This document shows positions 1-52,268 of a DNA stretch of 52,268 bases, piece after piece (within the stretch, counting starts at the first letter, position 1; each line of letters starts with the position of its first letter). The stretch is from Flavisolibacter ginsengisoli DSM 18119 (GTDB lineage: Bacteria > Bacteroidota > Bacteroidia > Chitinophagales > Chitinophagaceae): positions 1 through 52,268 of the forward strand of contig NZ_FQUU01000024.1 in assembly GCF_900129295.1 (NCBI RefSeq). Direction: 5' to 3'. Below the pieces are notes generated by a model, which saw only the letters and a program-made list of their open reading frames with translations, made no database searches and was not told the DNA's origin. A program made the translations under genes and the position numbers.

Positions 1-209
1 TTGAGCTGGTTCCGTTGCGGCTATTGGGATACTCACAGGCATCAGGAGCATGCTTTTCATAGCCTACATGATTGTCCATTTCTGCCTGAAGCATCTCCTG
101 GATAGCTTCTTTAAAGACTTGTTGCAATAAATCGCTGATGCCACCAGCGCTGGATTGCCGCTTTACCTGCTCTTTGAGCAAAAGCTTTAATTGTTCGCTG
201 ACTTCCATA
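1..209 (-). CDS. IS256-family (mutator-type) transposase, N-terminal fragment cut by window edge
   Basis: The reverse strand opens with an ATG at 209 and stays open to the window edge, giving 69 residues. The peptide ends in the pattern EMLQAEMDNHVGYEKH followed by an RNG motif, which is the characteristic N-terminal part of IS256/mutator transposases (the EAEMxxHLGYEK region before the catalytic DDE core). The DDE core would lie outside the window, so I cannot say whether the gene is intact. A candidate IS terminus lies about 90-115 bp upstream of the start, as expected for this family. Confidence 0.85.
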
Positions 210-296
210 AAAACAACTGTGTTTTAAAGTTAACTAATATCGTCCGGCAACAGCAGCTGAGGTAATCCTAATCACCCAACTGCTGTGCCTCACTAT

Positions 297-324
297 CCCT
301 TTACACAGTTATCTAAACACTACC
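297..324 (-). repeat. Candidate terminal inverted repeat of the IS256-type element
   Basis: Read on the minus strand this stretch begins GGTAGTGTTTAGATAACTG and continues TGTAAAGGG. A TAACTGTGTAAA-type terminus is typical of IS256-family ends. It sits upstream of the transposase start, where the right IS end should be. The other end and the target duplication are outside the window, so the exact boundary is inferred. Confidence 0.5.
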
Positions 325-599
325 TTCCAAAGAGTATTTGAAGTCTTAAACTACCTGGAATTTATTAGATTATTTAAACCCGGAAAGGGATGGCTTATTA
401 ACTGGAATTATATAAACTGCCTTTTAAATAAGGTCAGTTCCCAGTCCATCTTAAATTCCATTGGGGAAAATATAGAGAAGTATGAAAACAATTTGGGGAA
501 GGTGTTGTCTTAATTCAACAATAATGAATAAAATCCTGTAGAAAAGACTTTGTTTTTACGCTGATAATGAATTGGTATATAGTTTGTAACACTATTTAC

Positions 600-658
600 A
601 GAAGTAATTGTTTCACCCTTAACCATTTCTTTTAGAAGTAATTATTTCACCCTTAACC
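600..658. repeat. Short tandem direct repeat, two 25-nt units 34 bp apart
   Basis: Two near-identical units at 600-624 and 634-658 share GAAGTAATT-TTTCACCCTTAACC with one mismatch. They lie in the 711-bp gene-free stretch 210-920, which otherwise holds the IS end, a small dyad at 672-685 (GACGCA/TGCGTC) and two terminators. No gene was recognised between the IS end and the terminators. Confidence 0.6.
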
Positions 659-729
659 CTTACGATTGACTGACGCATTTGCGTCTTTTCATAAATGACC
701 TCTTAGGTGGAAGAGGATGGTGGCTTGTA

Positions 730-764
730 AAAGGGGCCTTGGTTCGGGGCCCCTTTCTTTTTTT
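730..764 (+). terminator. Strong rho-independent terminator
   Basis: A perfect 9-bp stem AAAGGGGCC (730-738) / GGCCCCTTT (748-756) with a 9-nt loop is followed by a run of seven T. I see no obvious plus-strand gene upstream, so it may end transcription leaving the IS or an unrecognised small transcript in 330-720. Confidence 0.75.
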
Positions 765-786
765 ACCGCGTTGAGCGGTTTTTTTA
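765..786 (+). terminator. Second terminator immediately after the first
   Basis: The 5-bp stem ACCGC (765-769) / GCGGT (775-779) is followed by eight T. It abuts the previous hairpin, forming a double terminator ahead of the flavin reductase gene. Confidence 0.55.
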
Positions 787-920
787 TGTCTGGGAAAGTC
801 AAAATTCCAAAGAAAGAAGGCTTCCGGGGAGCATACGGTCTCACCATCTGAAACACCAGGATTAGCAGTTTTCTTTTGGATTACGGTTTTAAGTTCCCAG
901 TTCTTCTAAATTTGCCCGGT

Positions 921-1796
921 ATGATCATTCACCTGGAAGAACTAAAGCCGGCAGAAAAACAGTATTACCTTCAACATGTGATCGGTCCCCGGCCCATTTG
1001 CTTCGCCTCCACCATTGATAAGGAAGGTAAAGTAAACCTGAGCCCCTTTAGTTTTTTCAATATGTTCTCTTCCAACCCTCCCATTGTAATTTTTTCACCG
1101 GCACGCCGGGTTAGGGATAATACTACCAAGCATACTTTACAAAACGTAATGGAAGTGCCCGAGGTTGTCATCAATATCGTTACCTACGATATGGTGCAGC
1201 AAACTTCCCTGGCCAGTTGCGAATACCCCAAAGGTGTGGATGAATTTGTAAAGGCTGGTTTCACCAAACAACCAGCCACCCTGGTTAAACCGCCGATGGT
1301 AAAAGAAAGCAAGGTAAACCTGGAGTGCAAAGTACTTGAGGTCAAGTCCCTTGGGCAGGAAGGCGGTGCAGGTAACCTGGTGATCTGCGAGGTATTACTC
1401 CTCCATATTGACGACAGCCTGTTTACAGAAGACAAAAAGCTGGATCAGACCAAACTTGAGCTCGTAGCCCGCCTTGGTGGCGACTGGTATTGCCATGTGT
1501 CCAAAGAAAACCTGTTTACTGTACCCAAGCCCAATGTGCAACTGGGCATCGGTATGGATGCATTGCCAGAATCCATTCGCAAGAGCACCATACTTACCGG
1601 CAACCACCTGGGCCAACTGGCTAATGTAAATGAGTTACCTGTAATTGAACCTTCCTTCGATGATGAACACCTGAAAAACATTGTACAGTATTTCTCGGTA
1701 AACCCGGAAGAAATGGAAAAGGAAACGCACCGCTATGCAGCGAAACTTTTAGATGAAGGAAATGTTCATGATGCCTGGCAGGTGTTACTATTATAA
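921..1796 (+). CDS. Flavin reductase family protein (FMN-binding split barrel)
   Basis: This 291-aa cytoplasmic protein matches the flavin-reductase-like FMN-binding fold. The N-terminal segment PRPICFASTIDKEGKVNLSP and the following FSFFNMFSSNPPIVIFSP are the typical FMN-contacting strands, and the middle carries the SKVNLECKV strand seen in this family. Proteins of this type bind FMN and reduce flavins or small substrates; the substrate cannot be read from sequence. I start at ATG 921 because family homology begins a few residues later; an in-frame TTG at 876 adds only an unconserved extension. The gene stands alone after a double terminator. Confidence 0.85.
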   Translation: MIIHLEELKPAEKQYYLQHVIGPRPICFASTIDKEGKVNLSPFSFFNMFSSNPPIVIFSPARRVRDNTTKHTLQNVMEVPEVVINIVTYDMVQQTSLASCEYPKGVDEFVKAGFTKQPATLVKPPMVKESKVNLECKVLEVKSLGQEGGAGNLVICEVLLLHIDDSLFTEDKKLDQTKLELVARLGGDWYCHVSKENLFTVPKPNVQLGIGMDALPESIRKSTILTGNHLGQLANVNELPVIEPSFDDEHLKNIVQYFSVNPEEMEKETHRYAAKLLDEGNVHDAWQVLLL

Positions 1797-2299
1797 GTTT
1801 CGATGACAAACTACCGCATGTCAACGCCCATGCATTACCGGGCATTAAAAAGCAGGGTGGTCATTTATTCCAATAATGAATGCAACCAATATTCTGTTGT
1901 GTTTACTTAGCTAAACCGCTGTAAGAAAACAAAATAGTCCAAACAATATTTGGAATTGATTTTTTTAAAGCTCGGTTACAGGACTTTTTTAACCTGGACA
2001 ATAAACAAAATTGCCCGGATAGTTTTAAATGTATTAACAGGTAAGCATAACTGCAGGTAATAATAATTTGAAATATTCTTTATAGTTAGTAACTTATAGT
2101 ATCAACTAAACCAACCATTATCCAACTGACTGCTCTTACATCCATCCTGTTGTATAAGGTTGTTTCATTAAGGAAGGCTTCCATTACCTTATTGCAGATG
2201 TAGGCATTTTTTATTTTAAATATGCCGGTTTTACTGCTGAATTTATTCCTACCCCGTGGAAAAATTAACTGCCCTTGGTACCTGGTTAATAATTATACT
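1797..2299. other. Gene-free spacer, 503 bp
   Basis: AT-rich spacer between the flavin reductase and the lipoprotein gene. I see no convincing ORF, terminator stem or RNA gene. It probably holds the promoter of the lipoprotein-radical SAM pair, but no exact TAnnTTTG match was found. Confidence 0.5.
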
Positions 2300-3943
2300 A
2301 TGGCACATATACCAAAACTCAAAACACTGCTAATACCATTGTTCTTACTGGCCATCAGCGCTGGCTGTCACAATTACTATATGGTCACAACAAAGAAAAA
2401 AGATCCGGCAGTCATCGATTCCCTTCATACGGTCAATCGGGATTTTATTCTTCGCAACGGCAATAAAGCTTACTATATGAAGATGGGGGCTATGAGCGAA
2501 GACCGCAAAACGGTACAGGTCACCCTGGATTCACTATCCTTTATTCACCAGGTATATATTAAGAATGGACCTAAGCAGAATTTGAAGTACAGAAAACCTT
2601 CGCAGGAGGGCGTATTGAACGAAGTGCATTTTTACATTCCTTACGACAGTTCCATACAAATCCCTTCCAGTTATACTTTATCACTTGACAAAGTGCAAAA
2701 AATAGAAGTGATTGAAAAAGATAAAAAGCGTACAACCAATAGCTATGTGATCGGCGCCATTGGATACACCATCGGTGCCATAGCTGTGGCAGCAATTATT
2801 ATAGCCGCCACCAAAAGTTCCTGTCCCTTTGTAAGTGCTGATGATGGCAACAGCTTTTCCCTGCAGGGAGAAATATATGGCGGGGCCATCTACCCCCAAC
2901 TGGCCAGACATGATTACCTGCCGCTCAAACTGGCACCTTCTGCCAACGGAACTTACCGCATCAAGATCAGCAACGAACTCAAAGAGATCCAATACACTGA
3001 TTTGGCGGAACTATGGGTGGTAACTCACCAACCCGGAACAAAAGTGCTGGCCGGTGAAAATGGAGAACTATTCAGCATTGCTGAACCTCAGTCACCAGTG
3101 GAGGCCACCTTCCGTCATCATAATGACGCTTTGAAAAATATATCTGAAGCGAATGACCTCCGGCTTTTCTATTTCGATGATACGGCATCAAGGGATGGTG
3201 TGAATGAATTACATGTAACATTTAGAAAGCCGCCAGAAGCGCATAAAGCCAAACTGCTGCTGACATTGAAGAATTCCTATTTCCTTGATTATCTCTACGG
3301 AGAACTGGCCAAAGGTTTCGGGAAATATTATGCTACCTACATGAGGAAACAACATAAAAAGACCGCGGCCGAATTACTGAAATGGGTGAGTGAACAAAAG
3401 TTGCCCTTAGAGATATCTATCAAAACAACTGGTGGCTGGAAAAAGGTGCAGGAACTAACCACTATTGGCCCAGTAACCACCCGTGAAGTAGTAGTGCCAT
3501 TGGATCTTACCGGCATCAATTCAAAAGAAGTACAGCTTCGTTTTAGCAGCGGATTTATGTTTTGGGAGATAGATGCCTTAGCAATTGATTACAGCAACAA
3601 TACTGATTTTACGGTAGAGAAATTATCATTAAGCCAGGCGACGGATGAAACAGGCAAAGATATCAGGACACTGCTGAACAAAGAAGATGGCCAATACCTG
3701 GAGCAACCAGAAATAGGTAATGTAGCCACCCTTGAATACAATGCAGGGAATAAGCAGGAAGGTATGGAATACTCCTATGTATTTCATACTAAAGGTTACT
3801 ACCAGCACATTCGCAATTTTACAGGCAAGGCCAATGTCAAATTCCTGAAACAATTTACAAAGCCCAATGCCTTTCCGATGTATGGAATGGAACGTTATAA
3901 ACTACAGCACCAGGCGAATCCTATGCTTTTTGCTTCCAATTAA
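2300..3943 (+). CDS. Large lipoprotein of unknown function, partner of radical SAM gene
   Basis: This 547-aa protein starts at ATG 2300, which puts a clear lipoprotein signal (LLIPLFLLAISAGC) at the N-terminus; the longer reading frame from 2222 adds no signal. After the lipobox there is a region resembling a conserved surface-response module, then one hydrophobic segment (GAIGYTIGAIAVAAIIIAAT) followed at once by SSCPFVS and an EIYGGAIYPQLARHDYLPL stretch. The remainder looks like beta-rich extracytoplasmic domains. I do not recognise a named family. The radical SAM gene starts 20 bp after its stop, so the two are probably co-transcribed. The internal membrane segment in a lipoprotein is unusual. 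Confidence 0.7.
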   Translation: MAHIPKLKTLLIPLFLLAISAGCHNYYMVTTKKKDPAVIDSLHTVNRDFILRNGNKAYYMKMGAMSEDRKTVQVTLDSLSFIHQVYIKNGPKQNLKYRKPSQEGVLNEVHFYIPYDSSIQIPSSYTLSLDKVQKIEVIEKDKKRTTNSYVIGAIGYTIGAIAVAAIIIAATKSSCPFVSADDGNSFSLQGEIYGGAIYPQLARHDYLPLKLAPSANGTYRIKISNELKEIQYTDLAELWVVTHQPGTKVLAGENGELFSIAEPQSPVEATFRHHNDALKNISEANDLRLFYFDDTASRDGVNELHVTFRKPPEAHKAKLLLTLKNSYFLDYLYGELAKGFGKYYATYMRKQHKKTAAELLKWVSEQKLPLEISIKTTGGWKKVQELTTIGPVTTREVVVPLDLTGINSKEVQLRFSSGFMFWEIDALAIDYSNNTDFTVEKLSLSQATDETGKDIRTLLNKEDGQYLEQPEIGNVATLEYNAGNKQEGMEYSYVFHTKGYYQHIRNFTGKANVKFLKQFTKPNAFPMYGMERYKLQHQANPMLFASN

Positions 3944-3963
3944 ACACAACTAAAAGAACAGTC

Positions 3964-5178
3964 ATGCAAACAACCATAAGCTTGAACGATTATTTATACC
4001 AGGAGAATGATACTATTGAAACAGGAAGCAGGCCGGCACACCAGGTAACCGGTATATTCAGGACATGCACCTGGTGGATAATCAAACTCCGTATATTTTA
4101 TTTTACCTGCATCATTTTGCGCAGTCCTCAAAAGATCCTTGATATATACAAAAGAATGCTTTCCCTGCGCAGTAACGTTTGGGGTGGAGATTTGAAAAAG
4201 CTATACCATATTGGTAATAAGTTTTACTTCAACCAGTACACTCCCGGCTGGCCTTCCAAAGCCTACGATGATCTTATCAAAAGCGAATTACGCAGGCAGG
4301 CCGCGCCATTGGATACCAAAGAACGGCTGTCATTTGTTTTCCTGGCCATTACCCGTAAGTGCCCCATGCGTTGCGAACATTGCTTTGAATGGGACAACCT
4401 TAACCTAAGTGAATCATTTACATTGGATGACCTGTATAAAGTAGTTGACATCTATCAAAAAGAAGGAGTATTGCAAATACATTTCAGTGGGGGTGAACCC
4501 ATGGTGCGGTATAAAGACCTGGTAAAGCTGGTTCGCTATACATCTAAAAAAACAGGATGCTGGGTATTGTCCTCGGGTTTTAATGTAACACCCCAAACTG
4601 CCCGTGAATTAAAAGAAGCTGGTTGTAAGGGAATGGTAATAAGCATTGATCATTACCTGCCCAACAGGCACAATGCCTTTCGTGGTAAAGAAGGCTCATT
4701 TGTGCAGGCCGTGAAAGCAGTGAAATACGCACAGGAAGCAGGCATGGTGACTTCCATCAGCGTATGTGCTACCAAAGAATTCCTGGATGGCAAACACCTC
4801 ATGCCCTATATGGAATTTGCCCGGGACCTGGGTGTTCAGTTTGTGCAGGTGCTGGAGCCCAGGCAGGTTGGTCATTATGCAGGTAAGGAAGTTCACCTGG
4901 AGGATGCACATATTGGGCTGCTGGAAAAAGCATTCACCACTATCAATCATCATCCTTCCTACAGCCAGTATCCCACGATGCTATACCATGGCTATCACCA
5001 GCGACGTGTAGGTTGCTTTTCGGGCAGCCGCAGTGTATACGTTGATTCAGCGGGCGATGTGCATGCCTGCCCATTCTGTCATACCAAATCCTACAATATC
5101 ATTGAGCTGGTACGTGGAGAAGGAAAGGCTTTACCACAAAAAGAAAATGCCTGCCCAAGGTTTGGAAAGATTGCGTAA
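3964..5178 (+). CDS. Radical SAM protein with SPASM-like C-terminal cysteines
   Basis: This 404-aa protein carries the radical SAM cluster motif CPMRCEHC (Cys133, 137, 140), which binds a 4Fe-4S cluster and cleaves S-adenosylmethionine. The SAM-binding FSGGEP motif follows at about 175. C-terminal cysteines in GCFSGSR, ACPFCHTK and ENACPRF resemble a SPASM/Twitch auxiliary cluster, as in peptide-modifying enzymes. The N-terminal 120 residues are an extension with a hydrophobic stretch near 35-55. It lies 20 bp after a lipoprotein gene and ahead of a bidirectional terminator, so the pair forms a two-gene operon. The substrate is unknown; no small precursor-peptide ORF was recognised nearby. 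Confidence 0.85.
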   Translation: MQTTISLNDYLYQENDTIETGSRPAHQVTGIFRTCTWWIIKLRIFYFTCIILRSPQKILDIYKRMLSLRSNVWGGDLKKLYHIGNKFYFNQYTPGWPSKAYDDLIKSELRRQAAPLDTKERLSFVFLAITRKCPMRCEHCFEWDNLNLSESFTLDDLYKVVDIYQKEGVLQIHFSGGEPMVRYKDLVKLVRYTSKKTGCWVLSSGFNVTPQTARELKEAGCKGMVISIDHYLPNRHNAFRGKEGSFVQAVKAVKYAQEAGMVTSISVCATKEFLDGKHLMPYMEFARDLGVQFVQVLEPRQVGHYAGKEVHLEDAHIGLLEKAFTTINHHPSYSQYPTMLYHGYHQRRVGCFSGSRSVYVDSAGDVHACPFCHTKSYNIIELVRGEGKALPQKENACPRFGKIA

Positions 5179-5221
5179 GCAAAAAATCAATAGATCATAT
5201 AACGGCAATAAATAACCGCAT

Positions 5222-5253
5222 AAAAAAAGGGAGACAAACGCCCCCCTTTTTTT
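5222..5253. terminator. Bidirectional terminator between convergent genes
   Basis: AAAAAAAGGG (5222-5231) pairs with CCCTTTTTTT (5244-5253). The A-run and T-run give a U-tract in both directions. It serves the radical SAM gene on plus and the DUF4197 gene on minus, which converge here. Confidence 0.7.
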
Positions 5254-5269
5254 ATTAGATTCATTTCTT

Positions 5270-5974
5270 TTAACTTCTCGCTGCCCAGCCAAATACTTTT
5301 TTCAGTATATCTGTTGTCCTTGCCACTGGGTTTGCCCTTATATTGGCTTCTTCCTGCGCTACCTGGTCAAACAAGGCACTCACGGCCTTATCCACCACAT
5401 AGGAAGGAAGATCAGGATTCAGCTTATTCATGGTAGTAGGGAAATTATTATAGGTACTGATCATATCACCATAATATTTAGTGGCACTGAATTTATCCAG
5501 CGACCCTTTGATTATTGGTGTAAATGCCGCTATGAGTTTACTGGTGGTCTTTTCCCTGAAGTATTGGGTAGCAGCATCCTTAGGTCCTTTGATAATGTTG
5601 ATGGCGTCAGCAATGGTCATTTGCTTGATTGCATCTAAAAAAATTGGCCTGGCATATCCTACGGCATCTTCGGCAGAGCGGTTGATCTGCAGGATGGCCT
5701 TATCAACCAGCGAACCCATACCGATCTGGCGTAAAGTATTTTCTATTTTCACTGCCTCCTGTGGCAGTAAGAGTTTATAAGCCTGGTTTCCAAAAAAGCC
5801 ATCCTCTTTGTTCAGCAGGCTGATACCACGGCCAACGCCCTGGTCCAGTGCTTCACGAATACCCTGGGCCGCTTCGGCCTGGGTGATGGTAGTAGACATG
5901 GGTAGATTGGAAAGTGTTTCACAGGATAATAGCCCCAGTGTGAGGCTAAAGGCAATAAGGTAGCGTTTCAACAT
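5270..5974 (-). CDS. DUF4197 domain lipoprotein
   Basis: The 234-aa product matches DUF4197 over almost its full length: ITQAEAAQGIREALDQGVGRGI, the LLNKEDGFFGNQAYKLLLP block, the NRSAEDAV segment and the ADAINIIKGPKDAAT motif. The N-terminus MLKRYLIAFSLTLGLLSCETL is a lipoprotein signal with Cys at position 18. DUF4197 proteins are of unknown function and exported to the envelope. A TAAATTTG match to the -7 motif lies 22 bp upstream of the start. Confidence 0.85.
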   Translation of the reverse strand: MLKRYLIAFSLTLGLLSCETLSNLPMSTTITQAEAAQGIREALDQGVGRGISLLNKEDGFFGNQAYKLLLPQEAVKIENTLRQIGMGSLVDKAILQINRSAEDAVGYARPIFLDAIKQMTIADAINIIKGPKDAATQYFREKTTSKLIAAFTPIIKGSLDKFSATKYYGDMISTYNNFPTTMNKLNPDLPSYVVDKAVSALFDQVAQEEANIRANPVARTTDILKKVFGWAARS

Positions 5975-5996
5975 AATTTGATTTATTGGATGGATT

Positions 5997-6004
5997 CAAA
6001 TTTA
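5997..6004 (-). promoter_or_regulatory. -7 promoter box TAAATTTG for DUF4197 gene
   Basis: On the minus strand this is an exact match to the Bacteroidota TAnnTTTG -7 element, 22 bp before the ATG. I could not identify a confident -33 element. Confidence 0.45.
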
Positions 6005-6035
6005 CTGCCAGAAATTGGTAAAGCGCATAAATAGC

Positions 6036-7037
6036 TTACACCTTCAGGCTTTGCTTCCGGTTAGCGATCTTCTGCCGAAGGTATTTAAAGAACCGTGTAC
6101 GTTCCCGCTCACTAACGGTGCTAATCAGGGTAGATTTCTTCATCAGGTTTTGTATATAGCTATACATATTATCACAAAAGGCCACATCTCTTGTAGATAG
6201 TATATTGATCACATTATGCACCAGGAAGGCAATCTTGCTGCCATTTAAAATGGCCAGCAAAGAGTTTTCCAGGATAACAATCTCATTGAAATACATCTCG
6301 TATCTGCCAAGGGGTTGGACCGGGTCACCATCCAATGCAAACTTATACCCGTTAGTTGCCTGCCGCTCCAGGTGGTCTATCAGTTTACCCACGGCTTCAT
6401 ACACATGGTAGATCTCTTCTTCACTGGTGAATACGTTTGTATCATGGTAGTATTCCACCTGCCTGATGGTACTGTTGATGCTTTCTATATTCCAGATCTC
6501 TATTGTATGCAGGTTGTTGTAGCAGTCAAGGGCTTTCTTTCCTGTCTCGTAAAAGTCTCCGGGAAAATCATCCACCCTGAATTTCTTTGAGGCAAAATCG
6601 GGATGGTGGAGGATGTTGCGCATCCAGAAATAATGCTTGAAAGCTGCCAGCTCCCTGGTATGAAAATGATGAAATAAGGGAATGTCCTTGGCCAGGTAGA
6701 TCAGCTCACGGTTCTCAAAACCCGTCATGTATTTCACCTGTTGGTAAATGTTATTCAGGAACTCTTTATAACTGAATGACTCTGTCTTTACAAAATTGCC
6801 TGTAAAAATATAAGAGTTGGAAACCGGGTTTACCAGGTTATCCATAGAAAACCCATACCGGTGGCATAAGGAATATCCTTCTTCCAGGCTCAATACTTTT
6901 TCACCACGTATCCTCCTGTAGGCACTATCGGTGCTCACACCCAGGGCAGCAGCGATTTCTTCTACCAAAGAAACCTGCGCCGGCAACCGGCTTTTGATCT
7001 CACTGAACATTCTTTCCTGTATGTTAAGGATGCTCAT
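6036..7037 (-). CDS. HTH transcriptional regulator, paralogue of upstream gene
   Basis: This 333-aa protein has an N-terminal helix-turn-helix (about 20-60) with the pattern ALGVSTDSAYRRIRGEKVLSLEE. A long helical, ligand- or partner-binding-like region follows, containing ELIYLAKDIPLFHHFHTREL and FKHYFWMRNIL. It is clearly related to the product of 7034-8032, sharing the YRRIRGE core, the IYLxKxIxxFHxF block, the IEIWNxExIN-TI-Q-EYY block and the STxSxVSExxRxxFF-LR-KI-NR tail. It overlaps the upstream gene by 4 bp (ATGA), so the pair is translationally coupled. Regulatory targets are unknown. Confidence 0.75.
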   Translation of the reverse strand: MSILNIQERMFSEIKSRLPAQVSLVEEIAAALGVSTDSAYRRIRGEKVLSLEEGYSLCHRYGFSMDNLVNPVSNSYIFTGNFVKTESFSYKEFLNNIYQQVKYMTGFENRELIYLAKDIPLFHHFHTRELAAFKHYFWMRNILHHPDFASKKFRVDDFPGDFYETGKKALDCYNNLHTIEIWNIESINSTIRQVEYYHDTNVFTSEEEIYHVYEAVGKLIDHLERQATNGYKFALDGDPVQPLGRYEMYFNEIVILENSLLAILNGSKIAFLVHNVINILSTRDVAFCDNMYSYIQNLMKKSTLISTVSERERTRFFKYLRQKIANRKQSLKV

Positions 7038-8032
7038 TTCAACTGGAGTTTTTGACGGTTAGGTATTTTGTTTCGCAGGGAATTAAAAAAAAGATGTCGC
7101 TGCTTTTCACTCACACCACTTAGAATGGTGGATGTTCTTAGTAATTTCTGCATACGGGCATAGACCGATTCACAAAGCTGCTCGTTCTGTGTGTACATAT
7201 AATTCAATCCTTCATAGTTCAGGTACAGCGTTTTGCGCCCATTGGTGAGTGCCATAATGGTATTGTCTGCCAGCCCTTCACGGTTGTGAAAGAACTGGAA
7301 GTTGTTTTTCTTTAGCTGTGGATTTTCACCTGGCAGGAACTTACTCCCTTTTTCACACTGCAATTGTAAATGAGAAAGCATATCCCGCAGGGCTGCATAA
7401 ATAATTTCTGCATCCTGCCCGGAACGGAATAAACCGGCCTCCCGGTAATACTCAATTTGCGAAATAGTATTATTGATACATTCTGTATTCCATATCTCTA
7501 TAGAGGGAACAGCATTATATACAGACAGGATCTCTTTTCCTATGGCTTCTATATCCGGTTGTAGCAGGTCAAATGAAAATTGCAGGGGCATATTGTCCGA
7601 TCGCAGGGCAGATTTCATCCAGAAAAAATACTGGAAGGCAAAAAGAGCCGGGTGCATAAAAAAATGAAAGACAACGATCTCCTTACTCAGGTAGATCAGT
7701 TCTTTCTGTCCCGCACTGGCAACCATCTTTAGCCGGTGCAGCATTTCCTGTAAAAAGATTTTGAAGCTTCCATTGCCATCTTCCACCCGCACTACGGAGA
7801 AAAGCACCGAATCATCTTTCGATTGTAATAACTGGTCTAAGGAGATAGAATGGGTATCACATAATAGCTTCACTTCTTCCAGCACCAGGGGGGTCTCTCC
7901 CCTGATACGCCTGTAAGCACTGTCGGGACTCAGGCACAACAGCTCTGAAATATGCTCTGCCAGGGAAATCCCTGGTGAAAGCTTTTCCCTGATCCTTTGA
8001 AATAAAAGTTCCTGGATCGAACTGTTACCCAT
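7034..8032 (-). CDS. HTH transcriptional regulator, first of a tandem pair
   Basis: The 332-aa protein has the same layout as its downstream paralogue: an N-terminal HTH (LCLSPDSAYRRIRGETPLVLEE), the ELIYLSKEIVVFHFFMHPAL block, and the TSTILSGVSEKQRHLFFNSLR C-terminus. It is a cytoplasmic DNA-binding protein by its HTH, with no membrane segment. Tandem duplication followed by divergence explains the pair. They might form heterodimers, but this is inference. Confidence 0.75.
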   Translation of the reverse strand: MGNSSIQELLFQRIREKLSPGISLAEHISELLCLSPDSAYRRIRGETPLVLEEVKLLCDTHSISLDQLLQSKDDSVLFSVVRVEDGNGSFKIFLQEMLHRLKMVASAGQKELIYLSKEIVVFHFFMHPALFAFQYFFWMKSALRSDNMPLQFSFDLLQPDIEAIGKEILSVYNAVPSIEIWNTECINNTISQIEYYREAGLFRSGQDAEIIYAALRDMLSHLQLQCEKGSKFLPGENPQLKKNNFQFFHNREGLADNTIMALTNGRKTLYLNYEGLNYMYTQNEQLCESVYARMQKLLRTSTILSGVSEKQRHLFFNSLRNKIPNRQKLQLK

Positions 8033-8267
8033 AAAGTTGGTTTTGGTAATAATTGCAGGGCCGAATCTTCTTTTAAGTTAAGATAATTCAGCCAACTGGC
8101 AAACGTTATCGCACTGGTTCCAAAGCAAAAGAAGCAACCGGGGTAAAATCCCGGAGCGATATATTCCGGCCAGTTGCAAAAAATGCCACAACTTGATTTC
8201 CCTGCGCATAATTCAATTAGAAATGGCCTTACCGGGAGGGTAGCTTCATTGCCTAAAACTATTTGTT

Positions 8268-8957
8268 ATGAAAAAGAATTTACTATTGGCAGTTGCGGCT
8301 TTTCCCGCTCTATTTTTAATTTCCTGTGCTACGGTGGCACCTGTAAACACCAGTTATGAAAGAGCAGCAACGCTGGGCAAAGGGGGCCTGGAACTTTCCG
8401 GGAGTTATACCCATTATAGTTTCAGTGGCGACGGTGAATCCACTGCTACCAACAACAATTATGGAGGTAAAGTGGGCTATGGCATCAATGACAAAATGGA
8501 CATCAAACTGTGCTACGAAAAACTGGTACCTGTTGGCATGGAGGACAGTAAATTCAAAGCCAATTATATCAGTGTCATTCCCAAGTTTAGTATTAAGGAT
8601 AAAAAATTTGCTGTTCTTGTCCCCATCAGCCGGTACAATTTCAAGGAAGAATCAGAAGCTGGTGAAACATTTAAAGACCATAATTATTCCATCGCCCCAC
8701 AGCTCATAGGCACATTTACCAATAAGAGCAACCAGGCAGACCTTTCCTTTTCTATTAAAGGAGATTATATCATCAGCTCAGAAGGAGGTAATGAATTTTT
8801 AATGGGGTTTTCAGGAGGCGCAGGCTTTAGCAGCAACCTGGATAAATGGGCCATCCGTCCTGAAGTTGGCTACCTGTTCAAGCCAGGTGAACCCGGTGGT
8901 TTCTGGAATATGGGTGTAGGTGTACAGGTGATCCTGCCTACAGGTAAGAAGCAGTGA
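8268..8957 (+). CDS. Outer-membrane beta-barrel-like lipoprotein
   Basis: The 229-aa product starts MKKNLLLAVAAFPALFLISC, a lipoprotein signal with Cys20. The mature part alternates hydrophobic and polar residues in strands (ELSGSYTHYSF, KVGYGINDKMDIKLCYE, GGAGFSSNLDKWAIRPEVGYLF) and ends with a strand VGVQVILPT, as in small outer-membrane barrels. No specific family was recognised. It is divergent from the regulator pair upstream, so it might be one of their targets. Confidence 0.65.
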   Translation: MKKNLLLAVAAFPALFLISCATVAPVNTSYERAATLGKGGLELSGSYTHYSFSGDGESTATNNNYGGKVGYGINDKMDIKLCYEKLVPVGMEDSKFKANYISVIPKFSIKDKKFAVLVPISRYNFKEESEAGETFKDHNYSIAPQLIGTFTNKSNQADLSFSIKGDYIISSEGGNEFLMGFSGGAGFSSNLDKWAIRPEVGYLFKPGEPGGFWNMGVGVQVILPTGKKQ

Positions 8958-9044
8958 AATCTCCTTTGCAAATACGTTTTTGAAAACGCTTGCTTTTCAT
9001 TGTATTGCCGATAACCACACTGAAACAAACAAATCTAAAGGATC

Positions 9045-9458
9045 ATGAAAAAGATATTCATTATATCGGTACTGATATGCACCGCCTGTAGTTTAAGTGC
9101 ACAAAAATTAAAAGGCATTCCACAAAAGCTTACAGGTAAAGATTTGTCGCAGCATTACCTGCAAAAGAGCCGTAATCAAAAAGTGGGTGCCTTTCTTTTG
9201 ATGGCCGGGGGGTTAACACTTGGAATATTTGGTGGAATAAGCACTATAAACCTTGACGGCAAACAAAATATTTCAACAACCTACGCATTGTTTGGTTTTG
9301 GCGCAGTGTCTTTCCTGGCCAGCATTCCGGTGCTTATTAGTGCGTCGAAATATAAATTAAGGGCCATGATGGTGGTCAAAACACAGCAAATCGATGTTCC
9401 CTCTTCCACAAGCCTGCGGCAAACAAGTGTTGGCCTGCTCATTCCGCTGGGCCGATAG
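9045..9458 (+). CDS. Small exported or membrane protein, unknown
   Basis: A 137-aa protein with an N-terminal signal (IISVLICTACSLSAQ) and two later hydrophobic segments, GAFLLMAGGLTLGIFGGIS and ALFGFGAVSFLASIPVLISAS. The same layout is common in uncharacterised Bacteroidota envelope proteins. It ends just before the lysS leader; lysS has its own promoter-like box, so the two need not be co-transcribed. Confidence 0.55.
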   Translation: MKKIFIISVLICTACSLSAQKLKGIPQKLTGKDLSQHYLQKSRNQKVGAFLLMAGGLTLGIFGGISTINLDGKQNISTTYALFGFGAVSFLASIPVLISASKYKLRAMMVVKTQQIDVPSSTSLRQTSVGLLIPLGR

Positions 9459-9481
9459 CAGTGTTATTGTCTTCGTATCTG

Positions 9482-9489
9482 TACATTTG
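9482..9489 (+). promoter_or_regulatory. -7 promoter box TACATTTG for lysS
   Basis: Exact match to TAnnTTTG, 25 bp upstream of the lysS ATG at 9515. The best TTG upstream (9467-9469) is too close to be a standard -33 element, so only the -7 part is supported. Confidence 0.4.
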
Positions 9490-9514
9490 CACCACTTTAG
9501 AAACCGTGGTGTAC

Positions 9515-11068
9515 ATGCAAACTCAACATTTATCAGAACAGGAAATTGTTCGTAGAGAAAAACTGGCAGAACTGCAGAAACTGGGCATTGATCCCTACCC
9601 TGCTGCCCTATATCCCGTAAATAATTATTCAGCCGCCATCAAATCTTCCTTCACGGATGAAAACAAAGATGCCCTGTCTGATGTATGCCTCGCAGGCCGC
9701 ATCATGAGTGTCCGTGATATGGGCAAGGCCTCCTTTGCCGTATTACAGGACTCGCAGGGAAGAATCCAGGTCTACCTGCGAAAGGACGACCTGGCCAAAG
9801 ATGGTGATACTACCCTTTATGATATTGTCTGGAAAAAACTGGTAGATATTGGTGATTTCATTGGCGTAAAGGGTTTTGTGTTCCGTACCAAGACAGGAGA
9901 AATCTCGGTACATGTGAAAGAACTGACCTTCCTTGGAAAATCACTGCGTCCTCTTCCCATTGTAAAGGAAGCCGAAGGACAAACTTTTGATGCGGTTACA
10001 GACCCCGAATTCAAATACCGCCAGCGCTATGCCGACCTGGTGATCAATCCTTCTATCAAGGAAACCTTTTTAAAAAGAACAAAACTGATCAACTCCATCC
10101 GTGAGTTTTTAAATGAGCATGGAGCCCTGGAAGTAGATACACCGGTATTGCAAAGCATCCCCGGTGGTGCCGCTGCCAGGCCATTTATTACCCATCACAA
10201 TGCGCTCGATGCGCCTTTCTACCTGCGCGTGGCCAATGAATTATACCTCAAGCGCCTGATCGTCGGCGGCTTTGACTGGGTGTATGAATTCAGCCGCAAC
10301 TTCCGCAATGAAGGCATGGACCGCACACACAATCCCGAGTTCACTATCCTGGAGTTTTATACGGCTTATAAAGACTACCTGTGGATGATGAACGTGACCG
10401 AGCGATTGCTGGAAAAAGCGGCTATAGATGTTTGTGGACAAGCTGAAGTGCCGGTGGGTGATAAGACCATTTCTTTTAAAGCGCCATTCAAACGAATAAG
10501 CATCTATGATGCCATCCAGGAACATACAGGCATTGATGTGAGCGAAATGGACGAAGCAGGTCTGCGCGATGTCTGCAAGCAGTTGCTTATAGATGTAGAG
10601 CCAAGCAGCGGAAAGGGAAAGCTGATCGACGAGATCTTTGGAGGCAAATGTGAGCAGCACTATGTGCAGCCAACCTTCATCATCGACTATCCTGTAGAGA
10701 TGAGTCCCCTGACCAAGAAGCACCGCACCAAGCATGGATTAGTGGAGCGTTTTGAGCTGATCATCAACGGCAAGGAAATAGCCAATGCCTACAGCGAGCT
10801 GAATGACCCTATTGACCAGCGCGAACGCTTTGAAGAACAGGTGAAGCTCATGGAAAGAGGTGATGAAGAAGCCATGTATATTGATTACGACTTTTTGCGT
10901 GCCCTTGAATATGGTATGCCTCCTACCTCAGGTATTGGATTTGGAATTGACAGGCTCTGTATGCTGCTGACCAACCAGCCCTCTATCCAGGACGTATTGC
11001 TTTTCCCGCAGATGCGCCCGGAAAAATGGGTAGTGGAAGCTAACGAAGAAAACAGCGAACAACAATAA
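9515..11068 (+). CDS. lysS: Lysyl-tRNA synthetase (class II)
   Basis: The 517-aa protein is full-length for bacterial LysRS. It charges tRNA-Lys with lysine in the cytoplasm. The N-terminal OB-fold anticodon-binding domain (about 40-150) contains AGRIMSVRDMGKASFAVLQD. The class II core follows, with motif 2 in FRNEGMDRTHNPEFT and motif 3 in GFGIDRLCMLLT. I start at ATG 9515 (MQTQHLSEQE); the 18-codon upstream extension encodes an unrelated hydrophobic peptide. A terminator follows at 11081-11130. Confidence 0.97.
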   Translation: MQTQHLSEQEIVRREKLAELQKLGIDPYPAALYPVNNYSAAIKSSFTDENKDALSDVCLAGRIMSVRDMGKASFAVLQDSQGRIQVYLRKDDLAKDGDTTLYDIVWKKLVDIGDFIGVKGFVFRTKTGEISVHVKELTFLGKSLRPLPIVKEAEGQTFDAVTDPEFKYRQRYADLVINPSIKETFLKRTKLINSIREFLNEHGALEVDTPVLQSIPGGAAARPFITHHNALDAPFYLRVANELYLKRLIVGGFDWVYEFSRNFRNEGMDRTHNPEFTILEFYTAYKDYLWMMNVTERLLEKAAIDVCGQAEVPVGDKTISFKAPFKRISIYDAIQEHTGIDVSEMDEAGLRDVCKQLLIDVEPSSGKGKLIDEIFGGKCEQHYVQPTFIIDYPVEMSPLTKKHRTKHGLVERFELIINGKEIANAYSELNDPIDQRERFEEQVKLMERGDEEAMYIDYDFLRALEYGMPPTSGIGFGIDRLCMLLTNQPSIQDVLLFPQMRPEKWVVEANEENSEQQ

Positions 11069-11080
11069 TAGCTAATTCTC

Positions 11081-11130
11081 AAGGGAGAAGAGGAAAGGAT
11101 CATACCTGCTCCTTTTCTCCTTTGTTATTT
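11081..11130 (+). terminator. Terminator after lysS
   Basis: GGAGAAGAGGA pairs with TCCTTTTCTCC (one G-U), extended by A/T pairs, loop about 15 nt, followed by a T-rich tail. It ends lysS and lies directly in front of the glycosyltransferase start at 11138. Confidence 0.65.
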
Positions 11131-11137
11131 TCAGCAA

Positions 11138-12007
11138 ATGAAAGTTACCGGCTTTTCATTTATCAAGAATGCCATAAAGTACCAGTACCCCATCGTGGAG
11201 GCGCTGCAATCCATCCTGCCGCTTTGTGACGAAGTGGTAGTGGCAGTGGGTGATTCAGATGATGGTACCCGTGAGCTGGTGGCCGGTATTGATCCGCAAA
11301 AGATCAGGATCATTGACACCGTTTGGGATGATAGCCTGCGTGAAGGTGGGCGGGTGCTGGCTGTGGAAACAGAAAAAGCCTTCCGTGCTATTGCGCAGGA
11401 TACTGACTGGTGCTTTTACATACAGGGCGATGAAGTGTTGCACGAAGATGGTTATGACGAGATCCGCAAAGCCATGCACACCTGGAAAGACAAGAAGGAA
11501 GTGGATGGCCTACTCTTTAAGTACCGCCATTTCTATGGATCATTTGATTACATCGGGGTGTCTTCCAAATGGTACAAACGCGAGATACGCATCATCCGCA
11601 ATGATCCCAATATCTTTTCTTACCGTGATGCACAGGGTTTCCGCAAGGGTGATAATGAAAAGCTGAAGGTGAAGCCCTTAAATGCCTGGATACACCATTA
11701 TGGCTGGGTGCGTCCCCCCGAAACCATGCACGAGAAGCAATATAACTTCAGCAAGCACTGGAGCGGCGACAACTGGCAACCACAAAAAGTCTATGAAGCC
11801 TATGATTACCAGTCACATATAGACGCGCTGGAAAAGTTCAGGGGTACACACCCCAGGGTAATGCAACAACGCATTGCCGCCATGAACTGGAAATTCGATT
11901 ACGACTTATCCTACAACCGCCTCCCTGTAAAGGAAAAATTCAAGAACCTCGTAGAGAAGCTCACCGGTCAGCGGCCATTTGATCATAATAACTATAGGAT
12001 TGTTTAG
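11138..12007 (+). CDS. Family 2-like glycosyltransferase
   Basis: This 289-aa cytoplasmic protein has a GT-A-like N-terminus: AIKYQYPIVEALQSILPLCDEVVVAVGDSDDGTRE, matching the nucleotide-sugar binding start of GT2-type transferases with an acidic DSDDGT turn. DTDWCFYIQGDEVL fits the region around the metal-binding acidic residues. The C-terminal third, with IHHYGWVRPPETM, is typical of a Bacteroidota subgroup annotated as glycosyltransferase. The acceptor and donor sugars are not readable. No other glycan genes lie beside it. Confidence 0.75.
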   Translation: MKVTGFSFIKNAIKYQYPIVEALQSILPLCDEVVVAVGDSDDGTRELVAGIDPQKIRIIDTVWDDSLREGGRVLAVETEKAFRAIAQDTDWCFYIQGDEVLHEDGYDEIRKAMHTWKDKKEVDGLLFKYRHFYGSFDYIGVSSKWYKREIRIIRNDPNIFSYRDAQGFRKGDNEKLKVKPLNAWIHHYGWVRPPETMHEKQYNFSKHWSGDNWQPQKVYEAYDYQSHIDALEKFRGTHPRVMQQRIAAMNWKFDYDLSYNRLPVKEKFKNLVEKLTGQRPFDHNNYRIV

Positions 12008-12130
12008 ATGGAGGCTTGAAAAGTTGACAAGGAGGGAGCTGAGTCATGAGTCCGGAGTCAGTAGTCGGGAGTCAGTGGATCTCCTCAATAATCCTCTCCA
12101 TCCTGCCAATCTTTGTTCTCCCATTCTCTC

Positions 12131-12265
12131 CCTTGAAAATTGAACATTGAGCGTTGAGCATTGAAAATTTCAAATGGCCTAAAAACAGACCGCTATAATA
12201 ATGCCTCCCCGGCCTAAACCCCTTCATCATTCGATATTCCTTGTTCTATTGTTCGATATTCTTCT
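12131..12265. repeat. 135-bp direct repeat, copy 1
   Basis: This stretch recurs at 12391-12525 with only scattered differences, 260 bp later. Its left part alternates near-repeats of ATTGAACATTGA and GAAAATTTCAAAT. Its right part (12222-12254) is an AT-rich word whose exact 33-nt reverse complement is also present at 52112-52144. It lies in the 809-bp gene-free spacer 12008-12816. Confidence 0.85.
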
Positions 12266-12273
12266 AAGCCCTT

Positions 12274-12364
12274 GTTGGCGTCCCCGCCAACGAGCAATAT
12301 CCTTGCAATCCTGAGAATAAGTTCTTATCCTATCCAGGTTTATCACGTTGGCGGGGACGCCAAC
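12274..12364. repeat. Perfect 18-bp inverted repeat, each arm itself a dyad
   Basis: Arm GTTGGCGTCCCCGCCAAC at 12274-12291 is the exact reverse complement of 12347-12364, 55 bp apart. Each arm also folds on itself (GTTGGCG/CGCCAAC). It lies between the two copies of the 135-bp repeat. Confidence 0.8.
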
Positions 12365-12390
12365 ATGAGCGGAAGTTCTCCTATTCTCTT

Positions 12391-12525
12391 CCTTGAAAAT
12401 TGAACATTGATCGTTGAACATTGAAAATTTCAAATACCCTAAAAACAGACAGCTATAATAATGCCTCCCCGGCCTAAACCCCTTCATCATTCGATATTCC
12501 TTGTTCTATTGTTCGATATTCTTCT
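12391..12525. repeat. 135-bp direct repeat, copy 2
   Basis: Second copy of the 12131-12265 repeat in the same orientation. It is followed by further recurring extragenic words: a TTCGCGCC-TTCGTGGCC phrase (12533-12559 and again 12660-12686), a CATCCTGCCAATCTTAGTTCTC phrase (12585-12606) and a GTCAACCTTTCAACTTG phrase (12614-12630). Confidence 0.85.
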
Positions 12526-12816
12526 TTGTGCCCCTTCGCGCCTTTCCGCCTTCGTGGCCCTTCTTCTCTTCAATAATCCTCTCCCATCCTGCCAATCTTA
12601 GTTCTCTCTCCTTGTCAACCTTTCAACTTGTTAACCTATCAACATTTTCCACTTAGTGCCCCTTCGCGCCTTTGCGCCTTCGTGGCCTCCTCTTCAATAT
12701 TCCTTATTCCATTTTCCAAATTCTACAAAAAATGTTTTAACTTTTACATCCTCTTTACCCCGTGCAACACGCAATCTGCCCCCTCCACTTTCTTCATCAC
12801 TAAATAACACTACAAA

Positions 12817-13554
12817 ATGAAACACAGAACGCTTCTCCTGTCTCTGGCCGGCTTGCTTGCTATGTTCTTAACAGCCTGCGGTGGCAAGGAAGAAAAAACC
12901 ACCACCGACTCAACCAGCATGACCACGGACACTACCATGCACACTACCACAACCACCACCCCTGCCACACCGGCAACTACCACAGCCACTGTTATGGTGG
13001 TCAAACACAAGGTGGCCAATTTCAACAAATGGATGGCTTCCTATGATGAGCATGACTCCATGCGGGTAGCCTCAGGGCTGCACAATTTTGTTATCGGGCG
13101 GGGCATTCCTGATTCCAATATGGTGATGGTAGCTGTGAAAGTGGATGATACTGCAAAAGCCAAGGCATTTGCCAAAGACCCTAGCCTGAAAAAAGCTATG
13201 CAAAAGGGTGGCGTCATCGGCGCGCCAAATATTATGATCTTCAACACAACCTTTCTTGATAACGGCCAGGCATCCAACCTGCGCGTGATGACATATGAAA
13301 CAGTTAAAGACTGGGATGCCTGGAAAACAGCTTTTGAAAGCGGCAAACAATTGCGCACCGATAATGGATTAATGGACAGGGCCATTGGCTATGATATCAA
13401 TGACAACCATAAGATTTCCGTTGTGCTTTCCTTTACTGACAGCGCTAAAGGCATGAGCTTCCTGAAATCAGATACCATGAAAAAAAGAATGGCTGCCGCA
13501 GGTGTTATGGGCCAACCCAACCGCTATTATTACCACGTAGCTAAAACGTATTGA
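12817..13554 (+). CDS. Lipoprotein with two ferredoxin-like (dimeric alpha/beta barrel) repeats
   Basis: The 245-aa protein starts with a lipoprotein signal (SLAGLLAMFLTACGG, Cys21). A Thr/Ser/Ala-rich linker of about 40 residues follows, which probably tethers the domain away from the membrane. Two homologous halves come next: HKVANFNKWMASYDEHDSMR...VIGAPNIMIF and ETVKDWDAWKTAFESGKQLR...VMGQPNRYYY. Their pattern resembles the dimeric alpha/beta barrel or antibiotic-biosynthesis-monooxygenase-like fold. The ligand is unknown. The internal duplication is visible directly. Confidence 0.65.
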   Translation: MKHRTLLLSLAGLLAMFLTACGGKEEKTTTDSTSMTTDTTMHTTTTTTPATPATTTATVMVVKHKVANFNKWMASYDEHDSMRVASGLHNFVIGRGIPDSNMVMVAVKVDDTAKAKAFAKDPSLKKAMQKGGVIGAPNIMIFNTTFLDNGQASNLRVMTYETVKDWDAWKTAFESGKQLRTDNGLMDRAIGYDINDNHKISVVLSFTDSAKGMSFLKSDTMKKRMAAAGVMGQPNRYYYHVAKTY

Positions 13555-13752
13555 GGATTTAAGATGAAATAATATTTAATATTGAATATTCAGGGAGTTT
13601 ATAACAATACCTATCTTCTCTGACTCATTCAGCTGACTGGTTTATAACCAGTAGATATTAAATATTACATCTTCTATATTAACTATCGGAAACTCTTCAA
13701 TCTTTAATTCTCTCAATAAGAAATATTACATACTAAATCTTAAATAGCTTCT

Positions 13753-14256
13753 ATGCTCGTTAAATCTCTCCTCGGTGAGTTTGAATTCGAAGCCGAAAAC
13801 ACCCGCAAGCTGTTACAAGCCATACCAGATAGCGCCCTGAATTTTAAACCTTCAGACAAATCATGGACTACAGGACAACTGGCCTCACACATTGCCGAAG
13901 TATATAACTGGTACCAGCCAACGCTGCACCAGGATGTGTTTGATATGTCTACCTACAAGTATGACAAGGGAGATATCAGTAAAGCCTCCAATATTGTGGC
14001 CAAATTTGAAGAAAATGTGAAGGCTGCCAGGAAAGCACTGGAATCAGCTACAGATGAAAGCATGTCTAAGAATTGGAAAATGACCATGGGAAGCGATGAA
14101 CCCGTTTTCCCGGAAATGCCAAGGGCACAGGTGGTGCGTGGCTTCCTCTTCAACCATCTCTACCACCACCGTGGCGAAATGGTCATCTACCTGCGTAGCA
14201 CCGGCAATAAACCTCCAGGCATCTATGGACCAACATTCGAAGAATCGCAACGGTAA
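13753..14256 (+). CDS. DinB-family (YfiT-like) metal-binding protein
   Basis: The 167-aa cytoplasmic protein fits the DinB/YfiT four-helix fold. The first helix has LLGEFEFEAENTRKLLQAIPDSALNFKPSDKSWT, followed by a metal-ligand histidine in LASHIAEVYNWY. The C-terminal FLFNHLYHHRGEMVIYLR supplies the other two expected histidines. Such proteins bind Ni or Zn and include thiol-dependent transferases; the substrate is unknown. The gene ends 16 bp before a good terminator. Confidence 0.85.
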   Translation: MLVKSLLGEFEFEAENTRKLLQAIPDSALNFKPSDKSWTTGQLASHIAEVYNWYQPTLHQDVFDMSTYKYDKGDISKASNIVAKFEENVKAARKALESATDESMSKNWKMTMGSDEPVFPEMPRAQVVRGFLFNHLYHHRGEMVIYLRSTGNKPPGIYGPTFEESQR

Positions 14257-14271
14257 TAAATGATTCAACAC

Positions 14272-14305
14272 AAATGCAGCTGTCAAACCAGCTGCATTTT
14301 ATTTT
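14272..14305 (+). terminator. Terminator after DinB-family gene
   Basis: Perfect 11-bp stem AAATGCAGCTG (14272-14282) / CAGCTGCATTT (14289-14299) with a 6-nt loop, then a T-rich tail. Confidence 0.8.
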
Positions 14306-14486
14306 CTTCCGTAATGGCCAACTTTTGATTCCACCTGTAGATATGATTGACCGCTTATAATACAGTAGCTGCAAAGCAGGTTCCTATGCTTATATTTATG
14401 CTACTTTAACTACTACCCTATCCCATCACTATTATTGAATCACATTGAACCGGCCTGGCCTGTTTGAAAGTAATAATGCCATTAAC

Positions 14487-14876
14487 ATGAAACGTGTATC
14501 CATACAATTATGCCTGTTCTTATCTATGGCCATCAGCGCATGCAGCCATCACAGGCATGAAACATCATTCACAGTCAAAGAGTCTCACCACTCCTATTAC
14601 CTGGAGACGAACTTTAATGAAGACCTTACGCATGATGTGGAACGTTATCTCAATGATAAAATAGGACAAAGCGATCCATCCATATTGATCGATGGATCAG
14701 GCGACCGACGGATCACATTATCCGATCACAGTTCCTTTCACCTGGTAACGGATCCGGGTTATGTGGAACTGAAGCTGGACAAAGATCAAAATTCAAAGGC
14801 CTCCTATCAACGCATCCGTTCCATCTGCCAGGGTCTCAAAGCCGTTGTCATCCAACCCACACCCATTGACCAATAA
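14487..14876 (+). CDS. Small lipoprotein or secreted protein, unknown
   Basis: I start at ATG 14487 (MKRVSIQLCLFLSMAISACSH), which gives a lipoprotein signal with Cys19 and a 129-aa product; the upstream extension to 14445 has no signal. The mature part contains a short charged domain (HHSYYLETNFNEDLTHDVERYLNDKIG). I do not recognise the family. Confidence 0.6.
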   Translation: MKRVSIQLCLFLSMAISACSHHRHETSFTVKESHHSYYLETNFNEDLTHDVERYLNDKIGQSDPSILIDGSGDRRITLSDHSSFHLVTDPGYVELKLDKDQNSKASYQRIRSICQGLKAVVIQPTPIDQ

Positions 14877-15033
14877 TTTTCCTTGTTGAAATATAAACAA
14901 CAGTAAACTGAATGCTACGTATTCCGCATGCTTGTTATCAAAATACAACTCACATTGTCCACTCAGATATTTAAATCCTCAATTGCCATAAAAGCTGCTT
15001 GCTATCGAAGAACATCTTACCCTTAGCAAACCC

Positions 15034-15066
15034 AATATTAAATCTTACATATTAAATCTTACATCT
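15034..15066. repeat. AT-rich extragenic word (TTAAATCTTACATATTAAAT type)
   Basis: Tandem variants of ATTAAATCTTACAT. Related copies occur at 13653-13674, 13721-13744, 16122-16156, 16207-16240, 20641-20654, 20691-20722 and 42657-42690, all in spacers. Confidence 0.6.
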
Positions 15067-15068
15067 CC

Positions 15069-15965
15069 CTAAGGTTTCCCGCTTCCTCCCGCTGCGCCAT
15101 ATACCTGCCCGGTGGCATATCCCGCATCATTAGCCGCCAATTGTACATAGATGGAAGCCAGTTCTGCTGGTTGCCCCGGTCTTCCCAAAGGGGTTTTCCC
15201 GCCAAACTCTTTCAGCTTTTCCTGTGTAGCCCCACCACTCACCTGCAGGGGCGTCCAGATAGGACCAGGAGCTACGCCATTTACCCTGATACCTTTGCCG
15301 GCAAGTTGTTTAGCCAGCGAACGCACATAATTGGTAGTAGCCGCTTTTGTTTGTGCATAGTCATACAGATCTTCAGAAGGATCTTCTGCCTGCTCTGAGG
15401 TAGTTCCAATGATCGCTGAACCGGGTGGCAGGTGCGGCAGCGCAGCCTTAATGATCCAGAAGGGTGCATAAATATTGGTCTTCATCGTACGGTCAAACTG
15501 CTCTGTAGTAATATCAAGGATGGAAGGTTGTGTTTGTTGCAAGGCTGCATTGCATACCAGTATGTCCAGTCCACCCAAACCTTTTACCGCTTCATCTACC
15601 AGGCGCTGGCAAAATGATTCATCTGTTATATCACCCGGAATAGCAATTGCCTTACGTCCCTCTGCATTAATCATTGCTATTACTTCCCTGGCATCGGCTT
15701 CTTCAGCAGGAAGATAATTGATGGCCACATCTGCTCCTTCCCTGGCATAAGCAATAGCTGCAGCCCTTCCCATACCTGAATCGCCACCTGTAATTAAAGC
15801 CTTTCTTCCCAGCAATCTTCCTGAGCCCTTATAGCTCGTTTCACCATGATCGGGTTTTGGATCCATTTTGCCTGCCAGCCCAGGCCATGGTTGAGACTGG
15901 CCCTTAAACGGTGGCTTTGGATATTTATAGCGTGGGTCTTGTAAACCTTGTTGATTTGCTTCCAT
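15069..15965 (-). CDS. SDR-family NAD(P)-dependent oxidoreductase (YghA-like)
   Basis: The 298-aa cytoplasmic enzyme is a classical short-chain dehydrogenase. The Rossmann motif is TGGDSGMGRAAA (about 55-66), the structural motif is NAAL, the catalytic pair is in YDYAQTKAA (Tyr and Lys), and a PGPIWTPL block follows. The N-terminal extension with DPRYKYPKPPFKGQSQPWPG and KMDPKPDHGETSYKGSGRL is typical of the YghA/GsiB-like general-stress SDR subgroup. The substrate is probably a small carbonyl or alcohol. It stands alone. Confidence 0.9.
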   Translation of the reverse strand: MEANQQGLQDPRYKYPKPPFKGQSQPWPGLAGKMDPKPDHGETSYKGSGRLLGRKALITGGDSGMGRAAAIAYAREGADVAINYLPAEEADAREVIAMINAEGRKAIAIPGDITDESFCQRLVDEAVKGLGGLDILVCNAALQQTQPSILDITTEQFDRTMKTNIYAPFWIIKAALPHLPPGSAIIGTTSEQAEDPSEDLYDYAQTKAATTNYVRSLAKQLAGKGIRVNGVAPGPIWTPLQVSGGATQEKLKEFGGKTPLGRPGQPAELASIYVQLAANDAGYATGQVYGAAGGSGKP

Positions 15966-16243
15966 TTAAATGTTTTTATTGTGATGCAGAAAGCTGAATG
16001 AACACAAAAAAATGCCACCAAAATTTATACCCCTATCTACCCAGCCAACACAAATTCCCTGATATAAAATCCCCTATACCCTACAACAATATTTGAGATA
16101 GCCTGCAGATAGTTCAACCCCAAAATATTACATGTTAAATATTACATGTTAAATAGCTCATATCGCTTCTCTTATATTTAAGATAACTTGCACATAGTTC
16201 TCTCCTGAATCTTAAATCTTAAATATTACATCTTACATCCTTC

Positions 16244-17011
16244 ATGATCACCTTTCTCCAGATCTTCTTTGCCCTGCTTATCATCATCCTGATCATCCTG
16301 TTCGTGTTTCGTCCCAGGCGAAAAGACATGATCGCCTGGCCGGAAGATTACCGGGATACATTGAACGATTATGTTTCCTTCTATGCCAACCTGGATGAAG
16401 AAGGAAAGAAGCAATTTGAGGATAAGTTTGAAAAGTTTTTGCTGGCCACAAAAATCACGGGTGCCAATGCTGTTATTGAAGACCTGGACAGGGTGTTGAT
16501 TGGCGCCGCGGCAGTAATACCTGTCTATTACATCAATGACTGGGAATATGTGAACCTGAGGGAAGTATTGGTGTACCCGGGCAACTTCAATACCGAGTTT
16601 GAACAGGAGGGTCATGAACGTATGATATCAGGTATGGTTGGTACAGGTCACCTGCAGAATGTGATGATCTTATCCAAGTGGGAATTGCGCCAGGGGTTCA
16701 TCAACAGCCAAAGCAATCGTAATACAGCATTGCATGAATTCATTCACCTGGTAGATAAAATGGATGGCACATTGGATGGTGTGCCCGAGCTATTGCTGGA
16801 AAGAAAATACCTGGCTCAATGGAAGCAGCTCATTGACCAAACCATGCTGGATGTAAGGAATGGTGTATCTGATATTGATGCCTATGCTGCCACCAGCCCA
16901 GTTGAATGTTTTGCTGTCATCTCCGAATACTTCTTCGAACAACCCGAAGCCTTCCAGGCCAATCATCCTGAATTAAATACATTGTTGCAAAGAATATTCC
17001 GGCGGGTGTAA
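16244..17011 (+). CDS. MtfA-like zinc metallopeptidase (M90 family)
   Basis: The 255-aa protein begins with a hydrophobic N-terminal anchor (FLQIFFALLIIILIILFVF). The M90/MtfA domain follows, with the zinc motif HEFIH in TALHEFIHLVDKMDG and the downstream YAATSPVECFAVISEYFFEQP block that contributes the third ligand region. E. coli MtfA (glucose-regulated metallopeptidase) interacts with the Mlc repressor; that role should not be assumed here. The membrane anchor is a difference from the E. coli protein. Confidence 0.85.
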   Translation: MITFLQIFFALLIIILIILFVFRPRRKDMIAWPEDYRDTLNDYVSFYANLDEEGKKQFEDKFEKFLLATKITGANAVIEDLDRVLIGAAAVIPVYYINDWEYVNLREVLVYPGNFNTEFEQEGHERMISGMVGTGHLQNVMILSKWELRQGFINSQSNRNTALHEFIHLVDKMDGTLDGVPELLLERKYLAQWKQLIDQTMLDVRNGVSDIDAYAATSPVECFAVISEYFFEQPEAFQANHPELNTLLQRIFRRV

Positions 17012-17084
17012 ATGTTGAATGCCCATCTGATATTAATAGCGTCTTTGCAGTTAAGACTGGCTGCAAAGAATAAACACTGATTTT

Positions 17085-17122
17085 CTGTCATCCTGAGGCA
17101 CGAAGGATCTTTGAACTGCATC
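17085..17122 (+). repeat. Left-end repeat copy A
   Basis: CTGTCATCCTGAGG-ACGAAGGATCTTTGAACTGCATC-type repeat. It is identical over 38 nt to copy C (17446-17483). Confidence 0.85.
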
Positions 17123-17264
17123 AATAGAGTGCCAGGATATTGTAGTGCAGATACACCTTACACATAATGCACATAAACTCATAAGTATATTTTGGATTCA
17201 AGTGACCGCCTTGATTGAGTAAGGTTTAACAGATTAAATAGAATTGATGGGCGCCTATGCTTTT

Positions 17265-17294
17265 ACCACAGATCCTTCGTACCTCAGGATGACA
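17265..17294 (-). repeat. Right-end repeat copy B (inverted)
   Basis: Inverse of the left-end core; nearly identical to copy D (17993-18022). Both are preceded by GCCTATG-TTTTACCACAG and followed about 30 nt later by a TATT-TCGA tail. Confidence 0.85.
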
Positions 17295-17445
17295 AGCTTG
17301 TGGGTGAACGATAGCAGTCTGTATTATTTTCGAAGAGATTGACCTTCACAATGGCATTTGGTAAACCTTAGAAATAATGAAGGATCGAAATTCATCATGT
17401 TTACTTTGAAGTAAAGTCTGACTGCTAAGCATAAACAATGTTTCT

Positions 17446-17483
17446 CTGTCATCCTGAGGCACGAAGGATCTTTGAACTGCATC
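17446..17483 (+). repeat. Left-end repeat copy C
   Basis: 38-nt identity with copy A. The outer flank (ATAAACAATGTTTCT) is also shared with copy E at 18158. Confidence 0.85.
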
Positions 17484-17586
17484 GCAGAGTACTTGCAATT
17501 GTAATACAGCTTACACCTGCATCATTAAAAACACAAACCTCATAATTATATTTTGTTTCTTTAAAAACCATTATTGCTTTAATCTT

Positions 17587-17922
17587 ATGTACACAAAGCC
17601 ATACTTCGTTTACATACTTACTAATGAATTAATGACCGTCCTTTATACAGGTGTTACCAATGACCTTGAACAAAGGATCACAGAGCATTATAAGCAGAGA
17701 GGTCAAAATACAAGTTTTGCAGGCAGATATAATGTTTACCATCTTTTATACTATGAACCATATAAGTACATTAATGAGGCGATTGCAAGGGAAAAGGAAA
17801 TAAAAGGATTGACAAGAGAAAAGAAGATGAAGATGATTAATGAAATGAACCCCAGGCTGGAGTTTTTAAATAAAGAAATATGTGGCTGCTGGCCACCTAG
17901 AGATTTGCCGGGAAGATATTAG
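17587..17922 (+). CDS. GIY-YIG endonuclease, stand-alone (UPF0213/COG2827 type)
   Basis: The 111-aa protein is a single GIY-YIG domain. Strand one is YFVYILTN (the GIY position), strand two is LYTGVTNDL (the YIG position), followed by the conserved Arg in EQRITEH and the catalytic Glu in NEAIAREKEIKG. It is of the usual length for this family of small nucleases and has no DNA-binding extension. It lies alone between inverted repeats, which is unusual and suggests it belongs to the repeat element. A TATATTTTG sequence about 40 bp upstream, also kept in the gene-less unit, may be part of its promoter. Confidence 0.9.
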   Translation: MYTKPYFVYILTNELMTVLYTGVTNDLEQRITEHYKQRGQNTSFAGRYNVYHLLYYEPYKYINEAIAREKEIKGLTREKKMKMINEMNPRLEFLNKEICGCWPPRDLPGRY

Positions 17923-17992
17923 ATGAATGTTGGTTCTATTGATAAAAGAAGGCCTTACCGACTTCAATTATATAAAGGCCGCCTATGTTTTT

Positions 17993-18022
17993 ACCACAGA
18001 TCCTTCGTTCCTCAGGATGACA
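17993..18022 (-). repeat. Right-end repeat copy D (inverted)
   Basis: Nearly identical to copy B with the same inner flank. It closes the GIY-YIG unit. The 384-bp spacer 17923-18306 holds copies D and E and otherwise no gene. Confidence 0.85.
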
Positions 18023-18157
18023 AGGTCAGAGAGAGACAGATTGCAAGCCATACTATTTTCGACGACAGAGAGGAGAGTGATGGATAGCCATACTGAACAA
18101 AGATTTAAGGATACCCTTTGAAATAAGGATTAACTGAAAACATTAAACAATGTTTCT

Positions 18158-18186
18158 CTGTCATTCCGCCACAGGCGGAATCTTTG
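18158..18186 (+). repeat. Repeat copy E, palindromic variant
   Basis: It begins with the same CTGTCAT as copies A and C and ends with the same ATCTTTG. Its centre is replaced by a perfect palindrome ATTCCGCC-ACA-GGCGGAAT (18163-18181). The outer flank ATTAAACAATGTTTCT matches that of copy C. Confidence 0.75.
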
Positions 18187-18306
18187 TATTGAGCTATGAG
18201 CGGCCGAATTATTATGCAGGTAAATGTGACCTTTCATAAAAAGAAGATAACAGCCTATTTCCCTTCCTTTTCAACCTGTCAACTTTTCAACATATAAACT
18301 CTTTAT

Positions 18307-19248
18307 TTACCGCTTCCTCACCACAATCACATTCGCTACCTTTCTTTCCCCGCCATGATCCCAACGCGTAGTATCAGCTGCCAGCCTGTCCAGGTCCATG
18401 CCGGGTTTATAATCCGGCGATTTCATCATCTTCTTATTATCCGAAGGATGATTGACCACACCACCATCTTCCATACCATTTACCCACATGGTAGTAGATC
18501 CACCGCCATCCAGGTTGATACCATCATCAGCCTTTAGCCATTTCAACACACTTGCCAGTTCATAGAGGCTCATTCCAGCCGCTCTATCATTACGCCCATC
18601 AACCGTGATCAGTAACACCTTATTACCCTTTATGGCCAGTGCTGTCCGTGGATGCCTTGCCGTGTTGAAACTGATCGAATCCAGGAGCACCCGATTTTCA
18701 TCATCCAGTAATAATGGTCCTGTTACCATCACATCCTCGCCTTTTAGTTTCGACTCCCAGTCTTCAGATCCATCCCATGCCTGTATGGATACTTTACGTC
18801 CATCAATAACAATAGCTGATCGCTGGTGAAAGCTGCGTTTGCCATTCTTGCCAATATGCGTTTCATTTAATGCCTGTCCGTCCAGGCGGATATAATCTTC
18901 AGACCCGCCATTCTTCATGTTGAAAAAGGTGCCGTTAATGGCAGCCACTGCATTTTCTGCTGATCCAAATTCACTGGCCGGCTTCAATACCTTTGGTTCG
19001 GCTGCTACATCCAGCTTAATGCCATGGCGCATTTTTATTTCCAGTATGCTGATATTCTGGTTGCTGCCAAAAAGCGAATGATCAAACCAGTGTTGTTTCA
19101 GTGTAATACCCCTGGCAATCTTTTTAGTTTCCCAATTGGCTTTCACTACTGCCAGTGAATCGGTTTGTGCATGGGAGTATTGACTGGTGCCAAATACCAG
19201 CAACAGGATCACAAAGGTTTTCATATGCATCTTGTAAACAGGTTTCAT
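18307..19248 (-). CDS. Phosphodiester glycosidase family protein (NAGPA-like)
   Basis: The product is about 313 aa from ATG 19248 (or about 305 aa from ATG 19224). Both give an N-terminal signal peptide ending ...TSQYSHAQ, so the protein is exported. The mature domain carries the family core: AVAAINGTFFNMKNG, RHPRTALAIKGNKVLLITVDGR, and INLDGGGSTTMWVNG. This is the DGGGS signature of phosphodiester glycosidases (GlcNAc-1-phosphodiester alpha-N-acetylglucosaminidase-like). The likely role is cleavage of sugar-phosphodiester bonds in envelope or external glycans. The substrate is unknown. Confidence 0.9.
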   Translation of the reverse strand: MKPVYKMHMKTFVILLLVFGTSQYSHAQTDSLAVVKANWETKKIARGITLKQHWFDHSLFGSNQNISILEIKMRHGIKLDVAAEPKVLKPASEFGSAENAVAAINGTFFNMKNGGSEDYIRLDGQALNETHIGKNGKRSFHQRSAIVIDGRKVSIQAWDGSEDWESKLKGEDVMVTGPLLLDDENRVLLDSISFNTARHPRTALAIKGNKVLLITVDGRNDRAAGMSLYELASVLKWLKADDGINLDGGGSTTMWVNGMEDGGVVNHPSDNKKMMKSPDYKPGMDLDRLAADTTRWDHGGERKVANVIVVRKR

Positions 19249-19405
19249 TAGATCGTTGATTAATGGAAGGCAAAATAACCAATTACTTTCATCGAACTCT
19301 TGATCCCGTGGAGATGGCGGCATTTAGTTCTCTTCTTAATGATTACACCCTAAATCATTGTTTCGGGCTTCTAATTTTCTTAGCTTAACTGTCAAAATTT
19401 CCATT

Positions 19406-19591
19406 ATGGCAACTGTCCGCGATAGCAGCAATCATTCAGGCTCCGCCATCTATGGGCTAGGATTCATAGGTGCGCTGGTCTATTTCATCCAGATGGCTAC
19501 CAGTTTCTGGATCGGTGTACTGGGATTCTTCAAAGCCATTTTCTGGCCCGCATTCCTGGTATACTACCTGCTGGAGTTTCTACAAAAATAA
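19406..19591 (+). CDS. Small membrane protein (61 aa)
   Basis: From ATG 19406 the product is 61 aa with two hydrophobic segments: SAIYGLGFIGALVYFIQMAT and FWIGVLGFFKAIFWPAFLVYYLLEFL. The conserved look (GFIGALVYFIQ, FWPAFLVYYLLEFL) matches small uncharacterised integral membrane proteins found widely in bacteria. Its role is unknown. Confidence 0.7.
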   Translation: MATVRDSSNHSGSAIYGLGFIGALVYFIQMATSFWIGVLGFFKAIFWPAFLVYYLLEFLQK

Positions 19592-19659
19592 CAGGCCTCG
19601 GCTTTTAGGCGGGCCTAACACAGCGTAGGCACTAACGCTTTCCAATATGCGTTTTAATA

Positions 19660-19815
19660 CTCCGGTTCGCCGGGGTCCCCCTGCCTTACACAAGGCTCAA
19701 TAAGGGTAGACCCCGCCGGAAGATCCATTCATGATAAAGAGCTTCATAAAAAAACGTATGCAGCCGGGGTCTACCACCACGTAGGTGCGAAGCTTAGCGG
19801 GGACCCCGGTTAAAG
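19660..19815. repeat. Nested inverted repeat, GC-rich extragenic element
   Basis: Outer arms CCGGGGTCCCC (19670-19680) and GGGGACCCCGG (19799-19809) are exact reverse complements. Inside them GTAGACCCCGCCGG (19706-19719) pairs with CCGGGGTCTAC (19764-19774). The result is a two-tier cruciform or long hairpin in the 332-bp spacer 19592-19923, which holds no gene. Confidence 0.7.
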
Positions 19816-19923
19816 CGAAACCATACACATCCATTAAACGATAAATCATAACACTGCATAATGGATGCTACTTTCATTTTAACAAACTTTAAATATTATA
19901 TTACTATCACCAAAACCAACTCA

Positions 19924-20526
19924 ATGAAATTGTTATTTATTGCACTGCTTATTCCTACCTGCTTTTGCCAGGCCCAAAACAATACAGGAACAGAAGTAAG
20001 GAATATTACAAAGCTTACCTTTTTGAATCCCGGTATCAGTTATGAAGCCAAAATAGGTAAGATGCAAACCCTGTATGCACAGGCCTTTTTAAACACCACT
20101 GCCTATTTCAGCTGGTCCAGCACCTTTGGTTCAAATTCGGGGATCTACTTCGATCCTGCAGCCACTGCACAATACCGTTATTATTACAATGCAACCGCCA
20201 GGCAGGCAAAGGGAAAACGTACAGAGATGAACAACATGAATTATATAGCTGGCATGGTGGAGACCATCTTTACACAGGCTACAGCAGATGAATACAATTT
20301 AAAAGAAGTAGATCGACGGCCTGTAACCACTATTGGATTAGCCTGGGGACTTCAACGTAATGGCCTGAAGCGTTTCAGCCTGGATCTAAACCTGGGTATT
20401 GGTTACCTGTTTGCCAAAGGCACAGTTTATAATGGTGATTACACAAATGAGACCCACTCCGTTAATGTATCAAAATTCACAGGTATAGGACAAATAAACC
20501 TTGGTTTCTGGTTGAATAATAGATAA
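19924..20526 (+). CDS. Predicted outer-membrane or periplasmic beta-rich protein
   Basis: The start at ATG 19924 gives the signal peptide MKLLFIALLIPTCFCQAQN and a 200-aa product. The mature region has alternating strands such as NPGISYEAKIGKMQTLYAQAFLNTTAYF, RFSLDLNLGIGYLFAKG and IGQINLGFWLNN ending in an aromatic-rich C-terminus, as in small beta-barrels. No named family was recognised. Confidence 0.6.
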   Translation: MKLLFIALLIPTCFCQAQNNTGTEVRNITKLTFLNPGISYEAKIGKMQTLYAQAFLNTTAYFSWSSTFGSNSGIYFDPAATAQYRYYYNATARQAKGKRTEMNNMNYIAGMVETIFTQATADEYNLKEVDRRPVTTIGLAWGLQRNGLKRFSLDLNLGIGYLFAKGTVYNGDYTNETHSVNVSKFTGIGQINLGFWLNNR

Positions 20527-20726
20527 CTATTATTAACGGTAAATATTAAATCATACATATCAATTATTAAATAATAAGGCCCCGGAGTTCCAGGGCCATG
20601 TATAATTATGAAGGACGGAATGCGCAATAGTTCGCTACCAATATTACATCTTACGTATCCGGATACATCGTACATTGCCAAACTGCTCGCAAATACTAAA
20701 TATTACATCTTAAATATTAAATCGCC

Positions 20727-21608
20727 CTACTGTCCTATAACCTTAAATGTCAGGTAATCATCATAACCAGCAACCGTATGTGTTTTTATATTTGTACCTG
20801 TAACAGTGATCTTACCACCACTAACGGTTACATTCACATCCTTCCCACTCTCGGCCTCGTAAGAAGAGAGATATGTTATACCCACTTTATCTTTATCCAT
20901 AGGTGATAAACTACCGGTTGAACCACTGGTTGATTTATACACTTTATTAACGGATGGCTTTTCACTAAAATAAAAGGTCAAAAGCCAGTCGCCATTTACA
21001 TAAGCATCCATTCTGTAATAATAGTTGCCGGGCGAATAACTCAAAGGACGATAACGTCCATATACGGGGAAGTTGCTAAAGTTCGAAACACTTCCTGTGG
21101 AATGTGTGGATGAAAAGGTGCTGGCCTGGTCTTTTAAAAATGTGCTGGTCGTATCCCTGGCCACCGGGGGCGTATTGGTGCCTGTACCACTTGTACTAGA
21201 AGTGCCGGTCCAGGTTCCCGCTGAAGCATCAGCGTTAGAGACATGGATCACCAGCTTTCCGTTTTCTTCCGAAAGATTGATGGTGGTATTCTGGTAACTG
21301 ATGGAAGATATCTTTCCATTGGTGGAAGTGGTATTGACAATATCCCCAGTATAAGTGTACTGGCCTGTTTGCACAATGTTCTTGATGTAGGGCATGGAAT
21401 TGATATCAAACACCGCGGGGTTGGATTCAAGATTGGAATTGCCGGCATCTATCACATAGGCCTCCTGGTCGCCAAACTGCAGCATAACGCCATCAATGTT
21501 TTCCCAATAGGCATCTACCAACTGGTTCTTAAGTTCAACAGCCTTTTTACAACTTTGCGCTGCTACAAATAACACCAGCAGCATAGAGCAGAATAATCTA
21601 AGTTTCAT
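20727..21608 (-). CDS. Lipoprotein of unknown function
   Basis: The start at ATG 21608 gives a lipoprotein signal (MLLVLFVAAQSCKK, Cys20) and a 293-aa product; the 16-codon longer frame has no signal. The protein is Ser/Thr/Gly-rich with a low-complexity segment (WTGTSSTSGTGTNTPP) linking an N-terminal domain, with NIDGVMLQFGDQEAYVID, to a C-terminal domain. The N-terminal part resembles lipocalin-like modules of Bacteroidota lipoproteins, but this is weak. Confidence 0.6.
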   Translation of the reverse strand: MKLRLFCSMLLVLFVAAQSCKKAVELKNQLVDAYWENIDGVMLQFGDQEAYVIDAGNSNLESNPAVFDINSMPYIKNIVQTGQYTYTGDIVNTTSTNGKISSISYQNTTINLSEENGKLVIHVSNADASAGTWTGTSSTSGTGTNTPPVARDTTSTFLKDQASTFSSTHSTGSVSNFSNFPVYGRYRPLSYSPGNYYYRMDAYVNGDWLLTFYFSEKPSVNKVYKSTSGSTGSLSPMDKDKVGITYLSSYEAESGKDVNVTVSGGKITVTGTNIKTHTVAGYDDYLTFKVIGQ

Positions 21609-21795
21609 AGAGTTTATTTTAATCAATAGAGCATACCCAGGGTGATGGGCATTCATTTTACAGGGCGAAGATTACACAGTGAGTGAAAAAAGTAAATACC
21701 TACTTGTAGGTAATTTGGATTTTGTGTTATAGGCAAGGCGGCTGTTCTGAGGATTTAACCTGGAATTCAATATATAAATGGTAACTTCTATAATA

Positions 21796-22452
21796 ATGAA
21801 AGCATTACTTCTGCTCTTCCCCATTTGCATCTCTTGTACAGGCATGTCCCAGGTTCCAGTCAGACAGGAACCTTTGCACCATAACGTCTTTGAGAATGCC
21901 TGGGTACGAGTACTTGACGTTCACATTCCACCTGGTGATACCACTCAATTTCACAAGCACGAAACCCCCTCGGTCTTCATAGTGCTAAACCCTGTGAAAA
22001 CCGGATCCCAGGTAATACAGGAAGAACAAACCTCCACAGCCCTGCGCGGCGACTGCGCCATCTCCTTTGAAAGCTTTGCTACCACACCACGTATACACAG
22101 GGTATGGAACGAAGACAGCTCTGAATTTTATGTCATGGATATTGAGCTTCTTTCCAAAGGGCAGCCAGCAATGGCAAGTCCCTTTTCAAATGTACCAGGT
22201 AGCCAACTACTGATTGATGTAGCACCCGAACGGGTATATAGGCTCAGTATGGAAGGAGGAAAGAATCTTCTGGTAAATAATAAACGGCCCCTGCTCATTG
22301 TTGGATTAACAGATAATACCGGGAAGGTAAGTGTGAACAACAAAAGCTTCTCCCGCAAAGGAGATCTGATATTTATAGAACCGGGCAAGCCTATTCGTGT
22401 AAGTAACCAGTCCAACCATCCTTACGCTTTTGCCTTTTTGGAATTAAAATAG
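21796..22452 (+). CDS. Exported cupin-like protein
   Basis: From ATG 21796 the product is 218 aa with a hydrophobic signal (MKALLLLFPICISC), probably an exported or lipidated protein. The cupin core shows as NAWVRVLDVHIPPGDTTQFHKHETPSVFIVLNP, with the usual histidines for metal binding, and a second cupin-like half ends with FIEPGKPIRVSNQSNHPYAFAFLEL. It is probably a two-domain cupin. Substrate and reaction are unknown. Confidence 0.75.
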   Translation: MKALLLLFPICISCTGMSQVPVRQEPLHHNVFENAWVRVLDVHIPPGDTTQFHKHETPSVFIVLNPVKTGSQVIQEEQTSTALRGDCAISFESFATTPRIHRVWNEDSSEFYVMDIELLSKGQPAMASPFSNVPGSQLLIDVAPERVYRLSMEGGKNLLVNNKRPLLIVGLTDNTGKVSVNNKSFSRKGDLIFIEPGKPIRVSNQSNHPYAFAFLELK

Positions 22453-22513
22453 TCTTTCCATGCACAAAAAGAATCGCAGTTTAAAAATGAAATCACCTTT
22501 ACCTGCAAAATAT

Positions 22514-25483
22514 TTACCTGATCAACACTACCGTTCCTTTTTCTGCTTTCACTTCCTGCCCTTCAAACTGGTAGGTACAGATCCAGGCAAAAACATTACT
22601 ATCCTGTTGGGAGCTGGCATAGGTTCCATTCCACCCTTTTCCTAATTCAGAAGATTGGAAAACAACCTGGCCCCAACGATTGTAAACAGTAAAGCTGTAT
22701 TTCTTTACCCTCCCAAAAAGCAGGGGCCGGAATGCATCATTCTTCCCATCACCATCTGGCGTAAAGGCCGTGGGAATGTAAAATCCAGTCATACAATCCT
22801 TAACATTTACCAGTATGGTATCCCTTCCTATACATTGATTGACATCTTTCACCTGGAGCCAGTACCGCCCTGGCTGCGTAATAGTGATAGATGAGGCAGT
22901 GGCATTATTGCTCCAGATGTAACTGTTGTAAAGATGAATAGGTTTTAAAGTAAGCGACCCATAAGAACAAATAGCTGTATCTGCAGGCAAAAAGTTTCCT
23001 GGTACCGGGAGAAGCTCCGTAATAATAGTGGTATCGCTTCCTTTACATCCATGGGCATCCTGCACATCAACAGCATAGATACCTGTATGGTTAACTTCAA
23101 GCGTTCTGGCAGTGCTTCCATCACTCCATTTATAAGAAGAAAAGCTTCCTGCATTTAAGATTCTTGAGGAACCCATGCAAAGGGTGTTACTGTGGTCTAA
23201 ACTAACTACAGGGTTTGCATATACTGCAAGCACTTTTACCGTATCGTAACTTTTGCAGCCATCTGAGTTTGTAGCCACTACAGTATAACTACCCATACTG
23301 TTAACTGTTAGTAGTTGCGTACGGGTTCCTGTACTCCACCTATAATCTTTAAATCCACCACCTGCATCAAAGACCACACTGTCGCCACTACAAAAGCTTT
23401 TGTCTGTACCCAGATCAATGGCAGAAGAATGATTCACTGTTATCCTTACTGTATCGTATGCAAAACAGCCTGGCGATTTTTCAGCTTTGATGTAGTAGGC
23501 TGTATCCATTAAAGGATTTACCACTACATTTTGGGAAATGGTAGAACTGATATTATAATTATTAGACCATTTGTAATTTAAAAACCCGGGCGGCGCGGAC
23601 AGGTGCAAGGTATCTATGTTGCATTTGGTACGATCAGGACCCAAATCAAAACTGATAGGCGGGGCCTCGATTACCTTCACCGTATCCATGAAACTGTTAC
23701 CACAGGCATCAGTTACCCTTACATGATAAATACCCGGAACTGTTACTAAATAAACTGAACCGGCGGAGCCGTCCTGCCAGAGATAAGAAACGTAGCCCTC
23801 TCCAGCTTTTAATTGAACCGTATTGTCCTTACACAAACTCGTATCCTTCCCCAGGCTTACCTGTCCCGGCGAAGGCAGGTAATACACGGTTACAGAATCC
23901 TCCAATAAAGCGCATCCGGCCAGAATAAAACATTTAATGGTTGTTACACCCTGTTTTAGAAAAACAAATTTCCCCTGGAAAGAAGTGGAATTCAACAGTT
24001 TTACCATGCTGGCATCATACATAAATGTAGGCGTAGAAATGCAATCGGCGTCTTTAGAAATGACCACTGACAAGGTATCACCTGTTTTGCATAGCGTATC
24101 CGGTGCATATAATTTTAAAAAGGTACAGTTGTTCTTTTGATAGCAAAACGTATCAACCTTGTCAATTCTATTTTCAATGATAACCCAGCTTTTAAATACC
24201 TCTGTAAACGTATAATCGCGAACTTCCAGCTTAAGATCTTTTGCAATGGAAGTACCCTCTCCAAAACGAACCTGAACTGTTTCGGGTTCACATGCCAATT
24301 CACCTGAAGGACTTAAGCGCCCACTAAAAATCTTTAATTCATTAATAGTATCCAGGTGTTGGCCACTAAATATTAAAGTGCTATCGCTTGCATAACCTAC
24401 CCCTGTTATCTCACGCATTCTTGGCAACTGGTTAAAATTCCTGGACCAGGTGACTCCCTTTGCCGGGTTCATTTTGGTTATATTAAGGTGGATAGGATTC
24501 ACCGAACTATACCTGAAATTATAATTCAACCAGGTAATATCACCTGATGCATCCATAATAGCCTTTCCCTGCCTTCTGTCATCACCCTGCATATAATGAG
24601 TGTTCTGCACTTTCCCCGAAGTATCGCATAACAGTATAATGCTGGTATCAGTCTCGTAAACATCATTGTTACCTATAATGCATAGCTGGTTCTTGTATGG
24701 AAAGACCTGGAAAAAAATTGCTCCCCCACCATTAAAATCATAATTCTTTGCCCATAACAATTCCCCGGTTGCATTTTTTATTTTCATGAGGAAACCATCG
24801 TAGTGATAGTAACTATGATAATTGCCTGTGATGTAGGTATAATCACCATCAATCAAAAAACTATAAGGGAAAAAATCATTGATCTCCCCGGGTGGTTTAA
24901 ATGACTTTGCATAGCGCACGTTTCCATTCGCATCAAATTTTATATACATAACGCGATCGTAAAAGGACAAACCATCAGCTACGTAAAAGCAGGTCATATA
25001 AATCGACCCATCCCTATCCTCCTGCAAATCAGTGATAGCAAAGTTTACTCCAAGGGTAAATGCATAAGATCTCTTCCATAAAACGTTGGCCGATGTATCC
25101 AGCCTGGTAATAAAAAAACTAAAATCCTGTCCCAGGGTTTCTATTCCCGCAGCTACCAAATTTCCATCTCCTGAACCCAGGATTTTACTAAAACTTTGAT
25201 GACCCGTGCCTCCATACACTTTTTCCAGCAACTTGTTGCCATTACCATCTACTTTAAGCAAAAAAGCATCGCTGTTATCATTTACATCATCATTAGGGGA
25301 AAGGCCAACGGTAATGGAATGGTTGTTTTTTAAAACGCAAAAGCCCTGAGCTTCAATTTTTGACTCTGAGCTACGATAGCTTTTAATGAAATATCCGGGA
25401 TTACAATCTTTCACTGCAACCTGGGCAAAAGAGCCTAAGGATAAAATTTGAATCGAAAAGAACAAAATAAGAGAGCGGATCAT
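22514..25483 (-). CDS. Secreted multidomain protein with T9SS type B sorting domain
   Basis: The 989-aa protein has a signal peptide (FFSIQILSLGSFAQ). An N-terminal region of about 430 residues with repeated GNKLLEKVYGG-like strands suggests a beta-propeller. About five Ig/PKD-like units follow, each opening with a pattern like LGKDTSLCKDNTVQL, LGPDRTKCNIDTLHL or LGTDKSFCSGDSVVF. The C-terminus, YIPTAFTPDGDGKNDAFRPL...YNRWGQVVF, is the gliding-motility-associated/T9SS type B domain that directs secretion through the type IX system. It probably acts at the cell surface. Its start lies 17 bp after the stop of the lipoprotein gene 25501-26112, suggesting an operon. Confidence 0.9.
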   Translation of the reverse strand: MIRSLILFFSIQILSLGSFAQVAVKDCNPGYFIKSYRSSESKIEAQGFCVLKNNHSITVGLSPNDDVNDNSDAFLLKVDGNGNKLLEKVYGGTGHQSFSKILGSGDGNLVAAGIETLGQDFSFFITRLDTSANVLWKRSYAFTLGVNFAITDLQEDRDGSIYMTCFYVADGLSFYDRVMYIKFDANGNVRYAKSFKPPGEINDFFPYSFLIDGDYTYITGNYHSYYHYDGFLMKIKNATGELLWAKNYDFNGGGAIFFQVFPYKNQLCIIGNNDVYETDTSIILLCDTSGKVQNTHYMQGDDRRQGKAIMDASGDITWLNYNFRYSSVNPIHLNITKMNPAKGVTWSRNFNQLPRMREITGVGYASDSTLIFSGQHLDTINELKIFSGRLSPSGELACEPETVQVRFGEGTSIAKDLKLEVRDYTFTEVFKSWVIIENRIDKVDTFCYQKNNCTFLKLYAPDTLCKTGDTLSVVISKDADCISTPTFMYDASMVKLLNSTSFQGKFVFLKQGVTTIKCFILAGCALLEDSVTVYYLPSPGQVSLGKDTSLCKDNTVQLKAGEGYVSYLWQDGSAGSVYLVTVPGIYHVRVTDACGNSFMDTVKVIEAPPISFDLGPDRTKCNIDTLHLSAPPGFLNYKWSNNYNISSTISQNVVVNPLMDTAYYIKAEKSPGCFAYDTVRITVNHSSAIDLGTDKSFCSGDSVVFDAGGGFKDYRWSTGTRTQLLTVNSMGSYTVVATNSDGCKSYDTVKVLAVYANPVVSLDHSNTLCMGSSRILNAGSFSSYKWSDGSTARTLEVNHTGIYAVDVQDAHGCKGSDTTIITELLPVPGNFLPADTAICSYGSLTLKPIHLYNSYIWSNNATASSITITQPGRYWLQVKDVNQCIGRDTILVNVKDCMTGFYIPTAFTPDGDGKNDAFRPLLFGRVKKYSFTVYNRWGQVVFQSSELGKGWNGTYASSQQDSNVFAWICTYQFEGQEVKAEKGTVVLIR

Positions 25484-25500
25484 CCGGAGTTGGTTGCTTA

Positions 25501-26112
25501 TTATTTTAACCTCGCGAACAAACCAACCATTTCACCATTGGTTAATTCTTTCATTTCGCCGGTATCTTCCTTGTATAATTTGCAGTTGAATTGCATTTTT
25601 ACTTTTAATGAATACATTACAGAGGGATCATTATATTCTTCCGTACTCAATATTTTAAAACTGCTTCCCGTTTGATCCTGGCTACCATAGTGCGTACTCC
25701 AGAATTTACCTTCTTTATCCAGCCAAATAATAGACATCCCATTAATAGTGGTAGTCTTATAGGGATAAGTGCCCGGAGCCAGGAAGTCTTTAACAGTGGC
25801 GTTTGTTGCCGCATAATAATTGGAAAGGAGTCCTTTGGTTATTTCTATCGTAGTGAACCCGGCAGGAGTAGGGTTTGTCAATGGAGTAATGTCCGAGGAG
25901 AAACTTACTGTTTCCTGTCCACCCATACCAGACCCGGACCAGTAGTCTGTAGGCCCTGTTGGATTAGCTTTACTTTTGGCCTCGTAATAAGTGCCGCCTA
26001 TTGTAGCCTTATAATAAAAAGGGCCATCGGTATTTGCGCTGGAATTAGTATCCTTTTTGCAACTTTGGAGTGTTAGTAATATTAGACACAGACAGGTAAG
26101 CCAATTTTTCAT
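25501..26112 (-). CDS. Small lipoprotein of unknown function
   Basis: The 203-aa product has a lipoprotein signal, MKNWLTCLCLILLTLQSCKK (Cys18), followed by FYYKATIGGTYYEAKS. This is a common opening for uncharacterised Bacteroidota envelope lipoproteins. It is followed after 17 bp by the T9SS protein gene in the same direction, so the two may act together at the surface. Confidence 0.65.
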   Translation of the reverse strand: MKNWLTCLCLILLTLQSCKKDTNSSANTDGPFYYKATIGGTYYEAKSKANPTGPTDYWSGSGMGGQETVSFSSDITPLTNPTPAGFTTIEITKGLLSNYYAATNATVKDFLAPGTYPYKTTTINGMSIIWLDKEGKFWSTHYGSQDQTGSSFKILSTEEYNDPSVMYSLKVKMQFNCKLYKEDTGEMKELTNGEMVGLFARLK

Positions 26113-26271
26113 AGAGTATTATGTTGTAAATAAGGCAACAATATAATAACCGATTTGAATATTTACAACCATGGAACTTAGGTTTTTGTTTTCTGCGTGC
26201 TAGGGTTATCAAAGTCTGTCATAGCATTGTGCAATGCATGAAGGATGGAAAGAAAAGTTTTAATAAGCAGA

Positions 26272-26805
26272 TTAAAATAGTTTCAACTGTCTTGCATCAT
26301 AGAAAAACCGGCGTTTGGGATTTCGCCTATATGGAATCAGGTCCCTTTCAAACACTTCTGTTTTATATCCAAAATGAGAAAGAGGGGTTAAATATAATTT
26401 ATCAGGGCTGGCCGGATGTCCGCCGATGCCAATGGCAATGAACATAGGAATATGATTTCTTTTTTCGTAAGCCATATAATTTTTGATCCTATGGCTATCA
26501 GCCCATTGAAAATGTCCTGTACCAAAACTTTGCTTCCATTTACATTCGATGGCAAATTTGAAAGGCCTATCTTTTGTATAGAAGAGAAATTTTAAATCCG
26601 GGTAGAGACATTTGGCAGCTGCCAAGCCATAAAGTATCGCATTTTCACTATTATAATGTAATAATTCAAACCGCTTACTTTTTAAGTTAAAAAGGCTTGC
26701 TACAAATTTTTCAAACGCTTCACCTTTTTCAAAAGCAGATAAAGAAATAAGAGGTTGCAAAGATGAAATATCATCTTTTCTTCTTAAAGCAGAATTATGA
26801 TTCAT
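26272..26805 (-). CDS. PD-(D/E)XK-like nuclease fold protein at end of defence operon
   Basis: The 177-aa protein shows the features of a restriction-endonuclease-like fold: a helix with GEAFEKFVASLF (Glu29, Glu32), then YPDLKF with Asp70, then FAIECKWKQ, an E-x-K pair at Glu87/Lys89. This spacing fits a PD-(D/E)XK core. The C-terminal part KNYMAYEKRNHIPMFIAIG is also seen in Mrr- and Holliday-like members. It is AT-rich and follows the defence genes on the same strand, 78 bp after the previous stop. A restriction or DNA-repair role is inferred from fold and context; no named family is certain. Confidence 0.6.
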   Translation of the reverse strand: MNHNSALRRKDDISSLQPLISLSAFEKGEAFEKFVASLFNLKSKRFELLHYNSENAILYGLAAAKCLYPDLKFLFYTKDRPFKFAIECKWKQSFGTGHFQWADSHRIKNYMAYEKRNHIPMFIAIGIGGHPASPDKLYLTPLSHFGYKTEVFERDLIPYRRNPKRRFFYDARQLKLF

Positions 26806-26883
26806 AAGTACGGGTATAGATAAAAATATCTTGCGTTAAAATACTGCTTGAATCAATGAATTGCAAGTTTATAAGGTGGTGTA

Positions 26884-27549
26884 TTACTTAACGAACTGCA
26901 AAAGATCATTTCTTAAATTATTGATATCTGAAATAGTTAGCTTATACCTAATATGCACATGTGCTCTTTGAGGATTATTTATTCTTAATCTTCTAGTTGA
27001 TTGTGTATATTTTTTAAAGAGTATGTTTTCCAGTTCTTTGACCCGGGAATTATCAGAATCCCATCTTTCCAGCAATGATTCCTTGGGAATACAAGTTGCT
27101 ACTTTTAAAGGTGATGATATATTAAATGAAGTAAAGGGCTCCTTTGTTTCAAAAAAAACATAAGGAGATAGAGACCTTTTCTCCCAATCTGTATGAAGCT
27201 TCCCGAACGGTTCAAATTGTTGACCATTCCTAATCAATAAATTATAAAAGCTCCTGTATTTTTTATAGGTATCAGATAACCAAATGTTTTCCCTTTCTCT
27301 TAATGTCTTCTGAACAGTACCAAAACCAATAAAATAATAGTTCCATTCGCGTGAGATTTCCTGTCGGCCACAAAAGAAGATTACAAGGTCACCTTGTTTT
27401 AATTGGCTTCTTACCTCCGGACGGCAAACTCCCCAGGTAGCAAAATTTGCATTACTAAATTCCTTCGTTGCCATAAAGAAAGCTGGATCATCACCCCAAT
27501 CATATATATTTCCAGGCTTAAAGTATTCCTTTACAAATTCATGGATCAA
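26884..27549 (-). CDS. PUA/EVE- or Nmad-like protein, possible modified-base reader
   Basis: The 221-aa product has an N-terminal block NANFATWGVCRPEVRSQLKQGDLVIFFCG. This resembles the CxPxIRxxxxxGDxxxx signature of nucleotide-modification-associated (Nmad2-like) and related PUA-superfamily domains. The rest, with YYFIGFGTVQKTL and SPYVFFETKEPFTSF, fits a beta-barrel fold. Such domains occur next to restriction-modification systems and may sense modified bases. The family assignment is tentative. It lies 126 bp downstream of hsdM on the same strand and is AT-rich like the inserted defence genes. Confidence 0.55.
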   Translation of the reverse strand: MIHEFVKEYFKPGNIYDWGDDPAFFMATKEFSNANFATWGVCRPEVRSQLKQGDLVIFFCGRQEISREWNYYFIGFGTVQKTLRERENIWLSDTYKKYRSFYNLLIRNGQQFEPFGKLHTDWEKRSLSPYVFFETKEPFTSFNISSPLKVATCIPKESLLERWDSDNSRVKELENILFKKYTQSTRRLRINNPQRAHVHIRYKLTISDINNLRNDLLQFVK

Positions 27550-27675
27550 TGGTTCATATTAGAAAGCTCCAGGACCTGCTTTTTATAGCTAGGATTGACA
27601 GTATGACGGTATACACAAATGAAAACATTCATTTTACTACAATACATTTTGTTTCCACTATGGGTATTACTAATC

Positions 27676-29154
27676 TCACTTCTTCAACTGTGCAATGATC
27701 TCTCTAAAACTCCCCAGCGCACTTTCCAGGTTCTCTGCTATCTCTTCCGCCAATACATCAGGGTCAGGAAGGTTATCCAAATCGGCAAGACTCTTATCCT
27801 TTAGCCAGGTGATATCCAATGAAGTTTTGTCCCTGGCAATGATCTCTTCGTAAGAGAACCTGCGCCAGCGGCCTTCAGGATTATCTGTGGGGTGATAGGT
27901 TTCCTTTCTCTTATGCCTGTTAGCTGCATGGTAGCAGGTAATGAAATCCTGCAGGTCGGCGAGCTTTAATGGATTCTTTTTAAGTGTATGGTGTATGTTG
28001 GTGCGGTAGTCATAAAACCAAACCTCCTTTGTCCAGGGATCCTTGCCCGAGGGTTTGTTGTCGAAGAAGACCACGTTGGCCTTAACGCCATTGGCATAAA
28101 AGATACCAGTAGGCAAACGAAGAATGGTATGCACCTCTGTTGTTTCCAATAACTTTTTGCGCACCATCTCTCCTGCACCGCCTTCAAAGAGTACATTATC
28201 AGGTATTACCACAGCGGCCATGCCCGTTGGCTTCAGCATGGAGCGGATGTGCTGCACAAAGTTCAGTTGCTTGTTGCTGGTGGTGGCCCAGAAATCCTGG
28301 CGGTTATAGGTAAGGTCTTCCTTCTCCTGCTCCCCTTCTTCGTTGGTAAAGGTCTGGCTGCTTTTCTTGCCAAAGGGCGGATTGGCCAGCACATAATCAT
28401 AGCGCTCCGGTGAAGAAGCTATTAATGCATCGGCAGGAGAAATTGAGTTATCACTATCTATATCGCCAATGTTGTGCAGGAAAAGATTCATCAGTGCCAG
28501 CCGCCTGGTACCTGCTACGATCTCGTTGCCGTAAAATGTGTTGAACTTGAGGAACTTCTTTTGCTCCTTATCCAGGTTATGATTGTTTACGATAAAATCA
28601 TAGGCGGCTAAAAAGAAGCCACCGGTACCACAGGCCGGGTCGGCAATGGTCTTCATTGGTTCCGGACGCACACATTCCACCATAGCCCTGATAAGAGCGC
28701 GGGGTGTAAAATACTGACCGGCGCCGCTCTTGGTATCTTCCGCATTCTTCTCCAGCAGGCCTTCATAGATATCGCCTTTCACATCTGCATCCATCAGCAC
28801 CCAGTTCTCCGCATGTATCATCTGCACCAGCTTATACAGCTTGGCAGGATCCGATATCTTGTTCTGGCTCTTGGTAAAGATCTGCCCTAGTATACCTTTC
28901 TCCCTGCCCAATTCCCTGAGGGTAGCTGTATAATGCACCTCCAGTTCATCGCCTTTCAGATCCACCAGGCTTTGCCAGTTGTATTGAGAAGGAATAGGCA
29001 TCTTCCGGTTATAAGGAGGTCTCGTATATTCATCTGCCATTTTCAGAAACAGCAGGTAGGTAAGCTGCTCCAGGTAATCGCCATAGCCTACACCATCATC
29101 ACGAAGCGTGTTGCAGAAAGACCAGACTTTGGATATGATTTGGTTGGTAGACAT
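27676..29154 (-). CDS. hsdM: Type I restriction-modification system, N6-adenine methyltransferase subunit M
   Basis: The 492-aa protein is full-length for HsdM. The N-terminal helical HsdM domain (VWSFCNTLRDDGVGYGDYLEQLTYLLFLKMADE) precedes the SAM-binding motif DPACGTGGF (172-180) and the catalytic NPPF motif (258-261) of amino-methyltransferases. It methylates adenine at sites recognised by HsdS and, with HsdS and HsdR, forms the restriction complex. Its composition is GC-richer than the neighbouring inserted genes and like that of hsdR. It is unusual in being the last of the hsd genes, separated from hsdS by the RT gene. Confidence 0.96.
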   Translation of the reverse strand: MSTNQIISKVWSFCNTLRDDGVGYGDYLEQLTYLLFLKMADEYTRPPYNRKMPIPSQYNWQSLVDLKGDELEVHYTATLRELGREKGILGQIFTKSQNKISDPAKLYKLVQMIHAENWVLMDADVKGDIYEGLLEKNAEDTKSGAGQYFTPRALIRAMVECVRPEPMKTIADPACGTGGFFLAAYDFIVNNHNLDKEQKKFLKFNTFYGNEIVAGTRRLALMNLFLHNIGDIDSDNSISPADALIASSPERYDYVLANPPFGKKSSQTFTNEEGEQEKEDLTYNRQDFWATTSNKQLNFVQHIRSMLKPTGMAAVVIPDNVLFEGGAGEMVRKKLLETTEVHTILRLPTGIFYANGVKANVVFFDNKPSGKDPWTKEVWFYDYRTNIHHTLKKNPLKLADLQDFITCYHAANRHKRKETYHPTDNPEGRWRRFSYEEIIARDKTSLDITWLKDKSLADLDNLPDPDVLAEEIAENLESALGSFREIIAQLKK

Positions 29155-29330
29155 GGCATATATTTTTTACTTGAACTAATCAACATGAAACTTCCCTCTG
29201 CTTCGCACTCTTCTATGTTAAGAGAATTATGTGGCCTAATTGCACCATGCCTATAGATAAACATTTTGAAAAGCTTGCCGACATCGTCAAAAACCTTCAT
29301 CAGAATATGCATTTTATAAGATACTTTCAT
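29088..29330 (-). CDS. Possible small ORF bridging RT gene and hsdM (80 aa)
   Basis: This frame opens 17 bp before the RT stop and runs into the first 67 bp of hsdM in another frame, so translation could be continuous across the 159-bp gap. The peptide contains DDVGKLFKMFIYRHGAIRPHN and is not recognised. It could equally be a chance frame, or the gap could hold a leader or small RNA. Confidence 0.2.
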   Translation of the reverse strand: MKVSYKMHILMKVFDDVGKLFKMFIYRHGAIRPHNSLNIEECEAEGSFMLISSSKKYMPCLPTKSYPKSGLSATRFVMMV

Positions 29331-32300
29331 TTCTCATTCTTCGTAATACATCTTGGAGTAAAAAATCTGGTGGCAAAGGTTTAAATTCTCCGACCGAATG
29401 TGTTAAAGAAAACTTTTGTCTTTGAAACTCCCTTAGCCTGTTTATATTAATCTTTGCGACAAGTATCGTATCATTTGTACCACCTTTCAATCTCAAAATA
29501 TCTTTTCTCGCAGTTTCTACAGGCTGGGTTAATCTTGTATCGCCATACTGACTTGTATTCACTTGAGCAACATATGTATGTAAATCTCGTGATCCAGTTT
29601 CAACGATATTCGAAAAATATGGAGTATCTCTATTCCATTCAACTCCAATCAATAAGTCAATTTTTCCCTTCATCAAACTTCTATGCAATGAGTTTGCAAG
29701 CTCAAAACAATAATAACTTGAAAAATAGATATTACGCCAGTTAAATATATCATATCTATAAGGTGAAGGCTTCGGTATCGCAAAATGATTCCCTTCAATT
29801 AATGCTTCTTCAGCATGGGCATAATGATTTTTCAATCTAAAGACAACGACTGCGTCTCTTATTCCTCCAACTTCAACCGGAAGAATCGTAACAATAAAAT
29901 TAAAAACAGTGAAATCAACTGTTACATGCTCCAACCCAGTAATGGTAAGCACACTATTTTTTTCAGAATATCTAACTAAACTTGAAAGAAGATTAATAGG
30001 AATAAAAAATTCTGGAAATATTAGAATATTTGATCTAGCAACTCTCGCACTTTTTAGTATTTCTGATAATTGCTGATACCTTTCTAAACCTAAATTCGGT
30101 ATCCCTCTTAAGCTCTTAAGAATATTGTCCTCTTTTACTTCTGTGTTCGCAAATGATATACTTGGTTCTGCCAATTTACTTTTACCTGACGACACCCTTA
30201 TCTCTTGAACTTTTAATGGTTTAATTTTATCATAATGAACAGATTGTGATGAGCGTTTGTAAAATTGCTCTCTAAAATCCTCCTCATCAAATTTATAACT
30301 AGGTATATGATTTTGATTTATCTGCTTATACAATTCAAAAGCAGCATCAAGGTAAAATTCATCAGTATGTTCATCTTCTTTGAATGTATCCTTACTAACC
30401 ACATCAGTAATTCCCAAAACATTAGTTATTATTCTACCATCTTCGTAGATACCACTTCTTTTCTCAAACTTTGATAACTTCTCTAATGCAATTGCTAAAC
30501 AGCATTCCCAAAATTTTACTGCTCTTGGAGAATTATTCAACAACTCTTGATCCAAGTAATAATCTTGAAAAGAAAAATTTAAAGAAGTAAGATCTATCAT
30601 CCCCTTTTTCGACTTTCTGGTGTAATTAAGTAATGGATGAATTACATAATGATGACGAATCATATTCGTTTGCCTAAATCTATAGACCCAAAATGAATTC
30701 GATTTGGTTGGTTCAAAACTTAAACTAAAGAAAAATGGAAGAGTAGATTCTATTTTCCTTAATTGAAATTCAAAATGGATAAATGCTTCTTGTGTATCCT
30801 TTATAAATTTTGGATTTAGAGATAGTGCAAGTTCATGAGCACAATCCAAGTAATTAGTCATTGTTTCCTTAATTAGGGAATCCTGGACCTTATTTTTCTT
30901 ATTAACATTTACAAGTTTTTGAATTTCTATGAGACAGTGAAGATAAAAATCGACATATGTTTTAGCTTGTCTATTAACAAGAAAATAAGTGAAGATCTTT
31001 TCCCAAAGCCTATAAAAATTTATACAGTTGGAACCACGAAAAAATTTTAACACTTGCTTGCCTTCCTCATCAGATATCTGTCTTTCATGTCTTAGAGCAC
31101 TGAATATTTTATTAGCTAAGTAAACAGTAAGCCCATATCTGTTTTCCTTATAATCTTTCAAAGTTCTAATTTTTCCATCGGATCCATCATATTGCAAATA
31201 ATAAGCACTTTCTTCGAAGCTTTCTTCGTTATGATCTTCCTCTGGAAAATCTCTAAACTCGCTTGTTTTTTCATCCAATTCTTTTTTAAGCTTGTCGATG
31301 ACCAAATCTGATTCTTCTGAATCAAAAAAGTACAATAATGATTTAGCGCTTTGACAATAAAGTGAATCATATCCACACAATTTAAAAGACTTTTGCACGT
31401 GCTTATCTTTATTAGTTTCCTTTTGAATAAAGGGTGGAGTATCGATTAATTTAATAACGACGGAAAAATTCTGCAGTACATACTCTTCTAACTGGGTCAA
31501 ACTTTCCTCGCTAAACGAAACCTTTTCATTTCTTTTTTTTGCTCTGTTTATTTTATTCTTGTACTTTTTAAAAGAAAATTTAAAATCTTCATCTTTTTCT
31601 GTCTTATGGTAGTCAGGTTTAGGGTCTGCAATTACAATTAATATGTCGTCAACATACCTTCCATAGTATGCAGGTTTTATTAATTGAAAAATTCGGGTAT
31701 CAAAATCCTTAAGGAAGTCATTTGCCAAAACGTACGAAGACAATAAACCTATTGGAAGAATAATTTCAGAAAGGTTATTTGAATTGTCCTTTTTCAAGCT
31801 TTTGAAAAATTCGTATGGCACTTCATACTTCTTTCCTACTTTTTCTGAATAAATAGTATGGATTTTTAAGAAAATCTCCTCAAGATTTGATAAATGTTGT
31901 AAAACTCCAGCTTTATTGTTATTATAGAGTTTTGTAGTGGGAATCCTAACAGAATGAAAATAATCTTGAATGTCAAGATTTAAAAAAAGTGCATTTCTGT
32001 TGTCTTTTAAAAGGCTTTGTGCGGCCTTGACTGAGTCATCTCTCCACTTCTGATACTGTTTGAAATATGGCTTGAAAAGGCTTGATCCTTGAACAACCTT
32101 ATCCTTACTTTTATTCAGTAAAAGTCTATTGCCTAAGCAACTATCATCTAAAACTGCATCATAGTGTACGCCATACTCCATTATCCACAAGACAGATAAA
32201 ATATGTAGCTCCAAAGGAGCATCAATAAATGCATTAACCCGGTCAACTTTATAGGAGCTTTCAATTCTTTTATTTGTTATAAAATTTTCATCAATATTTC

Positions 32301-32628
32301 TTTGCTCTATAGATTTTGGATAAAACAATACTGTTATTTGCGCCAAAAAATAATCAAAAAAACTCTGGTCCTCATGGTATTCATTTAATGCATCTTTAAT
32401 TGATTCTAGTTTCTTATCAACGCTTTCAGATATTTTTAATTTCTTAAAACTTATTTTGTTTAAATATGGCCTAGGGCCGCCTTTAATCAAAGATAAAATG
32501 TCATCCTTAATTGTATTTGTTTCAAATTCAACTAGCTTCCTTCTTAAAAGAAGGTCTGTACTATCAAAATAGATGTAAGACTTTAGTTTTATATAAGCTT
32601 CTCTTATTTGATGGAGCTCGAACGACAT
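29314..32628 (-). CDS. Defence-associated reverse transcriptase, RT-nitrilase fusion (DRT type 1 / UG1-like)
   Basis: I start at ATG 32628 (MSFELHQIREAYIKLKSYIY), giving 1104 aa; the frame from 32667 would overlap hsdS by 20 bp. RT motif A is in LFLNLDIQDYFHSV (Asp219). The next core motif is LPIGLLSS (291-298). The catalytic YVDD is at 325-328. All acidic residues needed for polymerase activity are present. The C-terminal 240 residues are a nitrilase-like domain with a full apparent Glu-Lys-Cys triad: FPEFF (Glu873), RLKNHY (Lys933) and YYCFE (Cys974). An RT fused to a nitrilase is the hallmark of UG1 / DRT type 1 antiphage proteins. There is no group II intron maturase domain and no retron architecture. 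It is strongly AT-rich and sits between hsdS and hsdM. Confidence 0.88.
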   Translation of the reverse strand: MSFELHQIREAYIKLKSYIYFDSTDLLLRRKLVEFETNTIKDDILSLIKGGPRPYLNKISFKKLKISESVDKKLESIKDALNEYHEDQSFFDYFLAQITVLFYPKSIEQRNIDENFITNKRIESSYKVDRVNAFIDAPLELHILSVLWIMEYGVHYDAVLDDSCLGNRLLLNKSKDKVVQGSSLFKPYFKQYQKWRDDSVKAAQSLLKDNRNALFLNLDIQDYFHSVRIPTTKLYNNNKAGVLQHLSNLEEIFLKIHTIYSEKVGKKYEVPYEFFKSLKKDNSNNLSEIILPIGLLSSYVLANDFLKDFDTRIFQLIKPAYYGRYVDDILIVIADPKPDYHKTEKDEDFKFSFKKYKNKINRAKKRNEKVSFSEESLTQLEEYVLQNFSVVIKLIDTPPFIQKETNKDKHVQKSFKLCGYDSLYCQSAKSLLYFFDSEESDLVIDKLKKELDEKTSEFRDFPEEDHNEESFEESAYYLQYDGSDGKIRTLKDYKENRYGLTVYLANKIFSALRHERQISDEEGKQVLKFFRGSNCINFYRLWEKIFTYFLVNRQAKTYVDFYLHCLIEIQKLVNVNKKNKVQDSLIKETMTNYLDCAHELALSLNPKFIKDTQEAFIHFEFQLRKIESTLPFFFSLSFEPTKSNSFWVYRFRQTNMIRHHYVIHPLLNYTRKSKKGMIDLTSLNFSFQDYYLDQELLNNSPRAVKFWECCLAIALEKLSKFEKRSGIYEDGRIITNVLGITDVVSKDTFKEDEHTDEFYLDAAFELYKQINQNHIPSYKFDEEDFREQFYKRSSQSVHYDKIKPLKVQEIRVSSGKSKLAEPSISFANTEVKEDNILKSLRGIPNLGLERYQQLSEILKSARVARSNILIFPEFFIPINLLSSLVRYSEKNSVLTITGLEHVTVDFTVFNFIVTILPVEVGGIRDAVVVFRLKNHYAHAEEALIEGNHFAIPKPSPYRYDIFNWRNIYFSSYYCFELANSLHRSLMKGKIDLLIGVEWNRDTPYFSNIVETGSRDLHTYVAQVNTSQYGDTRLTQPVETARKDILRLKGGTNDTILVAKININRLREFQRQKFSLTHSVGEFKPLPPDFLLQDVLRRMRNESIL

Positions 32629-32647
32629 TATATGTGTAGTTTTGGTT

Positions 32648-33907
32648 TTAAAATAATTTACCCTCAAACGCCTTCTTCAAAATACTTTGCCTTAAAGCCT
32701 CTGCTTGTTTTAAGCTACTTGTTATTGTTTCTTCTATATTATCACAAACACTAAGACGGCTTTCTATTTCCTGAACGATTTGGTGTTGCTCTTCAATAGA
32801 GCATAAAGGAACTTTTACTTTTTCTAGTATATCTACATTAATGTTCTTTTGAGCCGTTGCTGGCGCCATCTCCTCCAACTTCGACTTGTAGAAAATGAAG
32901 AAATAGTTTGTGTATTTGGTTAGCAGAACTTCTTCCTTGGAAATCAAACCAACAACACTATCTGGAAAGCATGCATCAAAATTCAATATAGCTGTTTCGC
33001 CAATATTCGCTGCTATGGTAATACATAAAGTTCCTTTAGGCCATAACTTACTTTGTTGTAATCCTTGCTCACTATATGTTTGTGTAAAGGTTGAAATATA
33101 GCAGCCATTTGCATTCCTTATATCCCCCGTTTGGATGAATGGATATTTACCACCGAATAATGAAGGTTCATTTCTTGGTCTATGCTTGGACTTACCTCTT
33201 TTAATTATGCAAGCATCTTTTAATTCGATCCTTTTCCACCCATCCGGCAACTCGCCATCCTTCACACCCTCATTTGTCAGCCTCCCTTCAAAAGCCCATT
33301 TTAATACAGCCTGCCGGTAAACTTTTAATTGCCGTTGTGCAGTTTTTAATTCTTCAACGCCTTTATCTAATTCGCTAAAGAGTTCTTCTATTTTTGAAAC
33401 AATTTGTTGCTGAATATTTAGTGGAGCCATTGGAACAACTAATAGACCTAGTTTAGTTCCATTAACATTTGGTTGACCTATACCAACTTGTCCGTCTGTG
33501 ATTTGCTGCCAATAATATAGTGATTGAAAATAATTGTATATATATTTATCAATAATACCTTTCTTAAAGCGAACACGAATTAGATAAGAAGCAAAAACAG
33601 ATTCAGGAATATTTCCCTTGACTAAATAGCTTTTTCCAACAGTTGCACCAGTTCTTGCAAATAATAAATCTCCAACTTTTAGTAAATACTTCTCCTTATT
33701 ATCTGCATCAATTGGGCAGTAGGGTACAGCATTCCACAGAACGTCGCCATTTTGAATATCTGTTATTCGCAGAAATTTTGGACCAACTTTTTCTTTCGAT
33801 GAAGATTCAGTATAACCGTACTGAATGCTTTCAGCAATATTTTTAACTTCTATCCAATGCCAATCCTTTGGTAGCCCATTTCTATTTTTGCTATTTAACT
33901 CTATCAT
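32648..33907 (-). CDS. hsdS: Type I restriction-modification system, specificity subunit S
   Basis: The 419-aa protein has two target-recognition domains. The first begins GLPKDWHWIEVKNI and the second GELPDGWKRIELKDA. Each is followed by a long helix (conserved region), for example QQIVSKIEELFSELDKGVEELKTAQ and a C-terminal EALRQSILKKAFEGKLF. HsdS selects the bipartite DNA site for both methylation and cleavage. It starts 6 bp after the kwaB stop and is followed by the RT gene, so it is the only hsd gene wedged between the two inserted systems. Confidence 0.95.
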   Translation of the reverse strand: MIELNSKNRNGLPKDWHWIEVKNIAESIQYGYTESSSKEKVGPKFLRITDIQNGDVLWNAVPYCPIDADNKEKYLLKVGDLLFARTGATVGKSYLVKGNIPESVFASYLIRVRFKKGIIDKYIYNYFQSLYYWQQITDGQVGIGQPNVNGTKLGLLVVPMAPLNIQQQIVSKIEELFSELDKGVEELKTAQRQLKVYRQAVLKWAFEGRLTNEGVKDGELPDGWKRIELKDACIIKRGKSKHRPRNEPSLFGGKYPFIQTGDIRNANGCYISTFTQTYSEQGLQQSKLWPKGTLCITIAANIGETAILNFDACFPDSVVGLISKEEVLLTKYTNYFFIFYKSKLEEMAPATAQKNINVDILEKVKVPLCSIEEQHQIVQEIESRLSVCDNIEETITSSLKQAEALRQSILKKAFEGKLF

Positions 33908-33913
33908 TGTTTA

Positions 33914-34942
33914 CTATTTCTTCAATCTACCTGCTGGAGACTCAAATACTTTACCTCCGAATATTCCTTCTTTGTAATATTCGCATAATACTTTAATTAT
34001 GTCTTCCGCGGCGTGTTCGTCTAATGCTATTACCCTGCCCTTGCCATCAAAATTGAATTTGATCGCTAATTTGTTGCCTGCCCTTTTAAATTCTTTCTTT
34101 ATATCCTTACAAGTCTTTAAAAATTCAAGATTCCCGATAGCCTTTGCCTTGATTAATTTATTTCTAAACGCTGGTTTTTGAGCAATAACTCCAGACAAAT
34201 GTTTAAGGCCGTCAACAAACTTGATGTCCTCAATTTCTGCAACAATTTCTTGCGCCACAACTTCGAATTCTTCGGTGATACTTGTGATGTCCTCAAAAGC
34301 CTTTTTTTGAAATATATAAATGCCTTCATCAACATAAATCATGTCTATACTAGGTTCAATATTTAAAGAAAAGCCTTTAAACGGCTTAAGGCTTTTTGTC
34401 TTTGTATCAAATAATGCTGTAAAACCATTTTTGACCGCTTCATTTACACTTGTGGATGTTTCGATTTCAACTGCCATTTTGCTTGGTTGTAATTTCTTTA
34501 TACAATACAGCCATTTCTTTTGTTTAGAATTGTAAAAGCCATAGCATAATGCCCACGCCTTTTCAAGATCGGCTAATTCTTCAAATGTTTTTAATGGGCT
34601 AATTTGTTTGTTTAATCTATTTTTTAGAAATTCCTGGAAACCTGAAATTTTTCCTAGATCTGTGTAAGAATAAATTTTATCAATTGTATCGTCAATAACT
34701 TCATATTCCACAATTTGTACATCTTCTTTTATTTTCTTCTCTATAACCTTTTTCAGCATTGAAGAAATAACAGGCATTAATTCAGGGCTTAATTGTATTT
34801 GCAACGGAGCATATTCAAACTTATCCGAGGGACGAGCTTTCGTTCCATGGTCTAGTTTTGTTTTTCTCTCTATAACATAGAGATGCACAGTTTCAACAGA
34901 GGTGAATTCCTCGAGGCGATTTAGCAGCTTTTTAGAAGTCAT
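33914..34942 (-). CDS. kwaB: KwaB-like protein (DUF4868), Kiwa defence system
   Basis: The 342-aa cytoplasmic protein matches the DUF4868 pattern of KwaB, with FKGFSLNIEPSIDMIYVDEGIYIFQKKAFEDI and the C-terminal NFDGKGRVIALDEHAAEDIIKVLCEYY. It follows a four-TM protein after a 9-bp gap, the KwaA-KwaB order of Kiwa. In that system the membrane protein KwaA is reported to sense phage infection at the membrane and KwaB to act on DNA-level processes. It is AT-rich and sits between hsdR/kwaA and hsdS. Confidence 0.75.
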   Translation of the reverse strand: MTSKKLLNRLEEFTSVETVHLYVIERKTKLDHGTKARPSDKFEYAPLQIQLSPELMPVISSMLKKVIEKKIKEDVQIVEYEVIDDTIDKIYSYTDLGKISGFQEFLKNRLNKQISPLKTFEELADLEKAWALCYGFYNSKQKKWLYCIKKLQPSKMAVEIETSTSVNEAVKNGFTALFDTKTKSLKPFKGFSLNIEPSIDMIYVDEGIYIFQKKAFEDITSITEEFEVVAQEIVAEIEDIKFVDGLKHLSGVIAQKPAFRNKLIKAKAIGNLEFLKTCKDIKKEFKRAGNKLAIKFNFDGKGRVIALDEHAAEDIIKVLCEYYKEGIFGGKVFESPAGRLKK

Positions 34943-34951
34943 AAGATAATT

Positions 34952-35560
34952 TTAAAAGGCAAAAAATAATCGATGGCTGAGTTTAAATATTTTTAGTTCT
35001 TCCCCTTCATCTATCCATCGATGTTGAGAAATAATTAAAGCGGTTTTGTTTTCGCTGGAATCATTATAACTGTATTCGATTTCATATAGTCCATATTTAG
35101 TGTTTAAAATTGGATTGATCAATATCAAACTCGATGTTGAATACAGTTTATAATAAAGAATAAACAGTATAAAAAATGTAGTATACTCAAATAGGCCTAT
35201 CTCCCCTTGCATAAGAAGCGGAATAACATATGTCGCTAAATAAGAAAGGGCTTCTTCGTTTTTTGGCTTGATTGATGAAACTATAACAGGGAATGCATTT
35301 GCTTTCTTGCTTTTTATATTTCGAAATGTCATCTTGACCCCTATTAAGGCGTAGATGCTTAACAAAAGTAAAATCAGTACAAAACCAAATTTTTCAAAAA
35401 ATGTAAAGGTGGCTGCTTCAGTAAACCCTCCATAGTTCAAATAGTTTTTGTTGGCTACAATCACTTTTATGATAAGTAAAAAGAACAATGGTAAGTATGA
35501 CATACAAAACAAGGCAAACAGGGAGGGACTTTTCAATAAATGTGGGTTACTCGAAGCCAT
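34952..35560 (-). CDS. kwaA: KwaA-like membrane protein, Kiwa defence system
   Basis: The 202-aa protein has about four membrane segments: SYLPLFFLLIIKVIV (about 21-35), GFVLILLLLSIYALIG (59-74), ALSYLATYVIPLLM (104-117) and TFFILFILYYKLY (128-140). A short cytoplasmic tail contains INPILNTKYGLYEIEYSY, which resembles the conserved NPILN..Y..YE segment of KwaA. It begins 15 bp after the hsdR stop and is followed after 9 bp by the kwaB-like gene. The pairing and order strongly favour KwaA over a generic membrane protein. Confidence 0.72.
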   Translation of the reverse strand: MASSNPHLLKSPSLFALFCMSYLPLFFLLIIKVIVANKNYLNYGGFTEAATFTFFEKFGFVLILLLLSIYALIGVKMTFRNIKSKKANAFPVIVSSIKPKNEEALSYLATYVIPLLMQGEIGLFEYTTFFILFILYYKLYSTSSLILINPILNTKYGLYEIEYSYNDSSENKTALIISQHRWIDEGEELKIFKLSHRLFFAF

Positions 35561-35575
35561 ACAGTTTGATATTAT

Positions 35576-38371
35576 TTACGCAACTAGTTCTACATTCAAT
35601 TCCTTAATAATCTCCTCTGTCTCTTCCCCAAACAACTGCCACATTTTTCCCAATCCACCCTGCTTATTGAAAGGATCCAGTTCAAAATCTTCCTTGTCAA
35701 GGTGAAAAGAGCCGGCAATGTAATCCTTTATCATGCGCAGCCATTGCACCTGTGCTTCGGAGTACTTCAGCGTACCTGCCTGCTTTTTAAAGATCCAGTC
35801 CTGGAAGTTGCGGTCCACGGTTTTATCAAAAGCCGTAAGGCTGCTATCCATACCACTCACCTTGCGCACCAGGGCCACCAGAGCCATGAGTTCATTCTTC
35901 GGCTGGCCGTTCACTTTTTCCAGTTGCTCATAGGCCTTCCACACCTGCAGGGGCGCCAGCATAGGCTTGTTCATCTTGATGGTTTCCACCAGGTCCTTCA
36001 GCATCTTGTAGGAAAGCTCGCGCCTGCGGTAGGGCTGCGCATAAAATACCTGCAGTGCTGTGATCTCAGTTTTATGCTCCTCTATCCAATGGGTGAAATC
36101 ATGTATGATGCTCTCGGCAGCAACTTTATTGTCCTTCACCCAGCCAATATTTTGTATCTCGTCCAGGTTGATATGATCTATGTACTGGTCATATTTTTTA
36201 CGAACATCAATCACATAGTTGCGCAACTCCCAGCTATTGAAAATAGAAGTGGCCTGTTCCACCAGTTCTGATTGCTTCTTGGTATAAATGGCTTCCTGCT
36301 CTTCCACCGTAGCATAGGGATGCTCCTTTTCAATATTACATTTCACCTGCTCTATCGTATCTGCATCATAGGCATTCAGCAGGTCCTTCACCACGCTGTT
36401 GATGCTTTTGCCCCCAGCTTTCTCCGCAAAGGCAGCTTTCTCCTTTTCGTTGATCTGCTTGTCCAGCCGTATCAGCCTGTTGGCTAAAGTGCTCAGCATC
36501 TCTTCTTCCTTATTGCCCATGGCAATGCCTTCCAGCACTTCTTTCAGGCTCATGCCCGGCTTCTTTTCCATGGGCCGGCTATCGGTCTTCTGGCTCTTCT
36601 CCACCCCAATGGCGTCAATGATCACAAAATGGTCCTTGGTGTATTTGGCGGCGGGAGTGCCCGTGCTTCTCAATTCATCCAGGCTGCAGGTACGGGTGCC
36701 ACGTCCCTTCATCTGCTCGTAATAGCTGCGGCTTTTCACGTCCCGCATAAAGAGCAATACTTCCAGCGGGCGTATGTCCGTACCCGTGGCTATCATATCT
36801 ACCGTCACGGCAATCCGCGGGTAATAGCTCATTCTGAATTGCTGTAATACTGTCTTGGGGTCTTCTTTTTCTTCTCCTTCCGCTGTGCGGTAGGTGATCT
36901 TTTTACAGAACTTGTTCTCCTCGGCAAACTCCCTGCGCACTATATTAATGATATCATCGGCATGGCTGTCGCTCTTGGCGAAGATTAGGGTCTTGGGTAC
37001 TTCAAAATTCCCGTCCTTGTCCACCCTGTCGGGAAACATTACTGGCAACTGGTCCCTCACGGCCTGTATGATCAACTGGATCTGGTTAGGATTGACCACC
37101 TTATCATCCAGTTGCTTGGCACTGTACTCTACATCCTCATCCAACTGGTTCCAGAATTTCTTCCTTGTCAGCTTTTCCCGCCTGTCTATATATTCACCCA
37201 GCGAAAGCTTCGCGCCTTCTTTGGTGATCTTTGTCTGTATCTCGAAAACATTATAAGGTACAAGCACCCCATCTTCCACCGCCTTCTTGTAGCCATAATC
37301 AGAAACAATGTTCTTTTCAAAATAGCCAAACGTGCGGTTATCCGGAGTAGCAGTTAAACCAATTTGAAAAGCATCAAAATAATCCAGCACCTGTTTCCAG
37401 AGGTTGTATATACTCTGGTGGCATTCGTCTATCACAATGAAGTCAAAGAATTCCATCGGCACCTTCTGGTTATACACCACGGGCATGGGTTCTTTGGGCT
37501 TCCATTTTTTGGAAGCGGGATCTTCTTCCTCATCACGTTCGTCCAGTTCTGTTCCTTTCAATATGGAATACAGTCGCTGAATGGTGCTGATATATACCTG
37601 GCTGTCTGGTGGAATAAAGGAGCTACTCAAGCGGGTAACGCCATAGAGCTCAGGAAAGAGGCGGTTATCATCCTGTGGTTCATAGCGTTTGAATTCCTGC
37701 TCCGCCTGTTCACCCAGGTTGCGCGTATTCACCAGGAACAATACCCGCTTTGCCCTGGCAAATTTCAATAAGCGGTAAATGGATGTAATGGCCGTAAAGG
37801 TCTTACCCGAACCCGTAGCCATCTGCACCAGGGCCTTGGGCCTGTTCTCCCGGAAAGACTTTTCCAGGTTAGTTATGGCTGTTACCTGGCAGTCCCGCAG
37901 CCCATCAGGTTGCAGGACAGGGATATTGTGAACTCTCTTTCTTAGGGTTTCAGCTTCCCGCAGCAAATACTCAAATGTTTGCGGCCGGTGAAAAGTAAAT
38001 ACCGGTCTTGAGCGGGGCTTGGGATCGCGGTAATCCGTAAAGCGTGTCACATCGCCCGTGCTCTCATATACAAAGGGCAGCGGGTCGTTGTTGATGTATT
38101 TCAGTTTGGCCTGTGCATATTCCACCGACTGTTCCTCGTGCATGGTCAGCCGAACGCCTTCTTCTTCCCGCTTGGCTTCAATCAGTCCCACAGGCCTGCC
38201 ATCTACAAAGAGTACATAATCGGCTGGTCCCACATTGGTCTGGTATTCACAAACGGCCACGCCAGGGCCGGCGCGAAGGTTGATATGTTTTTTGTCCTGC
38301 ACAATCCAGCCACAGGCAGTCAACTGCTTGTCGATCTCATCCCGGGCAATCTGTTCAGGGTTTTGGTTCAT
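35576..38371 (-). CDS. hsdR: Type I restriction-modification system, restriction subunit R (EcoEI-type)
   Basis: The 931-aa protein is a full HsdR. The N-terminal nuclease domain has PADYVLF with Asp51 and GLIEAK with Glu65/Lys67, a PD-(D/E)XK core. The translocase follows with Walker A MATGSGKTF (Lys191), DECH (316-319) and LTATP. The C-terminal EcoEI-like domain completes the protein. It cleaves unmodified DNA at a distance after ATP-driven translocation. It is the first gene of the operon, with host-like composition. On the minus strand a TATACTTG (38401-38408), one mismatch from TAnnTTTG, lies about 30 bp upstream as a weak promoter candidate. Confidence 0.96.
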   Translation of the reverse strand: MNQNPEQIARDEIDKQLTACGWIVQDKKHINLRAGPGVAVCEYQTNVGPADYVLFVDGRPVGLIEAKREEEGVRLTMHEEQSVEYAQAKLKYINNDPLPFVYESTGDVTRFTDYRDPKPRSRPVFTFHRPQTFEYLLREAETLRKRVHNIPVLQPDGLRDCQVTAITNLEKSFRENRPKALVQMATGSGKTFTAITSIYRLLKFARAKRVLFLVNTRNLGEQAEQEFKRYEPQDDNRLFPELYGVTRLSSSFIPPDSQVYISTIQRLYSILKGTELDERDEEEDPASKKWKPKEPMPVVYNQKVPMEFFDFIVIDECHQSIYNLWKQVLDYFDAFQIGLTATPDNRTFGYFEKNIVSDYGYKKAVEDGVLVPYNVFEIQTKITKEGAKLSLGEYIDRREKLTRKKFWNQLDEDVEYSAKQLDDKVVNPNQIQLIIQAVRDQLPVMFPDRVDKDGNFEVPKTLIFAKSDSHADDIINIVRREFAEENKFCKKITYRTAEGEEKEDPKTVLQQFRMSYYPRIAVTVDMIATGTDIRPLEVLLFMRDVKSRSYYEQMKGRGTRTCSLDELRSTGTPAAKYTKDHFVIIDAIGVEKSQKTDSRPMEKKPGMSLKEVLEGIAMGNKEEEMLSTLANRLIRLDKQINEKEKAAFAEKAGGKSINSVVKDLLNAYDADTIEQVKCNIEKEHPYATVEEQEAIYTKKQSELVEQATSIFNSWELRNYVIDVRKKYDQYIDHINLDEIQNIGWVKDNKVAAESIIHDFTHWIEEHKTEITALQVFYAQPYRRRELSYKMLKDLVETIKMNKPMLAPLQVWKAYEQLEKVNGQPKNELMALVALVRKVSGMDSSLTAFDKTVDRNFQDWIFKKQAGTLKYSEAQVQWLRMIKDYIAGSFHLDKEDFELDPFNKQGGLGKMWQLFGEETEEIIKELNVELVA

Positions 38372-38470
38372 TAGCGGCTACCTAAAGCAAACAAAGGTCA
38401 CAAGTATAGGCATTATTATTAATGTTTCCTATTAGCGTGAGGAAAATCAGTTGAAAAGAGAAGGAACCAC

Positions 38471-38538
38471 GGAGTCAGGGCGACAGGGAGAGGCACAGAG
38501 AAAGGAGTCGGGAATCAGGAGTCTGTAGTCTGTAGCCA
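38471..38538. repeat. Extragenic word cluster (GGAGTCGGGAATCAGGAGTC type)
   Basis: Tandem variants of GGAGTCNNGGAGTC. The reverse complement recurs at about 49066-49090, and similar words occur at 12041-12075. It is part of the 930-bp gene-free spacer 38372-39301. Confidence 0.55.
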
Positions 38539-38784
38539 GTGTCAATATAGCAGATGTAGCTTTTGGGTATATAGATGCTATAGCTGGTGCATAGTTCCTG
38601 TATGGCAAGTGCCTACATATAGCATAACTAATGCATGGGGAGTGCATGAAATTCGTATTTCTTCTATTATGTAAAAGTTTTGATAGCGTCTGTCTGATTT
38701 ATGTCTCCTTGCAATTACCACTCTATGAACTGCCTGGCTGCTACCTACCTGAAGTATAGCTGGCCCCTATCAACTCCCTACCTG

Positions 38785-38825
38785 CGGTATAGATACTGCG
38801 TGATGATCACGCAGTATCTATACCG
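38785..38825. repeat. Perfect 41-nt palindrome (20-bp arms, 1-nt centre)
   Basis: The arm starting CGGTATAGATACTGCGTGAT at 38785-38804 is the exact reverse complement of 38806-38825; position 38805 is a single G. Flanking sequence repeats shorter fragments such as GGTATACC and GTTGGTATGC. It lies upstream of the defence operon in a spacer without genes. Confidence 0.9.
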
Positions 38826-39061
38826 TTGGTATGCTGTTGGTATACCTTTGCTATGCTTCACCCTGGCTGTAACCAATATGGAAACTTAGCCTGTCTGCAT
38901 TGATTACCAGCTCCTTACATAGTTATTGAATTACTTTGGTTACAGGTTGACTACCTGATAGTGACTGAGATAAACCGTTGATAAAGCGCCATTTGTAAGT
39001 GTTTATTCTTTATGATTTAGGTTGATGAAGCTCCAATAGTACAATGGTCACCTATGTGGTT

Positions 39062-39091
39062 GCCACAGATGCTTCCTACGTCAGCATGACA
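39062..39091 (-). repeat. Right-end repeat variant of the GIY-YIG family
   Basis: GCCACAGATGCTTCCTACGT followed by CAGCATGACA resembles copies B and D with compensating changes in the two arms. It is preceded by CACCTATGTGGTTG and followed by CAGTACTATTATCGAAGA, matching the inner and outer flanks of copies B and D. No gene is attached. Confidence 0.6.
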
Positions 39092-39301
39092 GAGGGAAAA
39101 TGTAGGTTGGTTGCAGACAGTACTATTATCGAAGATTATTTAGTTCTCAAATTGGTTTCAACGCCATGGAGAAGAATTATGGTTAATATATAATAGGCTT
39201 GTACCTGATCACAATTTCATGTGTCAAAGCATGACAGGGTCTACATGTGTATGATATTAGTTACTACCATAGCAACTATCAAAATACATCCGGGAAATCT
39301 A

Positions 39302-39796
39302 TTAATTATGTAATCCTGATCCTGATCCCAGGTGCATCCAGAACAACCTTGCACAGGCAACGGCATCGGATATGGCATCATGATGATTCAACTCTATGCG
39401 GTACTGCTGGCAAAGAAGGGATAGCTTTTTGCCATAGAGGCGGTAGGTACAATGCGTTTGGTATTGCGGAATGGGAATACGGTAGTGTGAAAGCGTTTGC
39501 TACAGGCAGCTATTATCAAAGGCCATATTATGCGCTACCAGGTGCTGGCCGGCAATATAATGTTCCAGTGCCCACCACACTTTATCAAAGGGCAGTGCCG
39601 AGGCAGTCATGCGAGGCGTGATGCCATGCACGTCAATATTGTATTTTGAATATTCATTGCCCGGCGGACGCACCAGTAAATTTACCTGGTCCACCACCTC
39701 GCCCCTGATCACACGCACCAGGCCTACCTGGCAAATGCTGTTGCGCCGGCCGGTGGCCGTTTCAAAATCTATGGCAGTAAAAGCATTCTTAGGCAT
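39302..39796 (-). pseudogene. 3'-5' exonuclease (DnaQ/RNase T-like), broken by one in-frame TAG
   Basis: The first 98 codons encode a DEDD-type exonuclease start: AIDFETATG with the first Asp and Glu, and HNMAFD. The frame then meets TAG at 39500-39502. Past that stop the same frame continues for about 65 codons with family-like sequence: HYRIPIPQYQTHCTYRLYGKKLSLLCQQY and LNHHDAISDAVACARLF, with the last acidic motif, ending at TAA 39302. Only one base change or suppressed stop separates it from an intact 164-aa protein, so the break looks recent or could be a sequencing error. The stop removes the last catalytic Asp. Confidence 0.75.
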
Positions 39797-39913
39797 CTGG
39801 TGGTGGCAAGTGGTTGTGCCGGCAAAGAAAGTAATTTAAGTACAATGTCCATGGATTGTCCAGGAGATTTTTCCCCTTACCATCATCACTCCTGCTCATT
39901 CATTTAGTATGGA

Positions 39914-42574
39914 CTACTTCAGGAACCTGTAAGTAGCTTTTACCAGGAAGCTATTCCTGGCCTTGCTGGCAAAGGCATTGTCAAATAGGCTTTTGGCCAG
40001 TGGTGTATCCAGGTCAGAAAAAGCATCGGGGGTATTTCCCTGCGACCATACCAGGTAAAACTCAGACCCCGGCTTATACTCCCACCGAACAACCAGGTTT
40101 GACCGGAATTGCACGAAATTAAAATCGGGCTTATCAAAGCTGTAATCAGGAACGCCATCCCCGTTTTCATCCACCATCCATTTGCCAGTGCCATCGCTAA
40201 CCGGTGCCGGGGTGAATATATGGAAGCGGTCTTCGTATTTAGCAGCCAGGGGATTGGAAACATAGGCAAAATGATCATACAGGGGACGCGTGATATAGGG
40301 CTGTCCATAATATTGCAGGGTGAGCTCCGGCGTGATGTTATAACTCAGTCTACCGGTGAAGCGTAGGGTCTTTTGGCGTACCTCACCCACAATAGTCCTG
40401 GAAAGATTGTTATAACTGGCACTGCTTACAAATTGATCCTGGCGTCGCCAGTAATAGGAATAGTTGCCGCTAATACTAAAATTGAAAGCATTGACCGGTT
40501 GAAAGTTGATGGAAAGACCCAGCTCATGATCTCTTACCGTGTTTTTAGCGCCCCATGCATTGAATACACTCAGGCTGGCATAGACCTTTTTACGGTAATC
40601 ACTATTCAGGTACACATTGTGCATGAGTGCTGCCGGCCTGCGTAAGGACGAAGCTCCTCTTAAGGCATTGTTTGAAATATCATAACTATTCCAGGTCAGT
40701 CCTGTTCCTGTTTGCCAGTTGCTTTTGAAAGTGGCATGCGAATTAAAGTTGAAAGCCTGGTAAATAAACTTGCCGCTGTAATCCCATTTTGACCAGTGGT
40801 TGTAGTTGAGGCGTGCAGTACGGAAAACCGAGAACGGTCTTTGAAAATGAAGTCCCATCCAGGTGAAATGATTGATCTCATTGGAGGTGAGCATAAACCC
40901 GATATCATTCAATTCCAGTTGTGGAGAGCGCAGGGTGACACCTGTCTCAAAGCGGAACACCTGCCCGTACTTACCCATATTGCCACCACTCTTTCCAAAG
41001 CGGATGGTACCGCCTGTGCCTGTGAGCGCAGTACGGCTGCTGTCTACCGATACCTCGGAGGCCCCGCTGCGTTGGAAAAGGTGCTCAAAGCCTGTCTGGG
41101 TTTGCAGGATAGATTCTTTGCTGCCCTGCACATGACTGAATACAATATTGCCACGGATGTACCAGGTGCGGTTCTTCCAGAATTGCAGGAAATCCAGCCC
41201 TCCTGTATAGGCGCTGCGGTTAAGCAGGTCATCCAGGCCATGCTCACGATTAACACCCGTGATGATACCTCCAAGAACGGTATTGCCCGACTTACTGTCT
41301 TTTTGCAGGCGACCCACAAAATAATTGGTCAGGGGTTCCACCAGTTCTTTTCTTCTATCGCCATTATGATCTATGGTTCCCTGTTCCCGTTGGGTGATGC
41401 TCTCCAGTACCCCAATGCTCCAGCCCTGCTTTGTTTTACCACTGAATTTGGCTGCTCCCAATATGGAGGTATTCTGGGGCAGGTCGGCATATTCGCCGCT
41501 GTTCAGGTTCACAAAGCCATGAGGTGAGCCACCAATGCGGCGTGAATAAAATAACAGGTCCGCATCATAATCGCCGCCAGCTTGCGAGCCCGTAAGCTGG
41601 TAGTCAAAGATGTTCCTGCTTTCAATAAAGAAGGGTCTCCTTTCCTGGAAGTAATTCTGGAAACCGTCTATGCGTACCTGTGAGGGATCTGCCTCCACCT
41701 GCCCGAAATCAGGGTTGATGGTAAAGTCCAGTATCAGGTCATTGGTCACGGCCAGTTTGCCATCAAGTCCTCCTGTTAGTTTGCTGTCAGACCCTTTGGC
41801 AAAGGGGTTGCCGGGTTCTTTTTTATACGTGTCTGCCTGGGCAATGATGTAGGGCGCTATTTCTACCTGGCGGTGCATAGGTATGTTCTTCAACCCATGC
41901 AACTCACCAAAAGCACTGACCCATACGCCGGAGTTCTGTGGTATGTATTGCCAGTTGGAGCGCTCCTCTTTACGCAATATGCGGCGGGTGACCTGGAAGC
42001 CCCAGACCTTATCGGTCTCATTGCCATAGCGCAACTGGCTCAGGGGGATCTTTACTTCCCCTGTCCATCCTTTATCATCAATATGAGTTTTGGCAAACCA
42101 GATAGGGTTCCAGCTGGCATCCCAGTTATTGCCATCGCTGGATATAAATTCATCGCTGCGCACACCGGAGACCGAGAGGGTAAAGGAAAAACCAGTACGT
42201 AGGTCGTGGTAGCTGTCAATGTTGATCTCTACCCAGTCGCCGGGGAATTCATCCCTGCGGCCCATGCGTTTGTCAATAGAGTCGGGCGACTTGTCAAGGC
42301 ATTGATAGGCGATGTATAAAAACTGGGCATCATAGAGTATCTTAAAATTGGTTTGCTGGGAAGGAGCATGTCCTTCATTGGGCTGGTTCTGAATAAAATC
42401 ACCACCCCATTCCACTGCGTTCCAGGCTTCTTCCGAAGGAATACCATCCAGTGTTATCGTACCATTGAGCTGGCTGGTGAAATATTTCTTTTTGGGGATA
42501 ATAGTATCTTTCTTCTGAGCCTGTAAAGACAGTCCGATCAGCAACAGCAAGAATACCAGCTGGCAGTTTTTCAT
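39914..42574 (-). CDS. DUF5916 / carbohydrate-binding family 9-like surface protein
   Basis: This protein of about 886 aa has a signal peptide (QLVFLLLLIGLSLQAQ). A CBM9-like domain follows, with ITLDGIPSEEAWNAVEW and DEFPGDWVEINIDSYHD. A long DUF5916 region, probably an outer-membrane barrel, completes the protein and ends NSFLVKATYRFL. Members are surface proteins of Bacteroidota often linked to polymer or peptide uptake, but the role is unproven. A 16-nt dyad at 42589-42604 lies just upstream of the start. Confidence 0.88.
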   Translation of the reverse strand: MKNCQLVFLLLLIGLSLQAQKKDTIIPKKKYFTSQLNGTITLDGIPSEEAWNAVEWGGDFIQNQPNEGHAPSQQTNFKILYDAQFLYIAYQCLDKSPDSIDKRMGRRDEFPGDWVEINIDSYHDLRTGFSFTLSVSGVRSDEFISSDGNNWDASWNPIWFAKTHIDDKGWTGEVKIPLSQLRYGNETDKVWGFQVTRRILRKEERSNWQYIPQNSGVWVSAFGELHGLKNIPMHRQVEIAPYIIAQADTYKKEPGNPFAKGSDSKLTGGLDGKLAVTNDLILDFTINPDFGQVEADPSQVRIDGFQNYFQERRPFFIESRNIFDYQLTGSQAGGDYDADLLFYSRRIGGSPHGFVNLNSGEYADLPQNTSILGAAKFSGKTKQGWSIGVLESITQREQGTIDHNGDRRKELVEPLTNYFVGRLQKDSKSGNTVLGGIITGVNREHGLDDLLNRSAYTGGLDFLQFWKNRTWYIRGNIVFSHVQGSKESILQTQTGFEHLFQRSGASEVSVDSSRTALTGTGGTIRFGKSGGNMGKYGQVFRFETGVTLRSPQLELNDIGFMLTSNEINHFTWMGLHFQRPFSVFRTARLNYNHWSKWDYSGKFIYQAFNFNSHATFKSNWQTGTGLTWNSYDISNNALRGASSLRRPAALMHNVYLNSDYRKKVYASLSVFNAWGAKNTVRDHELGLSINFQPVNAFNFSISGNYSYYWRRQDQFVSSASYNNLSRTIVGEVRQKTLRFTGRLSYNITPELTLQYYGQPYITRPLYDHFAYVSNPLAAKYEDRFHIFTPAPVSDGTGKWMVDENGDGVPDYSFDKPDFNFVQFRSNLVVRWEYKPGSEFYLVWSQGNTPDAFSDLDTPLAKSLFDNAFASKARNSFLVKATYRFLK

Positions 42575-42588
42575 ACACAAAGGTTATT

Positions 42589-42604
42589 CATGGTTTAGAC
42601 CATG
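42589..42604 (-). promoter_or_regulatory. Dyad symmetry in front of DUF5916 gene
   Basis: CATGGT / ACCATG with a 4-nt spacer, 14 bp upstream of the start. It could be an operator or a small leader hairpin. Confidence 0.3.
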
Positions 42605-42656
42605 GCAAATATTAATATAACAACGGTTGATATATCCTATTGGCGGAAAAGAAAGA

Positions 42657-42690
42657 AGATGTAATATTTAATATGTAAGATGTAATATTT
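42657..42690. repeat. AT-rich extragenic word (AATATTTAATATGTAAGATG type)
   Basis: Reverse-orientation member of the same word family as 15034-15066. Confidence 0.5.
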
Positions 42691-42719
42691 GGAAGCTTAA
42701 CAGGTAATGCCTCTTTCTA

Positions 42720-43934
42720 TTACAACGTAAACATTCCATCCCTGTAAATGACTTTCTCTGTTCCATCGCGTAACGTCGCAGTAACTGTCCTGTCGGTGGT
42801 GCTGATAATATCAGTATGTACTTTAGGGCAGCTATTGTATCCCATCTCAGCCCATTGCTCCTCTGTTACGGTTGCCATATCGCCGGTAAATGTATCCTTA
42901 TAAGCATTGCCGAGGGCAATATGTGTATTGCCAAATTCACCGCCCCTGTTTTCATCATAGAGCGTGGTGGCCATAAATTGCGTGATCTTCGAATGGCGCT
43001 TATCTGTCAATGAGAATTCACCTACCTTATCTGCATTCTCCTGTGCTATCATTTCCTTTAAGGCATCTTCATTCTCTGTAGCGGAAGAAGCTACCACAAC
43101 ACCATTTTCAAATTGCAGCGACACACCTGATATGCGTTTGCCTGAATAATACAATGGCTGGTTGAAATGGATATGTCCGTTCGTTCCCCTCCAATCGGGC
43201 GAAGTGAAGATCTCAAAGCTTGGTATGTTCTTGCCTCCACCGCTCAACCATTTCCTGTTTTCACCCAATTGTATATACAGGTCTGCATCAACACCCTTGA
43301 TATGCAGCTTGTTAATTGGCAGTGCGTCCAGCTTGTCTTTTATCAGTTCGATCTCCTGCTGCACAGACTTCCATTTGGATACAGGATCATCCTCCCTCAG
43401 GTAACAGGCTTCAATGATCTGTTCCCAGTAGGCTTCCAGGGAAAGTCCTGCTTCGTCAGCCATGGATTGTGTGCCGTAGAGGCAAAGTGACCAGGATAAT
43501 TTTCCTGCCTGTTCCTTTGCTTCACGCATCTTCATGTAAGGAGCACGTGCACTGTTCATCAGGCTGATCTTCGAGGCTGGGATATCTTCCAGGTAATGAA
43601 TATCAGGCTCTGAAATGATAAAGAGTATATGGTCTGTGGCATCAACTATTCCCTTCCAGTAGGGCGTGGCGAAAAAAGCAATCTGCTCCTCCGAACCATT
43701 CTGCAACAGGAAGCGGGCAAGGCTATTGTCCCTTAAGTTGTTGGGTTGATAGTTGGTGATGAGGTTACCACCTGCGGCATAGACCTCTTTGGCCATAGCC
43801 ATGAATAGATCCTTTGTACACTCTTGTCCTACCAGGAAAACCGTATCACCTTTATTGATCCCTTTACCATCGTTCAATGCATAGTGCACCATGACACGGG
43901 CGTATTTCTGTAACAGGCTATCATCAACTTTCAT
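42720..43934 (-). CDS. M29-family aminopeptidase
   Basis: The 404-aa cytoplasmic protein matches M29 (aminopeptidase T/PepS-like) over its length. FLVGQECTKDLFMAMAKEVYAAGG is the N-terminal domain. The C-terminal metal-binding region includes NADKVGEFS (Glu), TTLYDEN..GEFGNTHIALG (His), and the VHTDI motif (His and Asp). These enzymes remove N-terminal residues using a two-metal centre. Length and motifs are complete, so it is probably active. Confidence 0.9.
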   Translation of the reverse strand: MKVDDSLLQKYARVMVHYALNDGKGINKGDTVFLVGQECTKDLFMAMAKEVYAAGGNLITNYQPNNLRDNSLARFLLQNGSEEQIAFFATPYWKGIVDATDHILFIISEPDIHYLEDIPASKISLMNSARAPYMKMREAKEQAGKLSWSLCLYGTQSMADEAGLSLEAYWEQIIEACYLREDDPVSKWKSVQQEIELIKDKLDALPINKLHIKGVDADLYIQLGENRKWLSGGGKNIPSFEIFTSPDWRGTNGHIHFNQPLYYSGKRISGVSLQFENGVVVASSATENEDALKEMIAQENADKVGEFSLTDKRHSKITQFMATTLYDENRGGEFGNTHIALGNAYKDTFTGDMATVTEEQWAEMGYNSCPKVHTDIISTTDRTVTATLRDGTEKVIYRDGMFTL

Positions 43935-44088
43935 TAGTAATCTTTATTAGGCAGACGAAGATAAGCCAGGATGAAAAGATATTATGAGGACTCAAGCCGG
44001 GGCACTGAATGTTGTGATAAACAATAGACGGGGTTTGGAGGCATATGAGTTATAATGCAGTAATAAAACGCAAGGAAAGATTTATCGC

Positions 44089-44562
44089 TTAAAACAAACC
44101 CCAATCATCTTCATACTCATCACGTTTAAAAGTAGCCACCCAGGCACGGAATAATTCCTTGAATTTGTTCAGCGCTTCTTCAATGACTTCCTCATGTTCC
44201 ATTTCGGCTTTATTGGTTAGCACAGCAAAACCAATTTGCTCCCACATTTGACGGCAATTGAAACGGATAAGGGCTGCATTCTCCATTTTAATCTGGTATA
44301 GCGTATCGCCGGATGCACTGATGATCTTTGGTGCAATAACATAAGCATTCTGGTAGATCATGCTTTTCGTACTATGGAACTCGTCCGCTTCTTCCGGTAA
44401 GGTTTCAACAAAGGCCATGACCAGGCCAAATACTTCGCGCCATTGATTGTACAATTTTTCTGCTGCCTGCAGTGTCTCTTTCCATTTCCATGCCTCACTC
44501 TTGTCTATGTTCTGAAACCGGTCTTCCCATTCAGGTAGTGGGTTGAGGTAAGAGATGTCCAT
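44089..44562 (-). CDS. Small cytoplasmic protein, unknown
   Basis: The 157-aa product has no signal or membrane segment and is mostly helical, with WKWKETLQAAEKLYNQWREVFGLVMAFVETLPEEADEFHS. It ends in an acidic EYEDDWGLF tail. The family was not recognised, though the look is of a conserved Bacteroidota helical protein. It stands alone between the M29 gene and a repeat-rich spacer. Confidence 0.6.
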   Translation of the reverse strand: MDISYLNPLPEWEDRFQNIDKSEAWKWKETLQAAEKLYNQWREVFGLVMAFVETLPEEADEFHSTKSMIYQNAYVIAPKIISASGDTLYQIKMENAALIRFNCRQMWEQIGFAVLTNKAEMEHEEVIEEALNKFKELFRAWVATFKRDEYEDDWGLF

Positions 44563-44765
44563 GCTGATAGTTTTTGAAAATGCCGTATTGTAAAATATTT
44601 TTTATTCGTTTCTCTATAAAGCAATGAATTTGTCTATTTGTTTTTATAAAAGGCTGAGGATAACAATTACTAACAGGAAATCCTGGCTCAAAGTAATAAT
44701 TTTATAATGAGTACTGAATGGAGAATAATCTTTAGCGCTTATACGCGGTATACTTTTGAACTGGT

Positions 44766-45045
44766 AGATCATTCGCTTAATTTCTATACACGCAAGTCAA
44801 TTTGCCTGGATGCAAGCGAGACAGCCTGGAAAGAAAATATCTTCCAGGGTTGATAAGTAAGAAAATGCCGCCCCGATGGGGCTTTGTGGATCTCTTCCGT
44901 TATACATTCTTCTACCATAATACCGCCCTTACAGGGCTAATCCCCAACTCAACCTATTACTTTTCTTTTTACATAATCCCTTTTTAGCAGGGAAGATGAT
45001 CTTCCGTGGCCAAGCCTCAGAGAGGCTATATTTTGGTAGCAGAAA
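44766..45045. repeat. 280-bp tandem direct repeat, copy 1, with 13-nt mini-palindromes
   Basis: The repeat recurs at 45051-45331. It contains three 13-nt mini-palindromes of equal build (5-bp arms, 3-nt loop): GCCCC-GAT-GGGGC at 44870-44882, GCCCT-TAC-AGGGC at 44925-44937, and GCCTC-AGA-GAGGC at 45014-45026. The last is followed by TATTTTGGTAGCAGAAA. It lies in the 1.0-kb spacer 44563-45583, which holds no gene. Confidence 0.85.
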
Positions 45046-45050
45046 CCGGA

Positions 45051-45331
45051 AGATCATTCGCTTAATTTCTATACCCGCGAGTCAGTTTGCCTGGATGCAA
45101 ACGAAACGACTGGAAAGAAAATAGCTTCTTGAGTTTTACGGAATAAGAAAATGCCGCCCCGCTGGGGCTTTGTGGATCTCTTCCGTTATGCATTCTTCTA
45201 CCATAATACCGCCCTTACAGGGCTAATCCCCAACTCAAACTATTGCTTTGCTTTTTACATAATCCCTTTATAGCAGGGAAGATGATCTTCCGGGGCCAAG
45301 CCTCAGAGAGGCGATATTTTGGTAGCAGAAA
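45051..45331. repeat. 280-bp tandem direct repeat, copy 2
   Basis: Second copy with the same three mini-palindromes at 45156-45168, 45211-45223 and 45300-45312. A related single palindrome GCCCT-GTA-AGGGC follows at 45352-45364, with GACATTTTATTGAGTTGGTA after it. Confidence 0.85.
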
Positions 45332-45583
45332 CATTTTATTTGGGTGTGAAAGCCCTGTAAGGGCGACATTTTATTGAGTTGGTAGCGCTGAATTTCCTGA
45401 ATAGAAATGTAGTTAACTTCCAAAAAACCTCCTTTTCCACCTTTTCATTTTACCCTTCCGGCATTGCTTCTGACGTTTTAAACCTTTTCCATCTCATTTC
45501 GATCACCATAGCCTTGACCTGCGCACCTGTGGTAACGATTTTTGTCTCTGAAAAAAAAATTAACCAATTTAAACCAGACCATC

Positions 45584-46198
45584 ATGAACAATAGAACACT
45601 TGGCATATTGGCCCTTATAGGTGCTCCTTTTTTATTGATAGATACCGCCAACAATGGTTTTAATATCAACCAAAGCTCCGGCATTTCGGGGCTGCTCAAC
45701 CTCCTGTATACCACGGGATGGATCTGCGCTGTCATTGCCCTGAAACGCATGGGTGCTTTTGGCGATAAGCGATTTGGCAAAATCATTTTCTGGGTACAGA
45801 TCAGCTGCCTGGTACTGGCCGACTGCTGGAATATTTACGAATGGATGCAGCCCCGTGCTGAAACCACCCTGTATTTCATGCTGGATGCCTTCTGGCCCAT
45901 TGGCAACCTTTGTATGCTGGTGAGCGGGATCACCATAGCAGCACAGGGCGTATTAAAAGGCTGGCGCCGCTATGTGCCACTGGCTGTTGGTCTTTGGCTC
46001 CCTATAGGTCTGGTGCTCTGGGCTATCTTAACCAGGACACCCGGCATGCTGTTGTTCTCCGGCATCTACTCTGCCCTTACCTGGTCGCTGATGGCCATTG
46101 GTATTATAACCAGTTCCGGCAATACCGGCGAAGCCAATCAGCAGCCAATCCGCGGGCTTGCTGGTGTGCACCCCAAACTACAGGAAACTGTGTACTAA
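45584..46198 (+). CDS. Polytopic membrane protein, unknown
   Basis: The start at ATG 45584 (MNNRTLGILALIGAPFLLID) gives 204 aa with about six hydrophobic segments, including GLLNLLYTTGWICAVIAL, WVQISCLVLADCWNI, FWPIGNLCMLVSGITIAA and LLFSGIYSALTWSLMAIGII. The upstream 14 codons are a poly-Lys run. Similar uncharacterised inner-membrane proteins occur beside LytTR systems, so it may be a sensor or target of the regulator downstream, but this is inference. Confidence 0.65.
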   Translation: MNNRTLGILALIGAPFLLIDTANNGFNINQSSGISGLLNLLYTTGWICAVIALKRMGAFGDKRFGKIIFWVQISCLVLADCWNIYEWMQPRAETTLYFMLDAFWPIGNLCMLVSGITIAAQGVLKGWRRYVPLAVGLWLPIGLVLWAILTRTPGMLLFSGIYSALTWSLMAIGIITSSGNTGEANQQPIRGLAGVHPKLQETVY

Positions 46199-46293
46199 CC
46201 AATCCTTTGCGACAGCATTTCCCTTACCCATAAAACCTACTATGACCTGTTATCAAATAACCCTTAGCAATCAAAAACCATAAAACTCTTTTT

Positions 46294-46914
46294 ATGCAAC
46301 CCTTACATCCAACCATCAAACATTCATTGATCGCCTGCCTGCTGCTGGCCCCACTGCTGCAACTGGTGGGTGACAGCCTCTGGGTAAGCCAGTCCTTCCC
46401 TTTTTCCTGGAGTCTCTGGCGCGAAGCCAGCTTTATCTTCTTTATTCCTATTGGGTTTTTACTGGCCCGGCTGGTAGCGCCCAAAAGCGCCACATGGGCG
46501 GTAATAGCCTCAGCATTTTACTTTGTGGGATGCATTGGCGTCTCCACCATGATGCCGCTTTTTCGGCTGGGTGCTTACTACCCTATGGAGAAGGCCAATG
46601 AATTTCCCACGATCGTGCAATCGGTGTTTGATAAAGGTGCTTATGCGCCAACCTTGTTCTTTCCCGGCCTGTGTTTCCCTGTCAGCCTGGTCCTGTTTGG
46701 AATTGCATTTGTAAAGCACAGGGTTTTGCCCAGGGCTTTTGCAATCTCATTTATCCTTGCAGGCATCCTATTCTGGTTTGGCAATGCCATGGAAATAAAT
46801 CCCCTCATGATCACCAGCGATGTATGGCTGCTGCTGCTGTTTTGTGGACTCTCATACATTCTATTTACCAACAATGCACGACAAACAGCGCCTGGTCTTG
46901 CAGCCAGTGCATAA
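46294..46914 (+). CDS. Polytopic membrane protein, unknown
   Basis: The 206-aa product has about six hydrophobic segments, such as HSLIACLLLAPLLQLVGD, REASFIFFIPIGFLLARLV, TWAVIASAFYFVGCIGVST and VWLLLLFCGLSYILFTN. It shares its layout with the previous gene and precedes the kinase gene by 76 bp on the same strand. Probable inner-membrane partner of the two-component pair; no named family. Confidence 0.65.
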   Translation: MQPLHPTIKHSLIACLLLAPLLQLVGDSLWVSQSFPFSWSLWREASFIFFIPIGFLLARLVAPKSATWAVIASAFYFVGCIGVSTMMPLFRLGAYYPMEKANEFPTIVQSVFDKGAYAPTLFFPGLCFPVSLVLFGIAFVKHRVLPRAFAISFILAGILFWFGNAMEINPLMITSDVWLLLLFCGLSYILFTNNARQTAPGLAASA

Positions 46915-46990
46915 GGGTTGTATACTAATATGGCAGTGGGCGAAATTATTTTCATATTTCTTTTTATCTTACTAGAAGCAACTAAACTCC

Positions 46991-48046
46991 ATGCAGGAAA
47001 ACGACCTCACCAAACAGGAAAGAAGGGTGATGCTGGGCAGCATCCTTGCCTTTCTTTCTGGATGGTACATGAGTGATGAAGGCGGCCGAAGCGGCACCCT
47101 GCCGGAACAGTTGCGCGACCTGGGCCTGATGCTGGTGATTGCCTTCCTGCAATGGCTGGTGGCACGCTATGTGTGGCGGTACTGGCTAAAAAAATATCCG
47201 CATTACACCCAACTCGTGCGCAGGGTTGTTTACAGCATCCTGGTCAGCGGCGTCCTATCCATGATCATGTCTACTGTGGTTTATGGCATTCCCATGTGGC
47301 TTTTTGAACATCGCCTGTTCGGGATGGCCCAGTTTCGAAACAATTTCGGGCCCTGTTTCTTTTTCAGTGCGCTGATCATCGGCGCACACGAAGTGATCTT
47401 TAATTTTTTTGAATTGCGCCGCATAGACAGGGAAAAAGAAGAATTGAAAAAAGCGCATTTGCAAAGCCAGCTCGATTCGCTGAAAACACAGGTCAACCCG
47501 CATTTCCTGTTCAACAGCATCAATACGGTATTGTCGCTCATACCCACGTCGCCGGCAAAGGCTGAAGCCTTCCTGATAGAGCTTTCATCGGTGTACCGCT
47601 ACCTGCTGCAGGCAAACGAAAACCAACTGGCCACCCTGCAGCAGGAACTACAGTTTGCTCATTCCTATTTTCATCTGCTCAAAACAAGGTTTGGAAATGC
47701 CATACAGCTGGAAGAAGCGGTGGATGAAAAATGGTTGCACTACCAGTTGCCCTCGCTCACCCTTCAACTGCTGTTGGAAAATGCTGTCAAGCACAATGTA
47801 GTGTCATCAACAAAGCCACTGACCATCAGGTTGAGCACCGAAAATGGCGGCATGAATGGAGAAGTTTTCCTGACCGTGCAAAACAACCTGCAAAAGAAGA
47901 CACAGTCTATTGTTTCCCACAAAATGGGCCTGACCAATATCCTGGCGAAATTCCGGTTGCTGAACCAGGACAATGAAGTAATGATCACTGACAGGGACGA
48001 ACAATTTACCGTAATGCTACCCCTTCTCAAAAAACAATTGGTATGA
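46991..48046 (+). CDS. LytS/YehU-type membrane histidine kinase
   Basis: The 351-aa protein has an N-terminal membrane part with about four segments, including GLMLVIAFLQWLVARYVW and VYSILVSGVLSMIMSTVV. The His_kinase domain has LKTQVNPHFLFNSINTV (His171) and the N-box LLLENAVKHNV. Kinases of this type phosphorylate LytTR regulators. The stop overlaps the regulator's start by 4 bp (ATGA), so they are translationally coupled partners. The two small membrane proteins upstream are probably in the same operon. Confidence 0.92.
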   Translation: MQENDLTKQERRVMLGSILAFLSGWYMSDEGGRSGTLPEQLRDLGLMLVIAFLQWLVARYVWRYWLKKYPHYTQLVRRVVYSILVSGVLSMIMSTVVYGIPMWLFEHRLFGMAQFRNNFGPCFFFSALIIGAHEVIFNFFELRRIDREKEELKKAHLQSQLDSLKTQVNPHFLFNSINTVLSLIPTSPAKAEAFLIELSSVYRYLLQANENQLATLQQELQFAHSYFHLLKTRFGNAIQLEEAVDEKWLHYQLPSLTLQLLLENAVKHNVVSSTKPLTIRLSTENGGMNGEVFLTVQNNLQKKTQSIVSHKMGLTNILAKFRLLNQDNEVMITDRDEQFTVMLPLLKKQLV

Positions 48047-48807
48047 ATGTATTGATCATTGAAGACGAACCGTTGGCAGCCGACCGCCTGCGCCAGTTAC
48101 TTTCGCAGGCCGATGCCAGCATGCAGGTGGTGGGAGTAAATGATAGCGTGGAAGCTTCTGTGGCATGGCTGCAATCCAATCCCAAACCTGACCTGATACT
48201 GATGGACATTGAGCTTTCCGACGGGCAAAGCTTTGCCATCTTTGACCAGGTAGCGGTGACCACCCCGGTGATCTTTACCACCTCTTATGATGAATACGCG
48301 ATACAAGCGTTTAAAGTGAACAGCATTGATTATTTACTGAAGCCCGTGAAGCCGGAGGATCTGCAGGCGGCGATCAATAAACTCAAAACATTTGGCAACC
48401 ACCTGCCCTTTGCCCAATCGGCTGCCGTGGAACAATTGCTGCGACATTTACATCGCCCTGAAGCTGCCTACCGTGAACGATTCCTGGTCAAGTCGGGCCA
48501 GCGCTACTTTTCCATCGAGGTGGATGATATCGCCTATTTCTTTTTCCGCAACCGGGTAACTTTCCTGAAGACCTGGAAAAAGGAATCTTATTATATCGAT
48601 TATGTTATGGACGAACTGGAGGAGATGCTGCCGCCCCAGGAATTTTTTAGGGCCAACCGCCAGTACCTGGTTCATGTGAAATCAGTAAAGGATATTCACC
48701 CTTTCTTCAACAACAAACTAAAACTGACACTGCACCCTGCCGCGGAAGAAGATGTGCTGGTAAGCCGCGAAAGAGCAGCAGATTTTAAAAACTGGATGGG
48801 GAAGTAA
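48043..48807 (+). CDS. LytTR-family response regulator
   Basis: The 254-aa protein has a receiver domain with acidic residues at the start (LIIEDEP), the phospho-acceptor in LILMDIEL (Asp55) and the conserved Lys in LLKPVKPED. A LytTR DNA-binding domain follows, with FLVKSGQRYFSIEVDDIAYFF and EFFRANRQYLVHVKSV. It is the partner of the upstream LytS-like kinase. Targets are unknown. A copy of a dispersed extragenic word lies directly after the stop (48814-48856). Confidence 0.93.
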   Translation: MNVLIIEDEPLAADRLRQLLSQADASMQVVGVNDSVEASVAWLQSNPKPDLILMDIELSDGQSFAIFDQVAVTTPVIFTTSYDEYAIQAFKVNSIDYLLKPVKPEDLQAAINKLKTFGNHLPFAQSAAVEQLLRHLHRPEAAYRERFLVKSGQRYFSIEVDDIAYFFFRNRVTFLKTWKKESYYIDYVMDELEEMLPPQEFFRANRQYLVHVKSVKDIHPFFNNKLKLTLHPAAEEDVLVSRERAADFKNWMGK

Positions 48808-48813
48808 AACTTT

Positions 48814-48856
48814 AGAACTAAGATTGGCAGGATGGGAAAGGATTTTTGAGGAGAAG
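48814..48856 (-). repeat. Extragenic word, reverse copy of 12570-12606
   Basis: On the minus strand it reads close to the CATCCTGCCAATCTTAGTTCT word found at 12585-12605, with a related copy at 12099-12119. Further words follow in this 320-bp spacer (48808-49127): GTCAACATTTCAACTTGTC at 48972-48990 and GACTCCCGACTCCTGACTC at 49070-49088. No gene. Confidence 0.6.
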
Positions 48857-49127
48857 CTAGTTGGTGGCTGGTACAATTATTCACCATTCAAGCGGATGCA
48901 TTGAGTTATAAATGTTCCCTCAGACCTATAGCTTTTTCATTTAACATTTTACGTTTTCCTCTTGTTAACCGGTCAACATTTCAACTTGTCAACTTTCTAA
49001 CGCTTTAAATTTTTCATCCTGTGCTTCTCCGTGCCGCTGTGCCGCTGTGGTTTCATCTCCTGGCTGCCGACTCCCGACTCCTGACTCACTCCCGGGCACG
49101 GTTTTTACCCTTCCCTCCATAAAAAAA

Positions 49128-49907
49128 GTGAACTGGAATAGTTTTTACGTAAAGGCCTCTGCCTGGGTGGTGACCATGGCACCCAAGGTTTTATTCGGAC
49201 TGGTATTAGTAGCTATAGGTCTTTGGCTGATCAGTCTCCTCAAAAAATGGCTGACCAACCACCTCCTGAAAAAACAGGTGAATTCTTCTGTCCGTCCCTT
49301 TCTGGTTAACCTGAGCATCGTTACCCTTCAAATACTCCTTGGACTGGCTTTTATGCAGATCGTAGGCATACAGATGACTGCTTTTGCAGCCCTGTTGGGT
49401 GCTTTTGGTGTGGCGGCAGGACTGGCGCTTTCGGGTACCCTGCAGAACTTTACCAGCGGGGTGCTCATCCTATTATTAAAACCTTTCCGCATTGGCGATA
49501 ATATCATCGCGCAGGGACAGGAAGGAACGGTTCATACCATACAGATATTCTTTACCATCATCAAGACCTATGACAACCGCACGGTGATCATGCCCAACAG
49601 CAAATTGTCGAATGAAGTGATCGTGAACCTGAGTCGCGAAGGCAAGCGAAGGGTGGATATTGAATTGAAGTTTCCCTTCGCTGCTGACTTCAACCAGGTG
49701 AAGGGCATCCTGGAACAAAGCATTAATGCGGAGGCAGGGCTGTTGAAAGATCCTGTTCACCGTATTGGGGTATCTAATGTGGAAGCCGATGGCTACAAAG
49801 TACTGGTGAGTGCCTGGGTGGCAGCTCATGGATACGTGGATGCAAAGCTGATGCTGCAACAACGGATCATTGAGGATCTGAGGGGAAAAGGATTAGGCAG
49901 TTTTTGA
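49128..49907 (+). CDS. MscS-family mechanosensitive ion channel
   Basis: The start at GTG 49128 gives 259 aa; the ATG-led frame from 49047 would begin inside a dispersed repeat and adds a Pro-rich peptide not expected in the family. Three membrane segments are visible (KVLFGLVLVAIGLWLISLL, VNLSIVTLQILLGLAFMQIV, MTAFAALLGAFGVAAGLAL). The pore helix GAFGVAAGLALSGTLQNF and the following LILLLKPFRIGDNI are the MscS signature. It releases solutes under hypo-osmotic stress. No regulatory site was seen. Confidence 0.92.
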   Translation: MNWNSFYVKASAWVVTMAPKVLFGLVLVAIGLWLISLLKKWLTNHLLKKQVNSSVRPFLVNLSIVTLQILLGLAFMQIVGIQMTAFAALLGAFGVAAGLALSGTLQNFTSGVLILLLKPFRIGDNIIAQGQEGTVHTIQIFFTIIKTYDNRTVIMPNSKLSNEVIVNLSREGKRRVDIELKFPFAADFNQVKGILEQSINAEAGLLKDPVHRIGVSNVEADGYKVLVSAWVAAHGYVDAKLMLQQRIIEDLRGKGLGSF

Positions 49908-50050
49908 GAAGTTTCTGGTTTATAGTTTTTTGTTTCTGGTTCTTTAGGTTGAAGTACTCTTTTTATAGCTGTCGTAATAAATATAAAAGAGTACTAACTA
50001 TATCAGCTATACAGAATAATATTTATTTACATTACTGGAATCTCTGCTTA

Positions 50051-50082
50051 TCAACTTGTCAACCTTTCAACTTTTCAACTAA
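50051..50082. repeat. Extragenic word (GTCAACCTTTCAACTTTTCAACT type)
   Basis: Fourth clear member of this word family; the others are at 12611-12643, 18269-18292 and 48961-48996. Confidence 0.55.
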
Positions 50083-50139
50083 CCCTCGCTGCATTTTTGC
50101 CACCACTACTCGTTTTGAAATTTTCCATTATCTTTTGGC

Positions 50140-50835
50140 ATGCAAAAGAGTTTAGTTTGTGTAGCAGTACTATGCCTGCTCGTAGCCTGTGCGACCCGAA
50201 AGAGCCAGCAATCAATCTCTTTATTTAATGGTAAAAACCTGGATGGCTGGCATGCAGACATACCGGAAAAGGATACTAATGCTGCGGCACCGGATGCCTT
50301 TATTGTCCGGGATGGTATGCTTGTGAGCAAGGGAGAACCCCAGGGCCACCTGCTCACTGATGCCGTATACAAAAACTACAGGCTGGATGCAGAGTACCGC
50401 TTTACCGGAAATCCGGGCAACTGCGGCATCCTGGTACATGCGTCAAAACCAAGGGCTCTTTATGGCATGTTTCCCCAATCCATAGAAGTGCAGATGGAGC
50501 ATGAAAATGCAGGAGACTTCTGGTGCATTGTTGAAGATATTACAGTTCCGGATATGGAAAAGCGTCGCGGACCCAAAGAAACATGGGGTATCACCGAAGG
50601 CAAGGCACGCAGGATCGTCAACCTTACCAATGGATCGGAAAAGCCTGTGGGCCAATGGAACCAGATGACCATTGAATGCCTGGCAGACAGTGTGAAAGTC
50701 TGGTTGAATGGCGACCTGGTAAACTTTGGCTATGGCGCCACGGCCCGGGAAGGGAAAATAGCCATACAGGCTGAAGGCGCTGAAGTGGCCTTTCGCAAGC
50801 TGGAACTCAGGCCTATAACAGCACTGAGTCATTAG
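50140..50835 (+). CDS. DUF1080 lipoprotein (3-keto-disaccharide hydrolase-like)
   Basis: The 231-aa product has a lipoprotein signal (VAVLCLLVACATRKS, Cys14) and one DUF1080 (LamG-like) domain: SLFNGKNLDGWHADIPEK, GHLLTDAVYKNYRLDAEYRF, GNCGILVHA, and the C-terminal KIAIQAEGAEVAFRKLELRP. Members act on sugars outside the cytoplasm, including 3-keto-disaccharide hydrolases. The signal places it at the envelope. Its substrate is unknown and no sugar operon is adjacent. Confidence 0.9.
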   Translation: MQKSLVCVAVLCLLVACATRKSQQSISLFNGKNLDGWHADIPEKDTNAAAPDAFIVRDGMLVSKGEPQGHLLTDAVYKNYRLDAEYRFTGNPGNCGILVHASKPRALYGMFPQSIEVQMEHENAGDFWCIVEDITVPDMEKRRGPKETWGITEGKARRIVNLTNGSEKPVGQWNQMTIECLADSVKVWLNGDLVNFGYGATAREGKIAIQAEGAEVAFRKLELRPITALSH

Positions 50836-50885
50836 TAGTGATTGCCTGCCGTTTTCGACTGTAATATTTTCGTGAAGCCAAAAAT

Positions 50886-50893
50886 TATCTTTG
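50886..50893 (+). promoter_or_regulatory. -7 promoter box TATCTTTG for DUF2200 gene
   Basis: Exact TAnnTTTG match, 16 bp before the ATG at 50910. It implies a very short leader. No clear -33 element. Confidence 0.45.
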
Positions 50894-50909
50894 AATAACA
50901 ACTGCACAT

Positions 50910-51257
50910 ATGGATAATACAAGAGTATTTAAAATGTCCTTTGCTGGTGTATACCCGCATTATATTAATAAAGCAGAGAAAAAAGGACGCACAAAGGAAG
51001 AACTGGATACTATCATATGCTGGCTGACCGGATATGATCAACAGGCATTGCAGGAACAAATTGACAAGAAGGTAGATTTTGAAACCTTTTTTGCACAAGC
51101 ACCCCAACTCAATCCTAATGCTTCAAAAATTACCGGTGTTATTTGTGGTTACAGGGTGGAAGAAATGGAAGGACTGATGCAAAAGATCCGCTACCTGGAT
51201 AAGCTGGTGGATGAACTGGCAAAAGGTAAAGCTATGGACAAGATCTTAAGGAAATAA
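50910..51257 (+). CDS. DUF2200 family protein
   Basis: The 115-aa cytoplasmic protein matches DUF2200 over its whole length, including [34 protein letters not shown] and [29 protein letters not shown]. The family is widespread and of unknown function. Length and ends are complete. Confidence 0.88.
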
Positions 51258-51426
51258 GGCAAACCCAATTACATGGATCATTTATAATTGATAGCAAACC
51301 ACCTGGCAATTCTCAAGGCCGCCAGGTAATGGATACAGAGAATTAGCAAAATTAACTTCGTGATAATAATACGCCCAGCCTGTATTGCTGCGGATTTTGA
51401 AATGCTATATCTTCATAGTGCTGGTT

Positions 51427-52101
51427 ATGAGACCCTTCATTACAATATTATTCATTTTTGCCACAAGCTTTACTTATGGCCAGCAACTGGCGCAGGTAAC
51501 ATTCACTAATGCACGCAGTCTTGCCTATTTCTCCATACTTACCGACCAGGATGTGCTGGTGCGCATTACGGAAGATGGGAAGATAATAGAATGGGGTACA
51601 GAAATACTTTCTGACAGGGGGAATTATTATGCCCAGAAGCTGCAGCCTTTCCTGGCAAGGGTAGAATACTATGATGCTGGGGCAGATTCTGCCTACAGGG
51701 GCAAGGTGAAAAGCATTGGCACCACCAACGTCACCTACTACGATTCGTATGAAGAGACTACCAGGAGAGGAAAGCTGAAAACAATGGGCATGATGAATTT
51801 TGATTATTATTCCATGTATGATGATAAAGGCACACGCGGGAAATTAAAGTTTGCCGGCGACCTTCTGCTTGATTATTATGGCTCTTATGAAGATGAATCA
51901 TTGAGAGGTAAATTAAAATCCATTGGCAATATTCCCATCAGCTGGGTTACGGTCTTTGATGACCGTTATAATGCCGGCAAGATCAAATCGGCTGGTTCTG
52001 TTTCCTACCAGTGGTATTCACAGTACGACCTGGCGCATGGAGCATTAAAGTCCAATAATTACAGGACATGGAGCGGTGGGATACTGTTTATACTGAGGTG
52101 A
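51427..52101 (+). CDS. Secreted protein with tandem RGKLKxxG repeats
   Basis: The start at ATG 51427 gives the signal peptide ITILFIFATSFTYGQ and a 224-aa product. From about residue 90 the protein is built of four or five tandem units of about 26 residues: RGKVKSIGTTNVTYYDSYEE, RGKLKTMGMMNFDYYSMYDD, RGKLKFAGDLLLDYYGSYED, RGKLKSIGNIPISWVTVFDD and AGKIKSAGSVSYQWYSQYD. The register suggests a beta-solenoid or WG-repeat-like fold with aromatic ladders. The function is unknown; it is exported. Confidence 0.7.
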   Translation: MRPFITILFIFATSFTYGQQLAQVTFTNARSLAYFSILTDQDVLVRITEDGKIIEWGTEILSDRGNYYAQKLQPFLARVEYYDAGADSAYRGKVKSIGTTNVTYYDSYEETTRRGKLKTMGMMNFDYYSMYDDKGTRGKLKFAGDLLLDYYGSYEDESLRGKLKSIGNIPISWVTVFDDRYNAGKIKSAGSVSYQWYSQYDLAHGALKSNNYRTWSGGILFILR

Positions 52102-52111
52102 GAGAACCGCA

Positions 52112-52144
52112 GAACAATAGAACAAGGAATATCGAATGATGAAG
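52112..52144 (-). repeat. Extragenic word, exact 33-nt reverse copy of 12222-12254
   Basis: The reverse complement of CTTCATCATTCGATATTCCT and the following 13 nt, which are also in both copies of the 135-bp repeat. It lies in the final gene-free stretch of the window. Confidence 0.8.
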
Positions 52145-52268
52145 TAGAGAGAGGAGAACCACAGAGGCCTTTAGATCAAATTAGTTCATTGACATATTGA
52201 ATAGCTGAAAAAAGAAAGATTAAGAATTTTGTGGGAAGAAAAGTGAGGTGAACTTGACGGAGACATAG

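Follow-up and report, generated by a model that had tools for sequence, protein, structure and literature searches.

Does the interleaving of a type I restriction-modification (RM) operon with Kiwa and a reverse transcriptase (RT) in Flavisolibacter ginsengisoli DSM 18119 form one fused defence machine, or does the operon serve as a frame for exchangeable cargo? The window, i.e. the whole analysed stretch of 52,268 nucleotides, carries on its minus strand the order hsdR-kwaA-kwaB-hsdS-RT/nitrilase-hsdM, followed by the accessory genes acc1 and acc2 (Table 1). Coordinates, strand, order and every gap from hsdR to hsdM (15, 9, 6, 19 and 159 bp) given in the initial annotation were confirmed from the open reading frames (ORFs) of the window, as was its statement that the systems are interleaved and not merely neighbours, with Kiwa between hsdR and hsdS and the RT between hsdS and hsdM. 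HsdR, HsdM and HsdS are encoded together with domains above curated Pfam cut-offs, which is the gene content of a type I RM system, and the non-hsd genes between them, on the same strand and with short gaps, make this a type I operon with embedded defence genes. Five junctions of 6-159 bp, all on one strand, together with an hsd frame common to 36 of 36 complete loci (see below), are beyond chance.

Table 1. Features of the interleaved locus in the window.
Feature	Coordinates	Strand	Size, composition and position	Evidence
hsdR	35576..38371	-	931 aa, GC 0.488, backbone	Pfam ResIII, EcoEI_R_C, HSDR_N above cut-off; GSGKT and DECH
kwaA, divergent Kiwa	34952..35560	-	202 aa, GC 0.320, hsdR-hsdS slot	PADLOC KwaA E 4.2e-54; without Pfam match
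kwaB, Kiwa	33914..34942	-	342 aa, GC 0.339, hsdR-hsdS slot	PADLOC KwaB E 7.4e-61; PF16162 above cut-off
hsdS, specificity subunit	32648..33907	-	419 aa, GC 0.352	Pfam Methylase_S, two stretches
UG5-type RT and nitrilase domain fusion	29314..32628	-	1104 aa, GC 0.312, hsdS-hsdM slot	PADLOC RT_UG5-nitrilase E 2.6e-238
RT-hsdM gap	29155..29313	-	159 bp	
hsdM, methyltransferase subunit	27676..29154	-	492 aa, GC 0.480, backbone	Pfam N6_Mtase, HsdM_N above cut-off; NPPF
acc1, AT-rich, downstream of hsdM	26884..27549	-	221 aa, TTG start	Pfam Nmad3 E 0.034, below cut-off
acc2, AT-rich	26272..26805	-	177 aa	Pfam PDDEXK_11 E 0.024, below cut-off; weakly PD-(D/E)XK-like

The locus is an AT-rich mosaic. 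GSGKT and DECH in HsdR, NPPF in HsdM, YVDD in the RT and the Glu/Lys/Cys residues of the nitrilase are what we take to be catalytic motifs. The tight spacing makes co-transcription of the interleaved genes plausible, and hsdM may have its own promoter within the gap upstream of it; an IS-like tail was labelled in this gap by eye, without a family call. Scans of the window for sigma-70 promoters (45 found, 41.4 expected) and terminators (12 found, 12.0 expected) were uninformative either way, the Bacteroidota-type promoter pattern occurred once on the plus and never on the minus strand, and Rfam and tRNA scans gave no matches. Downstream of hsdM, acc1 had no PADLOC or NCBIfam match and at best a weak Nmad3-like similarity; a relative of acc2 follows hsdM in locus L099 (11031-11798), and the L099 protein itself matches only TerB, weakly.

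The family assignments of the initial annotation stood for HsdR, HsdM and HsdS (Pfam) and for Kiwa, where adjacent kwaA and kwaB homologues were recognized by PADLOC, by PF16162 for KwaB and by group profiles. Profiles of eight proteins (window plus seven loci) matched the solved Kiwa chains with E 2.5e-37 for KwaB and 2.8e-36 for KwaA; the seven other members are 13-24% identical to the window proteins, and the profiles test the group and not the window proteins alone. Both window proteins miss the NCBIfam equivalog cut-offs (KwaB 28.7 of 200 bits, KwaA 59.8 of 100 bits), which are naming thresholds and not biological features, so that by sequence the window's Kiwa is a divergent relative. 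AlphaFold models (mean pLDDT 48.2 for KwaB and 64.5 for KwaA) were too poor for a fold search. Clear Kiwa loci lay in or beside hsd genes in three of eight viewed (window, L114 and L095). The Kiwa of genome G126 (L117) was dropped as an RM neighbour, its adjoining genes, read by eye, not being hsd. L095 also contains an ORF labelled PIN-like by eye, without a family call.

The assignment of the RT to UG1/DRT1 had to be given up: Drt1a scored 63.6 bits, far below the 791.9 bits of RT_UG5-nitrilase, which was the best full-length match (residues 7-1107 of 1117). The window protein contains the RT motif, and the nitrilase residues are invariant across six aligned rows, window included. Its start was set at the ATG at 32628, a TTG at 32667 being a possible alternative. 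A solved-structure search with the RT as query returned no matches. UG5-nitrilase genes adjoin hsd genes in two of seven loci viewed, several of whose flanks are cut by contig ends, namely the window and L034, a second genome in which the gene lies beside hsdS; elsewhere it occurs without hsd genes in view. Plasmid relatives comprised 11 records, and the two viewed, from E. coli and Sinorhizobium (27-30% identical, with alignments covering 53% and 44% of the query), had no hsd gene listed nearby. In L035 a 1086-aa helicase beside a split UG5 RT was labelled hsdR by an iterated profile and was left uncounted, as PADLOC gave no type I restriction match; a Wadjet-like cluster was labelled there by eye, without a family call.

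Relatives of the operon were collected through HsdM. A first listing of 38 places comprised the window, 32 fetched regions and five left out (G135, at 42% identity, and the fragments G215, G161:C149, G268:C39 and G268:C3); a second of 30 places comprised the window and G295, both already counted, 26 fetched regions and two left out at contig starts (G557 and G495), giving 58 regions besides the window. L106-L110 (HsdM 41-44% identical) were left out of the set of 54 loci, L103 was kept in, and 17 of the 54 without one hsd gene on the stretch were excluded from slot counts. Related loci in these counts are not independent. Of the complete loci, 36 including the window have an HsdM of 57% identity or more, and every one of them has the order hsdR-[X]-hsdS-[Y]-hsdM. 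Taking a gap above 250 bp as occupied, which is not proof of a gene, the hsdR-hsdS (R-S) slot X was occupied in 22/36, the hsdS-hsdM (S-M) slot Y in 33/36 and neither in 0/36. The separation of hsdS from hsdM that the initial annotation singled out is thus real and, within this subfamily, not special. All six loci with HsdM below 50% identity (41-49%) had the order R-M-S: L106-L109 are free of inserts, L110 has two ORFs separating hsdR from hsdM, and L103 (49%) is the sixth. GC content lay below the hsdR/hsdM mean for hsdS (36/36), the R-S stretches (22/22) and the S-M stretches (33/33).

The cargo in this frame turns over between relatives. Kiwa together with a UG5 RT was seen in none of the 58 related HsdM regions laid out, and the closest backbones (HsdM 90% and 86% identical) hold other cargo, which speaks against the nested set as a unit; a conserved order of the three systems across relatives was absent, which is much of the counter-evidence that the initial annotation asked for, though conservation of the hsd frame is strong. 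Cargo already differs at 90% HsdM identity, and similarity stops near the hsdR stop and the hsdM start: blastn matches of hsdM to L120, L121, L122, L081 and L125 end at 29133-29167, and in the pairs L129/L131, L083/L124, L130/L132 and L089/L090 the two sequences cease to align 0-4 bp from the hsdR stop and are alike again at most 9 bp from the hsdM start. In near relatives hsdS is alike only over central and 3' stretches (in L120, L121, L122 and L125 blastn aligned it only around 33233-33414 and 32646-32811). When the empty site was sought with the flanking genes in 19 genomes, the best relative had its two flanks on separate contigs.

Same-strand cargo ORFs numbered 118 in 58 families, a clustering confined to that strand, in which the overlap criterion passed over part of the S-M cargo (RhuM in L098 and L128, DUF4062 in L142, an AAA gene in L143). 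The families include AlbA_2, GmrSD_N, KAP, RhuM, PDDEXK_3 and AAA_21 ATPases, one AAA_21 being followed by an HNH protein; in L125 Drt2 fills the S-M slot, and in L141 GajA fills the R-S slot. Fic, three-Cys-motif methyltransferase-like (TCPMT) and REP-type transposase (Y1) are labels given by eye without a family call. Among slot ORFs of at least 150 aa, 90/101 lie on the operon strand and 11/101 opposite. Families tend to stay in a single slot (55 of 60 entries, 47.6 expected, p 5e-5). S-M cargo somewhat follows the HsdM tree, with 23 changes against a shuffled mean of 27.3 and a lowest value of 23 in 200 shuffles; R-S cargo, with 20 changes against a mean of 19.4, behaves as shuffled labels do. 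With 16 S-M and 14 R-S states, labelled by hand, no tree could show fewer than 15 and 13 changes, respectively, and the shuffles are the proper yardstick for the 23 and 20 counted; the HsdM tree is a quick one whose two longest branches (L101 and L103) are unsure. Slot fidelity and the S-M signal indicate that exchange is not wholly free.

How the cargo arrives is suggested by broken hsd ends. In nine of the 54 loci, 12 kept fragments lay in or beside the slots, all from hsd gene ends (random-position p 1e-5 for end bias, for the kept 12 only), and a reversed-sequence control gave none. They remained from 23 raw fragments after manual curation removed 11: broken main genes, edges or a trimmed start (L088, L093, two in L099, L104, L105, L136 and L129), an inverted hsdS in L103 and two ambiguous repeats in L090. 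The L085 fragment was scored as an hsdS 3' end and in self-comparison also matches the end of that locus's short hsdR piece. Copies on viral contigs with all three hsd genes were empty (7/7, junctions of -4 to +4 bp), and the incomplete viral copies L156 and L164 have cargo-like genes before hsdM. We tentatively propose, at slightly less than even confidence, that hsdR-hsdS-hsdM operons are homology-driven capture devices: a donor fragment with cargo beside an hsd gene would recombine into the resident hsd gene through homology on one side and illegitimately on the other, placing new cargo in a slot and leaving the broken resident end (hsdM 5', hsdS 3', hsdR 3' or hsdM 3') as a scar; repeated rounds would stack cassettes (L125, L081), specificity could change with the cargo, viral-contig copies would be mostly empty, and Kiwa with the UG5 RT would be one snapshot. 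The window locus has no hsd-end fragment, so that for it this route is drawn from relatives.

Since relatives hold quite different genes at the same junctions, the locus reads as a cargo platform and not as one fused defence machine. We consider it likely that it is a type I RM operon of hsdR-hsdS-hsdM order whose internal junctions hold exchangeable and in good part antiviral cargo, captured via hsd-end homology and acting as separate defence layers. HsdR, HsdS and HsdM would form an ordinary type I enzyme despite their separated genes, and the two internal junctions, perhaps also the downstream end, would host cargo expressed from a message shared with the hsd genes. Type I cleavage of unmodified DNA would form one layer, KwaA/KwaB binding entering phage DNA at the membrane another, and a putative RT-nitrilase arm a further one. 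Incoming cargo would recombine using conserved hsd gene ends as homology, by which hsdR and hsdM would persist as cargo and hsdS change.

It is unlikely, and perhaps true of only some cargo, that the RM enzyme acts as a guardian that keeps cargo inactive until a phage block frees it, an arrangement in which embedding would give matched co-expression. PrrC, in a type IC locus and activated when T4 inhibits the enzyme, is a precedent (PMC12707154, PMC3874165, as excerpted), insert-free complete chromosomal loci are absent from the subfamily (0/36), and cargo families keep to their slots. However, the trigger described for Kiwa in the available text of PMC12904381 is membrane perturbation plus RNA polymerase inhibition, and UG5-nitrilase also occurs with no hsd genes in view, so neither seems to need an RM enzyme to guard. 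That restriction fragments or Kiwa membrane sensing trigger the RT arm, the order being kept for joint function, is very improbable: the tight same-strand packing, UG5-nitrilase next to hsdS in L034 and Kiwa immediately 3' of hsdS in L114 would fit such coupling, but the combination was met once, near relatives carry other cargo, and either system adjoins hsd genes in a minority of the loci viewed. Least credible is ordinary defence-island crowding, in which unrelated insertions fell between hsd genes at junctions of no special kind: defence genes do cluster in general (excerpt of PMC12255303), some cargo is REP-type transposase-like by eye and some slot ORFs are inverted, yet all 36 complete loci keep the hsd order and carry inserts at one or both of the same two junctions, most slot ORFs follow the operon strand and the kept fragments come solely from hsd ends.

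On the platform reading, a tight interleaved operon is not in itself evidence of a functional unit, as near relatives swap cargo in the same frame. Both junctions of the subfamily are places to look for candidate defence genes, several slot genes without an assigned family being such candidates, and the hsd-end fragments offer a testable route for defence gene accumulation. If this is true, a system whose task is to keep foreign DNA out would itself be a preferred landing place for such DNA.

The initial annotation regarded the arrangement as possibly undescribed; the combination was indeed met once, but its kind is in print, as excerpts of the following sources describe. In Campylobacter jejuni M1, hsdR, rloA, rloB, hsdS and hsdM are consecutive locus tags (PMC2928727), and RloF (DUF262) lies between hsdR and hsdS (PMC11411939); like the window these are genes embedded in a type I locus, with other cargo. 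TgvAB lies between hsd genes of Vibrio cholerae VPI-2 in one five-gene operon (PMC11411939) and is a single embedded type IV system, whereas the window has Kiwa in one slot and the RT in the other. DarTG2 of enteropathogenic E. coli, between hsdS and hsdR at a potential recombination hotspot (PMC12255303), is likewise a single module, with the repressor gene rptR upstream, compared with two filled slots. The effector PrrC lies within the type I locus EcoprrI and depends on the RM complex (PMC12707154, PMC3874165); the window cargo, judged from its genes, resembles it in being embedded. An association of R-M components with RhuM, Fic/Doc and HEPN genes is reported (PMC3710099), and RhuM and Fic-like genes (Fic by eye) occur in the S-M slot of some relatives; the available text of that description has no two fixed slots. 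The window's Kiwa has both proteins, adjacent, in groups whose profiles match the solved chains, and differs in being divergent and inside an RM operon. Its RT shares with the UG5 group, a relative of UG1/DRT1, the RT and C-terminal nitrilase, a domain that both UG1 and UG5 RTs bear (PMC8934634, in excerpt). Defence genes inside type I operons are thus already in print, and the slot preference and the scars are the newer part.

On the minus strand of the window, hsdR, kwaA, kwaB, hsdS, a gene for a reverse transcriptase (RT)-nitrilase fusion, hsdM and two AT-rich genes (acc1 and acc2) follow each other with intergenic gaps of 15, 9, 6, 19 and 159 bp up to hsdM and of 126 and 78 bp thereafter, which confirms the gene order and the first five gaps of the initial annotation; the genes are likely expressed together. 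hsdS and hsdM lie 3.5 kb apart. Each of the six main genes was backed by PADLOC and five of them by Pfam, with scores above the cut-off except for the RT, which was slightly under it (26.4 of 29.6 bits); KwaA had no Pfam match. The assignment of the RT to UG1/DRT1 is ruled out, since in PADLOC this model reached 63.6 bits as compared to 791.9 bits for the UG5-nitrilase type. An alignment with five relatives shows conservation of YVDD in the RT and of Glu, Lys and Cys in the nitrilase, presumably the catalytic residues. KwaA and KwaB score under the NCBIfam cut-offs, and profiles built from the window and seven loci match the solved KwaA and KwaB chains (E 2.8e-36 and 2.5e-37, respectively); judged by its sequence, this Kiwa is divergent. 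The GC content is 0.488 in hsdR, 0.480 in hsdM, 0.31-0.35 in the genes between them and 0.439 in the flanks. The start of hsdM is overlapped by an 80-aa ORF that resembles, by eye, the tail of an IS transposase, and upstream of hsdR lies an exonuclease-like ORF (RNase_T, 98 aa) that was apparently shortened by a stop.

Positions of the hsd genes and side features in the window and in the loci fetched for comparison (L-numbers)
Sequence	Feature	Position	Strand
Window	hsdR	35576-38371	minus
Window	hsdM	27676-29154	minus
Window	ORF like IS transposase tail	29088-29330	minus
Window	exonuclease-like ORF	39500-39796	minus
L125	Drt2 reverse transcriptase	10411-11976	minus
L141	GajA-like gene	9429-11180	minus
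L103	second hsdS piece	13195-13695	minus
L035	UG5 RT and nitrilase region	2738-15434	minus

The nested set had been proposed to be one unit, which does not hold among the loci examined: Kiwa and the UG5 RT occur together only in the window. Among 395 genomes of the class, four have UG5-nitrilase in full length, judged from match spans (split over two frames in one), and a scan of genome contigs yielded three further loci. Two of these seven have hsd genes abutting the RT, namely the window and L034 (order hsdR-hsdM-hsdS-RT); the other five carry no hsd gene on the stretch, which ends at or near the RT in L004 and L038 and is short in L037. In L035, two separate ORFs encode the UG5 RT and the nitrilase; they are bordered on one side by a helicase-like gene and on the other by genes of Wadjet-like appearance (by eye), which had no PADLOC match. 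KwaB of the window's type was found in 11 of the 395 genomes, and the eight loci with E <= 4.2e-6 were examined. kwaA immediately follows hsdS of an hsdR-hsdM-hsdS operon in L114, kwaAB lies about 1.1 kb before hsdM in L095 (hsdS not visible), and the remaining five have no hsd gene within the stretch fetched.

What recurs is the frame hsdR-hsdS-hsdM (R-S-M) with other genes, the cargo, in the R-S and S-M slots. Relatives were sought with HsdM as query, a search that does not select for cargo, and matches were obtained in 35 of 395 class genomes (E <= 1e-60) and 30 of 396 order genomes (E <= 1e-150), two samples that overlap. Gene order was mapped in 58 HsdM regions in addition to the window. 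Five of these, with R-M-S order and an HsdM at 41-44%, were left out of the analysed set, which comprised 54 loci, the window among them. All three hsd genes were on the stretch in 37 loci, 36 of them in R-S-M order and every one of these with an HsdM at least 57% identical to that of the window. The one R-M-S locus of the set, L103 (HsdM 49%), has next to its hsdS another hsdS piece in inverted orientation, like phase-variable type I systems. Gaps exceeded 250 bp at R-S in 22 and at S-M in 33 of the 36 R-S-M loci, at both junctions in 19 and at neither in none.

The cargo is diverse: 118 same-strand ORFs fell into 58 families, and the operon strand holds 90 of 101 slot ORFs of at least 150 aa (36 loci). 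Among 30 proteins scanned, AlbA_2, GmrSD_N, KAP, DUF4062, RhuM, PDDEXK_3, AAA_21 and HNH were found, and six had no match at E 0.001. A PADLOC scan of ten, in which seven matched more than a fragment and three unnamed proteins had no match, added Drt2, GajA and several PADLOC candidate families. A Drt2 gene (E 2.3e-137) sits in the S-M slot of L125, from another genome of the window's own family, between hsdM and hsdS fragments, and a GajA-like gene in the R-S slot of L141. Recurrent families keep to one slot, with 55 of 60 entries in the commoner slot vs 47.6 expected (permutation p 5e-5; shared descent of the loci inflates this preference).

HsdM of the window's type was also found in ten loci on viral contigs. 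All seven with the three hsd genes (L157-L162 and L165) have junctions of -4 to +4 bp without cargo, S and M overlapping by 4 bp in six; among the other three, S and M overlap in one and cargo-like genes precede hsdM in two. Both junctions are thus empty in 7/7 viral-contig vs 0/36 chromosomal copies (p 3e-8, with differing hosts and non-independent loci). Forty-five plasmid records had an HsdM match, and seven were examined. Plasmids of Gemmobacter, Pusillibacter and Rhodococcus carry a helicase (taken as hsdR), hsdS and hsdM in that order, one slot or both being filled by genes; two genes separate hsdS and hsdM in Pantoea, and hsdS adjoins hsdM without cargo in Vibrio campbellii (hsdR not listed in either). 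The Methylomonas plasmid has hsdM without hsdS and hsdR, and that of Acinetobacter a compact R-M-S with a 41.7% HsdM homologue.

Close relatives differ in cargo. Two genomes, G467 (HsdM 90%) and G756 (HsdM 86%, same genus), carry cargo unlike the window's; their DNA similarity to it is confined to hsdR, hsdM and two stretches within hsdS. In the pairs L129/L131, L083/L124, L130/L132 and L089/L090, similarity ends 0-4 bp past the hsdR stop and is back no farther than 9 bp from the start of hsdM. GC lies under the hsdR/hsdM mean in hsdS of 36/36 loci, in 22/22 R-S and in 33/33 S-M stretches. When hand-assigned cargo labels are mapped on the HsdM tree, the R-S slot shows 20 changes over 33 loci, much like shuffled labels (mean 19.4), and the S-M slot 23 over 39 loci, fewer than the shuffled mean of 27.3, which indicates that S-M cargo is partly inherited.

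Copies of hsd gene ends were sought with 126 hsd genes in the 54 loci, main genes masked. This gave 23 matches (none with reversed sequence), of which 11 were removed by hand and 12, in nine loci, kept: seven stem from the 5' end of hsdM (its first 262 bp; two each in L081 and L125, one each in L094, L096 and L121), three from the 3' end of hsdS (L085, L125, L133), and one each from the 3' ends of hsdR (L141) and hsdM (L120). The 12 share the operon strand and all fall within 270 bp of a gene end (random-position p 1e-5, kept fragments only), 11 derive from the slot-facing end, and a protein search with an empty reversed control recovered nine. The hsdM fragments of L120 and L121 each give one extra short match to hsdM of the window, which itself has no such fragment in the same masked comparison. 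Ahead of Drt2 in L125, an hsdM piece directly adjoins the hsdS 3' piece; the hsdR copy of L141 (198 bp, 97% identical) lies about 2 kb beyond the GajA-like gene. As sequence patterns, the fragments fit an exchange in which donor cargo would enter by homology within one hsd gene, the broken end of the resident gene staying behind. The L120 fragment, about 4 kb downstream of hsdM, suggests a third slot there, in which acc1 and acc2 of the window may sit.

We propose that the window encodes an ordinary type I enzyme plus independent defence layers: Kiwa, which would act as a membrane complex on entering DNA, and the RT-nitrilase. PMC12904381 describes Kiwa as a membrane complex binding entering DNA. 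By analogy with PrrC, some cargo could possibly be kept inactive by the restriction enzyme and released when a phage blocks it. A fused sensing chain linking the systems finds no support.

The nested arrangement had been considered possibly undescribed. Neither Kiwa or a UG5 RT within an hsd operon nor hsd-end fragments bordering cargo turned up in the literature searched, which mostly lacks subscription papers and preprints; this speaks only weakly for their absence from print. The embedding of defence genes in type I operons is already in print: TgvAB (PMC11411939), DarTG2, at a site described as a potential hotspot of recombination (PMC12255303), and PrrC (PMC12707154, PMC3874165) are embedded in such loci, rloA and rloB sit between hsdR and hsdS (PMC2928727), and RM loci with RhuM and Fic/Doc genes have been described (PMC3710099).
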